Made by a program: the position numbers and the translations under genes. From positions 1-58,424 of the forward strand of contig CADCFA010000025.1 of the NCBI GenBank assembly GCA_902800595.1: a DNA stretch of 58,424 bases, read 5' to 3'. This stretch comes from an uncultured Prevotellaceae bacterium (lineage in GTDB: Bacteria > Bacteroidota > Bacteroidia > Bacteroidales > Bacteroidaceae). The notes under the pieces are model-generated. The model was not told where the DNA came from. It worked only from the letters and a program-made list of their open reading frames with translations, and did no database searches. Shown in pieces: positions 1 to 58,424 of the stretch; the first letter of the stretch is position 1, and the number at the start of each line of letters is the position of its first letter.

Positions 1-1
1 A

Positions 2-940
2 TTGAAGAATGAAACGCCAGAGGAGGTGCCAGTTTTATTGCCTGATGGGGAGACCATCCCTGTTGCTGTTGGCTATGGTGAGGGTTATGCCTATTGCATC
101 AAGGATGCTGGCGACGATCCTGATGTGACAAATGGATTGGAGATACGAGCGAGTGTCAAACCAACAGATACCTTCGAGATCTTAGGTGGCGAGGGCGTAG
201 GCACCTTCACACTTCCAGGTTTCGACTATCCCCCAGGCTCTCCAGCTATCAACAAAGCGCCTCGTGAGATGATCCGTCAGAATCTGACAGCACTAACAAA
301 CGATCCACTCAGTATCACCATCTCCGTACCTGAAGGTGAGTCTATCGCGAAAAGAACCTTTAATCCCCGTCTGGGTATCGAGGGGGGAATCTCGATTATT
401 GGTGTCTCAGGCATTGTAAAGCCATTCTCAGAGGAAGCCTTCATAGACAGCATCCGCAAGTGCATGAATGTGGCCCAAGCCAGTGGTACCAGTCGTGTCG
501 TCATCAACAGTGGGGGCAAGAGTGAACGATTCGTGAAAGCCCTCTACCCTGACCTGCCCCAACAGGCATTTGTGGAATATGGCAACTATATCGGCGAGAC
601 CTTGAAGATAGCCCACGAACTGGACATCAGGGAAGTGACCCTTGGCGTGATGTTAGGCAAAGCCGTGAAACTCGCAGCAGGCCACCTTGACACCCATAGT
701 CGGAAGGCCACGATGGACAAGGCATTTCTCAGTGAGATGCTTCATGAAGCTGGTTGTCAGGCTGATTTAGAGAAGATCACACTTGCCAGAGAGTTATGGC
801 AGGTGATTCCCCCAGATAAGATAGAGGATTTTTGCCACGTGGTCTTACAGCATTGCATGGATCATTGTAGCCCTCTGGTGCCACAGACCAATCTTACTAT
901 TCTGCTGATTGACGACGACGGAATAATACACTCACAATGA
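2..940 (+). CDS. cbiD: Cobalt-precorrin-5B C1-methyltransferase, 5' end cut by window edge
   Basis: Methylates C1 of the corrin ring in the anaerobic B12 pathway. The visible 312 residues match the family from about residue 40 onward: the IKDAGDDPDVTNG segment, the PGSPAINKAPREMI segment and a C-terminal LAAGHLDTHSRK stretch are all present. The family's N-terminal GYTTG(S/T)CA region is absent, so the true start lies left of the window and the TTG at position 2 is not a real start. In some Bacteroidetes this domain is fused to a CbiJ-type reductase; that cannot be judged here. Its 3' end overlaps the convergent permease gene by 44 bp. Family assignment is secure; completeness is unknown. Confidence 0.9.
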   Translation: MKNETPEEVPVLLPDGETIPVAVGYGEGYAYCIKDAGDDPDVTNGLEIRASVKPTDTFEILGGEGVGTFTLPGFDYPPGSPAINKAPREMIRQNLTALTNDPLSITISVPEGESIAKRTFNPRLGIEGGISIIGVSGIVKPFSEEAFIDSIRKCMNVAQASGTSRVVINSGGKSERFVKALYPDLPQQAFVEYGNYIGETLKIAHELDIREVTLGVMLGKAVKLAAGHLDTHSRKATMDKAFLSEMLHEAGCQADLEKITLARELWQVIPPDKIEDFCHVVLQHCMDHCSPLVPQTNLTILLIDDDGIIHSQ

Positions 941-1922
941 CAGGAGCACCCACGAGGGCTGTAACGCTGTTCACTGGCAATGCGCCCTCGAAGCCTGGCA
1001 TACGTGCTATCAGATTACAGAATAATGCCAGCGCAGCACCACAGAGGGCTGTGGCTGGCATTAGTACACGATGATCGGAAGTGCGGAAGATGGCTCGTGC
1101 CAGATGGGGAACAGCCAGACCAATAAACATGATAGGACCACAATAAGCCGTCACGATAGCCACCAGCACACCAGAAGAGATAATCACCAGCATACGACTG
1201 CGACGGATATTCAGACCTAAGTTGGCAGCATAACGTTCTCCTAGCAACAGGAGGTTCATCGTCTTCACCAAGAGGCAGGCCAATGGTAGGAGTACACACA
1301 TCAGCACGACGAAGAGCACCATCTCATCACCTGACACACGAGAGAACGAACCTAAGCCCCACACCACGAAAGCCTTCACGTCTTCCTCTGGCGACAGGAA
1401 CTTCAACACACCGATAATCGCATTGGCTAGATAACCAATCATCACACCAATGATCAGCAACGTGACATTATCCCTCACCTTCTGCGACACCCAGAGGATC
1501 AATGACATCACAGCCAGCGCACCCACGATGGCAGCAACACTCATTGCCGCATCACCCAGATAACCCAGACGGGAAAGTGCCACACCTCCGATACGTCCAG
1601 AGAGCAGCACCACAAAGGCGACACCTAAGGCAGAGCCGTTGCTGATACCCAACACGGAAGGACCTGCTAAAGGATTGCGGAATACCGTCTGCATCTGAAG
1701 ACCACTGACAGCGAGACCTGCACCAGCCATGATAGCCGTCAAGGCTTGGGGCAGACGACTGTTATAGACAATGTTCGTCCAGATCTCATTGCTCTCTGCC
1801 CCCAAAAGGATGCGGCACACCTCTGACATAGGAATCCTGACGGAGCCGATGAGCAGGTTCACAATCAATAGGACAAGGATACCCATGATGAGGGTAATGA
1901 TCAGTGGCAGGGGACGTCTCAT
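897..1922 (-). CDS. btuC: BtuC/FecCD-family ABC transporter permease (probable corrinoid importer)
   Basis: Inner-membrane permease of 341 residues with about ten hydrophobic segments, of the FecCD/BtuC family that imports B12, siderophores or haem. Family hallmarks are visible: RLPQALTAIMAGAGLAVSG near residue 55, the NPLAGPSVLGISNG segment after it, and a C-terminal GLAVPHLAR stretch that normally contacts the ATPase. Its ATG overlaps the stop of the upstream binding-protein gene (ATGA), so the two are co-translated. B12 as the substrate is inferred from the surrounding cobalamin genes and not from the protein itself. No ATPase (btuD) is encoded next to it in the window, so that subunit must be elsewhere. 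Confidence 0.85.
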   Translation of the reverse strand: MRRPLPLIITLIMGILVLLIVNLLIGSVRIPMSEVCRILLGAESNEIWTNIVYNSRLPQALTAIMAGAGLAVSGLQMQTVFRNPLAGPSVLGISNGSALGVAFVVLLSGRIGGVALSRLGYLGDAAMSVAAIVGALAVMSLILWVSQKVRDNVTLLIIGVMIGYLANAIIGVLKFLSPEEDVKAFVVWGLGSFSRVSGDEMVLFVVLMCVLLPLACLLVKTMNLLLLGERYAANLGLNIRRSRMLVIISSGVLVAIVTAYCGPIMFIGLAVPHLARAIFRTSDHRVLMPATALCGAALALFCNLIARMPGFEGALPVNSVTALVGAPVIVSVLFRRRQSAE

Positions 1923-3028
1923 TTCAGAAGTCGATAATAGGTGGGTTGGTAATCAGATTCTACGAGTTCCGGATGGAAGATCGCCACAAAATCCTTCAGC
2001 AGCACATCTGGTTGCACAGGGGTAATCTCATAATAAGGCTGTTGCTTCATATTACAATAGATCACCTTCCGTTCCTTATAAGCCTTGAAGAGTTCATTTC
2101 GTGGCTCAGAGGATTTCAGGGCCTCATAACTGAAATCACCTTGGAAGCTGTTCAGGATGCGCCAGTAGTCGGCATTAGCCGCCAAGGCATACATCTTCTC
2201 AAACTCCAGGTTCTCACCAGCTGTCTCTTCATCCTGAATGACATAGTTGGCGCCAGCATCACGGAATATCTGAGCCAGATAGTTCTTGCCACCAACGGCA
2301 TGCCATGTGCCACTGTGCATCTCACCACTGAAGACAGTGGGGCGCGTCGTGCTTTTAGCAGCCTGTGTCTTGATGTCGTTATAACGTTTCTCTATACCAT
2401 CGAAGACCTCCTGCGCCTCTTTCTCCTTGCCGATAAACATACCCACAAACTTAATCCACTCAGCCTGTCCTAAAGGATCGAGCTCCTTATAGCCCAAATG
2501 GGGCACGAGGGTGATGCCCGTCTCCTTGATAGGCTCATAGCCACCACGTTTGAAAGGTGAGATGAATATCACATCAGGATTAGCAGCCAGCACCATCTCT
2601 GTATCGAAATTGCCTTCCATGCCAATCTTCACGATACGTCCGTCTTTCACACGTGCTAGAATATCTTTATTATAGAGATTCTTCGTGCCTGTCAGACCTT
2701 TCACCACATCATGGGCATCAAGGATGGTGAAGTTGGAGAGCTGAAGGGCTGTCATACAGATGGTACGCTGGATAGGTACCTTCACCTTCGTATAACCCTC
2801 AGGCACAGCGGCATCATCAGTCCTTACGAGAGCGAAATGATCATGCTTGCCCACATCCACCAGACGGATATCGGCAGAGTCGCGTACACTGAAACCTGTG
2901 GCATACTTCACAGACATCTCTACGAAAGCATCGTCAGAGGCAGCATCAGCGCCTTGCTTCTTGGCATTCTTACCAGAACAGGCACAGAACAGGGCTACAA
3001 CAGCAAAAGCCCAAAAGAATTTTCTCAT
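1919..3028 (-). CDS. btuF: ABC transporter substrate-binding lipoprotein, BtuF-like
   Basis: Periplasmic-binding protein of 369 residues for the adjacent permease. It begins with a short basic, hydrophobic leader ending FCACSG, a slightly unusual lipobox. The residues after the Cys are Lys-rich and not acidic, which suggests the inner leaflet or periplasmic side and not the cell surface. The PBP fold shows in segments such as ANPDVIFISPFKRGGYEPI and the TWHAVGGKNYLAQIFRDAGA region, typical of cobalamin/haem/ferri-siderophore binding proteins. Its 5' end overlaps the end of cbiB by 59 bp and its 3' end overlaps the permease by 4 bp. Corrinoid specificity is inferred from the locus. Confidence 0.8.
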   Translation of the reverse strand: MRKFFWAFAVVALFCACSGKNAKKQGADAASDDAFVEMSVKYATGFSVRDSADIRLVDVGKHDHFALVRTDDAAVPEGYTKVKVPIQRTICMTALQLSNFTILDAHDVVKGLTGTKNLYNKDILARVKDGRIVKIGMEGNFDTEMVLAANPDVIFISPFKRGGYEPIKETGITLVPHLGYKELDPLGQAEWIKFVGMFIGKEKEAQEVFDGIEKRYNDIKTQAAKSTTRPTVFSGEMHSGTWHAVGGKNYLAQIFRDAGANYVIQDEETAGENLEFEKMYALAANADYWRILNSFQGDFSYEALKSSEPRNELFKAYKERKVIYCNMKQQPYYEITPVQPDVLLKDFVAIFHPELVESDYQPTYYRLLK

Positions 3029-3938
3029 AAACCAAAACTATTAGTATCATCAATATTTCTGCCACGCGATTCACGCGGACAGCTTTCTTCATATCACTGG
3101 TATCGAGCAGTCTATCGTGCTCGCCTATATAGGGTTTGTCGAAGAGTTGGCCGAAGTAATAATGTGGTCCTCCAAAGCGACAGTTCAGGATACCTGCTAA
3201 GGCAGCTTCAGGATAACCGCTATTAGGACTGGCGTGACGACAACCATTCTTCCATACAAACTTTAGGAGACACAGTTTCCCCGAAGCAATAATCATCAGA
3301 AAAGCAGTGAGACGAGCTGGGATATAATTAGCCACATCGTCGATATGCGCAGCCCAACAGCCAAAGTCCTTATAACGCTCTGTCTTGTAACCTATCATCG
3401 AGTCGAGGGTGTTTACCATCTTATAAGCCAACATACCTGGTGTACCCAACAAAGCAAACCAGAACAGTGGGGCTATCACGCCATCGCTCAGGTTTTCTGC
3501 CAACGTCTCTAACGCAGCTATACGCACCTCCTGGGCAGAGAGCTCTGAGGTGTCACGCCCCACGATGCGAGCCACCTGCCGCCTACCCTCTTCAAGACTG
3601 CGATCCATAGCTAGAAACACCTGCCGCACCTCACGGATAAGGGTGGTTCCTGCCAGACAAAAGAACACCACAATAGCATCAAAAATAATGATTAACACAT
3701 CAGATGCTATTAGAAGTCTCAAGAGCCAAGTAACAAGGAATATCAGGAGAATCAAGCCTATCGCCAACAAGGCACCTTTCAGCATACGATGCAGGCCCTG
3801 ATTCAGACGATGCTCCCCCCAGGAGATCATCTTACCAAACCCCACCACAGGGTGAGGCAACCAGGCTGGGTCGCCTAAAAGCAGATCGAGCATCCAGCCT
3901 ATCAGCAACGGTAATATGATTATCATCCAGTTATCCAT
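2970..3938 (-). CDS. cbiB: Adenosylcobinamide-phosphate synthase, CbiB/CobD
   Basis: Integral membrane enzyme that attaches (R)-1-amino-2-propanol phosphate to adenosylcobyric acid. The 322 residues include the family signatures LLGDPAWLPHPVVGFGKMI near the N-terminus, AALETLAENLSDGVIAPLFW around residue 145, and KMVNTLDSMIGYKTERYKDFG just after. Several strongly hydrophobic segments fit a polytopic protein. It lies downstream of the truncated threonine-phosphate decarboxylase, which would supply its aminopropanol phosphate, and overlaps it by 8 bp. The C-terminal 20 residues overlap the start of the binding-protein gene and look poorly constrained (Cys/Phe-rich). Confidence 0.93.
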   Translation of the reverse strand: MDNWMIIILPLLIGWMLDLLLGDPAWLPHPVVGFGKMISWGEHRLNQGLHRMLKGALLAIGLILLIFLVTWLLRLLIASDVLIIIFDAIVVFFCLAGTTLIREVRQVFLAMDRSLEEGRRQVARIVGRDTSELSAQEVRIAALETLAENLSDGVIAPLFWFALLGTPGMLAYKMVNTLDSMIGYKTERYKDFGCWAAHIDDVANYIPARLTAFLMIIASGKLCLLKFVWKNGCRHASPNSGYPEAALAGILNCRFGGPHYYFGQLFDKPYIGEHDRLLDTSDMKKAVRVNRVAEILMILIVLVYEKILLGFCCCSPVLCLFW

Positions 3939-4797
3939 GTCTCAAGCGCGTAAAAGTATAGATAGCTTTCACCAGTTCATCATTATACTCAGGCTGCTGT
4001 GCAGCAATGCGAAAATGGCAATCTTTCAAACCCTCGAAATTAGATGAATCACGAATCAGAAATTGATGGTTCTCAATTAGATATGACTTCAATTCTAATG
4101 CGGAAGACTGTCGGATAGAACAAAGCATAAAGTTCGTCTTGGTGGGATAGACATGAATGCCAAAGATACCACTAAGCTTCTTTGCGACAAACTGAGCCTC
4201 AGCTAATAACTCGTCCATCATATACTGCTCATTGGGATCTTGATGGGTGATAAGCCACTTGCCTGCCTCTATCGCTAACGCGTTAACTGCCCAGGGACGA
4301 TAATTGGCACGCAGTCGGCTGATGACAGGAGCAGGAGCTGTGATATAACCCAAGCGCAAACCTGGGATGGAGAAGCGTTTCGTCACCGAATGAATCTGAA
4401 TCACATTCTGCATCTCAATGCCTTCTTGTGGCGAAAGCATTTTACAGAAAGTGCAATCCTCATACGACTGATCGATAACGAGCCAGTGATGACGACGCGA
4501 CAGATTTTGGAGCTTCTCCAAGGGATAGACCTCACCCGTAGGATTATTGGGATTGCAGAGCCAGCGCACTGCCCCACCCTTGGGTGCCTCCTGATAGCCA
4601 TACATCCTACAGGCATCCGCATATTCGCTGAATGTAGGACGCTTCACAGCGAAGGTTCCTTCTTCACGCAGCGTCTGGGCTATCAGATAGATGGCATCTG
4701 TGGCACCACTGGTAACCAACACCTCATCAGGCTGGATATGATACTCATTGGCAAGCAGTACTCGAGAGTATTTGATAAATCCGATCCATATCCACAT
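3931..4797 (-). CDS. cobD: Threonine-phosphate decarboxylase (CobD/CobC-like), N-terminally truncated
   Basis: PLP enzyme that makes (R)-1-amino-2-propanol O-2-phosphate. The body is clear: TSGATDAIYLIAQ, WLCNPNNPTGEVYPLEKL, and SVTKRFSIPGLRLGY with the PLP lysine at about Lys140 of the 288-residue product. The expected first 60-70 residues are missing; in this family they carry the substrate-binding arm (a GHGG-like motif and an FSSN-like Asn). Instead the frame runs straight into the end of cobQ. I chose the ATG at 4797, 53 nt inside cobQ, because everything further upstream is an out-of-frame reading of cobQ; an ATG at 4890 is also open. Either a real deletion removed the gene start or the assembly collapsed. 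Function is doubtful. Confidence 0.7.
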   Translation of the reverse strand: MWIWIGFIKYSRVLLANEYHIQPDEVLVTSGATDAIYLIAQTLREEGTFAVKRPTFSEYADACRMYGYQEAPKGGAVRWLCNPNNPTGEVYPLEKLQNLSRRHHWLVIDQSYEDCTFCKMLSPQEGIEMQNVIQIHSVTKRFSIPGLRLGYITAPAPVISRLRANYRPWAVNALAIEAGKWLITHQDPNEQYMMDELLAEAQFVAKKLSGIFGIHVYPTKTNFMLCSIRQSSALELKSYLIENHQFLIRDSSNFEGLKDCHFRIAAQQPEYNDELVKAIYTFTRLRHG

Positions 4798-6229
4798 AAC
4801 GGCGCACATGATCGGCGAGTTTGTTGTATTGTTCTTCTTTATAAGCCTGATAATCGAAGGAGGTGGCATCTCCACTGAACTTCTCTGCAAAAGGTTTCAG
4901 GAGTTCATCCACAAAGGCTGCATTATCGAGGATACCATGCACATAGGTACCCATACATTTCTCATTCACCCGATAGCCGTCAGCTCGTCCATCGTGCAGA
5001 TATAGCATCGGCGAGGCCTCCGCATCGCCGAAGGGTTTCGTCTCTCCCATGTGAATCTCATAGCCCTCACCATATTCGCACCTCACCTGACGTGTGAGTT
5101 TCTCACCACTCATTGTGGTGGTGACAGGCAGCAGACCAAGTCCTGGGAGTCGTTCGATATCGCCTTCCACATGATCAGGATCGCACACCTCGATACCCAT
5201 CAGCTGATAACCGCCACAGATACCCAACACAGAAGTTCCTTCACGATAAGCCTTCACGATGGCTTGGGCACAACCGTTTCGACGCAGTTCGTAAAGATCA
5301 TGCAACGTTGACTTGGTACCAGGCAGGATGATGATATCCGCCTTCTGAATATCCTCCACGTTATTAGTATAAAAAAGATGTACGCGCGCGTCCTGTTCCA
5401 GTGCATCGAAATCGGTATAGTTCGAGAGGTGCTGTAACATGATGACGGCAATGTTCACCTTGTCCTGTTGCAGTTGGAAAGACTTCTGGGCGAGTGCCAC
5501 AGAATCCTCTTCCTCGATATGGATATCCTTGAAATAAGGGATTACCCCCAAGACAGGTACCCCACATATCTCCTCCAGCATCCTGCGTCCTTCCTCAAAC
5601 AGGCGCATATCCCCACGGAACTTATTGATGATGATCCCCTTGATGAGTGCCTTGTCCTCTGGTGTCTGCAGGGCGATGCTGCCATAGACAGAAGCAAACA
5701 CCCCACCTCGATCGATGTCACCCACCAGGATCACATCAGCCTTCGCATGACGCGCCATCGGCAGGTTCACCAAGTCGGTAGCTCGCAGGTTGATCTCAGA
5801 GATACTGCCTGCACCCTCCATCACGATGGGATTATAACGTGCTGCCAAACGATCGAACGCCTTGCAGACTTCCGCACGGAAATCGATATCCCCAGCCCCT
5901 TGTCTGCGCCAGTAGTCGTAGGCATGCTTATTGCCAACAGGTTTGCCATTCAGTATCACCTGTGAAGTATGATCACTCTGCGGTTTCAGCAACAGCGGGT
6001 TCATATCCGTATGACAAGCGATGCCAGCAGCCTCAGCCTGAACCGCCTGAGCACGTCCAATCTCCAGTCCCTCAGGTGTCGCATAGCTGTTGAGTGCCAT
6101 GTTCTGTGCCTTGAAGGGTGCTGGCTGGTAACCGTCCTGCTTAAAAATACGACAGAAGGCTGCTGCAACGATGCTCTTGCCGACATCGCTGCCTGTTCCT
6201 GCAAACATGATGGGATGCAACTGTTTCAT
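4745..6229 (-). CDS. cobQ: Cobyric acid synthase CobQ/CbiP
   Basis: Glutamine-dependent amidase that converts adenosylcobyrinic a,c-diamide to adenosylcobyric acid. The 494 residues are about full length. The N-terminal ATP-binding domain has MFAGTGSDVGKSIVAAAFCR and FKAQNMALNSY. The C-terminal class I glutaminase-type domain has SVLGICGGYQLMG with the nucleophile Cys, and a GTYVHGILDN segment carrying the conserved His. Its ATG overlaps the cbiA stop by 4 bp. The last residues (…IYQILSSTACQ) sit at the junction with the truncated cobD, so the final few codons may not be ancestral. Confidence 0.95.
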   Translation of the reverse strand: MKQLHPIMFAGTGSDVGKSIVAAAFCRIFKQDGYQPAPFKAQNMALNSYATPEGLEIGRAQAVQAEAAGIACHTDMNPLLLKPQSDHTSQVILNGKPVGNKHAYDYWRRQGAGDIDFRAEVCKAFDRLAARYNPIVMEGAGSISEINLRATDLVNLPMARHAKADVILVGDIDRGGVFASVYGSIALQTPEDKALIKGIIINKFRGDMRLFEEGRRMLEEICGVPVLGVIPYFKDIHIEEEDSVALAQKSFQLQQDKVNIAVIMLQHLSNYTDFDALEQDARVHLFYTNNVEDIQKADIIILPGTKSTLHDLYELRRNGCAQAIVKAYREGTSVLGICGGYQLMGIEVCDPDHVEGDIERLPGLGLLPVTTTMSGEKLTRQVRCEYGEGYEIHMGETKPFGDAEASPMLYLHDGRADGYRVNEKCMGTYVHGILDNAAFVDELLKPFAEKFSGDATSFDYQAYKEEQYNKLADHVRRYVDMDRIYQILSSTACQ

Positions 6230-7485
6230 ATCTGATAGAGGTGCGTATAACTGGCTAAGACATTCTTATATCTGAAAACGGGTGTGGGTACAGGCTTGCC
6301 TTTGGCATCATAGACCTGTGTGGCTGATACAGGAGCTTTGTCCATAAACTGGGTATAGTGGAACTCATGTCCACGATAAACCTTCCCATCGAATTCGAAC
6401 TGGCGATAACCCAGGGATAACTTTCGATCCTCTTTACGGGCCGTGATGCGATAAGGCAGTACACCACACATCGGGTATTCGCCCTCATCCGTCACGATGC
6501 TCTCGCAGAGATACATCATACCACCACATTCAGCAATCACGCTGCCACCCTGTTCCGCAAAGTCCTTGATGGCTTTTCTGCAAGCCTCGTTCTTCACGAG
6601 TGCCTCCAGATGTTTCTCAGGATAGCCACCTGGCAGATAGAGCAAATCGATTTCACTGAAGTCAGGCATCTCTGTCTCAGGATCGAAACACCTGACAGAC
6701 GAAAAACGGTCTAAGGTTTCCTGATAGACAAAACTAAAACTCTCGGCATTGCGCGCCAGGAGCACTTTTTGTTCCCATACTGGGAATAAAATATTCCCAC
6801 ACTGGGAATCAAATGTTCCCACGTTGGGAACATATTTTGGGGTTAAAGCCCGCCAATCGACATGTTCCTCTAAAAGATTGATCAGCTTCTGAGTCTCCGG
6901 TTGTTCAGAGAAGTCCAGACCCAGATAGCGCGAGCCTTGTTCGAGTGAAGCATCTTTAGGGAGATACCCCAGACAGCGTACTTGCAGATCATCGCACACC
7001 TGCTTGAGCATCTCAAAGTGGCGTGCTGATCCCACCTTATTAAATATAATGCCTGCAAAACGGATGTCCTTGCGGAAATTCAGGAAACCCTGTAGCAGCG
7101 CTGCTATCGAATAGGCAGCAGACTTCGCATCGACCACCAGCACGACAGGGATATCGAGCGTCTTGGCAATCTCATAGGCAGAACCCTTATCGCGATCATA
7201 GCCGTCGAACAAGCCCATCATCCCCTCCACGATACACACATCAGCATCTGCACCATAAGCCATAAAGAGCTCACGGACATGATCTGGCGACGCCATAAAC
7301 GTATCGAGATTGATGCTGGGACGCCCACATACTGAGGTATGAAACTTGGTATCGATATAGTCAGGTCCGCACTTGAAGGGCTGCACCTTCATACCCTTCG
7401 ATGTAAGAAGTGCCATCAGCCCTCTGGCAATCGTTGTCTTGCCAGAGCCACTGGTTGGGGCTGCTATCAGAAATGCGGGTTTCAT
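6226..7485 (-). CDS. cbiA: Cobyrinate a,c-diamide synthase CbiA/CobB
   Basis: ATP- and glutamine-dependent amidation of the a and c side chains of cobyrinic acid. The 419 residues start with FLIAAPTSGSGKTTIARG (P-loop), followed by FKCGPDYIDTKFH and a VEGMMGLFDGYD segment. The C-terminal glutaminase domain has LYLPGGYPEKHLEAL and SVIAECGGMMYLCE with the nucleophile Cys. Between the two domains, about 22 residues (VPNVGTFDSQ to VWEQ) are encoded by three tandem 22-bp palindromic repeats, which look inserted. The start at 7485 is fixed by the P-loop sitting right at the N-terminus. It is first in the leftward cob operon, with a promoter-like TACCTTTG only 5 nt before the ATG. Confidence 0.95.
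   Translation of the reverse strand: MKPAFLIAAPTSGSGKTTIARGLMALLTSKGMKVQPFKCGPDYIDTKFHTSVCGRPSINLDTFMASPDHVRELFMAYGADADVCIVEGMMGLFDGYDRDKGSAYEIAKTLDIPVVLVVDAKSAAYSIAALLQGFLNFRKDIRFAGIIFNKVGSARHFEMLKQVCDDLQVRCLGYLPKDASLEQGSRYLGLDFSEQPETQKLINLLEEHVDWRALTPKYVPNVGTFDSQCGNILFPVWEQKVLLARNAESFSFVYQETLDRFSSVRCFDPETEMPDFSEIDLLYLPGGYPEKHLEALVKNEACRKAIKDFAEQGGSVIAECGGMMYLCESIVTDEGEYPMCGVLPYRITARKEDRKLSLGYRQFEFDGKVYRGHEFHYTQFMDKAPVSATQVYDAKGKPVPTPVFRYKNVLASYTHLYQI
6771..6836. repeat. Three tandem 22-bp palindromic repeats inside cbiA
   Basis: Three units of exactly 22 bp (6771-6792, 6793-6814, 6815-6836), each holding a perfect inverted repeat TTCCCA-nnn-TGGGAA, with spacers TAC, CAC and CGT. Total length is 66 bp, a multiple of three, so the cbiA frame is kept. 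It lies in the linker between the ATPase and glutaminase domains. A related site with one mismatch, TTCCTAGTATGGGAA, sits at 37459-37473 in the gap after trpA. Confidence 0.9.
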
Positions 7486-7490
7486 CTCTG

Positions 7491-7498
7491 CAAAGGTA
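7491..7498 (-). promoter_or_regulatory. Candidate -7 element for the cbiA operon
   Basis: On the minus strand this reads TACCTTTG, the Bacteroidetes TAnnTTTG form. It ends only 5 nt before the cbiA ATG, so transcription would start at or next to the start codon. I see no clear TTTG at the -33 position, so support is from the -7 box only. Confidence 0.5.
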
Positions 7499-7547
7499 CA
7501 AATTATTTGGATAAAATAGGCTTCATCTTGGAAAAACTCAAATAAAA

Positions 7548-7579
7548 TTTGGTTTTTTGCTCGCTTATTCGTATCTTTG
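7548..7579 (+). promoter_or_regulatory. Promoter of the riboswitch-TonB-cbiK transcript
   Basis: TTTG at 7548-7551, a 20-bp spacer and TATCTTTG at 7572-7579 make a full Bacteroidetes housekeeping promoter just ahead of the cobalamin riboswitch. The 33 bp from 7548 to 7580 are nearly identical (30 of 33) to the miaA promoter. Confidence 0.8.
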
Positions 7580-7591
7580 CAGCCGAAAATA

Positions 7592-7752
7592 AGGCAATCT
7601 GGTGGCTGATGCCGCCTGATGTAAGGGAATCCAGTGAAAATCTGGAACTGTACCTGCAGCTGTAATCCCCCTTTGAAGGGTTTGCTTGTATAACGCCACT
7701 GACATGAAGTCGGGAAGGTAAAGCAGACTGGGGAAAGTCAGAAGACCTGCTT
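7592..7752 (+). promoter_or_regulatory. Cobalamin (AdoCbl-type) riboswitch
   Basis: The leader shows the conserved cobalamin riboswitch elements in order: AGGGAATCCAGTGAAAATCTGGAACTG in pieces at 7624-7650 (core J3/4 and P4 region), CTGCAGCTGTAAT at 7653-7665, GCCACTGACATGAAGTCGGGAAGG at 7695-7718 split across P6 and the core, and the B12 box AGTCAGAAGACCTGCTT at 7736-7752. The TonB receptor ATG is 54 nt downstream. In this RNA family binding of a cobalamin represses the genes below; control of the receptor/cbiK/receptor operon is therefore expected. Confidence 0.93.
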
Positions 7753-7806
7753 GAATATTATTAGTACGATCGTTCAGGAGTTAGCGGTCGGAAAATAAGA
7801 TGATTT

Positions 7807-9921
7807 ATGAGCATTAGACAGAAATTGGCTCTTGGCCTTTGGCTGTTGACTGTTGGCACTCAAGCACAGACCACTATTGTGCATGCTGACAGTTTGCAGG
7901 AAGTAGTAGTGACGGGTACTGGTACACAGCACCTGCTGAAAGACGCACCCGTTCAGACTGAGGTGATTAGTCATCGTCAACTGCAGCAATATGCCGGCAA
8001 GAGCATCGAGGATATCCTGTCAGGACTGACAGCCAGCTTTGAATTCGGTGAGAACGATATGGGCTCCCATCTGCAGATGAACGGACTGGGCAACTCGTAT
8101 GTGCTCATCCTGATAGACGGCAGAAGACTGCATGGCGACAATGGTGGTGAGAACGACCTGTCGCTGATCGATCCCAACAACATCGAGAAGATAGAGATTG
8201 TGAAGGGTGCCTCCTCTGCCCTCTATGGTAGTGATGCCATCGCTGGTGTGATCAACATCATCACCAAGAAGCATCGTGAGCAAGGCGTGATGTTTGAGAA
8301 CACCTCACGCGTTGGTTCGTATGGTGACATCCGTCAGCATAATGGTCTCGCCCTGAATTACGGCAAGCTGTCCAGCTATACCAACTTCCAGCTGCAGCAC
8401 TCCGACGGTTGGCAGAACACCTCTGAGGAAGCCATTTCACAGACTGAGTATCACATCACTGACTCACGCAACAAGACTGTGAACCGGCATACCAACTGGC
8501 AGATAGCAGAGCGTCTCACCTACCAGCTGACACCAGCCATCGAGTTGTATGCTGATGGCAGCATCTATTGGAAGCGCATCTACCGTCCTTGTGGGCATCA
8601 CCCTGGGGTGGACGTGAAGACTTGGGATCTGCAATACAACAACGCGTCTATCTCCGCAGGAGGTAAATGGAAACTGAACAGTACGGATGTCATCACCCTT
8701 GATGCCGACTGGAAGCGACATGCTTACAACTATGTCTATACAGACACCACACTAACTGATGGCTATGTAAACGGGCATTTCACCAACTACTATCCTTACT
8801 TCCCTGATGATAAGGAGTTGCAGAGTGATCAACGACTTACGAATATCTCGTTGAAAGGTATCTTCGATCTGCCTTACGAGCAGAAACTGAGTGCAGGATT
8901 CGACTATCGCTACGACTGGCTGAAAGCCCCGATGAGAGTAGAAGGTGGTAAGGCTACTGACAACACCCAGGCCCTCTATGTACAGGATGAGTTGGCACTG
9001 CTCGATCCGCTCTATCTGACAGCAGGATTGCGACTGACCAGGAACCAGGGATTCGGCACACGCCTCACCCCCAAGATCTCTGCTATGCTGAAGTTGGGTG
9101 ACCTGCGCTTGAGGGCCACTTGGAGTCAAGGCTATAAGACCCCTACCCCAAAGGAGCTCCACTACCAGTATGTCAGGAATATGAATGGGGTGTATCTCTA
9201 CTTAGGCAATGAGAACCTGAAAGCTCAGACATCGAACTACTTCAGCGTGAGTGCGGAATACACCATCGGACACCTCACACTGACACTCGCCCCTTATTAT
9301 AATAAGGTGAAAGATATGATTACGCTGGTAACTATTCCCGCCAAGGATGCACCAGGTGATCTGATTACGAAATACGACCCTATCCGAGTGCGCCAGTATC
9401 AGAATATGGAAGATGCCAAGACCTATGGTGTAGATTTCACTGTGCGCTATCAGGGCAGGCACTTCACAGCAGGCGGAAGCTACAGCTATCTCGATACAGA
9501 AGCCAACCAGTATGATTCAGAGAAGGAAATGATGCGGAAGGTTACTATCGATGGTATGGCTCATCACAAGGCAAATGTGTATGCCACCTGGAACCACGAT
9601 TTCTCTAAACGCTATAAGTTGGGCATTGGCCTCTATGGCCGACTCTCCAGCAAGCGCTATTATCAGATCGATGGCGACGGTAAGGGCTACCAGCTCTGGC
9701 GCCTCTCCACCAACCACCAGATAGGTAAGATCTGGCGCATAGACGCAGGTGTGGACAACATCTTCGATTATGTGGATACCACACCTCACGGATTGCATCT
9801 GGGTACCACAACCCCAGGCCGTACCGTCTATGCCTCACTGACCATACGACTCAATGCAGGTAAAAAACTTACGAACAGATATAAATCAAATTTCAATTCA
9901 AACTACAATGAACAAGATTAA
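7807..9921 (+). CDS. btuB: TonB-dependent outer-membrane receptor, BtuB-like
   Basis: Outer-membrane receptor of 704 residues. A signal peptide (to about TQAQT) is followed by a TonB-box-like LQEVVVTGTG, a plug domain containing LIDGRRLHGDNGG and a SSALYGSDAIAGVINIITKK segment, then a 22-strand-type barrel ending in a short basic tail. It has no SusC-type carboxypeptidase-like N-terminal domain. It is the first gene after the cobalamin riboswitch, so uptake of a corrinoid or a B12-pathway ligand is the best guess. Its last 14 bp overlap the start of the chelatase gene, so the two are co-translated. Substrate specificity is inferred from the riboswitch and locus only. Confidence 0.88.
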   Translation: MSIRQKLALGLWLLTVGTQAQTTIVHADSLQEVVVTGTGTQHLLKDAPVQTEVISHRQLQQYAGKSIEDILSGLTASFEFGENDMGSHLQMNGLGNSYVLILIDGRRLHGDNGGENDLSLIDPNNIEKIEIVKGASSALYGSDAIAGVINIITKKHREQGVMFENTSRVGSYGDIRQHNGLALNYGKLSSYTNFQLQHSDGWQNTSEEAISQTEYHITDSRNKTVNRHTNWQIAERLTYQLTPAIELYADGSIYWKRIYRPCGHHPGVDVKTWDLQYNNASISAGGKWKLNSTDVITLDADWKRHAYNYVYTDTTLTDGYVNGHFTNYYPYFPDDKELQSDQRLTNISLKGIFDLPYEQKLSAGFDYRYDWLKAPMRVEGGKATDNTQALYVQDELALLDPLYLTAGLRLTRNQGFGTRLTPKISAMLKLGDLRLRATWSQGYKTPTPKELHYQYVRNMNGVYLYLGNENLKAQTSNYFSVSAEYTIGHLTLTLAPYYNKVKDMITLVTIPAKDAPGDLITKYDPIRVRQYQNMEDAKTYGVDFTVRYQGRHFTAGGSYSYLDTEANQYDSEKEMMRKVTIDGMAHHKANVYATWNHDFSKRYKLGIGLYGRLSSKRYYQIDGDGKGYQLWRLSTNHQIGKIWRIDAGVDNIFDYVDTTPHGLHLGTTTPGRTVYASLTIRLNAGKKLTNRYKSNFNSNYNEQD

Positions 9922-11080
9922 GTATTTCATGCTGGCTATGATGACATTCGTTGCCAGCGCTTCGTTCACCGCTTGTAGCAGTGACGATGACAACAACAAG
10001 AACAATGGTAATCAGTCAAACTACGATCGCTATCAGCAGGCTGTAAATCAGACTGTTAACTCACAGAAGAAGAGCGACAAGGTGATTCTGCTTGTAGCCT
10101 TCGGTTCTACTTGGGAACAGGCTTATGACACCTTCGATAAGGTGGTTGACGACTACAAGGCAACATTCTCAGGTTGGGATGTGTATCTCTCTTTCTCTTC
10201 TGCCATCTGTATCAACAATGCCCGTGCTGGTGAGAATGTAGCTCCTAAAGACTACTACGATCCAGAGCACTGGCTCACCGCTATCGGTCTGGCAGGCTAC
10301 AAGCAGATCGTGGTACAGTCGCTGCAGGTGATCCCTGGTGAGGAGTATCGTCGTGTTCGCGACAGCTATGTGAAGGACTTCATGAACAACCGCAATGGTG
10401 ATTTCACTGAAACTTATATGAAGAGCCTTGATCGTCAGGTTGTAGTAGGCACCCCACTCATGGCTGAGGAGAGCGACGCTAAGGCACTGGCTACTACACT
10501 TAACAACGAAGCCGACGTGAAGGCAGCTGTAGCTGATGGTATCGTAGCTTTCATGGGTCATGGTAACCCAGAGGGGTATGACTACTATGGCGGTAACGTA
10601 CGCTATATACAGCTGGAGGAATATCTCCGTGCCATCAGCCCCAGCTACTATGTAGGCACAGTAGATATGGCCGAGACTTATGCAGAGGATGTATTGAAGC
10701 ACATTGCAGGCGGAAAATTCGACTACAAGATTGGTGACGTTACCAAGAGCGTTACCTATGCTGCCAATGACGCCGATAAGGCTCAGCTCTTCGTACTGAT
10801 GTCTATTGCTGGTGACCATGCCCACAACGATATGGCTGATCCCGATGACGATGAGAGCTGGTACTCTCTGTTCAATGAAGAGGGTATCGAGACAAAGGCC
10901 TACGAGACCAACTTCACTGAGGCTTGCTGGAAACAGTACAAGAGTGGCGATGAGTACATCCCAGGTCTGGCAGAGCGCAGCGCCGTTCGTAAGTTATGGA
11001 TGAATCACACAAGTGATGCTATTAAGAAACTCGGAACTGACGAGGCTTTGTCAACTCCCACAACTGCTCCAGAAGAATGA
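9908..11080 (+). CDS. cbiK: CbiK-family cobalt chelatase lipoprotein, probably surface-exposed
   Basis: Class II chelatase fold related to CbiK, which inserts Co2+ into sirohydrochlorin. Family features: VILLVAFGSTW near the N-terminus, VQSLQVIPGEEYRRV, AFMGHGNPEGYDYY with the metal-ligand His at residue 218, and SIAGDHAHNDMAD with His304. From memory of Salmonella CbiK, its Glu175 aligns with an Asp here (VGTVDMAET), and a further family His is Gln in SLQVIPG. I start at 9908 because MNKIKYFMLAMMTF leads to the lipobox FTAC with Cys23. The Cys is followed by SSDDDNN, resembling the acidic Bacteroidetes signal for export of lipoproteins to the cell surface. At 390 residues it is longer than cytoplasmic CbiK (about 260). 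It overlaps both flanking TonB-receptor genes. Confidence 0.85.
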   Translation: MNKIKYFMLAMMTFVASASFTACSSDDDNNKNNGNQSNYDRYQQAVNQTVNSQKKSDKVILLVAFGSTWEQAYDTFDKVVDDYKATFSGWDVYLSFSSAICINNARAGENVAPKDYYDPEHWLTAIGLAGYKQIVVQSLQVIPGEEYRRVRDSYVKDFMNNRNGDFTETYMKSLDRQVVVGTPLMAEESDAKALATTLNNEADVKAAVADGIVAFMGHGNPEGYDYYGGNVRYIQLEEYLRAISPSYYVGTVDMAETYAEDVLKHIAGGKFDYKIGDVTKSVTYAANDADKAQLFVLMSIAGDHAHNDMADPDDDESWYSLFNEEGIETKAYETNFTEACWKQYKSGDEYIPGLAERSAVRKLWMNHTSDAIKKLGTDEALSTPTTAPEE

Positions 11081-13200
11081 AATTATTAGGTGTATTATTA
11101 TATAGGTTTGTATCAGGAGGTGCTGTCGTGAGACAGCATCTTCTTGCTGTTATACTGCTGTTTATGGGTAGTATAAGTGTTCAGGCTCAGATTCATAAGA
11201 TGGAACATAAGGATTCGTCTTCAGTAAATCGCACCTATAATCTGAACCCTATAGTAGTTACAGGCTCTGGACATCACCAGCGTCTGAAAAGTACTGCCAC
11301 ACCTGTGCATGTGCTCTCTGCTCAGGAAATACGAGAGCAGGGCATCAGCACCTTCGACGGCGCCCTTGTCCGTATGATGCCTCAAGTATCAATGGCTCCC
11401 AACGCTATGGGTACCTTCTTACGCCTTAATGGTTTGGGCAACAAATACATTTTGATACTGATCAATGGTCAGAAGCTGTCTGGTGACATCTCCAATAATG
11501 TGGATCTGAACCGTATCAACATGGCTCGTGTAAAACGTATCGAGGTGCTTGATGGAGCTGCCTCATCACTTTATGGTTCCGATGCGATTGCCGGTGTCAT
11601 CAACATCATCACTGATCAGCCTACACAGAACCTTATAAGCGTCAGCAGCGACACCCGTATATCTGGTCACGGGCAACTGACGGAAAACGTTACACTCGAC
11701 ATCTACAAGAATGGTTTTGGTTCATACACGTCTTTCTCGCACAATCGTGCCGATAGCTACCGTATTAACGATCTCGAATATGTGAAGGATTCAGACACTG
11801 AGACGCAACCCTCTATTGCCCCTCTATTTACAGGTTATCGCTCTAACCTTATTGGACAGAAGTTCACCTATTCGCCTAACCAGCATCTGGCACTGAATGC
11901 AGGCTTGGACTACTCCTATAAAATCACGAATCGCCCAGAGACCCGAGAGGACATCACAGGTGGACTCGATTATGAGATGCGCTACAAAGGATTCCGCTGG
12001 AACTTAGGCGGTATCTACAAATTCACTGCCAAGAACTCCCTGCAGGCCACCTTCACCGTTGACCGTTTCCGTTATGGTAAAGAATATGATGTAGCCACCA
12101 AGGACTATGCCGTTGGAGACTATGTGCAGTCGAAAAAACAGCGTATGATGGATGGTGAACTAAAGGCCATTCTTGGACTGATGAAAAATTCAACGACAAT
12201 CTTTGGCGCAGACTGGCGTAAAGACTATCTGACAGCAACTTCTGGCAACATCGATGAAAATGTCTATACGTTGGCTGCCTATGCACAGCACGAGATGAAG
12301 TTATTTAAGGACTTCACCGCTACGCTCGGCCTAAGACTGACTCATCATGAGACCTTCAATAACCATCTGACACCAAAGGTTGCACTGATGTATGCACCAG
12401 GCAACTTCCGTTTCAGAGCCACCTATTCGGCAGGTTTCCGTGCCCCAGGACTTGATGAGCTCTACTATCATTATTTCTCTGTGAATCGTGGTAAGGCACA
12501 GGTTAGTTTCGGGAATAAGGACCTGAGTCCTGAGAAGAGTAACTACTTCTCGCTGAATGCCGAATATCGCAACGAGGTGATAGCCGTAAGCCTGACAGGA
12601 TACCTGAATCGCATCAACGATATGGTGATAAAGCAGAATGTACCAGTAGATGACGTTACCCGCCAGATGCTGATGACAGAATTCCCTGAGATGACACAGG
12701 ATCAAGCTGACAAAATGGTGAGCTACGCCCTGTATCAGAACAGCGACAAAGGAGATGTGAAGGGCTTGCAGGTAAACGTGTCGGCCAATATCTTCCAAGG
12801 TTTCAATCTCTCTGTCAACTATGCCTATACATACGCTCGCAGTAAGAGTGGAGAAGAATGGACTGTTTTAGAACGTAGCATCCGCAATGCTGCCACCATA
12901 GCCGCCAACTATCACCACTCGTGGGGAAAATATGGTTTGAATGTCAATCTAAACGGACAGTTACAGTCGAAGACTTACTATACAGGCAATTATGAGAATG
13001 CCCCTGGATATGGTATCTGGAATCTCCATACCACCCACAGCTTCGATGTCTGCAAATGGGCAGACCTGGTTCCCAGCATCGGCATAGACAACATCTTCGA
13101 CAAGGTGGATAATCGCATCGACTCCAGCACTAGGAAATATGCGCTCTACTCTCCAGGCAGAATGCTGGTGATTGGTCTGAAAGTAAAATTCAAACAATAA
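11077..13200 (+). CDS. TonB-dependent outer-membrane receptor (second of the locus)
   Basis: A 707-residue receptor starting on an ATGA overlap with cbiK. The hydrophobic leader ends near SVQAQ; then come a TonB-box-like NPIVVTGSG, a plug domain with LINGQKLSGDISNN and SSLYGSDAIAGVINIIT, and a beta barrel with the conserved RATYSAGFRAPGLDELYYHYF segment. It ends with a barrel-type terminal strand (LVIGLKVKFKQ). It resembles the first receptor in plan but is clearly divergent, so they are probably not recent duplicates. Co-transcription with the riboswitch-led operon is likely from the overlap. Ligand unknown; a corrinoid, cobalt-tetrapyrrole or haem-like ligand is inferred. Confidence 0.85.
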   Translation: MKLLGVLLYRFVSGGAVVRQHLLAVILLFMGSISVQAQIHKMEHKDSSSVNRTYNLNPIVVTGSGHHQRLKSTATPVHVLSAQEIREQGISTFDGALVRMMPQVSMAPNAMGTFLRLNGLGNKYILILINGQKLSGDISNNVDLNRINMARVKRIEVLDGAASSLYGSDAIAGVINIITDQPTQNLISVSSDTRISGHGQLTENVTLDIYKNGFGSYTSFSHNRADSYRINDLEYVKDSDTETQPSIAPLFTGYRSNLIGQKFTYSPNQHLALNAGLDYSYKITNRPETREDITGGLDYEMRYKGFRWNLGGIYKFTAKNSLQATFTVDRFRYGKEYDVATKDYAVGDYVQSKKQRMMDGELKAILGLMKNSTTIFGADWRKDYLTATSGNIDENVYTLAAYAQHEMKLFKDFTATLGLRLTHHETFNNHLTPKVALMYAPGNFRFRATYSAGFRAPGLDELYYHYFSVNRGKAQVSFGNKDLSPEKSNYFSLNAEYRNEVIAVSLTGYLNRINDMVIKQNVPVDDVTRQMLMTEFPEMTQDQADKMVSYALYQNSDKGDVKGLQVNVSANIFQGFNLSVNYAYTYARSKSGEEWTVLERSIRNAATIAANYHHSWGKYGLNVNLNGQLQSKTYYTGNYENAPGYGIWNLHTTHSFDVCKWADLVPSIGIDNIFDKVDNRIDSSTRKYALYSPGRMLVIGLKVKFKQ

Positions 13201-13234
13201 TGGCGCAGAATTACTGATTATCGACTTTTTTTTG

Positions 13235-13242
13235 TACTTTTG
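13235..13242 (+). promoter_or_regulatory. Candidate -7 element for the TSCPD-cobSUT operon
   Basis: TACTTTTG lies 18 nt upstream of the ATG at 13261, in an AT-rich gap after the receptor stop. No convincing -33 TTTG is seen, so this is a moderate call. Confidence 0.5.
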
Positions 13243-13260
13243 CAGCAAAAACAAGAAAAT

Positions 13261-13533
13261 ATGAAAACAAAACATGTACAGTATGAGACGCAGGGCACAT
13301 GCTCTAAGATGATTGATGTGACTGCAGATGAGAACAATGTGATTCAGCAAGTATTCTTCTTAGGTGGCTGTAACGGCAATCTGCAAGGCGTAAGCCAACT
13401 GGTACGCGGACAGCATATCGACGATGTCATCAAGCGACTCGATGGCATCCGCTGCGGTACAAAAGGTACTTCATGCCCTGATCAGCTCTGCAGAGCACTT
13501 GAACAGCTGAAGAACGCGCCGTTGCAAGATTAA
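13261..13533 (+). CDS. Small TSCPD-domain protein (TIGR03905-like)
   Basis: A 90-residue Cys-rich protein with GTCSKMID, FFLGGCNGNLQG and IRCGTKGTSCPDQL, the last giving the TSCPD signature. The family's function is unknown to me, but TSCPD domains also occur at the C-terminus of B12-dependent ribonucleotide reductases. I start at the ATG at 13261 because a candidate promoter lies just upstream and an earlier in-frame start would overlap it. It sits 6 nt upstream of cobS, so it is probably part of the cobSUT operon. That position supports a link with cobalamin use, but this is inference. Confidence 0.8.
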   Translation: MKTKHVQYETQGTCSKMIDVTADENNVIQQVFFLGGCNGNLQGVSQLVRGQHIDDVIKRLDGIRCGTKGTSCPDQLCRALEQLKNAPLQD

Positions 13534-13539
13534 GAGAAC

Positions 13540-14337
13540 ATGCAGACAAGCATCGACCAAACGAAGTGGTATGACCGCATCTGGGCGTCGCTGATATTCT
13601 TCACCCGCCTACCCTTCTGGCGACTCCATCAGCCTCCGAAGGAATGTTATAGGCGGGTGGTAGAGCACTGGCCCCTGGTGGGCTGGCTCACAGGGGGCGC
13701 GATGGCAGCCACACTCTATTTATGTAGTATGGTTCTACCCTACATGGTGGCGGTGCTATTGGCTATTGTAGTGCGGCTGCTCCTCACAGGTGCATTACAT
13801 GAAGATGGGTTGGCAGACTTTTTCGATGGATTCGGCGGGGGCGGTAATGATCGGCAACGAATCCTCGACATCATGAAGGACTCGCATATCGGCACCTATG
13901 GCGTATTGGGGCTAATTCTCTACCTATTATTATTAGCTGTTACTCTATGTTCCCTTGAACCTCAGACTGCAACCTTATTGATTTTGGCAGCTGATCCATA
14001 CGCCAAGATGGTTGCAGCCCAGCTGATTCTGATGATGCCTTACGCCCGCAAGGAAGAAGAGGCAAAAATAAAAACGACATATCGAAAGTTCGGTCTATCC
14101 ACAGGCATCTGTCTCGCTATTCAGGGACTGTTGCCTATAGGGACTTTCATATGGATAACAGGCATCGCATGGGAGATGGTGATATTCTTGCCCTGCATCG
14201 TAATGTATTTTCTCTATCTGCTGATGTGGCGTAAGATTCAAGGCTATACGGGTGACTGTTGCGGCGCAACCTTCCTATTGGTAGAATTAGCCGTCTATCT
14301 CGTAGTTTGTATGCAATATCATATAGCAGCCCTATGA
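13540..14337 (+). CDS. cobS: Adenosylcobinamide-GDP ribazoletransferase (cobalamin synthase)
   Basis: Membrane enzyme that joins adenosylcobinamide-GDP and alpha-ribazole to form cobalamin. The 265 residues have several hydrophobic helices and the acidic family motif GALHEDGLADFFDGFGGG, followed by DRQRILDIMKDSHIGTYG. The C-terminal GYTGDCCGAT segment is also typical (usually GQTGD). The first residues (IWASLIFFTRLPFW) match the usual start. It overlaps cobU by 4 bp. Confidence 0.95.
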   Translation: MQTSIDQTKWYDRIWASLIFFTRLPFWRLHQPPKECYRRVVEHWPLVGWLTGGAMAATLYLCSMVLPYMVAVLLAIVVRLLLTGALHEDGLADFFDGFGGGGNDRQRILDIMKDSHIGTYGVLGLILYLLLLAVTLCSLEPQTATLLILAADPYAKMVAAQLILMMPYARKEEEAKIKTTYRKFGLSTGICLAIQGLLPIGTFIWITGIAWEMVIFLPCIVMYFLYLLMWRKIQGYTGDCCGATFLLVELAVYLVVCMQYHIAAL

Positions 14338-14843
14338 AGAAACTGATATTAATAACAGGTGGTCAGCGTTCTGGCAAGAGTAATGAGGCAGAGACAATGG
14401 CACTAAGCCTCTCCCCCAACCCTGTCTATCTTGCCACCGCCCACATCTGGGATGACGAGTTCAGGGAGCGAGTACACAAGCACCAGGAGCGTCGCGGACC
14501 ACAATGGACGAATATTGAAGAAGAAATGGAATTGAGTCGTCATGACCTATCAGGTCGTGTAGTCGTCATTGACTGTGTGACACTTTGGCTAACCAACTTT
14601 TTCTTTGCTAATGATTCAGATACAAACAAATCATTTGAACTGGCAAAAGCGGAATTTGATAAGTTTACCCTGCCAGATGCCACCTACATTTTCGTAACAA
14701 ACGAGATTGGCAGTGGTGGAGTAAGTGAAAACAATATTCAACGCAAATTTACTGACCTTGAAGGTTGGATGAACCAGTATATTGCCTCAAAAGCTGATGA
14801 GGTGATTCTCATGGTCAGTGGTATTCCCGTAAAAATAAAATGA
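14334..14843 (+). CDS. cobU: Adenosylcobinamide kinase / adenosylcobinamide-phosphate guanylyltransferase
   Basis: Phosphorylates and guanylylates adenosylcobinamide. I start at 14334 (169 residues) because MKKLILITGGQRSGKSNEAE places the P-loop at its usual N-terminal position and the ATG overlaps the cobS stop. Other family features are YLATAHIWDDEFRERVHKH with the guanylylated His region, VIDCVTLWLTN and VTNEIGSGGV. The length is at the family norm of about 170-180. It overlaps cobT by 4 bp. Confidence 0.95.
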   Translation: MKKLILITGGQRSGKSNEAETMALSLSPNPVYLATAHIWDDEFRERVHKHQERRGPQWTNIEEEMELSRHDLSGRVVVIDCVTLWLTNFFFANDSDTNKSFELAKAEFDKFTLPDATYIFVTNEIGSGGVSENNIQRKFTDLEGWMNQYIASKADEVILMVSGIPVKIK

Positions 14844-15886
14844 AGACATTCGTAATAGAACCTATCAATAAATCACTTGAATCTGCTATTCAAGAAAAGA
14901 TTGACAATCTTAACAAGCCCAAGGGCGCCTTGGGACGTTTGGAGGAGATTGCCATGCAGGTATGTCTGATTCAGCAATCACTCAATCCTAGTCTCACCCA
15001 TCCTTGTCATCTGCTTTTCGGAGGTGATCACGGAATCGAACGGGAAGGTGTCAGCGTCTCACCACGTGAAGTAACCTGGCAGCAGATGAAAAACTTCACA
15101 CATGGCGGAGGTGGTGTTAATATGTTCTGTCGTCAACATGGGTTCAAGTTGCGCATCATTGATGTAGGTGTTGACTACGATCTATCTTCCGTAGAAGGTA
15201 TCATCAACCGCAAAATAGCAAGAGGCACAAAGAACTTTCTCTACGAGCCTGCCATGAGTGAGACAGAATTTGACCAAGCAATACAAGTGGGCTGCGAACT
15301 TGTTGACGACTGTGTCGCAGAAGGATGCAGGATTCTGAGCATTGGGGAAATGGGGATTGCCAATACCTCGCCATCCAGTATATGGATGTCACTCTTTGGA
15401 AATATCCCTTTGGCAGAATGTATTGGTGCTGGGGCTGGTCTCAACAAACCAGGTATCCAACATAAGTATGAGATACTTTCGAAGGCTCTAAACCGTTATC
15501 TAATCTATGAACCACACCCAACAAAAATCACCCCATTCCGCTATTTCGGAGGCTTTGAGATGATCGCCGCCATTGGAGCCATGCTTCGTGCTGCTGAGCA
15601 ACACCTTATTATATTAATTGACGGATTTATTATGACGGCATGTGCTGCTGCCGCCATACAACTCTATCCTACCGCAAAAGATTATATGATATTCACCCAT
15701 TGTGGGGATGAAAGCGGACACAAGCTTATGCTCGATATGTTAGAAGCAAAGCCTTTGCTTCATTTAGGACTCCGACTCGGTGAAGGAACAGGTGCTCTCT
15801 GCACCTACCCCATCATCGACTCTGCTGTAAGAATGATCAATGAGATGAATAATTTTGAGAACGCTCAAATTACCAAATACTTCTGA
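14840..15886 (+). CDS. cobT: Nicotinate-nucleotide-dimethylbenzimidazole phosphoribosyltransferase
   Basis: Makes alpha-ribazole phosphate from the lower-ligand base and nicotinate mononucleotide. The 348 residues show LNKPKGALGRLEEIA near residue 25, LFGGDHGIEREGVS, GEMGIANTSPSS and the C-terminal LGLRLGEGTGALCTYP with the catalytic Glu. It closes the cobS-cobU-cobT unit. The usual partner phosphatase gene cobC is not downstream; a convergent AraC-type gene begins 6 bp after the stop. Confidence 0.96.
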   Translation: MKTFVIEPINKSLESAIQEKIDNLNKPKGALGRLEEIAMQVCLIQQSLNPSLTHPCHLLFGGDHGIEREGVSVSPREVTWQQMKNFTHGGGGVNMFCRQHGFKLRIIDVGVDYDLSSVEGIINRKIARGTKNFLYEPAMSETEFDQAIQVGCELVDDCVAEGCRILSIGEMGIANTSPSSIWMSLFGNIPLAECIGAGAGLNKPGIQHKYEILSKALNRYLIYEPHPTKITPFRYFGGFEMIAAIGAMLRAAEQHLIILIDGFIMTACAAAAIQLYPTAKDYMIFTHCGDESGHKLMLDMLEAKPLLHLGLRLGEGTGALCTYPIIDSAVRMINEMNNFENAQITKYF

Positions 15887-15892
15887 TTCCAA

Positions 15893-16333
15893 TTACTTTT
15901 TGCCAACCATTGAAGGATGTTTCTTAAGATGCTCCAAACGGTACTGACGTGGAGTAATGCCAACAAACCTGTAGAATGAGCCATAAAAGGCCTGACGATT
16001 TGCAAAACCTACTTTGAAACCCACGTCCTCCATATCAAGATCTTGATAACGTTTATCAACAAGTATCGACATAGCTTCTTCAATACGGTACTTGTTAACA
16101 AAAGAAGAGTAGTTCATGTGGAAACGAACATTAACAACAGCAGAGATGTAACGCGTATTGGTACCTATCTCTGCAGCAAGCTTTTGGGCTGAATAGTCCT
16201 TGTCGCGATACTTTTTTTGCATCACAATGATGTTCATGATCTGCTCCTGCATCTGATCCATCATACGAGGACTCACAAGGCTTCTATAAGCAGCAACCTT
16301 TTCCTTCTTCTCTGTAATGTTATATTTTGCCAT
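15893..16333 (-). CDS. AraC-type helix-turn-helix transcriptional regulator
   Basis: A 146-residue protein whose C-terminal half is an AraC-type double HTH: YSAQKLAAEIGTNTRYISAVVN for the first helix-turn-helix and FKVGFANRQAFYGSFYRFVGITPRQYR for the second. The N-terminal 50 residues are Lys/Met-rich with no recognised sensor domain. I start at 16333 (MAKYNITEKKEK) because sequence further upstream lies across the promoter and the rny terminator. Target genes are unknown; it converges on cobT but there is no evidence that it regulates B12 genes. Confidence 0.82.
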   Translation of the reverse strand: MAKYNITEKKEKVAAYRSLVSPRMMDQMQEQIMNIIVMQKKYRDKDYSAQKLAAEIGTNTRYISAVVNVRFHMNYSSFVNKYRIEEAMSILVDKRYQDLDMEDVGFKVGFANRQAFYGSFYRFVGITPRQYRLEHLKKHPSMVGKK

Positions 16334-16356
16334 ACGCTTGTGTGGTTGATTTGTTG

Positions 16357-16364
16357 CAAATATA
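16357..16364 (-). promoter_or_regulatory. Candidate -7 element for the AraC-type gene
   Basis: Minus-strand TATATTTG, 23 nt upstream of the ATG at 16333, followed by a run of T/A. The -33 position lacks a clear TTTG. Confidence 0.45.
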
Positions 16365-16423
16365 TAAAAAAAAACGAAATTTTGAACAATATTTAAATAT
16401 AAGTTACGCAAATTAAGCGTAAA

Positions 16424-16468
16424 GATATTACAACATATAGGACTTGCCACGATGGCAAGGCCTATATG
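16424..16468 (-). terminator. Strong hairpin after rny
   Basis: Inverted repeat with arms CATATAGG/CCTATATG and CTTGCCA/TGGCAAG around a CGA loop (16434-16468); only one A/G mismatch interrupts the two stems. It lies 20 bp past the rny stop on the minus strand and is followed there by TTGTAATATCTTT. The T-run is imperfect, so it may act as a terminator or as a 3'-end stabiliser. Confidence 0.65.
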
Positions 16469-16488
16469 TTTCTTCATAACTGTTGACT

Positions 16489-18030
16489 TTATTTTGCGTA
16501 AGCAACGCTTCGTGTCTCACGAATGACAGTAATCTTAACCTGTCCTGGATAAGTCATCTCATTCTGAATCTTTGTAGCTATGTCTGTGCTAAGAGCCTCA
16601 CTCTCTGCATCGTTCATCTTATCAGCACCTACGATAACACGGAGCTCGCGACCTGCTTGGATAGCATAGGTCTTCGTTACGCCAGGATAACTCATGGCAA
16701 TAGCCTCAAGATCGTTCAGACGCTTGATATAGGCCTCAACTATTTCACGGCGGGCACCTGGGCGGGCACCAGAAATGGCATCACAAACCTGTACGATCGG
16801 AGCCAATAATGTCTGCATCTCCATCTCATCGTGGTGGGCACCAATAGCATTGCAGATGTCAGGTTTCTCTTTGAACATCTCAGCAATCTTGGCACCATAG
16901 AGTGCATGTGGCATCTCACTATCCTCATCAGGTACCTTACCAATATCATGAAGTAATCCGGCACGCTTTGCTTTCTTCGGGTTCAAGCCAAGTTCTGCAG
17001 CCATAACTGCACATAAATTAGCAGTCTCACGTGCATGCTGTAACAGATTCTGTCCGTAAGAGCTACGGTATTTCATCTTACCGATAATACGAATCAGTTC
17101 CGGATGCAGACCATGGATACCCAAATCTATAGCTGTTCGCTTACCTGTCTCAATAATTTCGTTATCAAGTTGTTTCTTCACCTTAGCAACCACCTCTTCA
17201 ATACGGGCAGGATGGATTCGTCCATCACTTACAAGCTGATGGAGAGCCAAACGGCAGACCTCACGACGTACAGGATCGAATCCAGAGATAACGATAGCCT
17301 CGGGTGTGTCGTCAACAACAATCTCGACACCAGCAGCAGCCTCAAGAGCACGAATATTACGACCTTCACGACCAATAATACGTCCCTTAACCTCGTCATT
17401 ATCAATATGGAAAACACTAACTGAGTTTTCTATTGCAGTCTCAGTAGCAACACGCTGGATAGTCTGAATGACAATCTTCTTGGCCTGAGCATTAGCATTA
17501 AGCTTTGCTTCATCCATAATCTCATTAATATAGCTGGCTGCAGCAGTCTTAGCCTCATCCTTCATCGACTCTACCAAACGGGTCTTTGCTTCTTCTGCAC
17601 TCAGGCCAGACACCTCTTCAAGTTTCTCACGTTCTTTGAGCTGCATTTTCTCAAGTTCTTCACTCTTAATAGTCAGAAGTTTCTTCTCATTATCGATGCG
17701 TGTCTGCTGGTTGTCAAGGTCATTCTTACGGCGACCAAGTTCCTCCTGACGCTGATTCAGTGAGATTTCGCGCTGTTTCAAACGGTTCTCACTCTGCTGG
17801 ATGTGCTGGTTGCGCTGTTGCACTTCCTTCTCAAGTTCACTCTTTTTATTGAGGAACTTCTCCTTCACTTCCAGCAGTTTCTTTTCTTTGATAACCTCAG
17901 CCTGTTTTTCGGCTGTATCAAGCATCTCTTTGTATTTTCCCTTCAAAACATAGCGGAAAACAAGATATCCACCAACACCTCCCAGAACGAGAGCACCGGC
18001 AGCAATCAATAGTACAAAAATTAAATCCAT
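16489..18030 (-). CDS. rny: Ribonuclease Y
   Basis: Membrane-anchored endoribonuclease that starts mRNA decay. The 513 residues comprise an N-terminal membrane helix (residues about 3-25), a long Glu/Lys/Gln-rich coiled coil to about residue 150, a KH domain with [15 protein letters not shown], an HD domain with [11 protein letters not shown] and [10 protein letters not shown], and the C-terminal family segment ending ETRSVAYAK. Length and architecture match the family. It is downstream of zapA with a 30-bp gap, an arrangement known from Bacteroidetes. Confidence 0.96.
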
Positions 18031-18060
18031 ATAAAATCTATATTGTTATTAAATGATTTC

Positions 18061-18360
18061 TTACTTCAACACTTCCTCAATCTCAGAAGTCAACTTCGCA
18101 AGAACATCATCATAGGGAGCGGTATCATTTTTACCGCGCTCACGCTCATGAAGCAGAGCTATATCAATCAGCGTCATCAACGCGATTGTATGCTCTCCTT
18201 TACGACCTTTATAAGCCTGAGCATAGGCATTATACCGATCGGTAATGAGCTTGGCTGCACGTCGATAGAGTTCTTCATCAGAGCGGCGTATTGTCACCTC
18301 AATCTCTTCGTCATAGACATGCAGACGTATATGGAGTTTGTCGTTGTTTACTTCTGCCAT
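18061..18360 (-). CDS. zapA: Cell division protein ZapA
   Basis: A 99-residue FtsZ-ring-associated protein. The N-terminal half (LHIRLHVYDEEIEVTIRRSDEELYRR in parts) and the helical C-terminal half with YNAYAQAY and ALMTLIDIALLH match the ZapA family. It lies between a coiled-coil gene (11-bp gap) and rny, and the three are probably one transcript. Confidence 0.85.
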   Translation of the reverse strand: MAEVNNDKLHIRLHVYDEEIEVTIRRSDEELYRRAAKLITDRYNAYAQAYKGRKGEHTIALMTLIDIALLHERERGKNDTAPYDDVLAKLTSEIEEVLK

Positions 18361-18371
18361 TGAATAGCACT

Positions 18372-18668
18372 TTATTTCCCGTCACTTAAAAGGGAGATGC
18401 ACTTATTCACATCACGAATCATCTTAGATACCCTTGCCTTGGCACCTTCGAGATCTCCATCTGTAATTTCCAGCATCTTAGCCATCTTCAGTGAATTGTA
18501 ATTTTCATCCGCTTGAGCCAACTTTGACTTTAGATTCTGAATCTCCTGTTCGTCTTTCTGCAACTGCACATGCAAAGCGCTGTTCTCCTTTTTCAGTTCT
18601 TGAAAACGAAGAATCATCTGCCGAACACGAGTCTCGAAAGTTGTCAGCGTCTTCTCATTTGGATCCAT
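18372..18668 (-). CDS. Small coiled-coil protein upstream of zapA
   Basis: A 98-residue acidic and helical protein with heptad-like Leu spacing (VRQMILRFQELKKENSALH, then LQKDEQEIQNLKSKLAQ). I do not recognise a specific family. By position and shape it resembles a ZapB-like partner of ZapA, but this is inference. It is the first gene of the zapA-rny unit. Confidence 0.75.
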   Translation of the reverse strand: MDPNEKTLTTFETRVRQMILRFQELKKENSALHVQLQKDEQEIQNLKSKLAQADENYNSLKMAKMLEITDGDLEGAKARVSKMIRDVNKCISLLSDGK

Positions 18669-18749
18669 ATCATAACTATTTGGTGTACAAAATTATATAA
18701 AATCTATTTTAAAGATAAACGTAGAGCTCATCTTTTAAGTTTTTTTATA

Positions 18750-19370
18750 TTATTTGTCGTCTTCTGCAGGTCTTGGCTCCTTTTTGGCGAGCATTACTAC
18801 TTTATAAACGAAGTCTGTAACCCACTTTTGAGAGAAACCAAGACGGCGGTTATACTCACGTACAGCAACTACAGTTTTCATTACACCTGCATCAGAGAAG
18901 TCATTCTTGTTAAAGATATCGTTCACAGTCTTTTCTGTCATGGTGTACAGGGCTTTCTTCATGAAACCAGGCAAACGAAGTTTGAATTTCATAAGGTTAC
19001 CTGTCAACATCATGATATCCTGGGTAAAACCCTGAAACTGGAGCAAATAAGTCTGAGCATCCTGAATTTTCTTACAGCGACGGCGAAGGCTCTGATCAAT
19101 CTCCTTGAAGAAGTCATCATCCATTCCATACATCTCTTTAAGCATCTTTTTACAACGAGAACGTTCACCTACACCTAATTTGTTATTAACAGTAGGGACC
19201 TTTAGTGTGGCTTTAAACACACGGAGGTCAGGAAGGGCTGCCAGGTTAGTAATACCCAAATCTGCTGCCATAGCTGCCTGGAAATACACACGGATGAGGG
19301 TCATGAAATCTTCCATTCCACCCACCTTCTGAGAGTCGCTCTTTCCAAAAATTTTATTCCAAAATCCCAT
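18750..19370 (-). CDS. Conserved protein of unknown function
   Basis: A 206-residue protein, mostly helical, starting MGFWNKIFGKSD and ending in a charged tail. There is no signal peptide or membrane segment and I recognise no domain. It carries many Met and Lys residues (for example MMMLTGNLMKFKLRLPG-like core at about residues 125-140). It has its own promoter-like box 31 nt upstream and is divergent from rfbA. The coding potential is convincing: one long frame with Bacteroidales-like codon use. Confidence 0.7.
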   Translation of the reverse strand: MGFWNKIFGKSDSQKVGGMEDFMTLIRVYFQAAMAADLGITNLAALPDLRVFKATLKVPTVNNKLGVGERSRCKKMLKEMYGMDDDFFKEIDQSLRRRCKKIQDAQTYLLQFQGFTQDIMMLTGNLMKFKLRLPGFMKKALYTMTEKTVNDIFNKNDFSDAGVMKTVVAVREYNRRLGFSQKWVTDFVYKVVMLAKKEPRPAEDDK

Positions 19371-19401
19371 ATTTTCAATTATAATTTGTCAATTTCGTCT
19401 G

Positions 19402-19409
19402 CAAAGGTA
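19402..19409 (-). promoter_or_regulatory. Candidate -7 element for the 18750-19370 gene
   Basis: Minus-strand TACCTTTG, 31 nt upstream of the ATG at 19370. The position where -33 should fall (about 19429-19433) lies inside a heptamer repeat and has no TTTG. Confidence 0.55.
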
Positions 19410-19418
19410 CAAAAAAAA

Positions 19419-19446
19419 TTAAGAATTAAGAATTAAGATTGAGAAT
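19419..19446. repeat. Heptamer repeat between divergent promoters
   Basis: Two exact TTAAGAA units followed by two degenerate ones (TTAAGAT, TGAGAAT). It fills the shared -33 region of the divergent promoters at 19402-19409 and 19453-19460. Confidence 0.7.
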
Positions 19447-19452
19447 TATTTG

Positions 19453-19460
19453 TATCTTTG
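19453..19460 (+). promoter_or_regulatory. Candidate -7 element for rfbA
   Basis: TATCTTTG, 21 nt upstream of the rfbA ATG. No -33 TTTG is visible because that position lies in the heptamer repeat. Confidence 0.55.
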
Positions 19461-19481
19461 CACCCAACAAATCATTTATTT

Positions 19482-20366
19482 ATGAAAGGAATCGTATTAG
19501 CAGGTGGTTCTGGTACACGCCTCTACCCCATTACCAAAGGTGTCAGCAAGCAGTTGATACCAATTTTTGATAAACCAATGATCTACTATCCCATCTCAAC
19601 ACTGATGCTGGCTGGTATTCGTGACATTCTGATTATTTCGACACCGTATGATCTACCAGGTTTCAAACGCCTGCTAGGGGACGGCAGTGAACTGGGAGTC
19701 CGTTTCGAATATGCAGAACAACCTTCTCCTGATGGTTTGGCACAAGCCTTCATTATTGGCGAGGAGTTTGTAGGTAACGACAGTGTTTGTTTAGTACTGG
19801 GTGATAATATATTTTATGGAAGTGGTTTTACAGGCATGCTTAAACAGGCTGTTGAAAATGCAGAAAAGAAAGGGCATGCCACAGTTTTTGGCTATTATGT
19901 GAATGATCCTGAGCGTTATGGTGTGGCCGAATTTGACAAAAACGGGAATTGTCTGAGTATTGAAGAGAAACCAGAACATCCGAAGTCGAACTATGCTGTG
20001 GTTGGACTCTATTTCTATCCAAACAGCGTTGTAGAGATTGCCAAAAACATCAAACCCAGCGCTCGTGGTGAATTGGAAATCACTACCGTGAACCAGACAT
20101 ATCTGCAGCAGAAGAACCTGTTGGTTCAGACTCTTCAACGTGGTTTTGCATGGCTCGATACAGGAACACACGACTCCCTTTCTGAAGCTTCAACCTTTAT
20201 TGAGGTGATAGAGAAGCGTCAGGGATTAAAGGTAGCCTGCCTTGAAGAGATTGCTTACAAACGGGGATGGATTGACAAAGAACAGCTGATAGCCTTAGCG
20301 CAGCCAATGGCTAAGAACGACTATGGCAAGTATTTGCTGCGTCGCGCCGAAGAGTACGTAAAATAG
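19482..20366 (+). CDS. rfbA: Glucose-1-phosphate thymidylyltransferase
   Basis: First step of dTDP-L-rhamnose synthesis. The 294 residues begin with [17 protein letters not shown] and [19 protein letters not shown], followed by VLGDNIFYG and [11 protein letters not shown] start at 19482 because the nucleotide-binding motif must be N-terminal. The rhamnose reductase gene rfbD is 7 kb away on the other strand; rfbB and rfbC are not in the window. Confidence 0.96.
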
Positions 20367-20396
20367 CGTACTCTTCAAAACTTTTTCGGCCAATTA

Positions 20397-20428
20397 TTTG
20401 GTAGTTTCAATAAAATGGCCTACTTTTG
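20397..20428 (+). promoter_or_regulatory. Promoter of the sigma-factor gene
   Basis: TTTG at 20397-20400, a 20-bp spacer and TACTTTTG at 20421-20428. The leader to the ATG is about 70 nt. Confidence 0.7.
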
Positions 20429-20502
20429 CAAGCGAATATTAACAACTAAAATTATTATTGCCTATCGAAACAAACTTTACTCAGATTTAAATTTTTATAA
20501 AT

Positions 20503-21102
20503 ATGAGTACATTGAAAACAATGACCGACGAAGAGTTGGCATTGGCATATATTGATGGCAATAACAGAGCATTCGATGAATTACTTTCTCGCAGTCAAGA
20601 CAAAATCTTTGACTACATTTTCTATATGGTAAAGGATGAAGATCTTGCCAATGATCTGTTTCAAGAGACCTTCCTCAAAATAATTACCAAATTGAGAGAT
20701 GGGCGTTATATCAATTCGGGTAAGTTTATGTGCTGGGCCATGCGTATTGCCCATAACGTGATTATTGATCACTTTAGAGCAATAAAGAGTAGTAAGATTG
20801 TGGATCAGGGAAAGGATAATGATCTCTCGAATCTGCGTGGAAACACCATATTTGACAGCAACCGTGAAAGTGAGTTGGCCAATGCTCAAGTTCTTAAAGA
20901 TGTAAGACGATTGATGGAAAATCTGCCAGATGCACAACGGGAAGTGGTATATATGCGTTTCTTTCAGGATTTGTCGTTCAAAGAGATTGCCGAACAGACA
21001 AATGTCAGCATCAACACGTCATTAGGACGTATGCGCTACGCCCTGATAAACATGCGGAAACTGTCGAAAGTATATGGTGTCAGCCTCGTGATAGACTCCT
21101 GA
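20503..21102 (+). CDS. Sigma-70 family RNA polymerase sigma factor, ECF-like
   Basis: A 199-residue two-domain sigma factor. Region 2 contains FDYIFYMVKDEDLANDLFQETFLKI and WAMRIAHNVIIDHFR; region 4 contains LPDAQREVVYMRFFQDLSFKEIAEQ and INTSLGRMRYALINMRK. There is no region 1 or 3, as expected for ECF-type factors. No anti-sigma gene is adjacent, so how it is controlled is not visible. It converges on rpe with a 23-bp overlap. Confidence 0.9.
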   Translation: MSTLKTMTDEELALAYIDGNNRAFDELLSRSQDKIFDYIFYMVKDEDLANDLFQETFLKIITKLRDGRYINSGKFMCWAMRIAHNVIIDHFRAIKSSKIVDQGKDNDLSNLRGNTIFDSNRESELANAQVLKDVRRLMENLPDAQREVVYMRFFQDLSFKEIAEQTNVSINTSLGRMRYALINMRKLSKVYGVSLVIDS

Positions 21103-21736
21103 GCTGACGAACCACCTCCTCAGGCTGAGGGGCATTGAACACATAGCTACCGCTGACAAGCACATCGACGCCCGCAGCCACCAGTCGTGGAGCAGTCTCG
21201 CCTTGGACACCACCATCCACTTCAATCAGAGTATTCAGGCCCTTCTCATCGATCATTCGGCGCAGGCGTTTCACCTTATCGATAGTGTTCTCAATAAACT
21301 TCTGTCCGCCAAAACCAGGATTTACACTCATCAGCAGCACCATGTCGATATCGCCAAGAATATCCTCAAGCATGGAGACTGGCGTAGAGGGATTCAGCGT
21401 CACACCAGCTTTCATACCCGCATTATGAATTTCCTGAACCGTACGGTGCAGATGGATGGAGGCCTCGAAATGCACATTCATCATCATAGCGCCCAGTTTG
21501 GCTGTCTGCTGGATATAGCGCTCAGGTTCCTCAATCATGTAATGCACATCGAGCGGTTTCTTACATGCCTTGGCGACAGCCTCAAGTACAGGAAATCCAA
21601 AGGAGATGTTGGGGACGAACGAGCCGTCCATCACATCGAGGTGAAGCCAGTCGGCCTCACTCCGATTAATCATGTCGATGTCGCGGTCGAGATGCAGGAA
21701 GTCGGCAGCGAGCAATGAAGGTGATACTAATGCCAT
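21080..21736 (-). CDS. rpe: Ribulose-phosphate 3-epimerase
   Basis: Pentose-phosphate pathway epimerase with a TIM barrel. The 218 residues begin VSPSLLAADFLHL, followed by WLHLDVMDGSFVPNISFG, LDVHYMIEEPERYI, VNPGFGGQKFIE and EVDGGVQGETAPRLVAAG. Full length. It is the last gene of an eight-gene leftward run that starts at 28893, after a 75-bp gap. Confidence 0.96.
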   Translation of the reverse strand: MALVSPSLLAADFLHLDRDIDMINRSEADWLHLDVMDGSFVPNISFGFPVLEAVAKACKKPLDVHYMIEEPERYIQQTAKLGAMMMNVHFEASIHLHRTVQEIHNAGMKAGVTLNPSTPVSMLEDILGDIDMVLLMSVNPGFGGQKFIENTIDKVKRLRRMIDEKGLNTLIEVDGGVQGETAPRLVAAGVDVLVSGSYVFNAPQPEEVVRQLRSLSRG

Positions 21737-21811
21737 AATTTCTCGGGGTAGAAATCTTCATAGGCAATCACAATTTAATAATGTTTATACCTATATAAAC
21801 GCTCACACCTT

Positions 21812-22789
21812 TTATTTTATTATATACTTCTCAATATTTTTATTACCATTCAGGAAATCACGGGCTTTCATGCGGGTCTTACCAGCCAACTGAAGCTCAT
21901 CGATCTGAAGTAGGAAGTCGCCTGTGGTGATATAGAGTACACCCTTATAGACCACGATCATACCCGGACGCATACCAGGATTCTTTTCTGTCTTCGTAGT
22001 CTTGAATATCTTTAGATCAACCGACTTTCCATCAGGTCCCATCAGGGTAGTCCAGGCACCAGGGTACGGACTCAGACCACGAACGAAGTCATAGATACGT
22101 TTGGAAGGACGATCCCAGTTGATCTCACAGACATCCTTAAACAACTTAGGGGCTTCGTAGAGTCGTTTGAACTTACCCTCAAGTTCCTCCTGCGGAATAC
22201 TCTCAGGATGCCCATCAGACTTGATGATTTTTTCGATGGTCTCCAGACAGATGTCCGCACCAAGATGCATCAGACCGTCATACACATACTCCACATCAGC
22301 CGTATCAGGGATATCGAAAGGCTTCTGCAGGATTACACGACCTGTATCAATATCCTTATCGAGGAAGAAGGTTGTAACACCTGTACAGTTCTCACCATTG
22401 ATGACCGCCCAGTTGATGGGAGCTGCGCCACGATACTGAGGCAATAAGGCCGCATGCACATTGAAAGTGCCATAGGAAGGCATATCCCAAACTACCTCAG
22501 GCAGCATACGGAAAGCCACCACCACCTGAAGGTTTGCCTTATAACTGCGTAACTGCTCCACGAAGGCAGGATCTTTCATCTTCTCAGGCTGAAGCACAGG
22601 CAACTGGTGCTCAAGTGCATACTTCTTTACTTCTGAGGGCTGTACCTCATTCTGATGACGACCTACGGGTTTGTCGGGCTGTGTTACTACAGCCACTACG
22701 TTGTACTCGTTCTCCACCAAAGCCTTCAGTGTTTCCACAGCGAACTCAGGCGTACCCATAAACACAATTCTTAAGTCCTTCTTCTCCAT
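21812..22789 (-). CDS. fmt: Methionyl-tRNA formyltransferase
   Basis: Formylates initiator Met-tRNA. The 325 residues open with LRIVFMGTPEFAVETLKAL, then VVTQPDKPVGR, the formyl-folate site NVHAALLPQYRGAAPINWA and GVTTFFLDKDIDTG. The C-terminal domain is present (SPYPGAWTTL). Full length; 20 bp after the clc gene. Confidence 0.96.
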   Translation of the reverse strand: MEKKDLRIVFMGTPEFAVETLKALVENEYNVVAVVTQPDKPVGRHQNEVQPSEVKKYALEHQLPVLQPEKMKDPAFVEQLRSYKANLQVVVAFRMLPEVVWDMPSYGTFNVHAALLPQYRGAAPINWAVINGENCTGVTTFFLDKDIDTGRVILQKPFDIPDTADVEYVYDGLMHLGADICLETIEKIIKSDGHPESIPQEELEGKFKRLYEAPKLFKDVCEINWDRPSKRIYDFVRGLSPYPGAWTTLMGPDGKSVDLKIFKTTKTEKNPGMRPGMIVVYKGVLYITTGDFLLQIDELQLAGKTRMKARDFLNGNKNIEKYIIK

Positions 22790-22809
22790 AACTTCAATAT
22801 TTCAATTCT

Positions 22810-24612
22810 TCAATCCTCACTCATATCAGCCACCATCTTACGATACATCGTATAGATACGTTGGCGAGAAATATAACCTTTCAAACGATTATCCACATCA
22901 AGCACAGGAAGCCAATTAGCCCCCGTCCGATCAAATGCCCGCATCACATCTGCCATAGGTGTAGTATCGCTCAATCGAGCCTTTGGATCTGTCATCAACT
23001 GAGAAGCCATAAAATGATGATAAAGCTCGATACGGAACACCACATTACGGATTTTCATAATGTCAATCTCACCCAATAGCATGCCTCCAGCATCCAATAC
23101 GGGAATTACAGTAGAATGGCTGCGACTGATTTTATTAACAATTTGTCCCAGTTCCATATCTGGTGTTACACTTAAATAATCTTTCTCAATAACCGAGTCA
23201 AGATTCATCAGTGTCAGTACAGCGTGATCAGTATGATGCGTTATCAACTTGCCCTGTTTAGCCAAGCGGGAACCATAGATACTGTGAGGCTCAAAAATGA
23301 TAATTGTAAGATAGGCACACACGCTGACAATCATGAGTGGCATAAACATACTATAACCACCTGTCAGTTCTGCAATCAAAAAGATACCTGTAAGAGGCGC
23401 ATGCATCACACCAGACATCACCCCTGCCATACCCAATAACGAAAAATTCTTTTCCGGGATGTAAACTCCAATCTCATTCATGTTCCAAATCCGGGAAAAA
23501 AGGAATCCTGTGAAGCAGCCGATGAATAAGGAGGGAGCAAATGTACCACCACAACCACCACCACCATTTGTAGCAGAGGTTGCCATCACTTTCGTAAACA
23601 ATACCAAGGCAATATATGGGATAAGCATTGAGCCCTGTCCAGAGAACAAAGAATTATTAAGAATCTGATTCCAGTCGGCCTCAGTCTTTCCATTCAGCAG
23701 CAGATTGATACTGATATATCCCTCACCATAAAGTGCGGGAAAGATGAAAATAAGCAAGCTCAGTACGGTTCCACCTATAGCCAATTTAACATAAGGTTGG
23801 TCCTTAAAACGTGCAAACACATCCTCACAGGCACCCATCATACGAATAAAATAAAGAGATACCAAACCACAACTGGCACCCAACAACACACAAGCAGGAA
23901 TACGTTCCACCGACCATTCACTGTCAAGATGGAAAGTAAATAGTGAGGCATCACCCCTGAAGATATAAGTGAACACAGTAGCTGTCACGCAAGAGACAAG
24001 GATAGGCAACAAAGCCGACATCGTCATATCAATCATCAGCACTTCCAACGTAAACACCAAGCCAGCAATTGGTGCCTTGAAGATACCTGCGATAGCACCT
24101 GCTGCCCCACAACCGACTAGTGTCATCAGCATCTTACGGTCAAGATGGAATAATTGTCCGAGATTTGAGCCGATAGCAGAACCCGTCAATACTATTGGTG
24201 CCTCAGCTCCTACAGAACCACCAAAGCCTATGGTAATGGCAGAGGCGATGACAGATGACCAGCAATTATGAGATTTCAGACGTGATTTGTTGGTTGAGAT
24301 GGCGTAGAGAATACGAGTAATACCATGTGAGATATTATCCTTTACCACATAGCGTACAAAAAGTGATGTCAGATAGATACCCACCACAGGATACACCAGA
24401 TAAAGCCAGTTGGCATGTGTACGATCGAAAGAGCTTGTGAGAAGCGAAACAATCTGATTAATAATCCAGTGAAGTGAGAAAGCAGCCACAGCAGCAAAAA
24501 AGCCAACAAGGAGGGCGAGAATGATCATGAACATCTTCTCACTCACATGTGCTACCCGCCATTCATGCAAACGATGTAACCATGTCGGTTTCTCTGTAGC
24601 TATTGTTTCCAT
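22810..24612 (-). CDS. ClC-family chloride channel/transporter with CBS pair
   Basis: Membrane protein of 600 residues: about the first 430 form the ClC core and the rest a tandem CBS pair. Core motifs are GFGGSVGAEAPIVLTGSAIG, which keeps the gating Glu (GAEAP in place of the usual GxEGP), and GGGGCGGTFAPSLFIG. The CBS part has DYLSVTPDMELGQIVNKIS and ANWLPVLDVDNRLKGYISR. The Ser-containing selectivity motif GSGIP is not evident; ISHGITRIL lies near that position, so ion selectivity is open. The gene belongs to the fmt/tsaC operon. Confidence 0.9.
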   Translation of the reverse strand: METIATEKPTWLHRLHEWRVAHVSEKMFMIILALLVGFFAAVAAFSLHWIINQIVSLLTSSFDRTHANWLYLVYPVVGIYLTSLFVRYVVKDNISHGITRILYAISTNKSRLKSHNCWSSVIASAITIGFGGSVGAEAPIVLTGSAIGSNLGQLFHLDRKMLMTLVGCGAAGAIAGIFKAPIAGLVFTLEVLMIDMTMSALLPILVSCVTATVFTYIFRGDASLFTFHLDSEWSVERIPACVLLGASCGLVSLYFIRMMGACEDVFARFKDQPYVKLAIGGTVLSLLIFIFPALYGEGYISINLLLNGKTEADWNQILNNSLFSGQGSMLIPYIALVLFTKVMATSATNGGGGCGGTFAPSLFIGCFTGFLFSRIWNMNEIGVYIPEKNFSLLGMAGVMSGVMHAPLTGIFLIAELTGGYSMFMPLMIVSVCAYLTIIIFEPHSIYGSRLAKQGKLITHHTDHAVLTLMNLDSVIEKDYLSVTPDMELGQIVNKISRSHSTVIPVLDAGGMLLGEIDIMKIRNVVFRIELYHHFMASQLMTDPKARLSDTTPMADVMRAFDRTGANWLPVLDVDNRLKGYISRQRIYTMYRKMVADMSED

Positions 24613-24627
24613 CAGCTATTTACATTT

Positions 24628-25209
24628 TCACTTTCTGATAATCGTTACTTCCCCATTTTCCTTCAATTTGATAATACTCGAAGGCGTATGGGGCTTATGC
24701 TCCTGACGACGGCTCCAGCATACGTAATCTACAGCCTCAATGATTCTGGGATCGATATCACCATAATTCTGTGCTGGAGGTTCGCCACTGATATTGGCAG
24801 AAGTTGACACGATGGCCTTCTGAAATCTGAAACAAAGCTCTTTTGAGAAAGGTTCATTCGTAATCCGCATCCCAACACTGCCGTCTTCAGCTATCAGATT
24901 CTCTGCCAGATTGATGGCGCCATCAAGAATCAACGTTGTGGGTTTACCGTCACTTTCCTTCAGACTATCCACAAGCTGCCAGGCCACATCAGGCACATTC
25001 CTGAAGTAGCGCTGCATACGGGCATCACTATCCACCAGGCAAATCAGGGCCTTCGAATCATCACGCTGCTTGATTTCATACACGCGTTTTACAGCCTCAG
25101 CATTAGTAGCATCACAACCAATACCCCAGACTGTATCCGTAGGATAAAGAATCACCCCACCTTTCCGCATCATCTCAACTGCATTCTTTATATCTTCTTC
25201 TCTTGTCAT
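24628..25209 (-). CDS. tsaC: L-threonylcarbamoyladenylate synthase (YrdC/Sua5 type)
   Basis: Makes threonylcarbamoyl-AMP for the tRNA t6A modification. The 193 residues include GGVILYPTDTVWGIGCDA, IKQRDDSKALICLV, VGMRITNEPF and IVSTSANISGEPPA. Its start overlaps the prfC stop by 1 bp, so they are probably co-translated. Confidence 0.93.
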   Translation of the reverse strand: MTREEDIKNAVEMMRKGGVILYPTDTVWGIGCDATNAEAVKRVYEIKQRDDSKALICLVDSDARMQRYFRNVPDVAWQLVDSLKESDGKPTTLILDGAINLAENLIAEDGSVGMRITNEPFSKELCFRFQKAIVSTSANISGEPPAQNYGDIDPRIIEAVDYVCWSRRQEHKPHTPSSIIKLKENGEVTIIRK

Positions 25210-26798
25210 TAGAATTCACTTGTAAAGTGGAACTTAATATGTTTGAAGTCCTCCTGCGCCATAGAGAGCACATAGCCTGAGTCTGCGAGGAACACGTCAC
25301 GTCCTTCCTTGTCCTTGGCCATATACTGGTACTTACGCTTCTTGAAGTTCTCCAGTTCTGCATCATCATCACTCTCAATCCAACAGGCTTTATAGAGATG
25401 CACAGGTTCCCAACGGCACTTGGCATTATACTCGTTCTCCAGACGATACTGAATCACCTCAAACTGCAACTGACCTACGGTACCGATAATCTTACGGTTG
25501 TTGAACTGGTTGACAAACAACTGGGCAACGCCCTCATCCATCAACTGGTCGATACCTTTCTGTAGCTGTTTCGACTTCATAGGGTCATCGTTCTCTATGT
25601 ATTTGAATAACTCTGGTGAGAAAGATGGCAGACCGCGGAAATGCAGCTGTTCACCCTCCGTCAAAGTATCACCAATCTTAAATACGCCGCCAGAATCAGG
25701 AAGACCAACTATATCACCTGGCCAAGCCTCGTCGATGGTACTCTTTCGCTGTGCCATAAACTGCGTGGGTGAAGTAAAGCGCATCGTTTTCCCGTGGCGT
25801 ACATGAAGATAAGGCTGATTTCGTTGGAATTTTCCGCTACAAACCTTGCAAAAAGCAATACATGAGCGATGGTTGGGATCGATATTGGCAGTAATTTTAA
25901 AGATAAAACCCGTGAATTTCTTCTCCTCAGGCTCTACCTCACGCTCCTCTGCTTTAGTCGGACGGGGCGAAGGGGCTATCTCTACAAAACAATTCAGCAG
26001 CTCCTGCACACCAAAGTTATTCAGGGCAGAGCCAAAGAATACTGGCGCTACCTCTGCAGCACGATAGGTCTCCACATCAAATTCGGGATACACACCATCC
26101 ACCAGTTCCAGATCCTCACGCAACTTAGCAGCGTTTTCCTCACCTACTCTCTGATCGAGTTCTGTGCTATCTATATCCACCTCTACCTTATCCGTCACCC
26201 GCTGTTTGTCTGGCGTAAAGAGGTCAAGTTTCTGTTCGTAGATATTATACACGCCCTTGAACTTTGCACCCTGGTTGATAGGCCATGACAACGGGCGCAC
26301 TTTGATTTCAAGCTCTTGTTCCAACTCATCAAGCAAGTCAAATGGGTCACGTCCTTCACGATCCATCTTATTAATAAAGATGATAACAGGTGTCTTACGC
26401 ATACGGCAAACCGTCATCAATTTTCTTGTCTGCGTCTCCACACCTTTGGCACCATCCACCACGATGATAGCTGAATCCACAGCTGTCAGCGTACGGAACG
26501 TATCTTCAGCAAAGTCCTGGTGGCCAGGGGTATCAAGGATATTCACCTTGTATTCCACATCCGACCCGTCGGGGGTATAGTCAAACTCCATCACAGAGGT
26601 CGAAACAGAGATACCACGCTGTTTCTCAATATCCATCCAGTCGGATGTTGCAGTCTTCTTAATCTTATTATTCTTGACGGCACCAGCCACTTGTATCTGT
26701 CCACCGAACAATAGGAATTTCTCCGTCAGTGTCGTCTTACCCGCATCCGGGTGCGATATTATCGCAAATGTTCTTCTTCTGTCAATTTCCTGATTCAT
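25209..26798 (-). CDS. prfC: Peptide chain release factor 3
   Basis: GTPase that recycles RF1/RF2 from the ribosome. The 529 residues start with [20 protein letters not shown] (G1), followed by [18 protein letters not shown] (G3) and [19 protein letters not shown] (G4), then the RF3-specific domains 2 and 3 ([20 protein letters not shown]). I use the ATG at 26798; one codon upstream there is only a TTG. Part of the lysE-to-rpe operon. Confidence 0.96.
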
Positions 26799-26813
26799 CA
26801 ATCTTTCTTATTT

Positions 26814-27668
26814 TCAATCTTTCAATTTCTTTATGCACTCGGTAAGCGATTCTTCCCAATAGGGAATGTCAATGCCAAAGGTCTGTTTTATTTTTGTTTT
26901 GTCAAGCACAGAGTAGTGTGGACGGTTAGCTGGTGTAGGATATTCCTCCGTATGAAGCGGGCGCACCTTACAAGTTTTGATTCCTGCTATACGATGAATG
27001 GCCTTCGTGAAGTCATACCATGATATAACGCCCTCATTACTAAAATGATACACACCAGGTTTCACACCTTGTTCGATTGCTGTAAAAATAGCAAGAGCCA
27101 AGTCACGTGCATACGTCGGTGTGCCGATCTGGTCGAAGATGACTCCCAACTCTGGGCGTTCCTTTCCAAGGCGGATCATCGTCTTCACGAAATTATTGCC
27201 AAAAGTGGAATAAAGCCATGCTGTACGAACGATCATTGTCTTTGCACAAGCTTTCTGAGCAGCTTCTTCACCAGCCAGTTTAGTACGGCCATATGTGCTA
27301 TTGGGACACACAGGATCCGTCTCCACGTAAGGGGTGTGATTGGTACCGTCAAACACATAGTCTGTAGAAATCTGAATCATCCAACCGCCACGTTTCTCGA
27401 CGGCAGCAGCCAGATAGCCGGGTGCCACAGTATTAAGAATGGTGCAAAGTTCCTGGTTCTCTTCTGCCTTATCAACAGCGGTATATGCGGCACAGTTCAC
27501 GATACCGTCTATCTCATTATCACTAACATAAGCCTCCACAGCAGCCTGGTCAGTAATATCCAGCTCTGCCACATCTGTATTGTAATAAGTATGCTGGGGA
27601 TGTTCAGCCTCCAACAACTGCATCTCATTTCCTAATTGGCCATTACAGCCTGTAACCAATATCCTCAT
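26814..27668 (-). CDS. rfbD: dTDP-4-dehydrorhamnose reductase
   Basis: Last step of dTDP-L-rhamnose synthesis. The 284 residues begin MRILVTGCNGQLGNEMQ (Rossmann motif), then VNCAAYTAVDKAEE, QISTDYVFDG, YGRTKLAGEEAA with the catalytic Tyr-Lys pair, and HYSVLDKTKI. I use the ATG at 27668 since the upstream start at 27683 is a TTG. It sits in an operon of unrelated housekeeping genes and not with rfbA. Confidence 0.95.
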   Translation of the reverse strand: MRILVTGCNGQLGNEMQLLEAEHPQHTYYNTDVAELDITDQAAVEAYVSDNEIDGIVNCAAYTAVDKAEENQELCTILNTVAPGYLAAAVEKRGGWMIQISTDYVFDGTNHTPYVETDPVCPNSTYGRTKLAGEEAAQKACAKTMIVRTAWLYSTFGNNFVKTMIRLGKERPELGVIFDQIGTPTYARDLALAIFTAIEQGVKPGVYHFSNEGVISWYDFTKAIHRIAGIKTCKVRPLHTEEYPTPANRPHYSVLDKTKIKQTFGIDIPYWEESLTECIKKLKD

Positions 27669-27679
27669 AATCAATATAA

Positions 27680-28225
27680 TCAATCAAATTTCAGACCTTC
27701 TTCCTTATCCTTCTTGTAATAGTCGGCAAGCATGCTGATAAACGTTGTGATTTCCTTCACTGCATGAGCCGTATCTGGGGATATCTCTTTTTTCTGCAAT
27801 CGCAGTAATGTAACACCATAGAGAGAATTCAAGCATGTCTCTATCTCGTTTTCCTCTTTGTTCGCACCGCGGTTGCGCAACTCAACAATAAAGGGAAGCA
27901 CCTTGTAATATTCTGTATTATAGAAAGGGAACTTCGATGACTGCAACAACTGGCCGTTCAGTTCTATCAGCATCTGCAATGTCACTTGATTGATTTGAAG
28001 ATGTCCTTTCTCACGGCATCCTTCCTGATTCATCATTCGGATAAGATTACCATACCAGTCGATAACTTCCTCCTTTTGTTCATCAGTATAGTCAAAACGC
28101 TCCACATACTCACGTTTGATACGTGTCAGTGAGCAATCAAATGCCCGAATCGTATCCTCTACCTGCCACATATACAGCAAATACGCTGCAATATTCTTTT
28201 TTCTTAAATCCTGAGCTATAAACAT
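27680..28225 (-). CDS. DUF4924-family protein
   Basis: A 181-residue helical protein beginning MFIAQDLRKKNIAAYLLYMWQVED, a start I associate with the DUF4924 family of Bacteroidetes; function unknown. There is no signal peptide or membrane segment. I use the ATG at 28225; a TTG at 28231 is also open. The gene lies 2 bp after the lysE-like stop, within the eight-gene operon. Confidence 0.8.
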   Translation of the reverse strand: MFIAQDLRKKNIAAYLLYMWQVEDTIRAFDCSLTRIKREYVERFDYTDEQKEEVIDWYGNLIRMMNQEGCREKGHLQINQVTLQMLIELNGQLLQSSKFPFYNTEYYKVLPFIVELRNRGANKEENEIETCLNSLYGVTLLRLQKKEISPDTAHAVKEITTFISMLADYYKKDKEEGLKFD

Positions 28226-28227
28226 AT

Positions 28228-28893
28228 TCAAAAAAATCTAACCAGGTTAGTCGTCGTGCCCAAGAGCATAATAACCGACCCAATAATCACTACTACACCA
28301 ATAATCTGATTGATCAGTTTGATGCCAAAGGTGTCGAACTTCGTACGAATCTTATCCACAAGCCATGTCAGCCCCCACCACCAGAGTAATGCACCACCTA
28401 CAATACTTGCAAAACCGACAAGCATCTCAAATGGATGATTTGGCAGCACAAAGGCAAACTGGGCATACATCGCCAGAAAGAGGAATACAATCAACGGATT
28501 AGAGAACGTCACGAGAAATGCTGTCCACGAGTTATACCAAAGTGTTCCCTTCTGCTGACCGGACTGGTGCATCTTCTTCGTTGGATCAGAGCGATAAGTA
28601 AAGAGTCCAAAGCAAAGCAACATCACACTACCGACAATCTGGAGATAAAAACGATTCTGAGCATTAGTGATAAAGTCCATCACAAACGACATGCCAAAAC
28701 CAGCAATCCCAGCATAGATAATATCGCTAGCAGCAGCTCCAACACCAGTTGCAAGACCATACCAGCGTCCTTTGTTCAGCGTTCGCTGCACACAAAGGAT
28801 ACCAACAGGACCCATGGGGGCACTGGCAATCACCCCAATCATCATCCCCTTAAAGATGAAGTCCAATATATTAATTGGTACGTAAAACGGCAT
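28228..28893 (-). CDS. LysE-family amino-acid exporter
   Basis: Inner-membrane exporter with about six hydrophobic helices. The family motif near the start reads GVIASAPMGPVGILCVQRTL, followed by GLATGVGAAASDIIYAG and, later, FLVTFSNPLIVFLF. I start at the ATG at 28893 (221 residues) because a TACCTTTG promoter box lies at 28902-28909, so upstream starts would not be transcribed. It heads the operon running to rpe. Substrate is unknown; LysE-type proteins export amino acids. Confidence 0.85.
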   Translation of the reverse strand: MPFYVPINILDFIFKGMMIGVIASAPMGPVGILCVQRTLNKGRWYGLATGVGAAASDIIYAGIAGFGMSFVMDFITNAQNRFYLQIVGSVMLLCFGLFTYRSDPTKKMHQSGQQKGTLWYNSWTAFLVTFSNPLIVFLFLAMYAQFAFVLPNHPFEMLVGFASIVGGALLWWWGLTWLVDKIRTKFDTFGIKLINQIIGVVVIIGSVIMLLGTTTNLVRFF

Positions 28894-28901
28894 AACGAGT
28901 G

Positions 28902-28909
28902 CAAAGGTA
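28902..28909 (-). promoter_or_regulatory. Candidate -7 element for the lysE-to-rpe operon
   Basis: Minus-strand TACCTTTG, ending 8 nt before the ATG at 28893. Transcripts would carry almost no leader. Confidence 0.55.
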
Positions 28910-28949
28910 AGCATATTTTTCAGAATAGGAAAGAAAATCACGCAAAATG

Positions 28950-28980
28950 TTGCAGGTTTGAGAAATAATTTGTAACTTTG
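28950..28980 (+). promoter_or_regulatory. Promoter of the ROK kinase gene
   Basis: GTTG-type -33 (TTG at 28950-28952), a 20-bp spacer and TAACTTTG at 28973-28980. The leader is about 50 nt. Confidence 0.6.
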
Positions 28981-29038
28981 CGCGGAAAAATAAACCAGTC
29001 GAAATTCTAATTATCAAACAATAAATCCAAAAATCGAC

Positions 29039-30028
29039 ATGAACGAACAAAATGCAGCAATCAAGCCGTATGTCATCGGCTTAGATTTAGGAGGAACAAA
29101 TTCTGTATTCGGCATTGTAGATGCCCGTGGAGAAATCAAAGCTACAACAGCCATCAAGACCGGTGGTTATGAGAAGGTGGAAGACTATGTGGATGCCTGC
29201 GTAGAGGCATTGCAGGTCATCATTGATCAGGTTGGAGGCATAGAGAAGATTAAGGCTATGGGTATCGGTGCTCCTAATGGCAACTATTATAAAGGTACGA
29301 TTGAGTTTGCCCCTAACCTGCCTTGGGCAAAGAACGGCGTGGTACCTTTGGCTCAGCTGTTCAGTGAGCGTCTGAACAACATCCCTGTAGCCCTGACAAA
29401 CGATGCTAATGCCGCCGCTATCGGAGAGATGGTCTATGGCGTAGCACGTGGTATGAAGAATTTCATCGTCATTACACTCGGTACGGGTGTGGGTTCTGGC
29501 ATTGTAGTAAATGGTCAGCTGCTCTATGGACACGATGGGTTTGCAGGTGAGTTGGGACACGTGACGATGGTACGCGGCGAGGAAGGTCGCCTTTGCGGTT
29601 GTGGACGTACCGGTTGTCTGGAGTGCTACTGCTCAGCTACTGGTGTGGCACGTACAGCTCGCGAGATGCTAACAAAAACTGACCGTCCTAGTCTGCTGCG
29701 TGAGTTGGATCCAGAGAAGATTACCTCACTTGACGTATCAATAGCCGCAGGCAAGGGTGACGAACTGGCAAAGGAGATCTATGAGTTCACAGGCAAGATG
29801 CTGGGAGAGGCTTGTGCCGACTTCGCAGCTTTCTCTTCACCAGAGGCATTCATCTTTTTCGGAGGTATGGTGAAGGCGGGTGAGCTGATTATGAAGCCAA
29901 TCCGTGAAGCTTACAACAACCACGTAATGAAGATATTTAAGGACAAGGCTCAGTTCCTGGTGAGCGGCCTTGACGGTGCTTCTGCAGCTGTCCTGGGTGC
30001 TTCAGCTATCGGTTGGGAAATTCAATAA
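29039..30028 (+). CDS. ROK-family sugar kinase, probable glucokinase
   Basis: Phosphorylates glucose or a related hexose. The 329 residues have YVIGLDLGGTNSVFGIVD (phosphate loop), LTNDANAAAIGE, VITLGTGVGSGIVVNG, the GELGHVTM motif with its Glu and His, and the ROK zinc motif CGCGRTGCLECYCSATG. There is no N-terminal HTH, so it is an enzyme and not a ROK repressor. Monocistronic, between its own promoter and a convergent thioesterase. Confidence 0.9.
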   Translation: MNEQNAAIKPYVIGLDLGGTNSVFGIVDARGEIKATTAIKTGGYEKVEDYVDACVEALQVIIDQVGGIEKIKAMGIGAPNGNYYKGTIEFAPNLPWAKNGVVPLAQLFSERLNNIPVALTNDANAAAIGEMVYGVARGMKNFIVITLGTGVGSGIVVNGQLLYGHDGFAGELGHVTMVRGEEGRLCGCGRTGCLECYCSATGVARTAREMLTKTDRPSLLRELDPEKITSLDVSIAAGKGDELAKEIYEFTGKMLGEACADFAAFSSPEAFIFFGGMVKAGELIMKPIREAYNNHVMKIFKDKAQFLVSGLDGASAAVLGASAIGWEIQ

Positions 30029-30041
30029 AAAACTCATATAG

Positions 30042-30455
30042 CTATTCCAAGCCGTCGATCGGAAGATTGGCGGCTTTTCTATATGCCATCCCCGTGACGA
30101 CGCAACAGAGCTCGCCACGCTGATTGGTGATGCGCACATCAACGTATGGAATCTTATGATGGTTAAACACTTCTACAGCCTCGGCAATGAGCGTATCCCC
30201 ACTCTTGGCACTATGAAGAAACACGATATTGTTCTCGATGCCAAAAGTTAATGTTCCCCGACTATTCATAACAGCAGCGAGGGCAATATCAGCCAACGTG
30301 AAATAAGCGCCGCCTTGACAGACACCACCTGCATTGAGGTGTTCTGGCGTAACAACTAACTCGGCACGTGCATACCCTTCACGTACCTCTTTTAATAAGC
30401 AACCATTATTGGCAGCAAAACGATCGTTTTGTGATAAAAAGTCTTTTAAAGTCAT
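30042..30455 (-). CDS. PaaI-type hotdog-fold thioesterase
   Basis: A 137-residue single hotdog-domain protein. The family core reads HLNAGGVCQGGAYFTLADIALA, including the Gly-rich turn and the acidic residue of the active site, followed by FLHSAKSGDTLIAEA. It acts on an acyl-CoA of unknown identity. I start at 30455 because a promoter-like box lies at 30477-30484 and MTLKDFLSQND is a typical N-terminus. Confidence 0.82.
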   Translation of the reverse strand: MTLKDFLSQNDRFAANNGCLLKEVREGYARAELVVTPEHLNAGGVCQGGAYFTLADIALAAVMNSRGTLTFGIENNIVFLHSAKSGDTLIAEAVEVFNHHKIPYVDVRITNQRGELCCVVTGMAYRKAANLPIDGLE

Positions 30456-30476
30456 TGTTTTATGATAAATCGTCGG

Positions 30477-30484
30477 CAAATATA
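30477..30484 (-). promoter_or_regulatory. Candidate -7 element for the thioesterase gene
   Basis: Minus-strand TATATTTG, 21 nt upstream of the ATG at 30455. Confidence 0.45.
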
Positions 30485-30524
30485 CACTTTTTCTTTCTTT
30501 TTATCAAAAAAAGATGCCGAAAAA

Positions 30525-30555
30525 TTTGGTAGGAAGAAAAATATGCTTAACTTTG
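30525..30555 (+). promoter_or_regulatory. trp operon promoter
   Basis: TTTG at 30525-30528, a 19-bp spacer and TAACTTTG at 30548-30555. Transcription would start about 20 nt before the leader-peptide ATG. Confidence 0.8.
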
Positions 30556-30580
30556 CACCCAGAAACATAAAAGAGACTTT

Positions 30581-30634
30581 ATGAACAATTGTATGTATAA
30601 CATTTGGTGGTGGCGTAACTCGAGATTAAAATAG
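30581..30634 (+). CDS. trpL: trp operon leader peptide
   Basis: A 17-codon ORF, MNNCMYNIWWWRNSRLK, ending in TAG. Three consecutive Trp codons at 30605-30613 make it a textbook Trp-sensing leader. It lies between the trp promoter and an attenuator-type hairpin ahead of trpB. Ribosome stalling on the Trp codons is expected to favour the alternative pairing of 30634-30640 with 30691-30697 and so prevent termination. Confidence 0.88.
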   Translation: MNNCMYNIWWWRNSRLK

Positions 30635-30684
30635 TCGCGAGAAACATAGCCCGTATGTTATCATTCAAACAGAAGATAAAAGGA

Positions 30685-30717
30685 GGCTCGTCGCGACAGC
30701 GGCGAGTCTTTTTCTTT
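30685..30717 (+). terminator. trp attenuator terminator
   Basis: Stem GGCTCGTCGC (30685-30694) with GCGGCGAGTC (30699-30708), a four-base loop and a T-rich run TTTTTCTTT. It is 29 nt before trpB. Its left arm overlaps TCGCGAC (30691-30697), which can pair instead with GTCGCGA at 30634-30640; that segment in turn can be held by CTCG (30619-30622). Confidence 0.85.
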
Positions 30718-30745
30718 AAGCAATCACAAAAACATCCATATAACA

Positions 30746-31954
30746 ATGAAAGAAAACTATTTTGTAGATGAAAGAGGTTTTTACGGAGAGTTCGGAGGCG
30801 CTTACGTGCCAGAGATTCTCTACAAGTGCGTACACGACCTGCAGGAAGCCTATCTGCCTATCATTGAGAGTGCAGAGTTTAAGACCGAATACCACGCCCT
30901 GTTAAAGGATTATGTGGGTCGTCCATCACCATTATATTATGCCAAGCGTATGAGTGAGCACTATGGTTGTCAGCTCTACCTGAAGCGTGAGGACCTGAAC
31001 CACACAGGTGCACACAAAATCAACAATACTATCGGACAGATTCTTCTGGCCAAGCAGATGGGTAAGACCCGCATTATCGCTGAGACTGGTGCTGGACAGC
31101 ATGGTGTAGCCACCGCAACAGTCTGCGCGCTGATGAACATGAAGTGTGAGGTGTTTATGGGCGCCACCGATGTGGAGCGCCAGCATACCAACGTGGAACG
31201 CATGAAGATGCTGGGAGCCGAGGTGCATCCTGTAAGGACAGGTAACATGACCCTGAGCGATGCCTGTTCTGAGGCTATCCGCGATTGGTGTTGTCACCCT
31301 GCAGACACCTTTTATATTGTAGGCTCCACAATGGGTCCACACCCCTACCCTGACCTGGTAGCCCGTATGCAGAGCGTCATCTCAGAAGAAATCAAATGGC
31401 AGTTGGAAGAGAAGATAGGGCGTGACTATCCCGACTACCTCATCGCTTGTATCGGAGGCGGATCGAATGCGGCAGGTACCATCTACCACTATGTGAACGA
31501 CGAACGCGTAAACATCGTTTTGGCAGAGGCAGGCGGACACGGTTGGGAGACTAATCACACAGCAGCCACCATCCATAAAGGCACAACAGGCATCCTGCAT
31601 GGCGCCAAGATGCTGGTGATGCAGAATGAGGACGGACAGATAGAGGAGGCTTTCACCATCTCTGCCGGACTGGACTATCCTGGAGTTGGCCCCATGCACT
31701 GCAATATGGCAAAGAAAGGTCGTACCAAGGTATTGAGCATCAACGACGACGAAGCTATCTACGGAGGTTACGAACTGACCCGTATGGAGGGTATCATCCC
31801 CGCCATCGAGTCGGCACATGCCATCGCAGCCCTGAAGAAACTGACTTTTAAGCCTACCGACGTGGTAGTGCTGACCGTTAGTGGACGCGGTGACAAGGAT
31901 GTGGAGACATACCTCAAGAACAAGGCGATGGCCAAAGAGTATGGAATGTTTTAA
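30746..31954 (+). CDS. trpB: Tryptophan synthase beta chain
   Basis: Condenses indole with serine. The 402 residues show FGGAYVPEIL near the start, LKREDLNHTGAHKINNT with the PLP lysine, ETGAGQHGVATA, the phosphate-binding GGGSNAAG, and VVLTVSGRGDKDVETY at the end. It is the first structural gene after the attenuator, separated from trpA, which is last in the operon (order BEGDCFA). Confidence 0.97.
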   Translation: MKENYFVDERGFYGEFGGAYVPEILYKCVHDLQEAYLPIIESAEFKTEYHALLKDYVGRPSPLYYAKRMSEHYGCQLYLKREDLNHTGAHKINNTIGQILLAKQMGKTRIIAETGAGQHGVATATVCALMNMKCEVFMGATDVERQHTNVERMKMLGAEVHPVRTGNMTLSDACSEAIRDWCCHPADTFYIVGSTMGPHPYPDLVARMQSVISEEIKWQLEEKIGRDYPDYLIACIGGGSNAAGTIYHYVNDERVNIVLAEAGGHGWETNHTAATIHKGTTGILHGAKMLVMQNEDGQIEEAFTISAGLDYPGVGPMHCNMAKKGRTKVLSINDDEAIYGGYELTRMEGIIPAIESAHAIAALKKLTFKPTDVVVLTVSGRGDKDVETYLKNKAMAKEYGMF

Positions 31955-31970
31955 TTAAGGATTTAGCGAT

Positions 31971-33362
31971 ATGACGACTTACAAATATCAAACCAGCAGC
32001 CGGACGATTCTGGCAGACCTTTACACACCTGTCGGCGTCTATATGCATCTGAGAGACCTCTACCCGCAGAGTGCCCTGATGGAGAGTTCGGACTATCACG
32101 AGAAAGACAACTCACGTTCTTTTATCGGTATCAATCCCGTAGCCTCTGTTGCCATCGGTCACGGAGAGGCCACTATCAGCTTCCCTGATGGAAGTCAGGA
32201 GCATCACCCTGTGAACAAGGACTATGGTTGCGATCAAGCTATTCACGCACTAATAGACCGCATCGAGGTAAGTGGAGATCAGGCCAACTTCTGCGGTCTC
32301 TATGGCTATACCTCTTTTAATGCAGTGCGCTATTTCGAGGATATTGCCGTAAAGGACGAGACACAGACAAAGAACGATGCACCCGATATGCTCTATATTC
32401 TCTACAGAGAGGTTATCGTATTTGATCATTTCAATAATCTGCTGACACTGATAACATTAGGCACACCTGAGGAGTTAGACAAGCTCTACAAAGCGATGAA
32501 CCGCACCAACGTGCAGGCTTACGACTTCCACCCTATCGGTGACACCACAAGTACGCTTACCGATGAGGAGCACAAGGCAAATATCCGTAAAGGCATCCAG
32601 CACTGTCTGCGAGGCGATGTCTTCCAGATTGTACTCTCACGACGGTTCATTCAGCGTTACGAGGGTGATGATTTCAAGCTCTACCGTGCCCTGCGCAGTA
32701 TCAATCCCTCCCCATACCTCTTCTATTTTGACTTTGGCGGTTTCCGTATCTTCGGATCTTCACCCGAGACCCATTGCCGTATTCAGGATCGTAAAGCCTA
32801 TATCGACCCGATAGCAGGCACCACCAAGAGAACGGGTGATGCTGAAGCCGACCGGAAAGGAGCAGACTATCTGAGGAACGACCCCAAGGAGAATGCCGAG
32901 CATGTGATGCTGGTGGATCTGGCCCGTAATGACCTGTCACGTAACTGTCACGGTGTGAAGGTTGATTTCTATAAGGACCTACAGTATTATTCACACGTGA
33001 TCCACCTCGTGAGTCGCGTCAGCGGAGAACTCGATGACGGAGCAGACCCCATCAAGGCATTCATCGACACCTTCCCTGCCGGTACACTGAGTGGTGCACC
33101 CAAGGTAAGAGCCATGCAACTCATCTCGGAATACGAGCCTCATAACAGAGGTGCCTATGGTGGCTGTATTGGTTATATAGGGCTCGACGGTTCACTGAAC
33201 CAGGCCATCACCATCCGCACGTTTGTTGCCAGAAATGGAGAATTATGGTTCCAGGCTGGTGGCGGCATCGTAGCCAAGAGTGATGTAGAATACGAGTTAC
33301 AGGAGGTAAACAACAAGCTCGGTGCCCTGCGCAGAGCTATCCTCATGGCAGAAGATATGTAA
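31971..33362 (+). CDS. trpE: Anthranilate synthase component I
   Basis: Makes anthranilate from chorismate with ammonia from TrpG. The 463 residues include LMESSDYHEKDNSRSF, the region of Trp feedback binding in the family, then FQIVLSRRF, PSPYLFYFDFGGF, IAGTTKRTGD, LVDLARNDLSR and GTLSGAPKVRAM. Complete and typical. It lies 16 bp after trpB. Confidence 0.97.
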   Translation: MTTYKYQTSSRTILADLYTPVGVYMHLRDLYPQSALMESSDYHEKDNSRSFIGINPVASVAIGHGEATISFPDGSQEHHPVNKDYGCDQAIHALIDRIEVSGDQANFCGLYGYTSFNAVRYFEDIAVKDETQTKNDAPDMLYILYREVIVFDHFNNLLTLITLGTPEELDKLYKAMNRTNVQAYDFHPIGDTTSTLTDEEHKANIRKGIQHCLRGDVFQIVLSRRFIQRYEGDDFKLYRALRSINPSPYLFYFDFGGFRIFGSSPETHCRIQDRKAYIDPIAGTTKRTGDAEADRKGADYLRNDPKENAEHVMLVDLARNDLSRNCHGVKVDFYKDLQYYSHVIHLVSRVSGELDDGADPIKAFIDTFPAGTLSGAPKVRAMQLISEYEPHNRGAYGGCIGYIGLDGSLNQAITIRTFVARNGELWFQAGGGIVAKSDVEYELQEVNNKLGALRRAILMAEDM

Positions 33363-33394
33363 GTTCAAGCTAAACAGACAAAATAAAAAGTACG

Positions 33395-33958
33395 ATGAAA
33401 ATTGTAATAATCGACAACTACGACTCGTTTACTTATAATCTGAGTCATTTGGTGAAGGAGCTGGGAGCAGAAGTGACTGTGCTGCGTAACGACCAGTTTG
33501 AGCTATCAGATTTGGAGCCTTATTCCAAGATCATCCTCTCACCGGGTCCTGGCATTCCCTCTGAGGCAGGATTGCTCTGCGATGTCATCCGCACCTACGC
33601 AGACCGTAAGCCGATCCTTGGTGTCTGTCTTGGTCATCAGGCCATCGGTGAGGTGTTCGGTGGTAAGTTGGAAAATCTCAGTGACGTCTTCCATGGGGTA
33701 GCCACAGAAGGTACACAATTCGGCAACGACGCCCTTTTCAGCGGTCTTCCCCAACGCATCACCATGGGGCGCTACCACTCCTGGGTGGTTTCGAAAGAAG
33801 GATTCCCCGGATGTCTGGAGATTACTGCAGAGAGTGATGAAGGTCAGATCATGGCCCTCCGCCACAAGACTTTAAACATCCGAGGCATACAGTTCCATCC
33901 TGAGAGTGTGCTGACACCCGATGGTAGGAAGATGCTACAAAATTGGATGTTCTTGTGA
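33395..33958 (+). CDS. trpG: Anthranilate synthase component II (glutamine amidotransferase)
   Basis: Class I glutaminase subunit that feeds ammonia to TrpE. The 187 residues have IIDNYDSFTYNLSHLV, SPGPGIPSEAG, the nucleophile motif GVCLGHQAIGE and the catalytic His-Glu in IQFHPESVLTPDG. It is a stand-alone subunit, not fused to TrpD. Confidence 0.97.
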   Translation: MKIVIIDNYDSFTYNLSHLVKELGAEVTVLRNDQFELSDLEPYSKIILSPGPGIPSEAGLLCDVIRTYADRKPILGVCLGHQAIGEVFGGKLENLSDVFHGVATEGTQFGNDALFSGLPQRITMGRYHSWVVSKEGFPGCLEITAESDEGQIMALRHKTLNIRGIQFHPESVLTPDGRKMLQNWMFL

Positions 33959-33990
33959 AAATGAAAGAATGAAAAAATACTAAAAGAGAT

Positions 33991-35001
33991 ATGGCACAGA
34001 CAATGAAAGATATCCTCAACAGGATGCTGAACCACGAAGAACTATCCCGTGAGGAGATGAAACAGATCCTGATTGGCATCACCCATTCAGAATATCCGAC
34101 GGAGCAGATAACAGCGCTTCTGACGGCTCTACAAATGCGTGGTGTCACTGTAGAAGAGTTGCTCGGTTTCCGCGATGGCATCCTTGAGACAGGTGTACCC
34201 GCCCTGCTAAAGGCAGACCGTTATATTGACGTAGTAGGTACTGGCGGTGACAGAAAGAACACCTTCAACATATCTACGACCTCCTGTTTTGTGATTGCAG
34301 GTGCAGGTTACAAGGTAGCCAAGCACGGCAATTATGCCGCTACTTCCGTAAGTGGTGCTTCAAACGTCATTCAGCATCACGGCATCAAGTTCACCGACGA
34401 TATTGACCGTCTGAACCGTTCCCTCAATGAGGCAGGCATCGTCTATCTGCATGCCCAGCTTTTCGCCAAGGCGATGAAGTTTGTGGGTCCGATAAGAAAA
34501 GCCCTTCAGTTCCCAACGATATTCAATCTCTTAGGGCCACTGGTGAATCCCAGTCAGCCCAAGTGTCAGCTGCTTGGTGTAGCCAACCTCGATCAGATGC
34601 GACTATATAATAATGTGTATCAGAAGATCGGCATCGACTATGGTATCGTAAACTCTATCGACGGTTACGATGAGATCTCACTGACAGGTTCCTTCAAGGT
34701 CACCACCAATCAGTATGAGCGTATCTTTACCCCAGCCGAATTGGGCTTCGACATTGCCAAGCCCGAGGAGTTGGTGGGAGGTGCCACAGAAGAGGAGGCA
34801 GCCCAGATCTTCGACAGTGTACTGGAAAACCGGGCCCTGCCTGCTCAGAAGAACATCGTGTTGGCAAATGCCGCCTTCGGCATTCAGGTGCTGGAGAAAG
34901 GCCAGAAGAGCATAGAGGAGTGCATCGACATCGCCAGAGAGAGTATTGACAGCGGTAAGGCACTCGCCACATTCAAGAAATTTGTAGAACTAAATAGTTA
35001 A
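33991..35001 (+). CDS. trpD: Anthranilate phosphoribosyltransferase
   Basis: Transfers phosphoribose to anthranilate. The 336 residues show VVGTGGDRKNTFNISTTS (PRPP site), KHGNYAATSVSGASNV and ATIFNLLGPLVNP-like PTIFNLLGPLVNP. Full length, 4 bp before trpC. Confidence 0.97.
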   Translation: MAQTMKDILNRMLNHEELSREEMKQILIGITHSEYPTEQITALLTALQMRGVTVEELLGFRDGILETGVPALLKADRYIDVVGTGGDRKNTFNISTTSCFVIAGAGYKVAKHGNYAATSVSGASNVIQHHGIKFTDDIDRLNRSLNEAGIVYLHAQLFAKAMKFVGPIRKALQFPTIFNLLGPLVNPSQPKCQLLGVANLDQMRLYNNVYQKIGIDYGIVNSIDGYDEISLTGSFKVTTNQYERIFTPAELGFDIAKPEELVGGATEEEAAQIFDSVLENRALPAQKNIVLANAAFGIQVLEKGQKSIEECIDIARESIDSGKALATFKKFVELNS

Positions 35002-35005
35002 GATT

Positions 35006-35797
35006 ATGAGAGATATTTTAGATGAGATTGTAGCTTATAAGCTAAAGGAAGTTGAAAAGTACAAGAAAGAACTTTCACAAGTGTTTCTGGAGAGTCGTGT
35101 AGAGATTATCCGCAAATCCGAAGTGGTATCCATGAGTCTGGCTATCAAGAGCTCCAACACAGGTATCATCGCTGAATTCAAGCGGAAGTCACCCTCAAAG
35201 GGCTGGATCGCCAAAGACGCATCACCTGACAGTACGGCATACAGCTATCAGACCAATGGTGCCACCGCCCTGAGTATCCTGACAGATTCCGAATACTTCG
35301 GTGGCAGCAATACCCATATCCGGTTAGCCAGGCAGCATAAGGTATATCTTCCCATCCTATACAAAAACTTCATCGTTGACGAGTACCAGATCTACCAGGC
35401 TAAGATCTGCGGTGCCTCTGCCGTCTTGCTGATTGCCGCCTGTCTCACCAAAGAGCAGTGTAGAGCCTTCATCCAGAAAGCACACGAATTAAATCTCGAA
35501 GTGCTGTTGGAGATGCATTCTGAGGAAGATACTGAATATGCGGAGTTGGAGCCGGATATGTGTGGTATTAACAACCGGAACCTCGGTACTTTTGACACCG
35601 ATGTCAACAACTCGTTCAATCTCATTGAACGCTTGCCGGCTGACGCTGTCAAGGTAAGTGAAAGCGGTATCAGCGATGTAGGAACTATCCGTCAGCTGAA
35701 GGAGGTCGGCTATCACGGATTCCTCATTGGCGAGACCTTCATGAAAGAACCGGATCCTGGTCTGGCACTTCAGCAGTTTGTAACTCAACTATCATGA
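35006..35797 (+). CDS. trpC: Indole-3-glycerol-phosphate synthase
   Basis: TIM-barrel enzyme closing the indole ring. The 263 residues have IAEFKRKSPSKGWI with the catalytic Lys, LTDSEYFGGS, LYKNFIVDEYQIYQA, INNRNLGTFDTD and SESGISD. Its stop overlaps the trpF start by 4 bp. It is separate from TrpF, unlike the fused enterobacterial form. Confidence 0.97.
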   Translation: MRDILDEIVAYKLKEVEKYKKELSQVFLESRVEIIRKSEVVSMSLAIKSSNTGIIAEFKRKSPSKGWIAKDASPDSTAYSYQTNGATALSILTDSEYFGGSNTHIRLARQHKVYLPILYKNFIVDEYQIYQAKICGASAVLLIAACLTKEQCRAFIQKAHELNLEVLLEMHSEEDTEYAELEPDMCGINNRNLGTFDTDVNNSFNLIERLPADAVKVSESGISDVGTIRQLKEVGYHGFLIGETFMKEPDPGLALQQFVTQLS

Positions 35798-36399
35798 TTA
35801 TAAAGGTCTGTGGTATGCGTGACGCCAGCAATATCCAGACACTGGAGCAGCTGGGCATCGACTGGATGGGTATGATCTTCTGGCCCAAGTCCAAGCGGTA
35901 TGTATCCGAGATTCCGTCCTACCTACCCAGACAAGTCAAGCGTGTGGGGGTGTTCGTCGATGCTGACCTGGAAGAGATCCGCCAACACATCGAGGACTAC
36001 CAGCTCGACCTCATCCAACTGCACGGGCATGAACAGCCCGCATTGGCAGAAGCGCTTAAGCCACTACCTGTGATCAAGGCCTTCAATATTGCCACTGCCG
36101 AAGATCTGAAACAGACAGAAGCGTATGAAGGTATTGCAAACTATTTCCTCTTTGATACTAAAGGAAAGGTGGTTGGCGGCAATGGGGAGAAGTTCGACTG
36201 GTCGGTCCTGGATGCCTACCGGGGCTCTACCCCTTTCCTGCTCAGCGGAGGCATTGGCCCCGAAGATGCGGAAGCGGTCAGACATTTCCATCATCCCCGA
36301 TGTGTCGGCATCGACCTGAACTCACGTTTCGAGCAGGCACCTGCGCTCAAAGACATCACCAAACTTAGTAAATTCATAAAACAATTGCATCATGAATAA
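35794..36399 (+). CDS. trpF: Phosphoribosylanthranilate isomerase
   Basis: Isomerises PRA to CdRP. The 201 residues begin IIKVCGMRDASNI with the catalytic Cys, then GMIFWPKSKRYV, VGVFVDADLEEI, LIQLHGHE with the expected His, and LSGGIGPEDAE. Overlaps trpA by 8 bp. Confidence 0.96.
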   Translation: MIIKVCGMRDASNIQTLEQLGIDWMGMIFWPKSKRYVSEIPSYLPRQVKRVGVFVDADLEEIRQHIEDYQLDLIQLHGHEQPALAEALKPLPVIKAFNIATAEDLKQTEAYEGIANYFLFDTKGKVVGGNGEKFDWSVLDAYRGSTPFLLSGGIGPEDAEAVRHFHHPRCVGIDLNSRFEQAPALKDITKLSKFIKQLHHE

Positions 36400-37168
36400 A
36401 ATCAATCAACTCTTCGCTAATTCTCAGGACCGCAAACTCCTGTCACTCTACTTCTGTGCCGGATGCCCCACTTTTGAGAGCACAACCGATATCATCCTGG
36501 CAACACAACGCCGAGGTATCGACATGGTGGAAGTAGGTATTCCTTTCAGCGACCCGCTTGCCGACGGTCCTGTCATCCAGAGCGCTGCCACCCAGGCTCT
36601 GCACAACGGCATGAGCCTCAAGAAGCTCTTTGAACAGCTGAAGAGCATCAAGGATGATGTAAAGATGCCCCTGGTGCTCATGGGTTACCTGAATCCCATC
36701 CTGCATTACGGCATCGAGGCGTTCTGCCAGAGTTGTGCGGAGAGTGGAGTCAGCGGTGCCATCATCCCCGATCTGCCTTTCAAGGATTATCTCGATACCG
36801 TGAAGCCCGTAGCCGACCGTTACGACCTACGTATCATCATGCTCATCACACCAGAGACCAGCGAGGAGCGCATCCGGTTCATCGACGAACATACCGATGG
36901 CTTTATCTATATGGTATCATCTGCCGCCATCACAGGTGCCCAGAAATCCTTCGACGACGCCAAGCAGGCGTATTTCCGCCGTATCAACGCCATGCAACTG
37001 CGCAATCCTCGCATGATTGGCTTTGGTATCAGCAACAAGCAGACGCTCCAGGCAGCCCAACAGAATGCCGCCGGCGCCATCATCGGATCAAAGTTCGTAA
37101 CCCTGCTCAACGAGAGCAAGGATGCCGACGAGGCACTCGACAAACTATTTGACGCTCTGGCGAAATAA
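36392..37168 (+). CDS. trpA: Tryptophan synthase alpha chain
   Basis: Cleaves indole-glycerol phosphate. The 258 residues include VEVGIPFSDPLADGPVIQSA with the catalytic Glu and Asp, PLVLMGYLNPI, GAIIPDLPFKDY and IGFGISNKQTL. It ends the trp operon. The reading frame is clean to the end. Confidence 0.96.
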   Translation: MNKINQLFANSQDRKLLSLYFCAGCPTFESTTDIILATQRRGIDMVEVGIPFSDPLADGPVIQSAATQALHNGMSLKKLFEQLKSIKDDVKMPLVLMGYLNPILHYGIEAFCQSCAESGVSGAIIPDLPFKDYLDTVKPVADRYDLRIIMLITPETSEERIRFIDEHTDGFIYMVSSAAITGAQKSFDDAKQAYFRRINAMQLRNPRMIGFGISNKQTLQAAQQNAAGAIIGSKFVTLLNESKDADEALDKLFDALAK

Positions 37169-37608
37169 GCTAAAATGGCAATAAAGATGAAAACGATGAT
37201 GAAACCAAGCACATGGTCTTTCCATGTCATCCCCAATGCTCACAAAGTGTCAGACACTTCGTGATTTTAGAATTCTTTTATGGCACTACTTAATGACATA
37301 GAAACGAAATCTTAATGACATCCTAATGACATGATTGACCTAATTTTGGCAATCGGTCAGCTGTTTTTTGGCGAACTAAGTGCCAGATAGGGATGCCGCA
37401 AGAGTAGAATTACTGCATCGCAGTGCTTAATGGTAGTTTCTGAATTCTCTGCTTTTTGTTCCTAGTATGGGAATATTAACGAGCTAGTAAGCATCAGCGA
37501 CACCCCTATACAGCTGCGGTTCGCACAAAATTGTCGAACCGCAAGCCAAAAAAATATCAAATCATGTGTAGTGTACTGAATAAGTTGACAACCAGCCCGA
37601 AGGGTATG
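37169..37608. other. 440-bp gap after trpA: repeats and hairpins, no gene
   Basis: No supportable gene. Contents: a small hairpin ACATGG/CCATGT (37211-37227); three copies of TAATGACAT (37291, 37313, 37324); a hairpin ACTGC/GCAGT (37413-37425 area); a degenerate copy of the cbiA palindrome, TTCCTAGTATGGGAA (37459-37473); and a perfect 9-bp inverted repeat TGCGGTTCG/CGAACCGCA (37515-37543) with a further ACAA/TTGT pair inside. The density of inverted repeats suggests remnants of mobile or repetitive DNA. Confidence 0.6.
37241..37263 (+). terminator. Possible trp operon terminator
   Basis: CACAAAGTG (37241-37249) can pair with CACTTCGTG (37255-37263) with one mismatch, followed by ATTTTAGAATTCTTTT. 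The T-run is imperfect, so the call is weak. Confidence 0.4.
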
Positions 37609-37626
37609 TCAAAATAGACATACCCT
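37601..37626 (-). terminator. Perfect hairpin over the GH3 stop codon
   Basis: AGGGTATGTC (37601-37610) and GACATACCCT (37617-37626) form a perfect 10-bp stem with an AAAATA loop. The GH3 stop codon (37609-37611) lies at the stem-loop junction, so the last codons of the gene are part of the hairpin. On the minus strand no long T-run follows, so termination efficiency is uncertain. Confidence 0.5.
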
Positions 37627-39819
37627 CTTGCTGATTGGTAAATCAACGGATGAGCCGCCTACCAGAATCGTGAGGGCACCAGGCTCCAGCATCCATGTCT
37701 GGGCAGCTGCATCCCAATGACAGAGGTCGGCACGACGGATAGGGATGGTAACCGTCTGGCGCTCGCCGCCCTTCAGCTGCACACGACGAAAGCCCTTGAG
37801 CTCCTTCACAGGACGGTTGATGCGAGACTCGGGACGTGCCACATAGACCTGCGCCACTTCCTCGGCTGCACAACTGGACGTGTTGGTAAGCACGAAACTG
37901 ACATCCAGTCCTTCGGCTGTAGGCGTCACCTTCAGGTCGCTGTATTCAAAGGTGGCATAGGAGAGTCCGAAGCCGAAGGGATAGGCTGGCGCAACATCCT
38001 TGCTGTCGTACCAGCGATAGCCCACAAGGTCTTCTTCGGCATAAGGTGCCACCAGCTCCTGTCTGCGCTCGTTGCTGCGGTTCTGCGTGATATCGACAAA
38101 GATGTCGCCTTGGGTGTTGTTAGTGAGCGTCTGCGGATAGGAGGCAGTGGCATAGGCAGGCACATCCTCCAGCGCCTTAGGCCACGACATGGGCAGTTTG
38201 CCTGAGGGAGAGATCTGTCCTGACAGCATCTCAGCGAGTGCCTGTCCTCCCATCGAGCCATTGAACCACGAGGCTACCAAGGCACCTGACACGCTGCTCA
38301 CGGTGCTGACATCCACAGGACCGCCTGAGACGATGATGGTGACGAGCTTCTTATTGACCTTGGCAAGAGCCTGCGCCAATTCATCTTGTCCAGAAGGCAG
38401 GGTGATGCTCTTACGGTCGGAACCTTCCGTCTCCACCTCACGGTTGTCACCAGCAAAGAAGATCACCAGGTCGGCCTTCCTGGCAGCCTTGACAGCCTCT
38501 GCCATCAACTGAGAGTCGGCAGGCTGTTGCGGACTGAGGCGCTTGTCACGGGCTGCGCGGTCAAAGCTCTTGTAGCCAGGCACGTAGGTCAGCGCCACCT
38601 TGTCGCCCAGCAGGGCTTGCAGGCCTTCAAGAGGTGTAATCTCCCGACGGGTCTTCACGCCTGCTCCCACACCGCCAAGTGCCATCTTGGTGACGGCATT
38701 CTCGCCGATGACAGCGATGCGCCTGATGTGCTGGGGATCTATCGGCAACAGATGTTCGTTCTTCAAGAGCACGATACTGCGACGCGCCACCTCCAAGGCG
38801 GTCTGCATCTCTTCGGCATTGCCTACAGGCTGGGTGTTGGCTACTGCCTTATCCACTGGCTTCACCGTGAGTCGTACGCGCAGGATCTCTCTTACACGCT
38901 GATCGATAACGACCTCACTCACCTTACCTGCCTTGACGGAGTCGAGCAGCGCCTTTCCCATATAGCGACTGCCAGGCATCTCGACATTCATGCCTGCCAC
39001 GACAGCATCTACCGTAGAGTGCACCCCACCCCAGTCGCTGATCACCATACCGGGGAAGCCCCATTGCTGGCGCAGGATGGTGGTGAGCAGTGGCAGGTTC
39101 TCGGAGCACCAGCGCCCGTTCACCTTGTTATAAGCTGCCATCAAGCCCCAGGCGTCCGCCTCGCGCACAGCCATATCGAAGGGACGGAGATAGATCTCAT
39201 GCATGGCACGATCGGAGATGCGCACATCCACGAAGCCACGATAGTCCTCCTGATTGTTCAAGGCATAGTGTTTCAGGCATACTGCCGTTCCATTCTCCTG
39301 TGCGCCCTTGGTGTAAGCCACAGCCAGCATTCCGCTCAGCAAGGGATCCTCGCTGAGATACTCGTAGGTTCTTCCGCCTGTGGGGATGCGCTGGATATTG
39401 ATGGCGGGTCCGAGGATCATATCTTTTCCACGCAGACGTGCCTCACGACTCATGCCCCGTCCGTAGGCGTAGGCACAGTCGGTGCTCCACGTGGCAGCCA
39501 GTGCCGACCCCGTGGGGAAAAACGTGGCAGAGTCGGTAGTGAGGTTGGCGGAGTTCCAGGAGTGAGGTTCCATCTCCTCGCGGATGCCGAAGGGGCCGTC
39601 GGCATATTCCACATCGGCAATCCCCAAACGGGGTATGCCGGCAGAAGAGAACATGTTCTTACCGTGCAGCATGCCGATCTTCTCTTCGAGTGTCATGCTG
39701 CTGATGATGTTGTCGATCTCCTGCTCATGGTTGAGCAACTGGGTGGGATACTGTTGGGCTTGTGCCGCTGCAGCCGCCATCAGAAGCACTGCCAAGACGT
39801 TTGTTTTAAATCCTTCCAT
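37609..39819 (-). CDS. Secreted GH3 beta-glucosidase-type glycosidase
   Basis: Exported glycoside hydrolase family 3 enzyme of 736 residues. A signal peptide (MEGFKTNVLAVLLMAAAAAQAQ) is followed by the GH3 barrel with the substrate-binding KHYALNNQE and the nucleophile motif MVISDWGGVHSTVDAV, the alpha/beta C-domain (RSIVLLKNEHLLPI, VIFFAGDNREVETEGSDR) and a fibronectin-III-like domain at the end. I start at 39819 because the signal peptide begins there. Substrate specificity within GH3 (beta-glucoside, xyloside) cannot be told. A terminator of the upstream GH57 operon lies just before it, and I see no clear promoter of its own. Confidence 0.9.
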   Translation of the reverse strand: MEGFKTNVLAVLLMAAAAAQAQQYPTQLLNHEQEIDNIISSMTLEEKIGMLHGKNMFSSAGIPRLGIADVEYADGPFGIREEMEPHSWNSANLTTDSATFFPTGSALAATWSTDCAYAYGRGMSREARLRGKDMILGPAINIQRIPTGGRTYEYLSEDPLLSGMLAVAYTKGAQENGTAVCLKHYALNNQEDYRGFVDVRISDRAMHEIYLRPFDMAVREADAWGLMAAYNKVNGRWCSENLPLLTTILRQQWGFPGMVISDWGGVHSTVDAVVAGMNVEMPGSRYMGKALLDSVKAGKVSEVVIDQRVREILRVRLTVKPVDKAVANTQPVGNAEEMQTALEVARRSIVLLKNEHLLPIDPQHIRRIAVIGENAVTKMALGGVGAGVKTRREITPLEGLQALLGDKVALTYVPGYKSFDRAARDKRLSPQQPADSQLMAEAVKAARKADLVIFFAGDNREVETEGSDRKSITLPSGQDELAQALAKVNKKLVTIIVSGGPVDVSTVSSVSGALVASWFNGSMGGQALAEMLSGQISPSGKLPMSWPKALEDVPAYATASYPQTLTNNTQGDIFVDITQNRSNERRQELVAPYAEEDLVGYRWYDSKDVAPAYPFGFGLSYATFEYSDLKVTPTAEGLDVSFVLTNTSSCAAEEVAQVYVARPESRINRPVKELKGFRRVQLKGGERQTVTIPIRRADLCHWDAAAQTWMLEPGALTILVGGSSVDLPISKRVCLF

Positions 39820-39843
39820 GATGATTCGTCTTTTTGTTGGGTT

Positions 39844-39877
39844 AAAAAACAGGGTGTCATCCTCATGGCACCCTGTT
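39844..39877 (-). terminator. Terminator of the glycogen/GH57 operon
   Basis: Stem AACAGGGTG/CACCCTGTT (39848-39856, 39869-39877) with a 12-nt loop. On the minus strand it is followed by a T-run (plus 39844-39849). It lies 28 bp after the GH57 stop and 25 bp before the GH3 start. Confidence 0.8.
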
Positions 39878-39904
39878 CTAATGTTCAATTATTTCTGATG
39901 ATCT

Positions 39905-41305
39905 CTACTCTGCAGCCTTTGGCTCTTCTGCTTTCGGTTCTGCAACCTTTTTCGCAGCAGCTTTCTTTGGCGCTGCCTTCTTCTTAGGTGCAGGTTTCTT
40001 CTCTGCAGGTTCCAGTTTTTCAAGACGAGCCTTCAGACGGGTAATCTCCTTATCCTTCATCTCAATCTCATCACCCTGGTTCTTAATGGTGGTGAGCAGA
40101 CCTTCCAGCTCATCGTTATCGATATCAAGCGGATAAAGGGCATTCACTCTGTTGATGAAATCACCAAGGATGTTCATATAATTGGTAAAGGCATCAAACG
40201 GACCGCTATAGATACCACGATCGAGTCCTACGTTAGAGGGCTTGGTGGTCATGAAACGGAAGTTGTTGGAAGCCTGAAGATAGTCCCAATCCTGGTTGAT
40301 GCGCGGATCATTAGCGATACGCAGACGATCAGCTACGCTATAGAGCTTGTTGAAGGCCTCACGCTGCATAGCATTTCCAAGCCAGCAGCTGACATCACGC
40401 TCCTCATCGACCCATGACAACGTGTCGGGAACATCAAGCTGACCAACGCTCTTACATGCCATGCAGATTTCTGTCGGTGTCATGAAGTTGATGCCCTTCT
40501 CCTTGGCACATGCAGGCAGTGCCTTGATGAAGTCAAGGATGTTACTGCTCAATGGCTGGGCAATACCCAGTGCTGAGAGCTCCATGAAGATATTGATGAT
40601 CTGCTCCTCTTCGGGGAAGCGGGCGATACGGTCAATATAAGCATCAGCAAACAGCGGATAGCCTTCCCAATCGGCATTGTTGAAACGCAGAGAGATATCA
40701 TCCGACAGCTCCACATCACGAAGCAGGAGCTTCAGGTTGGGTGCGATGTTGCAGTTATATACATAGTGAGGACTCTTCCAGCCGAGCACATGCTTTGCAC
40801 CCTCAGTAAGCATACCCTTAAAGCCCATAGATGCAACCTGAGCACCGATATCGTCACTATAGATGAGTGAAGAGTTACGCAATACGGTGGGTTTCTTTCC
40901 GAAAAGCTCTTCAATCTTCTTTGCCTGTTTCTTCACATCGAGCGCAAAGGTCTCTTCATTAGCCAAAGATGACAGACCGTGGCTGTAAGGCTCTGCGAGG
41001 AACTCCACGCAACCTGTCTCATTCATCTCCTGCAGTTTCTCCAGTACCTGGGGAGCGTGCATCTCCAACTGCTCAATACCTGTACCAGAAAGAGAGAAAG
41101 CCACCTTGAAGAACTTGCCGTTCTCATTAATCATGTCGTGAAGGGTATTCAATGCAGGCATATAGCTGCGCTCTGCAATATCGGTGATGCTACGCTCGTT
41201 CTCGTAGTCATCATAGTAATAATGATCGGTACCGATATCAAAGAAACGGTAACGCTTCAGATGAATAATCTGATGTATCTCGAAATATAAACAAATTGTT
41301 TTCAT
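39905..41305 (-). CDS. GH57-like protein with altered catalytic motifs and a Lys/Ala/Pro tail
   Basis: A 466-residue cytoplasmic protein of the GH57 alpha-amylase type, found next to GT4 and debranching genes in Bacteroidales. The body is clear: CLYFEIHQ, RYRFFDIGTDHYYYDDY, GCVEFLAEPYSHGLSSL, MLTEGAKHVLGWKSPHYVY and WVDEERDVSCWLGN. Two hallmark motifs are degraded: HQP reads HQI (residues 11-13), and the DYETFGEH segment that carries the catalytic acid reads ELSALGIA (residues 242-249). Loss of hydrolase activity is inferred. After about residue 395 come a coiled coil and a tail of PAPKKKAAPKKAAAKK type, resembling a histone-like or nucleic-acid-binding tail. It is third in the operon. Confidence 0.85.
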   Translation of the reverse strand: MKTICLYFEIHQIIHLKRYRFFDIGTDHYYYDDYENERSITDIAERSYMPALNTLHDMINENGKFFKVAFSLSGTGIEQLEMHAPQVLEKLQEMNETGCVEFLAEPYSHGLSSLANEETFALDVKKQAKKIEELFGKKPTVLRNSSLIYSDDIGAQVASMGFKGMLTEGAKHVLGWKSPHYVYNCNIAPNLKLLLRDVELSDDISLRFNNADWEGYPLFADAYIDRIARFPEEEQIINIFMELSALGIAQPLSSNILDFIKALPACAKEKGINFMTPTEICMACKSVGQLDVPDTLSWVDEERDVSCWLGNAMQREAFNKLYSVADRLRIANDPRINQDWDYLQASNNFRFMTTKPSNVGLDRGIYSGPFDAFTNYMNILGDFINRVNALYPLDIDNDELEGLLTTIKNQGDEIEMKDKEITRLKARLEKLEPAEKKPAPKKKAAPKKAAAKKVAEPKAEEPKAAE

Positions 41306-41342
41306 AACTTTTACTTTTTTACTTTTTTACCTTTTTACTCTT

Positions 41343-42614
41343 TTATTGATCCCAGCCGAGTGTGCGGCGATAAAGTGTGCGGATCCAGCGTCCGACCTTC
41401 TCCCAGGTAATCTGATCCACCTCGCGCTTGCCCTCATCCTTCAGATACTGGAAGAGTGACTCGTTATGACAGATAGAATAGATGGCATCAGCCAGCGCAT
41501 GAATATCCCAATAGTCAACCTTGATACAGTTGTCGAGAATCTCAGCACAGCCAGACTGCTTCGAGATAATCGAAGGCGTGCCGCACTGCATTGCCTCCAA
41601 CGGCGAGATACCAAACGGCTCACTCACAGAAGGCATGACATATACATCAGATGCTTTCAAGCACTCATAAACCTGCTTACCACGCATGAAGCCCGGGAAG
41701 TGGAATCTGTCGGCGATGCCACGCTCCGCAGCCAGATGAATCATGGCATCCATCATATCGCCGGAACCTGCCATGCAGAAACGGACGTTACGCGTACGAT
41801 GCAGCACCATCGTTGCAGCCTCTACAAAATATTCCGGACCTTTCTGCATCGTGATACGACCAAGGAAGGTTACAACCTTCTCCTTGCCCGTATGATCCGG
41901 GCGCGGAATGTCCTGATACTCTTGCGGCAGAGGATAAACAGCATTATGAACGGTGAAACACTTACGAGGATCCTGATGGTACTGGTTGATAACCGTCTGG
42001 CGCGTCAACTCTGACACACACATGATGCAATCAGCCCAGTCCATACCATTCTTCTCAATCGAATAGACCGTCGGGTTCACCTTACCACGGCTACGGTCGA
42101 AATCTGTAGCGTGAACATGGATACACAGCGGCTTACCACTGACCTGCTTGGCATGGATGCCAGCAGGGAAGGTCAGCCAGTCGTGTGCATGGATGATATC
42201 AAACTCCTCGGTACGGGCCACCTGACCAGCGATGATCGAGTAGTTATTGATCTCCTCGTGCAGATTGCCGGGATAACCTCCCGCAAACTCCAGCGCACCG
42301 AGGTCGTTCACGTTCATATAATTAAAATCAGCATAGATATGCTCACGAAGCTTGAAATAGTAATCGGGATCCATAATATTGCCCACACGCTGCTTCACGT
42401 AGTCGTAATCGACATCACGATAGGCAATGGGCACAGCATTCATTGCCACGATACGGCAGGCATGCTGACTCTCGTCGCCAAACGGATGCGGCAAGCAGAG
42501 AACCGTCTCAATATCACCCTGAGCCTTCAAGCCCTCAGAGATACCATAGTTAGCAGTGGCGAGTCCACCAAATACATGAGGAGGATACTCCCATCCAAAC
42601 ATTAATACTTTCAT
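41343..42614 (-). CDS. GT4-family glycosyltransferase, probable glycogen synthase
   Basis: A 423-residue GT-B glycosyltransferase. N-terminal MKVLMFGWEYPPHVFGGLA contains the Gly-rich donor loop; FDIIHAHDWLTFPAG, FLGRITMQKGPEYFVEA and the GT4 E-x7-E motif in SEPFGISPLEAMQCGTP follow. The operon (debranching enzyme 12 bp upstream, GH57-like protein 37 bp downstream) points to an alpha-glucan such as glycogen as its product. Donor and acceptor are inferred. Confidence 0.88.
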   Translation of the reverse strand: MKVLMFGWEYPPHVFGGLATANYGISEGLKAQGDIETVLCLPHPFGDESQHACRIVAMNAVPIAYRDVDYDYVKQRVGNIMDPDYYFKLREHIYADFNYMNVNDLGALEFAGGYPGNLHEEINNYSIIAGQVARTEEFDIIHAHDWLTFPAGIHAKQVSGKPLCIHVHATDFDRSRGKVNPTVYSIEKNGMDWADCIMCVSELTRQTVINQYHQDPRKCFTVHNAVYPLPQEYQDIPRPDHTGKEKVVTFLGRITMQKGPEYFVEAATMVLHRTRNVRFCMAGSGDMMDAMIHLAAERGIADRFHFPGFMRGKQVYECLKASDVYVMPSVSEPFGISPLEAMQCGTPSIISKQSGCAEILDNCIKVDYWDIHALADAIYSICHNESLFQYLKDEGKREVDQITWEKVGRWIRTLYRRTLGWDQ

Positions 42615-42626
42615 TGTCGTTCCTCC

Positions 42627-44606
42627 TTATTTTTGATATGAATACTTATCGATCAGCTTGAGCGTACGCAGAATCTCTGCCACGTTCATTGCAAACGACA
42701 TGGCACCACGTCCGTGGAATGGCGGGTTGCCGTCGAAAAGCTCAGAGATGGTACCAATGGCATGATAGTCGATCTCGTCTTCATAGCCCACCAGCTGACG
42801 CTCAATAAAGCTCAGGCGGCTACGCTTGTAAAGCTTCAGGCAAGCCTCCATATAGAAACCTCCGAGCCAAGGCCAGGCGGTACCCTGATGGTAGGCATAG
42901 TCGCGCTGGGTCTGCGGACCGACATACATTGGATTGTAACCTCCACTCTTTGGAGAGAGTGAGCGCAATCCCTTCGGTGTCAGCAACTCACGGGTGCAGA
43001 CATCAACCACACTCTTCATCTGTTCCTGATTCAGTGGTGAGTAGTCGAGTGCCACAGCAAAAATCATGTTAGGACGAACAGACCAGTCCATCATATTGCC
43101 ATCTACATAATCGAGCAGATAGCCATACTCATTGACGAAAGTCTCTACAAACGACTGCTTGCACTTCTGAGCCAGTTGCTCAAGATTCTCTGCACCCTTC
43201 GTGTCGCCTTTCTCTGCAGCCATCGAGGCACAGAATTTAAGGGCGTTATACCACAAAGCATTGAATTCAACGATGTAACCGGAACGTGGCACTACAGGAC
43301 GGCCGTTGGCTGTAGAGTTCATCCAAGTAACAGCCTTGTCACGTCCATTAGAATAGAGCAGGCCATTCTCGTCGAGACGCAGATTCGGATGTCCGCCGTC
43401 AATGATATACTTCACGATATCCTGCAGCAGCTTACCATACATCTCGAAGCACTTGTCGCGCCCCACCTCTTTGCCATACTGCTGGATGGCCCATACGCAC
43501 CAAAGAGGTACATCAGGCTGCTCGATCTCATAAATCTTCACACTCAGCGGCTTGCCCTCCATGAACTCACGCAGACCTTTCTCCGCTGTTCTCATCACCA
43601 GCTCAAAATAGTCGCGCTCGTCAATGGCAAGCGTCAGTCCTGGCAACGCGATGAACGTGTCGCGGGCACGGGCCTTGAACCAAGGATAGCCTGCCAGCAG
43701 ATAGCGATCGTCTTTCTTGTCAATCTTCTCCATAGTACCACTGCGGCGGTCGCGGAAGTGGAACTGGTGGGCTGCGCAAAGCAGGGTGTCATAGAAATTA
43801 TCTCGCGGTTTGCGATCCTCTACCTCTTCTTCCCACAGCTTCTTCAAGGATGAAGTCTTGATCTGTGAGGTAGAGCCGGAAAAGACGATGCTCTCGCCTT
43901 TCTTGATCGGCATCTCGAAATAGCCGGGCACGTACAGATCCTCGTTTGAGGCATAACCACGCTCCTGTTCCTTCGGATACTCCACGCCACGATACCAGTC
44001 GGGCTGGAAGACAAACTGGTTCTTCTTTGAGAACTGCATATAGAGGTCGGGATAACCGGCATACATACAGGTCTTGATGCCGCCGTCGATCTCATGATAC
44101 TCACGACTGGCGGTAGCGTTCTCGTGGGTAAACTGACGAACCGAACGGAAGGCCAGGAACGGACGGAAGCGCAAGGTTGTGGCAGAGTGGGCATCCACCA
44201 GTGTGTAGCGGATCAGGATACGGTCTTCGTAATGATGGAAGATCACTTCCTTCTTCAATACGACACCACCCACGCGATACGTTGTCGTTGGCACGAGACT
44301 GGCATCAAACTCTTTGATGTACTTGTGTCCGTTAGGACTGAAATTGTTGCCTTGATACTTGTGAAGTCCCAGGTTGAACTCAGCTCCATGCTGGATCACC
44401 GTGCAATCGAGTGACGACAAGAGTACATGGTTCTCATCATCGAGCTCAGGCACGGGAACCACCAGCAGACCATGATACTTACGCGTATTACAATCCACGA
44501 GTGTAGAACTGCTATACGCACCAGAACGATTGGTCCGGAGTAATTCACGACGGAGACTTTCCTGTAGATTAGTCATCACGGCTTTTTCAAATCGTAAATA
44601 GCTCAT
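42627..44606 (-). CDS. Glycogen debranching enzyme, bacterial/archaeal type (GH133-like)
   Basis: A 659-residue intracellular debranching enzyme. N-terminal domain: NRSGAYSSSTLVDCNTRKYHGLLVVP in parts, with TRKYHGLL typical of the family. C-terminal (alpha/alpha)6-type domain: YLLAGYPWFKARARDTFIALPGL, TWMNSTANGRPVVPRSGYIVE, and QRDYAYHQGTAWPWLGGFY. I start at 44606 (MSYLRFEKAV); a start at 44645 would precede the promoter box. First gene of the alpha-glucan operon. Confidence 0.92.
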   Translation of the reverse strand: MSYLRFEKAVMTNLQESLRRELLRTNRSGAYSSSTLVDCNTRKYHGLLVVPVPELDDENHVLLSSLDCTVIQHGAEFNLGLHKYQGNNFSPNGHKYIKEFDASLVPTTTYRVGGVVLKKEVIFHHYEDRILIRYTLVDAHSATTLRFRPFLAFRSVRQFTHENATASREYHEIDGGIKTCMYAGYPDLYMQFSKKNQFVFQPDWYRGVEYPKEQERGYASNEDLYVPGYFEMPIKKGESIVFSGSTSQIKTSSLKKLWEEEVEDRKPRDNFYDTLLCAAHQFHFRDRRSGTMEKIDKKDDRYLLAGYPWFKARARDTFIALPGLTLAIDERDYFELVMRTAEKGLREFMEGKPLSVKIYEIEQPDVPLWCVWAIQQYGKEVGRDKCFEMYGKLLQDIVKYIIDGGHPNLRLDENGLLYSNGRDKAVTWMNSTANGRPVVPRSGYIVEFNALWYNALKFCASMAAEKGDTKGAENLEQLAQKCKQSFVETFVNEYGYLLDYVDGNMMDWSVRPNMIFAVALDYSPLNQEQMKSVVDVCTRELLTPKGLRSLSPKSGGYNPMYVGPQTQRDYAYHQGTAWPWLGGFYMEACLKLYKRSRLSFIERQLVGYEDEIDYHAIGTISELFDGNPPFHGRGAMSFAMNVAEILRTLKLIDKYSYQK

Positions 44607-44615
44607 AGTTCCTTC

Positions 44616-44646
44616 CAAAAGTACGAAAAAATACGGAGTCTGCAAA
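44616..44646 (-). promoter_or_regulatory. Promoter of the debranching enzyme operon
   Basis: On the minus strand TTTG (44646-44643), a 19-bp spacer and TACTTTTG (44623-44616). The ATG follows only 9 nt after the -7 box, so the mRNA would be nearly leaderless. Confidence 0.7.
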
Positions 44647-44712
44647 AGAAATCTCCGTATTTAACAATTATTTAATACAAAAAAGAGGTCGAATGCTCAG
44701 CCTCTTACATTT

Positions 44713-45648
44713 TTATACAGGAATCAGGAAATTTATCACCTCTTGCTCCACGTTGATGCGATAAGGTCCTACGGGTGTTTTCATCAACCTTCCGTCGATG
44801 CCTACTAAAGCATGCTTGGCCGACTCCACAAGTACCTCTCGTGTGCGATAAGGGTGGACACTCCGATGATTCAGGAAACGGCCTGTCACTAAGAGCCAGA
44901 TACCTTCTATCAGCTGGACTACCTCCGGGTGATAAACCACCGACACATCGAGCATACCATTATAGGGCACCGCATTGGGGGTCTGTCCGTAACCCGGTCC
45001 ACTGCCAATACAAAGGGTCATCACCTTACGATCGATAACATCATCGTTAATCTTCAGTTTCATCTTATACTCCATCCGATGAAAGAGCATCACAAACAGA
45101 GACGACACAAACGACAGCGTACGTGACCCAAAGAGGCGGCGCGTCTGTCGGCGCAGGTTCATGATATCTGCCGTCATACCGATATTGATGCAATTCAGGA
45201 AGTAACGATGACACCGCTCGCCTTTGGCATTCGAATAGCGGATGCAGCCAAGATCCACCTTACGGATACGGCGCTTGACGAGGGAGTCAACCGTATCTTC
45301 GATCTTGTCTTCATCAATCTCCCAGAAACGTGCGAAATCATTCATGACACCATTAGGGATCACACCTAAGGCAATGCTTTCCCTTACCTCATTCTCCTCC
45401 ATCATCAGACAGTTTACAGCATCATTCAATGCGGAGTCTCCACCCACCATGACGATAGTCTTGTAGCCGTTGTTGATCATCATCTTCATCAGACGTTCCA
45501 CACTATCAGAGCTTTCACTCTGCACAAAGTCGTATGCGATGCCACGCTCATCAAGCACCTTTTGGATTTTCTCCCAGCGTTTACGCCTGTTGGTGACACC
45601 TGCCTTCGGGCAATATATAATGCCCCATTTTGTCGTTTCTACTGCCAT
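44713..45648 (-). CDS. Diacylglycerol-kinase-family lipid kinase
   Basis: A 311-residue member of the DagK/YegS-like lipid kinase family: YCPKAGVTNRRKRWEKI at the N-terminus, VMVGGDSALNDAVN in place of the usual GGDGTxNEV, and VIPNGVMNDFARF. The second domain holds NCINIGMTADI and a C-terminal VGIDGRLMKTP. The GGD core is kept, but the Gly-Thr after it is Ser-Ala, so substrate or activity may differ. It overlaps miaA by 10 bp. Confidence 0.85.
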   Translation of the reverse strand: MAVETTKWGIIYCPKAGVTNRRKRWEKIQKVLDERGIAYDFVQSESSDSVERLMKMMINNGYKTIVMVGGDSALNDAVNCLMMEENEVRESIALGVIPNGVMNDFARFWEIDEDKIEDTVDSLVKRRIRKVDLGCIRYSNAKGERCHRYFLNCINIGMTADIMNLRRQTRRLFGSRTLSFVSSLFVMLFHRMEYKMKLKINDDVIDRKVMTLCIGSGPGYGQTPNAVPYNGMLDVSVVYHPEVVQLIEGIWLLVTGRFLNHRSVHPYRTREVLVESAKHALVGIDGRLMKTPVGPYRINVEQEVINFLIPV

Positions 45649-46565
45649 AGTTCTTTAATCTTTTCTATCTTTTCTTCCATCGGAAGTGTTGCATCAATCC
45701 AGTGAATATTAAAGCCGCGACGCTCCATCCCCCTAAACCAGGTCATCTGCCGTTTGGCAAATTGATGGATGGCTATCTCCAACCTCTTGAACATCTCGTC
45801 ATAGGTCACCTGATGGGTAAGATATTCTGTTACAAACTTATATTCCAACCCATAGTAGATCAGGTCTTCAGCAGGGATACCTTCACGCAGCAGCGCCCGC
45901 ACCTCGTCAACCATTCCCTCTTCCAGTCGTTTCTGGAGTCTGCTGGTGATTTTTTCACGACGAAGTTCGCGGTCGATATCTATACCTATTATTATACTAT
46001 CCACCGCCGGCAGCTCACGTCTTGGCGTGGGATGCTCCAGGTTGTATGTCTCTATCTCAATAGCACGAATAGCCCGCTGACACGAATCGACATCAGTCGT
46101 ATTGTGCATGATTGAGCCATTCTTTGCTTTCAATTCCGTGAGTAGCTGTGTCAACTCTGCCAACGGCTTTCCTTCCAAGCTGTCACGCAGCTGTTGGTTT
46201 TGGGGGACGGGTGACAGTTTGTAACCCTTCAGCACAGCCTCAATATAAAGTCCTGTACCACCGCAGAGAACTGGCTCTTTCCCTCGCCGACGGATATCCT
46301 GGTACACATCATAGAAGTCCTGCTGATACTCAAACAGGTTGTACTTGGTGCCAGGTTCCCGAATGTCAATGAGATGATAAGGAACGGTAAACGGTTTATC
46401 ATTGACGGTCAGCGTAAAATCAGCCAGATCCTTACCCGTTCCGATGTCCATACGACGATACACCTGACGGGAATCGGCAGAGATCACCTCGCCGTTGATC
46501 TCTGATGCCAGTCTTGCTGCCACAGGTGTTTTTCCCGAAGCCGTCGGACCTAATATGGTTATCAT
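45639..46565 (-). CDS. miaA: tRNA dimethylallyltransferase
   Basis: Adds the isopentenyl group to A37 of tRNAs that read UNN codons. The 308 residues start MITILGPTASGKTPVAARLA (P-loop), then VISADSRQVYRRMDIGTGK, LVGGTGLYIEA-like VLCGGTGLYIEAVLKG, and RQMTWFRGMERRGF. I start at 46565: the P-loop must be N-terminal and a full promoter lies at 46579-46610, so an upstream start at 46682 would not be transcribed. Confidence 0.95.
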   Translation of the reverse strand: MITILGPTASGKTPVAARLASEINGEVISADSRQVYRRMDIGTGKDLADFTLTVNDKPFTVPYHLIDIREPGTKYNLFEYQQDFYDVYQDIRRRGKEPVLCGGTGLYIEAVLKGYKLSPVPQNQQLRDSLEGKPLAELTQLLTELKAKNGSIMHNTTDVDSCQRAIRAIEIETYNLEHPTPRRELPAVDSIIIGIDIDRELRREKITSRLQKRLEEGMVDEVRALLREGIPAEDLIYYGLEYKFVTEYLTHQVTYDEMFKRLEIAIHQFAKRQMTWFRGMERRGFNIHWIDATLPMEEKIEKIKELWQ

Positions 46566-46578
46566 CTTATTCACACGG

Positions 46579-46610
46579 CAAAGATACGAATAAGTGAGCG
46601 AAAATCCAAA
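46579..46610 (-). promoter_or_regulatory. miaA promoter
   Basis: On the minus strand TTTG (46610-46607), a 20-bp spacer and TATCTTTG (46586-46579), 13 nt before the miaA ATG. The 33-bp block matches the riboswitch promoter at 7548-7580 at 30 positions. An AAAATCCAAA/TTTGGATTTT inverted repeat (46601-46624) overlaps the -33 side. Confidence 0.8.
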
Positions 46611-46663
46611 CTTTTTTGGATTTTTCCGAACGAAAGTTTCTTCGGCGAAGCCAAAGACACACA

Positions 46664-46692
46664 TAAAAAAACCGTCCGACAAAATCGGACGG
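46664..46692 (-). terminator. gapA terminator
   Basis: CCGTCCGA (46672-46679) and TCGGACGG (46685-46692) form a GC-rich stem. On the minus strand it is followed by a run of T (plus 46664-46670). It lies 21 bp past the gapA stop. Confidence 0.9.
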
Positions 46693-46713
46693 CATTTTTT
46701 TGGTGTTCGCTGC

Positions 46714-47742
46714 TTATTTCAGTTCAGCGAGGTACTTAATGGTGCGAACCATCTGAGAAGTGTAAGAATTCTCATTGTCGTACCAAGAAACAACCTGTAC
46801 CTGATAGGTATCGTCGTCGATCTTGCTAACCATAGTCTGAGTAGCGTCGAACAGTGAACCGAACTTCATACCGATGATGTCGCTAGAAACGATCTGATCC
46901 TCAGTATAACCGAAGCTCTCAGTACCAGCAGCCTTCATGGCAGCGTTGATACCCTCCTTAGTGATGTCCTTACCCTTCACTACAGCTACGAGGATAGTGG
47001 TAGAACCTGTAGGAGTTGGAACGCGCTGTGCAGAACCAATCAGCTTACCGTTCAGCTCAGGGATAACCAGACCGATGGCCTTAGCAGCACCTGTTGAGTT
47101 AGGAACGATGTTCTGAGCACCAGCACGGCTACGACGGAGATCACCCTTGCGCTGAGGACCATCGAGAATCATCTGATCGCCAGTGTAAGCGTGGATGGTT
47201 GACATGATACCAGAAACGATAGGAGCATAACCATTCAGAGCAGCTGCCATAGGAGCCAGGCAGTTGGTTGTGCAAGAAGCTGCAGAGATAACGGTGTCAG
47301 CAGGAGTCAGAGTCTTGTGGTTTACATTGTAAACGATAGTAGGCAGATCGTTACCAGCAGGAGCAGAGATAACAACCTTCTTGGCACCAGCCTGGATGTG
47401 AGCAGAAGCCTTCTCCTTAGATGTATAGAAACCAGTGCACTCCAGAACTACGTCAACACCCAGCTCACCCCAAGGCAGCTCAGCAGCGTTGGGCTTTGCA
47501 TAGATAGTGATTTCCTTACCATCAACGATGATAGAGTTCTCGGTAGCGTCAACAGTGTGCTTACCCTCACCGAACTTGCCAGCGAAACCACCCTGAGCGG
47601 TATCATACTTCAGCAGGTGAGCAAGCATCTTTGGGCTTGTCAAATCGTTGATTGCTACTACTTCATAACCTTCAGCCTCAAACATCTGACGGAATGCGAG
47701 GCGACCAATACGGCCAAAACCGTTAATTGCAACTTTTGTCAT
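46714..47742 (-). CDS. gapA: Glyceraldehyde-3-phosphate dehydrogenase, type I
   Basis: Glycolytic enzyme of 342 residues. [17 protein letters not shown] (NAD site), [27 protein letters not shown] with the catalytic Cys, [21 protein letters not shown], and [16 protein letters not shown]. Asp in [10 protein letters not shown] near residue 33 suggests NAD preference. Typical length; monocistronic with its own promoter and terminator. Confidence 0.97.
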
Positions 47743-47823
47743 TTTACTTAATTGTTTAAAGGGTTTATACCAATATTACTAACTTTTTTCAACCTAAAAC
47801 ACATTTTTTTGTTGTTTCGGATG

Positions 47824-47831
47824 CAAAGTTA
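47824..47831 (-). promoter_or_regulatory. Candidate gapA -7 element
   Basis: Minus-strand TAACTTTG, 81 nt upstream of the gapA ATG. No clear TTTG at -33. The divergent mscL box starts 12 bp away. Confidence 0.55.
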
Positions 47832-47843
47832 CAAAAAAATTCC

Positions 47844-47851
47844 TATATTTG
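47844..47851 (+). promoter_or_regulatory. Candidate mscL -7 element
   Basis: TATATTTG, about 120 nt upstream of mscL. A heptamer repeat (AAGTGAA, 47874-47904) lies within the leader that would be transcribed. Confidence 0.5.
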
Positions 47852-47873
47852 CACCATAATTCTTTCTAAAAAG

Positions 47874-47904
47874 AAGTGAAAAGTGAAAAGTGAAAAGTAA
47901 AAAG
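47874..47904. repeat. Heptamer tandem repeat in the mscL leader
   Basis: Three exact AAGTGAA units followed by a variant AAGTAAA. It lies between the candidate mscL promoter and the gene. Confidence 0.7.
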
Positions 47905-47972
47905 ACTATAAATCACAGACTAATATCTGATGATTGCAAAATGCAGATTACAATTTCTAAATTTTAAGTATT

Positions 47973-48404
47973 ATGGGATTTATTAAAGAATTCAAGGAAT
48001 TTGCCGTTAAGGGCAATGTGATGGACATGGCAGTCGGTGTGATCATCGGCGGTGCTTTTGGTAAGATCGTAACTTCATTGGTAGGCGACGTGCTGATGCC
48101 TGTTATCAGCTTGGCTACAGGTGGTATCGACTTTACAAACTTGTTTGTAAACCTGAGTGATGACGTGAAGTACAAGACACTGGCAGAGGCCCAGGAGGCT
48201 GGTGCGTCAGTATTTGCCTATGGACAGTTCGTACAGAACGTCCTCGACTTTGTCATCATCGCTTTCTGTATCTTCATGATGCTCAAAGGTATCAACAAGC
48301 TGAACCGCAAGAAGGAAGAGCCAGCTCCAGAGCCAGAAGCTCCTGCAGCTCCTACTCAGGAAGAACTCCTTGCTGAGATCCGCGACCTGTTGAAGAACAA
48401 GTAA
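47973..48404 (+). CDS. mscL: Large-conductance mechanosensitive channel
   Basis: Homopentameric osmotic emergency valve in the inner membrane. The 143 residues have the N-terminal amphipathic [32 protein letters not shown] in pieces, the first transmembrane helix around [20 protein letters not shown], and the second helix around [16 protein letters not shown]. The C-terminal [12 protein letters not shown] linker and helical bundle are normal for the family. Confidence 0.96.
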
Positions 48405-48427
48405 TTCTTCTAACTGCCAAAAAAAGA

Positions 48428-48464
48428 AATCTGCATCACCCTTTCTGGATGATGCAGATTTTTT
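48428..48464 (+). terminator. mscL terminator
   Basis: AATCTGCATC (48428-48437) and GATGCAGATT (48451-48460) form a 10-bp stem followed by TTTTTT. It lies 24 bp after the mscL stop. Read from the other strand it may also serve the convergent GH31 gene. Confidence 0.85.
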
Positions 48465-48486
48465 CAATCTTACACCTTATTATTTA

Positions 48487-51477
48487 TTATAACTGTACAC
48501 TCACAGCCTTACCATTGTACTGCACGAGTTTACCTTCCGGATTCTCAAGATTAAGGGGCTTCGGAGCATCCTTAGAGATGAGAACCACATTAAATCTGCG
48601 GTTTTTCAGCATACCATTGAAACTACCCTTACGAGCACCGATGGTCACTTTCTTTGCTGCATCATCATAGGTGATGTCGATAGTGGCATACTTACCCTTC
48701 TCGTAGTTATAGTTCACACCCTCGTCCTCATAGAGCTGGAACTGGCCATTCTGACCGGCATAGACATAGAGGTTGATAAGCTCTGCCGGCTTCTCGTCGC
48801 TCCACTCCATCTCAGGACCGAATGGGATGATAGCCCCCTCGCGAACAAAGACAGGGATGCACTCATAAGGTGCGTCAACCACAAGGGTCTGACCACCTGC
48901 GATGTACTCATTGGTATAGAGGTTATACCAGCCGCACTGCTCCGGGAAATAGACGCTGCGGTTGCGAGCCTTATAATAGCCTACAGGACAAGCCATCAAA
49001 GCAGGTCCGAACATCCACTGATTACCGATATTCTCTACCGCCTTGTCACCGTTGAAGTCCATCACCAGCGGGCGCATCAGGGTATAGTCCTTAAAGTGGG
49101 CCCAACCTGCCATTGAATAGAGGTATGGCATGAGGCGATAGCGCAGCTTGTCGTAATAGACAAATGACTTATAGGCAGGATGCTCATCGGGAGCGATGTT
49201 CCAGATCTCACGCAGCGGCCACTGACCATGACTGCGGAACAGAGGGATAAAGGTACCGAACTGGTTCCAACGGGTCTGCAGCTCGCGCCACTCCTTCAGG
49301 TCCTCATTTTCTACCCCACTCTTATCGAAGAGCTGCTGGGCTGCCACATAGCGGTTCTCTACGCAAAAACCACCCTGGTCCATACCCCAGAAGGGAACGC
49401 CTGAAATAGAATAGTTCAAACCAGCCGTCATCTGTGCACGCATATCCTCCCAGCGCGTACCGATATCACCACTCCAGGTGGCTGTAGAGAAGCGCTGTTC
49501 ACCAGCGAAGCCGCTACGCGTGAGCAGGAACACACGCGGTTCATTCATCTTGCCATTCCATACCGAGCGCTGGCCGTTATAGATAGCATCCGCATTCACC
49601 GTGCTGTAAGCATTGAAATACTCTGTTGAAGTACCCAATGCTGTCGGGCCGCTGAGAGCCTTGCGATACCACATCGGGGTACAGTCGCGCACATTAGGCT
49701 CTGAGGCATCCATCCACCAGGCGTCAACACCAGCTATACCATCATGGTTATATTTGGTATAGAGGTTCTCATCCATCTGGCGCCAGAACATCTTGCGGGC
49801 TCCGGCATCATAAGCATCATAGAAACCATTCTTATAGCCAGGACCTACCCAGTCGTGGATATCATCGGTGGGACTCTGTACATACATCCAGCCCTTGGCA
49901 TCAAGCTCCTTGTAGTTGTCTGTATTGCAATAGAACTTAGGCCATACAGAGATCATAAAGCGTCCATGCATGGCGTGTACGCTGTCAAGCATCGCCTGTG
50001 GATTCGGATAGCGCGAAAGCTCAAACTTGTGACTGCCCCACTGATCCTCGGGCCAGTAGTTCCAGTCCTGTACAATATTATCGATGGGGATATGACGCTT
50101 ACGGAACTCTGCCAGATTGTCCTCAATCTCGCCAGATGTCTTATAACGCTCACGACTCTGCCAGAAGCCCAGCACCCACTTAGGATAGAGTGAAGCCTTA
50201 CCAGTGAGGGTACGATAGCCGGAAACCACCTGATCCAGATTATCACCAGCGATGAAGTAATAGTCCATATCCTTGGCCATCTCACTCCATACGGAGAGTT
50301 GCTCGCGCTCAGACTTACTACGTGGTTCAGCTACACGCAGTCCGCAGTAGGCCTCACCACCGTCAGGACGCCACTCGATGCGGAGCTGCGCCTTCTTACC
50401 CTTCTGGAGTTCACAGCTGAACTTATAGCTGTTGGGGTTCCAGGCTGTGCGCCAACGCTCCGGCACTACCTCCTTACCATCGATATACACCTTCACATAA
50501 CCAGAGTAGTAAAGGATGAACTGATAGAGCTGGCTCTTACCCTTACACTTACCACAGCACTCAGGCTCGATAAAGCCTTCGTAGGTGACATTGGCACCCA
50601 TCAGGTTGATACCCTTGGGGAAGTTCTTGATGCCACCATTATCTGTCTTCAGGGCTATGGCTGACTTTTCGGGCGTACCATATTCATAATAGATACTATC
50701 CTCATCGCGCACCAACTTCTTACCTTGGGCATCCACATACGTACCAGTGAGATGCCCTGCCTTGCCTGTACGGTCATAGAGCTTGAAAGCACGATTCAGC
50801 TGCAGATAGTCGTTAGGATTACCAAAACGGCAATAGCTGTAGCTGTCCCACAGCAGTCCGTAGTTCTTGTTTGAGAGCACAAACGGAATCGACACCTTCG
50901 TATTATACTGGAACAGATCCTCGTTCTTACCCTTCATATTGAACTCTTCGCTCTGGTGCTGACCTAAGCCGTAGAACGCCTCGTCGTCAGGTGAGTCGAA
51001 CTTCATCTGCCATGAGAGCCCATGCTTCTGCTCCTCAGGCACCGTATAGCCCGTCTTGATACCCAACTCACGCTCAGGCACGGTGAAGTCCCAGAACTTC
51101 TTTCCGTCCTTTGTCTCCTTCAAGAGCTGATTGCCTTTGGCATCAAAGAATGTCACCTCACCTGTAGCTTTCGATACCACAGCCTTCACATTCTTAGCTT
51201 CAACAACCACCGTCTCTCCTTCTTCTCTCACATTGTAGGTGTTCTTAGCAGGAGTCGCCTGCGGCACAATCATCAGCGACGCGGGTTTCTGAGGCAGTGC
51301 CTCTTGCGATGTAGCCCGCACGCGAATCACATTGTCATTAATTACTTCGAGGCGAATCACCTTGGCCTGTCCACCGTCCGGCCTGATTGTCACCTGTTCT
51401 CCTTGGGTCTGCACCTCAGCTGCCGCTGCAACGCCAGCCATCATCAATGCAGTCACCATCATACTGATTTTTTTCAT
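48487..51477 (-). CDS. Secreted GH31 glycosidase with PA14-like insert
   Basis: Exported 996-residue family 31 enzyme (alpha-glucosidase or alpha-xylosidase type). A signal peptide runs to about VAAAAE. The N-terminal beta-sandwich is interrupted around residues 280-380 by a PA14-like domain (YEGFIEPECCGKCKGKSQLY, VKVYIDGKEVVPERW). The catalytic barrel has VQDWNYWPEDQWGSHKFE, the nucleophile segment AWWMDASEPN, the acid/base segment WSGDIGTRWEDM, and FGTFIPLFRSHGQ. A DUF5110-like domain closes it. PA14 inserts are known in xyloglucan-linked GH31 alpha-xylosidases, but the specificity is inferred. It is last in the lacI-sensor-GH31 operon. Confidence 0.93.
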   Translation of the reverse strand: MKKISMMVTALMMAGVAAAAEVQTQGEQVTIRPDGGQAKVIRLEVINDNVIRVRATSQEALPQKPASLMIVPQATPAKNTYNVREEGETVVVEAKNVKAVVSKATGEVTFFDAKGNQLLKETKDGKKFWDFTVPERELGIKTGYTVPEEQKHGLSWQMKFDSPDDEAFYGLGQHQSEEFNMKGKNEDLFQYNTKVSIPFVLSNKNYGLLWDSYSYCRFGNPNDYLQLNRAFKLYDRTGKAGHLTGTYVDAQGKKLVRDEDSIYYEYGTPEKSAIALKTDNGGIKNFPKGINLMGANVTYEGFIEPECCGKCKGKSQLYQFILYYSGYVKVYIDGKEVVPERWRTAWNPNSYKFSCELQKGKKAQLRIEWRPDGGEAYCGLRVAEPRSKSEREQLSVWSEMAKDMDYYFIAGDNLDQVVSGYRTLTGKASLYPKWVLGFWQSRERYKTSGEIEDNLAEFRKRHIPIDNIVQDWNYWPEDQWGSHKFELSRYPNPQAMLDSVHAMHGRFMISVWPKFYCNTDNYKELDAKGWMYVQSPTDDIHDWVGPGYKNGFYDAYDAGARKMFWRQMDENLYTKYNHDGIAGVDAWWMDASEPNVRDCTPMWYRKALSGPTALGTSTEYFNAYSTVNADAIYNGQRSVWNGKMNEPRVFLLTRSGFAGEQRFSTATWSGDIGTRWEDMRAQMTAGLNYSISGVPFWGMDQGGFCVENRYVAAQQLFDKSGVENEDLKEWRELQTRWNQFGTFIPLFRSHGQWPLREIWNIAPDEHPAYKSFVYYDKLRYRLMPYLYSMAGWAHFKDYTLMRPLVMDFNGDKAVENIGNQWMFGPALMACPVGYYKARNRSVYFPEQCGWYNLYTNEYIAGGQTLVVDAPYECIPVFVREGAIIPFGPEMEWSDEKPAELINLYVYAGQNGQFQLYEDEGVNYNYEKGKYATIDITYDDAAKKVTIGARKGSFNGMLKNRRFNVVLISKDAPKPLNLENPEGKLVQYNGKAVSVQL

Positions 51478-51489
51478 CACACTTAGTTA

Positions 51490-54400
51490 TTAGTTATTAA
51501 TATCATCAATTTGTTCTGCAGTTTCCGGTTCTTCGTCATCATCCATCAGCACAGCCTCTTCTATCACCTCGGAGATGAGGGGCAGCGTGATCGTAAAGAC
51601 GGTGCCGCCACCGACATTCTTTTCAGCCTTGATCGTTCCCTCGTGAGACTTCACGATATCAGCTATCAGATGCAGGTTGGTACCTTCATCTCCCTGGTCG
51701 AACTTTTCGAAGAGATGTGGCAGGATCTCATCAGGGATACCGATCCCTTTGTCGGTGATACGAATGACAGCTCTGTCAGACTGCTCCTCCACAAAGATCT
51801 TCACGGCACTGTTGACCAGTGAGAACTTAGCCGAATTATTCAGGAGGGTTTTAAGAATATAAGCAATCTGAGACTTATCTGCCATCACATTCAGATGCTC
51901 AGCCAGTGGGAAGAAGCTTACTTTATAAGCCTGACCATCGGACGACTTGAAAGTATCGCACACCTCACGCAGCAACGGCACGATATCGATATTCTCCTTG
52001 ACACCATCAGTGACTGGTGCCAGCTCAACATCCTCCACTTCTGCTGCATCATCTGACACTATCTTGCCTTCTTCACGCATCTGCTGTTCTATCTCCTCAC
52101 GCATCGTACTCATCATATGCTTCTTCTGCAGTTCGTTACGGAAGAGTTTCAATTCCACAAGCTCTGCCTGTCTCTTCAGGAATCGGCGACGCCAGAAATA
52201 GATGCCCAGGCCCACAATCAACAGGAAGGCCACCATCAGCCAGCGATTACGAAGCAGCGGCGGTGTAATGGTGATCTTCAGCACTGCCTCATTCTCACCC
52301 ATCGTTCCGTCATCATTCAGCATTCTCACATGAAGGGTATAGGTGCCATGATGAAGCGACATATAGGTGATATTAGGATCCACTTCCTCGGTCTTGATCC
52401 ACTTGTCGTTGAAGCCTTCCAACTGATAGATGAAGCGCGAGGTATTGTGAATCTCTCCTTTGTCCGTAGCCAACTGGATGGTAAACTGATTCTCGTCATG
52501 GCGCAGCACCAGTTTACGAGAGACATCAAGTGCCTCGTCAAGGATCACATGCCCATCATATTCTTTTCCGACCTCCACTTGCTGACCAAACAACTTCAGA
52601 CCGCTGAAGATTGGGCGCTCCTTATTGCCGCTGCTGGATATCAGTTTGGGGTCGATGATGTCAAGACCGCCGAAACCGCCTATCAGAATCTTTCCATCAT
52701 GGCCCACACTGATGGAGCGCTGGTTATAGGGACCCTGTTGCAGACCGTCCTTCGTAGTGAAACTATGAATGAGGAACGACCAAGTGCCATCCTCTTCCTT
52801 CTTCGGCGTCACATTCGACACACCATGTTCGGTAACGACCCACATCGTGTGCTGTAAGCCCTCCACCATGCCTACCACGCTGGAACCCACAAGCCCGCTG
52901 TTCATATCCAACAGTTTCTGCCAACCTGTCTTTGGATCGTACACACAACAGCCCGACATGGATCCCTGCCAGACGAGTCCGCGACTATCTTCCATCACGC
53001 AGACTGTCGTTGCCGCAGCAGCAGCTTGTCCGGGAATTGTGGGGAGTATGATATTAGCCACCTTGCCGCTGACAGGATTAATCAGTGAGTAATAGTTGGA
53101 GTGTCCGGTGATCAGCCAGCCTTTCTTTATCCAGCCTACTGACGTCATGAAGTTCTCCTTAAGGCTCGAGTTATAGGAGTTCCAGGTTTTGAACTTACCC
53201 GTCTTGCGGTTCAGTCTCTGAACACCACTGCCCAGCGTACCGATCCAGATATCTCCCCATTTATCCTCCGTAACCGACCATACATTATTGTTCAGCAAGC
53301 CACCCTCGGCTCCTGTTGCCAGATAGTTGGTGATATGCCCGTTCGGATGAATCTCAATCAGTCCACCATTATAGGTGCCAAACCATAGTGTACCGTCATG
53401 TGAGCAATAGCTCGACACCATCACGTTAGACATAAAGCCACTCGACTTATCAATCAGTTCATTCTCTTCGGTGGCTGGATTGTATTTGATGATACCTTTG
53501 TTATCTGTTCCCAGCCAATAGGTACCGTCCTTGCCCTCAACGGTGGTGTTGATATCACCTAGCTCGACGGTTTTGATACCCAACTGTTTCTCGATATACT
53601 GGTTCAGACCGTTTCGGTAAGAGCCGATCCATACATTGCCAGATCTGTCGAGCATCAGGTTCTTCAATGTATTCTCGCTGAGCGAGGTAGCGTCAAACTT
53701 ATTGCTCAAGAACTGCTTCACCTCCTTATTCTTGGAATCCACAACCACAAGACCCTCATGGTCGGTAGCCATCCAGAGCCAGCCGCGCTGATCCATCAGG
53801 ACTTCCCATATCTGCATATTCTCAGGGAAACCGGAGATGCCCACCGTCGTCAGGAACGCATCGACGGAGTTATACCACTTATTTTCCTTTTTATGCTGAA
53901 CATAGTTGTTGTTGGTCGTCAGCACCCAGATGTTGTCATAGTTATCGACATAAACTACATAGGAAGCCTGCTGAGCACCACCATGCTGCGGGATGTACTT
54001 GTCACGCCACACCACCTCACCTCTCTCGCCATCTACGGCCAGCAACTCGCCATCGCTGGAAGCCATCAGCAACATGCCGTCATACTCTACAAACGACGAA
54101 ACCCAGAACTCTTTTGGAAATTCGCTGTCGGAATAGCCGTATTTTGTCAGGGTCTTCTTCTTGGTCTTAGGATTATAGAAATAAAGACCTTCGTCGTAAG
54201 TCTTCACCCAGAAGTTCTTATCCTTATCAATGTAGATACGGTCTATACCCCCTTTGATGCCCATCTTGGCAAGCAGCATAGAAGGTGTGCGCACCACCGT
54301 CTCCGTCTTAGGGTCGAACACGCTGTAGTTCATGCCTTGTCTCAACCAGAGTTTGCCCTCAAAGTCTTCCCAGATATCGTTCACGTAGTTGTTGCGCAGC

Positions 54401-54642
54401 GTGAGCGTGTCTGTTGCGTCCGAATAGAAAGTATGGAAGCGGTAACCGTCATAACGGTTCAGACCATAGGCTGTCGCAATCCATACAAAGCCTTTGGAAT
54501 CTTGGAAGATACGGTTGATCTGCGAGTTCGACAAGCCGTCACGCGTATCCAAGCGACGGAACTTCATATCGGGGATCAAATGAGAATCTGCATTCATAGT
54601 GAGACTGCAGAAGAGCAAGAGGAGTGTTAATAGCTGTTTCAT
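51490..54642 (-). CDS. Periplasmic-propeller sensor with histidine-kinase-like ATPase but no His domain
   Basis: A 1050-residue sensor. A signal peptide (to about MNADS) leads to two seven-blade-type ligand propellers built from repeats of the form GxxWIATxxGLNRYD and GLIEIHPNG (residues about 25-690), a Y_Y_Y domain (RFIYQLEGFNDKWIKTEE), one membrane helix around residues 800-816, and a cytoplasmic part of about 230 residues. The latter has an N-box-like NNSAKFS, DKGIGIPDEILPHLFEKFDQ, and a glycine-rich end, but the G2 box reads GTNLHL and no NISHEFRTPL-type phospho-acceptor helix exists. No receiver or AraC domain follows. It is therefore a degenerate relative of hybrid two-component sensors. 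It overlaps lacI by 4 bp and precedes GH31. Confidence 0.88.
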   Translation of the reverse strand: MKQLLTLLLLFCSLTMNADSHLIPDMKFRRLDTRDGLSNSQINRIFQDSKGFVWIATAYGLNRYDGYRFHTFYSDATDTLTLRNNYVNDIWEDFEGKLWLRQGMNYSVFDPKTETVVRTPSMLLAKMGIKGGIDRIYIDKDKNFWVKTYDEGLYFYNPKTKKKTLTKYGYSDSEFPKEFWVSSFVEYDGMLLMASSDGELLAVDGERGEVVWRDKYIPQHGGAQQASYVVYVDNYDNIWVLTTNNNYVQHKKENKWYNSVDAFLTTVGISGFPENMQIWEVLMDQRGWLWMATDHEGLVVVDSKNKEVKQFLSNKFDATSLSENTLKNLMLDRSGNVWIGSYRNGLNQYIEKQLGIKTVELGDINTTVEGKDGTYWLGTDNKGIIKYNPATEENELIDKSSGFMSNVMVSSYCSHDGTLWFGTYNGGLIEIHPNGHITNYLATGAEGGLLNNNVWSVTEDKWGDIWIGTLGSGVQRLNRKTGKFKTWNSYNSSLKENFMTSVGWIKKGWLITGHSNYYSLINPVSGKVANIILPTIPGQAAAAATTVCVMEDSRGLVWQGSMSGCCVYDPKTGWQKLLDMNSGLVGSSVVGMVEGLQHTMWVVTEHGVSNVTPKKEEDGTWSFLIHSFTTKDGLQQGPYNQRSISVGHDGKILIGGFGGLDIIDPKLISSSGNKERPIFSGLKLFGQQVEVGKEYDGHVILDEALDVSRKLVLRHDENQFTIQLATDKGEIHNTSRFIYQLEGFNDKWIKTEEVDPNITYMSLHHGTYTLHVRMLNDDGTMGENEAVLKITITPPLLRNRWLMVAFLLIVGLGIYFWRRRFLKRQAELVELKLFRNELQKKHMMSTMREEIEQQMREEGKIVSDDAAEVEDVELAPVTDGVKENIDIVPLLREVCDTFKSSDGQAYKVSFFPLAEHLNVMADKSQIAYILKTLLNNSAKFSLVNSAVKIFVEEQSDRAVIRITDKGIGIPDEILPHLFEKFDQGDEGTNLHLIADIVKSHEGTIKAEKNVGGGTVFTITLPLISEVIEEAVLMDDDEEPETAEQIDDINN

Positions 54643-55670
54643 ACTTTTAAGTCATGTTTATCTGATGTTCCTCTGATAACAAGTTTCTGAGGCACAATTT
54701 TCTTATAAATATTAAAGTCGCCACTGATGCTTTTCTGAAGCAGAGTGTAAGCCACACTTCCCATCTCGTGGGCTTGATCCTCAATGGCAGACATCTGCGG
54801 GGTCACATATTGGGCATGCAGGTCATCGGTAAAGCCAATCAGCGCCACATCCTCAGGAATACGTAAGCCCAGATTCTTAATGGCGGTGAAGGCAGCGAAT
54901 GTGATGATGTCGTTAAAGGCAAGGATAGCATCTGGCGGATTCTCGCCCTGCAGCAACTTTCGTGTCGCCTCCGCAGCCCAGTCGAAGTCGATCTTATCAC
55001 AGGCCACCAGTTCTCTTTCAATAGGGATACGGTTTTCACGCAAAGCCTCGAGATAGCCGTGCTTACGGCGCTTCACCGCATCCAGATGATTCGGTCCGCC
55101 GATAAAAGCTACTCTCCTACTACCTGTATCCAGCAGATGTTGGGTGGCCTCCTGAGCAGCCACGTCGTCATTAGCCGTCACGCAGGAGAACAAGTTCGGC
55201 AGACAAGTTCTTCCGAAGAATACGAGTGGAATGCCCATTTTCGCCACTTTCTCGAAATGTGAATAATCAGTGGTGCTCTGCGACAGACAGGCGATGATGC
55301 CCTCCACATGAAGGTTGATGAAATTATCAATCGCTCGCACCTCATCCTCGCAATTCTCATGCGTGTTAGCACTGATGACCGAATATTCCACCTTACGTGC
55401 CTCATCCTCGATGCCGTCAAGCACCGCAGCATAATAGTGAGTCACCAAATTAGGCACGACAACACCTATAATACGCGGACCTTCTTTTCTGAGACTCTGG
55501 GCAAAGGGATTTGGGCGGTAATTCAAGCGCCTGGCCAGCTCCTTCACCTTCATCTGCATCTCCTGACCAATCTCAGGAGAGTTGCGCAGGGCTCTGCTGA
55601 CAGTGGCAATACTCACTCCCAGTTCACAGGCCAGATCCTTTAAAGAGATACGTTTTCTGATATTCGCCAT
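54639..55670 (-). CDS. LacI-family transcriptional regulator
   Basis: A 343-residue sugar-responsive repressor. The N-terminal HTH reads SLKDLACELGVSIATVSRALRNSPEI, with a hinge LARRLNYRPNPFAQSLR. The periplasmic-binding-like effector domain follows (IIGVVVPNLVTHYYAAVLDGIE, RRVAFIGGPNHLDAVKRRKHGYL). It heads the operon with the sensor and GH31 genes and is likely to control it: a palindromic GCAAACGTTTAC overlaps its promoter. Confidence 0.95.
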   Translation of the reverse strand: MANIRKRISLKDLACELGVSIATVSRALRNSPEIGQEMQMKVKELARRLNYRPNPFAQSLRKEGPRIIGVVVPNLVTHYYAAVLDGIEDEARKVEYSVISANTHENCEDEVRAIDNFINLHVEGIIACLSQSTTDYSHFEKVAKMGIPLVFFGRTCLPNLFSCVTANDDVAAQEATQHLLDTGSRRVAFIGGPNHLDAVKRRKHGYLEALRENRIPIERELVACDKIDFDWAAEATRKLLQGENPPDAILAFNDIITFAAFTAIKNLGLRIPEDVALIGFTDDLHAQYVTPQMSAIEDQAHEMGSVAYTLLQKSISGDFNIYKKIVPQKLVIRGTSDKHDLKV

Positions 55671-55695
55671 AGCCCTTCATAAATTGTGGACGCTG

Positions 55696-55727
55696 CAAAG
55701 ATACATTTTTTTTCCGAATTTCGCAAA
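55696..55727 (-). promoter_or_regulatory. Promoter of the lacI-sensor-GH31 operon
   Basis: On the minus strand TTTG (55727-55724), a 20-bp spacer and TATCTTTG (55703-55696). The leader is about 18-25 nt. Confidence 0.8.
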
Positions 55728-55734
55728 CGTTTAC
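55723..55734. promoter_or_regulatory. Putative LacI-type operator
   Basis: GCAAACGTTTAC, a near-perfect palindrome centred on CG as in most LacI-family operators. It overlaps the -33 TTTG of the lacI promoter, a position that would give autorepression. Confidence 0.6.
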
Positions 55735-55756
55735 GTCTTTTTTTTCATATACATAC

Positions 55757-55792
55757 AAAAAAAACTCTTGCTGGAAGTGGTACAAGCAAGAG
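55757..55792 (-). terminator. Rho-independent terminator facing lacI
   Basis: CTCTTGCT (55765-55772) and AGCAAGAG (55785-55792) form a perfect 8-bp stem. On the minus strand it is followed by eight T (plus 55757-55764). It must end a minus-strand transcript that starts to the right, where only the 50-residue ORF is seen. Confidence 0.75.
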
Positions 55793-55801
55793 GTCTATCA
55801 T

Positions 55802-55954
55802 TTATTTCGGCTGAAGGTCGGCGTACTCTGAATAGCATGGAGCGCGCATGCCTCCAGCAACAGTGTCGAGGTCGTGGATGAGGTCTAGGTGGACGATACC
55901 GCACCCAAGTACAGTCAGGATTGTCGTTGCAATACTATAATAGCCATAATTCAA
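55802..55954 (-). CDS. Possible small protein of 50 residues (TTG start)
   Basis: A minus-strand frame from TTG at 55954 to TAA at 55802. It has a hydrophobic N-terminal part (YYSIATTILTVLGCGIV) and a polar tail ending SEYADLQPK. A TAAATTTG box (55963-55956) lies 1 nt upstream and a strong terminator begins 10 bp downstream. I know no family with certainty; the hydrophobic part faintly recalls the tiny 'smalltalk' proteins of Bacteroidales. It could equally be a non-coding transcript. Confidence 0.3.
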   Translation of the reverse strand: MNYGYYSIATTILTVLGCGIVHLDLIHDLDTVAGGMRAPCYSEYADLQPK

Positions 55955-56327
55955 TCAAATTTAGTATTTGTGTCGTTAAAAAAATTGTCAGTAATACAGT
56001 TGTCGCCTGATTGAGTCGTTTTGAACAATCTTTAAAAAATAAATTTGCCACCATTAATACATGCAAAACCTAGATTTAAATCTCACAATTTTTATCCTTA
56101 AAGTGTGGTTGTTCCACCTCTAGCATTTGACACCTCAATGGTACAAAAAATTCATCAATTATACAAACTTTCTCCCAACAAACCTTGAAGTGTTAAAAAT
56201 CGACGACGTCAAAATGACAAACGAAAAAGCGCGGAGATGCGGCACGCGGCGTTTATGTCCCATCGGGAGACAACCCAAGATTATCAAGATGGAACTCTTA
56301 GTTTTTGTTTGTTTTTACCATTTTTTA

Positions 56328-56358
56328 TTGCTAAATCCAGAGGAAAATAGTATTTTTG
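56328..56358 (+). promoter_or_regulatory. Promoter of the Fic gene
   Basis: TTG at 56328-56330, a 20-bp spacer and TATTTTTG at 56351-56358. The leader is about 35 nt. Confidence 0.55.
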
Positions 56359-56399
56359 CAAAAGAGAATTTTAACTAATAACCAAATATGTAAAGTTTT

Positions 56400-57320
56400 A
56401 TGATTTCACCAATTTATCACGTATCGGCCGAAGTCATTCGGATAATATCCGAAATTTCAGAACAGATTGGAGTTCTAAAAACATTGACTACCAAACAGAC
56501 GAAGACAGACAGCAGTCCCCAAGAACTCCCATTCGACCCATTTTCAGAAAACGATTTTTTGCGTGCTCAAAAGAAAATGGTGGATGAACTAAGCACCAAC
56601 AGTGGTTACTATCGAACGGATGATCCTCGCGTAAGATTACACATGGCCATGCTCTTCGACTGGCTGAATCACACCGATGAGCACCCGCTTGTAAGTAGTT
56701 GTATTTTTCATTACGAAATAGTAGCCATTCATCCTTTTTTAGAGGGCAACGAGCGTATGGGACTCTACTGGCAGACACTTCTTCTGCGACGCTGGCAACC
56801 GATTTTGGGCGACCTGCCAATAGAACAGGCCGTTATCGCGCGCCACGAAGAATATTGTCGCGTAATGGCCTATTTCGGTGAAATCGCAAAAACAACCCAT
56901 TTCATCGAGTTTATTTTGCGCTGTTTATTGGATACAGTAGAACAGGAGGTAAAGAATAAAGTAGAGAATAAAGTAAAGAATAAAAATAGAGAAAAAGTAG
57001 AGGAAAACAACACTAAAAATGCCCTTCCAGAGGGGGGTGAGCTACAACTTTCCAAGTCAGAGCAGCGTGTCATCAAGCTGTTGGCTGCCGATGCACGCAT
57101 CACCATCGGAGCCCTTTCACGACGCTTACAGTTGTCAGAGGCCGGTATTAACAAGGTTTTGGCGGCTCTTCGCAAGAAGGCCATCTTTCTGCCTCTTCGG
57201 CTAGCGAGCTACATTACAAATTCTGCTTATTTTACATTTTTAATACGTATTTTATCCCACATTTATACCATCGCAGCACACCTCCGACGGGCACTCCCCT
57301 ACCCTATACTATCGACCTGA
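56400..57320 (+). CDS. Fic-domain protein with winged-helix region, probably degenerate
   Basis: A 306-residue relative of Fic/DOC AMP-transferases. YHVSAEVIRIISEISEQIG is the usual N-terminus, TDEHPLVSSCIFHYEIVAIHPF leads into the Fic motif, and SKSEQRVIKLLAADARITIG plus GINKVLAALRKK forms a winged helix. The motif reads HPFLEGNERMG (His111 to Gly121) in place of HPFxDGNGRxGR: Glu118 replaces Gly and the second Arg is Leu122. The inhibitory (S/T)xxxE(G/N) segment and much of the region before the motif are missing, and the last 45 residues after ALRKKA do not resemble the family. Decay is the simplest reading. A Lys/Asn/Glu-rich linker (residues about 180-205) is low complexity. Confidence 0.72.
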   Translation: MISPIYHVSAEVIRIISEISEQIGVLKTLTTKQTKTDSSPQELPFDPFSENDFLRAQKKMVDELSTNSGYYRTDDPRVRLHMAMLFDWLNHTDEHPLVSSCIFHYEIVAIHPFLEGNERMGLYWQTLLLRRWQPILGDLPIEQAVIARHEEYCRVMAYFGEIAKTTHFIEFILRCLLDTVEQEVKNKVENKVKNKNREKVEENNTKNALPEGGELQLSKSEQRVIKLLAADARITIGALSRRLQLSEAGINKVLAALRKKAIFLPLRLASYITNSAYFTFLIRILSHIYTIAAHLRRALPYPILST

Positions 57321-57599
57321 TGATTATCAGAAACACGTGTTTCGCTCATCAACCAGCCAGCTGCTTTCCACCATAATCCACAAGCCTCCTGCTCAAACAG
57401 GAACAAACGACACACGTTACATCCAAGCCCCCTCATCGTCTAAAGCCGATAAGAATCCAGATTGCCAACATTTCCTAATTCTTAACACTCAAGAATCTTG
57501 CTTCATGATTTTTAGTCGACAATATATGTAAGCTATTTTCTTTGGTGTATATGTTACACACAACAAGAATGCATATGGTCAAGTGGTCATTTTAGCTCT

Positions 57600-58424
57600 T
57601 CAATCTATCTCCTCATCCCCATCATAACCGCCCATTTGGCGGAGAGCGTTCTTTAACATAGTGTATTGTTGGTACAGATGGTTCACCGCCTGCTCCCCTA
57701 CCCGATAGTCGTGCATCGGACTTTTCAGGAAGAAGCTCAGGAAGCGCTGGATACCATATCGCCCTGCACGGGCTGCAAGATCGATAAGCAGACAGAGGTC
57801 AAGGCACACCGGTGCTGCCAGGATTGAGTCGCGACAAAGGAAATTGATCTTGATCTGCATGGGATAACCCATCCAGCCAAAGATGTCGATATTGTCCCAC
57901 GACTCCTTATTGTCATTGCGAGGCGGATAGTAGTTGATGCGCACCTTATGGTAGTAGTCGCCATACAGCTCCGGCTGCGAGTCGGCATCTAGGATTGTCT
58001 CCAAAGTGGAGAGCTTTGAGATCTCCTTGGTATGGAAGTTCTCCGGCTCATCGAGCACCAAGCCGTCGCGATTGCCAAGGATATTGGTGGAGAACCAGCC
58101 GCTGAGTCCGAGACAACGGGTACTGATGATGGGTGCAAAGCCTGACTTCACCAGCGTCTGACCAGTCTTGAAGTCCTTGCCTGCAATCGGCATCCGCATG
58201 CGCTCTGCCAGTTCCCACATAGCCGGAATATCCACCGTGGTGTTAGGAGCACCCATGATGAAGGGCACACCTTCGGAGAGAGCAGCGTAGGCATAACACA
58301 TGGATGGTGCCACATGACGGCGGTCGTCGGCCTGCATCGCTGCCTCAAGATCTGCCAGATGATAGTGCACGGACTCATCTATCGGCACATAGATCTCTGT
58401 AGAAGCAGCCCAGAGCACCACCAG
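57600..58424 (-). CDS. ino1: Inositol-3-phosphate synthase, C-terminal part (5' end outside window)
   Basis: Converts glucose-6-phosphate to myo-inositol-3-phosphate, the precursor of inositol lipids in some Bacteroidales. The visible 274 codons carry FIMGAPNTTVDIPAMWELA, IAGKDFKTGQTLVKSGFAP, LGLSGWFSTNILGNRDGLV and SKLSTLETILDAD, all family hallmarks. The full protein is about 430 residues, so the N-terminal NAD-binding part lies beyond the right edge. The stop at 57600 is within a 279-bp gap after the Fic gene in which I see no other gene, only a palindrome GAAACACGTGTTTC at 57330-57343. Confidence 0.93.
   Translation of the reverse strand: MVVLWAASTEIYVPIDESVHYHLADLEAAMQADDRRHVAPSMCYAYAALSEGVPFIMGAPNTTVDIPAMWELAERMRMPIAGKDFKTGQTLVKSGFAPIISTRCLGLSGWFSTNILGNRDGLVLDEPENFHTKEISKLSTLETILDADSQPELYGDYYHKVRINYYPPRNDNKESWDNIDIFGWMGYPMQIKINFLCRDSILAAPVCLDLCLLIDLAARAGRYGIQRFLSFFLKSPMHDYRVGEQAVNHLYQQYTMLKNALRQMGGYDGDEEID

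Follow-up and report, generated by a model that had tools for sequence, protein, structure and literature searches.

The locus analyzed here, from a rumen Prevotella, has a B12-sensing riboswitch that precedes the genes for an outer-membrane receptor and for a CbiK-like lipoprotein, a protein of a cobaltochelatase family that carries an export signal. The window, i.e., the whole stretch of DNA analyzed, is 58,424 nucleotides long, and its relevant features are listed in Table 1. The gene order proposed by a sequence-only reading (riboswitch, TonB receptor 1, CbiK lipoprotein, TonB receptor 2) was confirmed by the RF00174 match and the open reading frame (ORF) coordinates, with overlaps of 14 bp (9908-9921) between receptor 1 and the lipoprotein and of 4 bp (11077-11080) between the lipoprotein and receptor 2. 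It should be noted that the mechanical ORF of the lipoprotein gene begins at 9854, and that the ATG at 9908 was used as the lipoprotein start. The candidate promoter was read as one of the -33/-7 type of Bacteroidetes. A search for repeats in the operon gave nothing beyond homologous receptor sequence, which formed the longest repeat.

Table 1 Features of the riboswitch-fronted operon and its neighbourhood in the window.
Feature	Position	Strand	Evidence or remark
CbiD, N-terminus lost at contig end	2..940	+	TIGR00312, 310 bits (cut-off 200); corrin-ring pathway marker
FecCD/BtuC-type permease	897..1922	-	domain and family searches
Periplasmic binding protein	1919..3028	-	PF01497; BtuF-like by position
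CbiB	2970..3938	-	domain and family searches
CobD-like aminotransferase	3931..4890	-	PF00155; CobD name inferred from position
CbiP	4745..6229	-	family search
CbiA	6226..7485	-	family search
Promoter-like TTTG (7548-7551) and TATCTTTG (7572-7579)	7548..7579	+	by eye; candidate only
Cobalamin riboswitch aptamer	7583..7768	+	RF00174, 79.3 bits (gathering score 31.5)
TonB-dependent receptor 1	7807..9921	+	Plug and beta-barrel domains
CbiK-family surface-type lipoprotein, 390 aa	9908..11080	+	PF06180; start at lipoprotein ATG
Cys23 codon	9974-9976	+	lipobox
His218 codon	10559-10561	+	alignment
Asp253 codon	10664-10666	+	alignment
His304 codon	10817-10819	+	alignment
TonB-dependent receptor 2, variable operon member	11077..13200	+	Plug and beta-barrel domains
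CobS	13540..14337	+	domain search
CobU	14259..14843	+	ORF listed from TTG; real start probably further on
CobT	14840..15886	+	TIGR03160, 402.6 bits, above cut-off

The lipoprotein belongs to the CbiK family, with 118 bits against PF06180 (curated cut-off 26.2) as the sole domain found, and neither a BtuG propeller nor a BtuH domain was detected in it. Against NF047852, the equivalog model of sirohydrochlorin cobaltochelatase CbiK, it reached 88.5 bits (cut-off 400) and is not filed as an equivalog member; the signal-bearing CbiK of the other type in L092 likewise fell under this cut-off, at 194.7 bits. In an alignment counted by hand, His218 and His304 correspond to His145 and His207 of chain 1qgo, which an excerpt of PMC7689651 gives as the active-site histidines of Salmonella CbiK, and the lipoprotein thus has the two active-site histidines of class II chelatases. 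Both residues and the lipobox Cys23 were invariant in 26/26 aligned members, and the length of 390 aa, compared with 264 for 1qgo, makes the protein 126 residues longer, in agreement with the retained motifs and the excess of about 130 residues over cytoplasmic CbiK proposed earlier. The family and both catalytic histidines are shared with the CbiK chains 1qgo/2xwp (presumably Salmonella) and 2xvx (presumably the periplasmic Desulfovibrio protein). However, the window protein differs from them in being a surface-type lipoprotein with an insert after GHG, and from 2xvx in having Asp253 in place of Glu184, which we take to be the catalytic acidic residue, and in lacking His96, presumably a residue with a haem role. 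The aspartate lies within GTVD or ATVD in 57 of 58 ORFs of the window type, and the residue aligned to His96, Arg148, is variable among members.

A simple script and visual inspection were used to identify export signals. The lipobox FTAC ends in Cys23 and is followed by SSDDDNN, and the resulting CSSDDD matches CS(D/E)2, the surface-lipoprotein export signal (LES) that was experimentally defined for SusG of B. thetaiotaomicron, according to an excerpt of PMC6222051. Among the scripted N-termini of 46 relatives, two of which were misread (one internal start, one wrong Cys chosen), 39 had at least three acidic residues at +3..+6 and 43 at least two at +2..+6. These patterns bear out the predicted surface-type signal. 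That a cytoplasmic enzyme bears a lipobox merely by coincidence was considered and rejected, Cys23 being invariant. The family also contains a second class of exported CbiK, which carries a plain Sec signal and is predicted to be periplasmic.

Receptor 1 is the constant partner of the lipoprotein and receptor 2 a variable one. Receptor 1 lay directly upstream of the lipoprotein in 40/40 diverse loci and in 77/77 readable named loci, nearly all of these pairs carrying the acidic surface-export signal, whereas a receptor-2-like gene came directly next in only 14 of the 40 diverse loci (counted by eye). The three-gene order and the two-receptor import partnership proposed for this contig therefore recur only in part: the pairing with receptor 1 is conserved and not unique to the contig, and the adjoining receptor 2 is not a regular member. 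RF00174 was found upstream of the operon on the same strand in 21/21 scanned loci of the genome census and in 6/6 isolate loci, 35 of the 40 stretches fetched, which were 11-20 kb long, had corrin ring or late cobalamin genes beside the pair, and BtuFCD-like ABC transporter genes were near about half of the loci. The best NCBIfam matches of the receptors, both under the cut-offs, were TonB-hemin for receptor 1 (176.8 bits, cut-off 316.85) and TonB-B12 for receptor 2 (152.7 bits, cut-off 599.7), and conserved His, Cys, Met and Trp residues in the receptors gave no clue to the ligand.

The distribution of the lipoprotein was compared with that of CbiD in a census of 301 genomes of the family of the source organism, from which eight weak matches were dropped. 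The lipoprotein occurred in 87 genomes, CbiD in 102 and both in 84 (Fisher p = 3e-52, with genomes treated as independent of phylogeny). Nearly all carriers (84 of 87) thus have cbiD, and the lipoprotein was present in only 3 of 199 genomes lacking it; at two of these three loci the contig breaks off at the place expected to hold ring genes. Near-complete genomes gave 40 with both, 2 with the lipoprotein only, 16 with CbiD only and 110 with neither; 12 of the 16 have another exported CbiK and four have none. This tracking of cbiD speaks against a role like that of BtuG/BtuH for finished corrinoids and for one at the head of the pathway. The capture or processing role suggested earlier, for a cobalt, sirohydrochlorin, corrinoid or haem-like ligand, is partly supported by the surface-type signal, the receptor pairing, B12 control and recurrence at other loci, and is narrowed to corrin-ring synthesis as distinct from corrinoid scavenging.

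The early steps of that synthesis are rare in the same genomes. HemB was found in 4 of 102 CbiD+ genomes, and among the 56 that are near-complete HemC was found in three and SUMT above the cut-off in two, with four more SUMT-like matches under it; only G427 had all three, and it still keeps the lipoprotein. In the source genome, which is 79% complete, cbiD is present and no match to HemB, SUMT or a TP methylase was found. Most near-complete relatives thus show corrin ring genes without HemB/HemC/SUMT, the pattern of precursor salvagers. As to cytoplasmic chelatases, no separate CbiX was found in the 56 near-complete genomes. A CbiX that takes the place of CbiK was considered and rejected: CbiX matches in 23 of the genomes coincide with the exported CbiK genes themselves, and three extra partial matches, in G165, G421 and G449, proved to be ferrochelatases, scoring about 302 bits against PF00762. 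The 77 PF06180 genes in 52 of the 56 genomes, counted after split matches were merged by hand, all carry an export signal by script or by eye. Seventeen near-complete genomes have no PF06180 gene besides that of the window-type lipoprotein, and CbiX was matched in none of them. Even with other families included, only 3 of 103 distinct CbiK-family ORFs lack an export signal, all in SUMT+ genomes; exported CbiK also occurs in the SUMT+ genomes G029, G082, G186 and G281. The sequence-only reading had called a cobalt-inserting enzyme at the surface odd and had asked whether a separate cytoplasmic cbiK or cbiX exists. Since neither a separate CbiX nor a signal-less CbiK was found in the 56 near-complete CbiD+ genomes, the argument is turned round, and cobalt insertion outside the cytoplasm becomes the reading to test. 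The best reading of these absences is that the B12 pathway of CbiD+ relatives lacks its head and that its cobaltochelatases would lie outside the cytoplasm.

Because the late ring enzymes are present in most relatives and the early ones missing, the pair probably serves to obtain an early ring precursor from the surroundings of the cell. We give an even chance to the proposal that the riboswitch-controlled receptor 1 and CbiK lipoprotein form the front end of a cobalamin pathway that has lost its cytoplasmic head, and that they acquire an isobacteriochlorin precursor. From the gene order, riboswitch, export signal, histidines, cbiD co-occurrence and the absence of HemB/HemC/SUMT from most relatives and of other chelatases from near-complete ones, all read from sequence, we infer location, ligand, cobalt insertion, hand-over, transport and switching as follows. 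The lipoprotein would sit on the external side of the outer membrane next to receptor 1 and bind an isobacteriochlorin precursor from other microbes (sirohydrochlorin/factor II, factor III or a cobalt chelate of these), into which it would probably insert cobalt before passing it to receptor 1. A BtuFCD-like ABC transporter would then bring the precursor into the cytoplasm for completion of cobalamin by CbiH-C, CbiE-T, CbiG-F, CbiJ-D and the late enzymes, and ample cobalamin would turn the operon off through the riboswitch.

Which precursor is imported may depend on CbiL, the methylase that takes Co-sirohydrochlorin. The ring gene behind the operon was considered as CbiL-CbiC and proved by family scan to be CbiH-CbiC, which exposes a gap. 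CbiL was absent from 39 of 40 census stretches and from 80/80 named stretches, and in nine Prevotella-type genomes with the lipoprotein the possible CbiL match was an RsmI-type methylase (nine by N-terminal motif, two also by family scan); all methylase matches are accounted for in eight of the nine, and G479 has one among the matches not listed. CbiL thus seems to be absent from these genomes, and plain sirohydrochlorin would lead nowhere in them without some other C20 methylase.

If the lipoprotein captured Co2+ or a cobalt complex at the surface and handed it to receptor 1, the tetrapyrrole being obtained otherwise, this would also explain why it accompanies corrin synthesis and is under riboswitch control. 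CbiK itself acquires Co(II) and has two active-site histidines, as part of PMC7689651 describes, and the lipoprotein keeps both. However, cobalt capture is in our view unlikely: it leaves the absence of HemB/HemC/SUMT without explanation, a 390-aa tetrapyrrole-binding fold would be a strange means of binding a bare ion, and receptor 1 resembles haem-type receptors best, though under the cut-off. The variant in which receptor 1 imports the precursor and metallation takes place at the inner face of the outer membrane is compatible with the front-end proposal and in line with the second, Sec-type class of exported CbiK, but the acidic residues behind Cys23, a pattern that drives surface exposure of SusG in an excerpt of PMC6222051, make it rather improbable.

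Two further alternatives are very unlikely. A BtuG/BtuH-like protein would bind cobalamin, cobinamide or incomplete corrinoids for both receptors, and riboswitch, TonB receptor and surface lipoprotein are indeed arranged as in BtuB-BtuG (excerpts of PMC10404256 and PMC6143338), with receptor 2 closest to the BtuB type, though under the cut-off. Such a protein should not be largely confined to genomes with cbiD, since cobamide-dependent enzymes occur in 96% of Bacteroidetes and the complete pathway in 0.6% (PMC6461909, in part); the window protein instead follows ring synthesis and has no BtuG or BtuH domain. The other alternative is that the lipoprotein removes haem iron at the cell surface, the role proposed for IhtB of P. 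gingivalis, and that the iron or porphyrin is imported by receptor 1. Among solved chains, the family profile scored highest, at 211 bits, with 9b86 ("Heme-binding protein FetB"), which we take to be IhtB and which has 293 residues compared with 390 here; a single-sequence search placed 2xvx above it (83 vs 72 bits). The layout of IhtA/IhtB is identical, with TonB receptor, CbiK-like lipoprotein and ABC transporter (PMC10913741, in part). However, the B12 riboswitch at every scanned locus, the tight linkage to corrin genes and the replacement of His96 by a variable arginine argue against haem, as does an unpublished result quoted in an excerpt of PMC6460266, that disruption of B. fragilis cbiK was without effect on haem-iron use, that gene not necessarily being of the window type.

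Several observations also run against the front-end proposal, namely the CbiL gap, the Asp in place of Glu, the low NF047852 score, the retention of the lipoprotein in G427, the exported CbiK of SUMT+ genomes and the 16 near-complete CbiD+ genomes without the lipoprotein; the conserved histidines would equally fit plain cobalt binding.

The puzzle of a P. gingivalis corrin pathway without a beginning was reportedly stated by Roper et al. in 2000. The steps to precorrin-2 are missing in that species according to an excerpt of PMC6461909 (Shelton et al.), which describes tetrapyrrole precursor salvagers with corrin ring and late genes and without precursor genes, a pattern shown here by most near-complete relatives; the excerpt treats salvage in general, mostly in Firmicutes, and names no uptake system or exported chelatase. 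Some of the present loci share with IhtA/IhtB also the genes for a periplasmic binding protein, a permease and an ATPase. IhtA/IhtB has been described as haem/iron uptake and not as uptake of a B12 precursor, and the present cluster differs from it by its corrin genes, second receptor and B12 riboswitch. A broader and more doubtful proposal is that in many Bacteroidales the first metal-handling step of B12 synthesis might take place at the cell surface, where a displayed cobaltochelatase would load scavenged isobacteriochlorin and pass it to a dedicated TonB receptor, the earlier cytoplasmic steps being missing (in Prevotella even CbiL, so that C20-methylated factor III would be imported there), and that P. 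gingivalis IhtAB may act likewise. If true, these proposals would provide the uptake step that corrin pathways without a beginning have been lacking, and would give a new function to a receptor-lipoprotein pair currently regarded as a haem importer, with a reinterpretation of Porphyromonas IhtA/IhtB. An early B12 intermediate would then count among the nutrients exchanged by gut and rumen microbes, and a cofactor-building enzyme would be located outside the cell.

A phage origin of the lipoprotein was also considered and rejected; eight phage records matched it by tblastn, and the five listed showed 23-29% identity and were unannotated.

The window is an entire contig of a 79%-complete genome, and among named organisms it is closest to rumen Prevotella and to Xylanibacter ruminicola. 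In it, a Bacteroidetes-type promoter (read by eye) precedes an RF00174 cobalamin riboswitch, receptor 1, the CbiK-family lipoprotein and receptor 2. The genes overlap by 14 bp (receptor 1/lipoprotein) and 4 bp (lipoprotein/receptor 2), in agreement with what the sequence-only reading had described. Genes for CbiA, CbiP, CobD, CbiB, a BtuF/BtuC-like pair and a CbiD truncated by the contig end lie to the left of the operon, and those for CobS, CobU and CobT to the right. No ABC ATPase was noticed beside the BtuF/BtuC-like pair among the window proteins scanned, which represent part of the window ORFs.

Features of the window and their positions
Feature	Position	Strand	Remark
Cobalamin riboswitch	7583-7768	+	RF00174
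Receptor 1	7807-9921	+	TonB-dependent
Lipoprotein	9908-11080	+	CbiK family (PF06180)
Receptor 2	11077-13200	+	TonB-dependent
BtuC/BtuF-like pair	897-3028		adjoins cbiD
Fic-domain protein	56400-57320		with winged helix-turn-helix

The receptor 1-lipoprotein pair is conserved, and the three-gene trio is not. Receptor 1 was found directly upstream of the lipoprotein in all 40 diverse loci (11-20 kb stretches from other genomes of the family, picked for diversity among strong lipoprotein matches) and before it in all 77 named loci with a readable lipoprotein start (best 80 of 545 relatives), with the 14-bp overlap recurring in 67 of the 77. The next gene in these named loci was receptor 2 in 66 and cbiH-C in 5, with none within the stretch in 6. 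Among the diverse loci, a receptor-2-like gene came directly after the lipoprotein in 14 of 40 (by eye, leaving out L067 and L092, which have an additional riboswitch in between); in the others, BtuF-like, corrin or unrelated genes came next. Of the receptor-chelatase-receptor order proposed earlier, the first two genes thus recur far beyond this contig, and the third is variable. All 21 loci scanned had a same-strand cobalamin riboswitch upstream of the operon, directly before receptor 1 in 16 and before a receptor-2-like gene preceding receptor 1 in 5; so did 6 of 6 isolate loci. The system is real, recurrent and linked to B12. Locus L085 (G059) carries a tandem pair of CbiK-family genes after receptor 1, and a CbiL gene between two receptors.

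Judged from gene content, the lipoprotein belongs to corrin-ring synthesis. Strong homologues numbered 87 in the 301 family genomes (95 matches at E <= 0.001, with 8 weak ones dropped), and 84 genomes carried both CbiD, which was present in 102, and the lipoprotein (p = 3e-52, kinship ignored). Among near-complete genomes, 40 had both, 2 the lipoprotein only, 16 CbiD only and 110 neither. Two of the three carriers without a CbiD match sit on contigs ending where ring genes would be expected: one contig starts inside the lipoprotein gene and stops behind a BtuC-like gene, and the other starts inside a receptor-2-like gene. In the third (G413), read over its first 17 kb out of 30.6 kb, only late genes were present. 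Of the 40 diverse stretches, 35 contained ring or late cobalamin genes, and a family scan of L066 identified fused CbiH-C, CbiE-T, CbiG-F and CbiJ-D in the ring operon behind the lipoprotein.

HemB was detected in 10 of 301 family genomes and in 4 of the 102 with CbiD. In the 56 near-complete CbiD genomes, HemC was found in 3 and SUMT over the cut-off in 2; four had a SUMT-like protein of ~160 bits, below the cut-off (one of the four was scanned). In the remaining genomes the best SUMT matches were <136 bits and lay in frames of ~590-700 aa, a length matching the CbiG-F fusion. Since these early enzymes are rare in CbiD genomes, most lipoprotein carriers probably cannot make sirohydrochlorin themselves. 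All three occurred together only in G427, which retains the receptor 1-lipoprotein pair. Neither HemB nor SUMT was found in the window's own, incomplete genome. Because G525 has HemB and a HemC-containing frame without SUMT over the cut-off, it may be able to produce haem precursors but stop short of sirohydrochlorin.

Of the 56 near-complete CbiD genomes, 52 had PF06180 matches, corresponding to 77 genes (split matches merged by hand), and an export signal was recognized in all 77 N-termini (simple script or by eye); the chelatases in these genomes are thus predicted to lie outside the cytoplasm. The window-type lipoprotein was the sole PF06180 gene in 17 near-complete genomes, where no CbiX was found. 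Across the 56, no separate CbiX was among the matches, all of which fell on CbiK genes except three, identified as ferrochelatases. Sixteen near-complete CbiD genomes lack the lipoprotein; another exported CbiK was found in 12 of them and none in 4. G477, G302, G338 and G534 have CbiD and neither a CbiK-family nor a CbiX match; G477 is a single contig from the window's genus.

Over all families, 103 distinct CbiK-family ORFs comprised 58 window-like ones (56 lipoproteins with acidic residues after the Cys, one with a Sec signal in L148 and one signal-less in L152) and 45 of the other type, of which the script assigned a signal to 27; 16 of the 18 unplaced bore one by eye, L163 and L164 being without. 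Seven additional window-type genes all encode lipoproteins with an acidic stretch. The three signal-less ORFs belong to G087, G143 and G238, genomes of other families that each have SUMT over the cut-off. Because exported forms also occur alongside SUMT (G029, G082, G186, G281, G427), the link is one-way (Fisher p = 0.0015, or 0.006 with the four sub-cut-off genomes as SUMT-positive; small numbers, kinship ignored). A second CbiK class, bearing a plain Sec signal, precedes corrin-ring genes (L080, L092, L157, L159, L165-L170); in most cases TonB receptors are its neighbours, a PepSY_TM protein often accompanies it, and the L080 and L092 members have a riboswitch of their own.

Cys23, His218, Asp253, His304 and His367, among others, were invariant in all 26 aligned lipoproteins. 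The closest solved chain was FetB by family profile (9b86, 211 bits; 2xvx, 139; 1qgo, 119) and 2xvx by single sequence (83; 9b86, 72; 1qgo, 49). Asp253 replaces the catalytic Glu184 of 2xvx, and Arg148 stands in place of its His96, a residue with a role towards haem. His218 and His304 aligned with His145 and His207 of 1qgo, the CbiK active-site residues; metal specificity is apparently absent in most class II chelatases (PMC7689651). The CS(D/E)2 surface signal has been demonstrated for SusG of B. thetaiotaomicron (PMC6222051).

The layout of receptor 1 and a CbiK-family lipoprotein is already known from IhtAB of P. gingivalis. What is new, as read from the genomes, is its placement: it stands at the head of a corrin pathway that is truncated, and the family genomes examined yielded no cytoplasmic chelatase. 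This placement makes testable a 25-year-old question, reportedly from Roper et al. 2000, about a corrin pathway without a beginning in P. gingivalis. That the components are encoded together and exported is based on sequence, and we infer every later step. An isobacteriochlorin would be captured at the cell surface, where cobalt would probably be inserted, and imported by receptor 1; it would then pass a BtuFCD-like system (BtuF/BtuC-like genes occur in 19 of the 40 diverse stretches) and be completed to cobalamin in the cytoplasm, with feedback on the operon through the riboswitch. In the literature excerpts available, no paper connected exported CbiK with both a TonB receptor and a corrin pathway lacking its head. 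These excerpts treat IhtB as a presumed haem-iron chelatase (PMC10913741, PMC13227078), quote as unpublished that cbiK disruption in B. fragilis left haem iron unaffected (PMC6460266), describe precursor salvagers and P. gingivalis without the steps to precorrin-2 (PMC6461909), and mention a cobalamin riboswitch at hmu-like operons, which 'perhaps' serve cobalamin metabolism (PMC10100974). The other excerpts came from PMC8123684, PMC7160235, PMC12751083 and, on BtuB-BtuG, PMC6143338 and PMC10404256.

CbiL performs the C20 methylation of Co-sirohydrochlorin, the step directly before CbiH. A CbiL-like ORF was found in 1 of 40 diverse stretches and 0 of 80 named ones (best 80 of 545). The SUMT search over whole genomes detects CbiL as well: of 11 matches read from other genomes (10 within the family, plus G186), 10 had the CbiL N-terminal motif, and the 8 of the 11 that were family-scanned gave TIGR01467 as best at 144-168 bits, one over the 163.25 cut-off. 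The corresponding matches in nine lipoprotein-carrying Prevotella-type genomes (our label for genera g1, g175, g182, g186, g189, g193, g196 and g202) had the RsmI motif, and both of those scanned exceeded the RsmI cut-off; every match was explained in eight, and G479 had one weak match outside those listed. CbiL is apparently missing, with CbiD and other ring genes present, from G247, G276, G342, G385, G391, G427, G441, G479 and G514. This apparent absence suggests that the Prevotella-type lineage would either import an already C20-methylated compound (factor III, with or without cobalt) or rely on an enzyme other than CbiL for the C20 step. The lipoprotein and CbiL are both present in G537 and G335.

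CbiK-like stretches of 23-29% identity also appeared in small unannotated phage records (MT836329, MT835897, MT839370, OR848684, OR846832), possibly bacterial DNA within phage collections.
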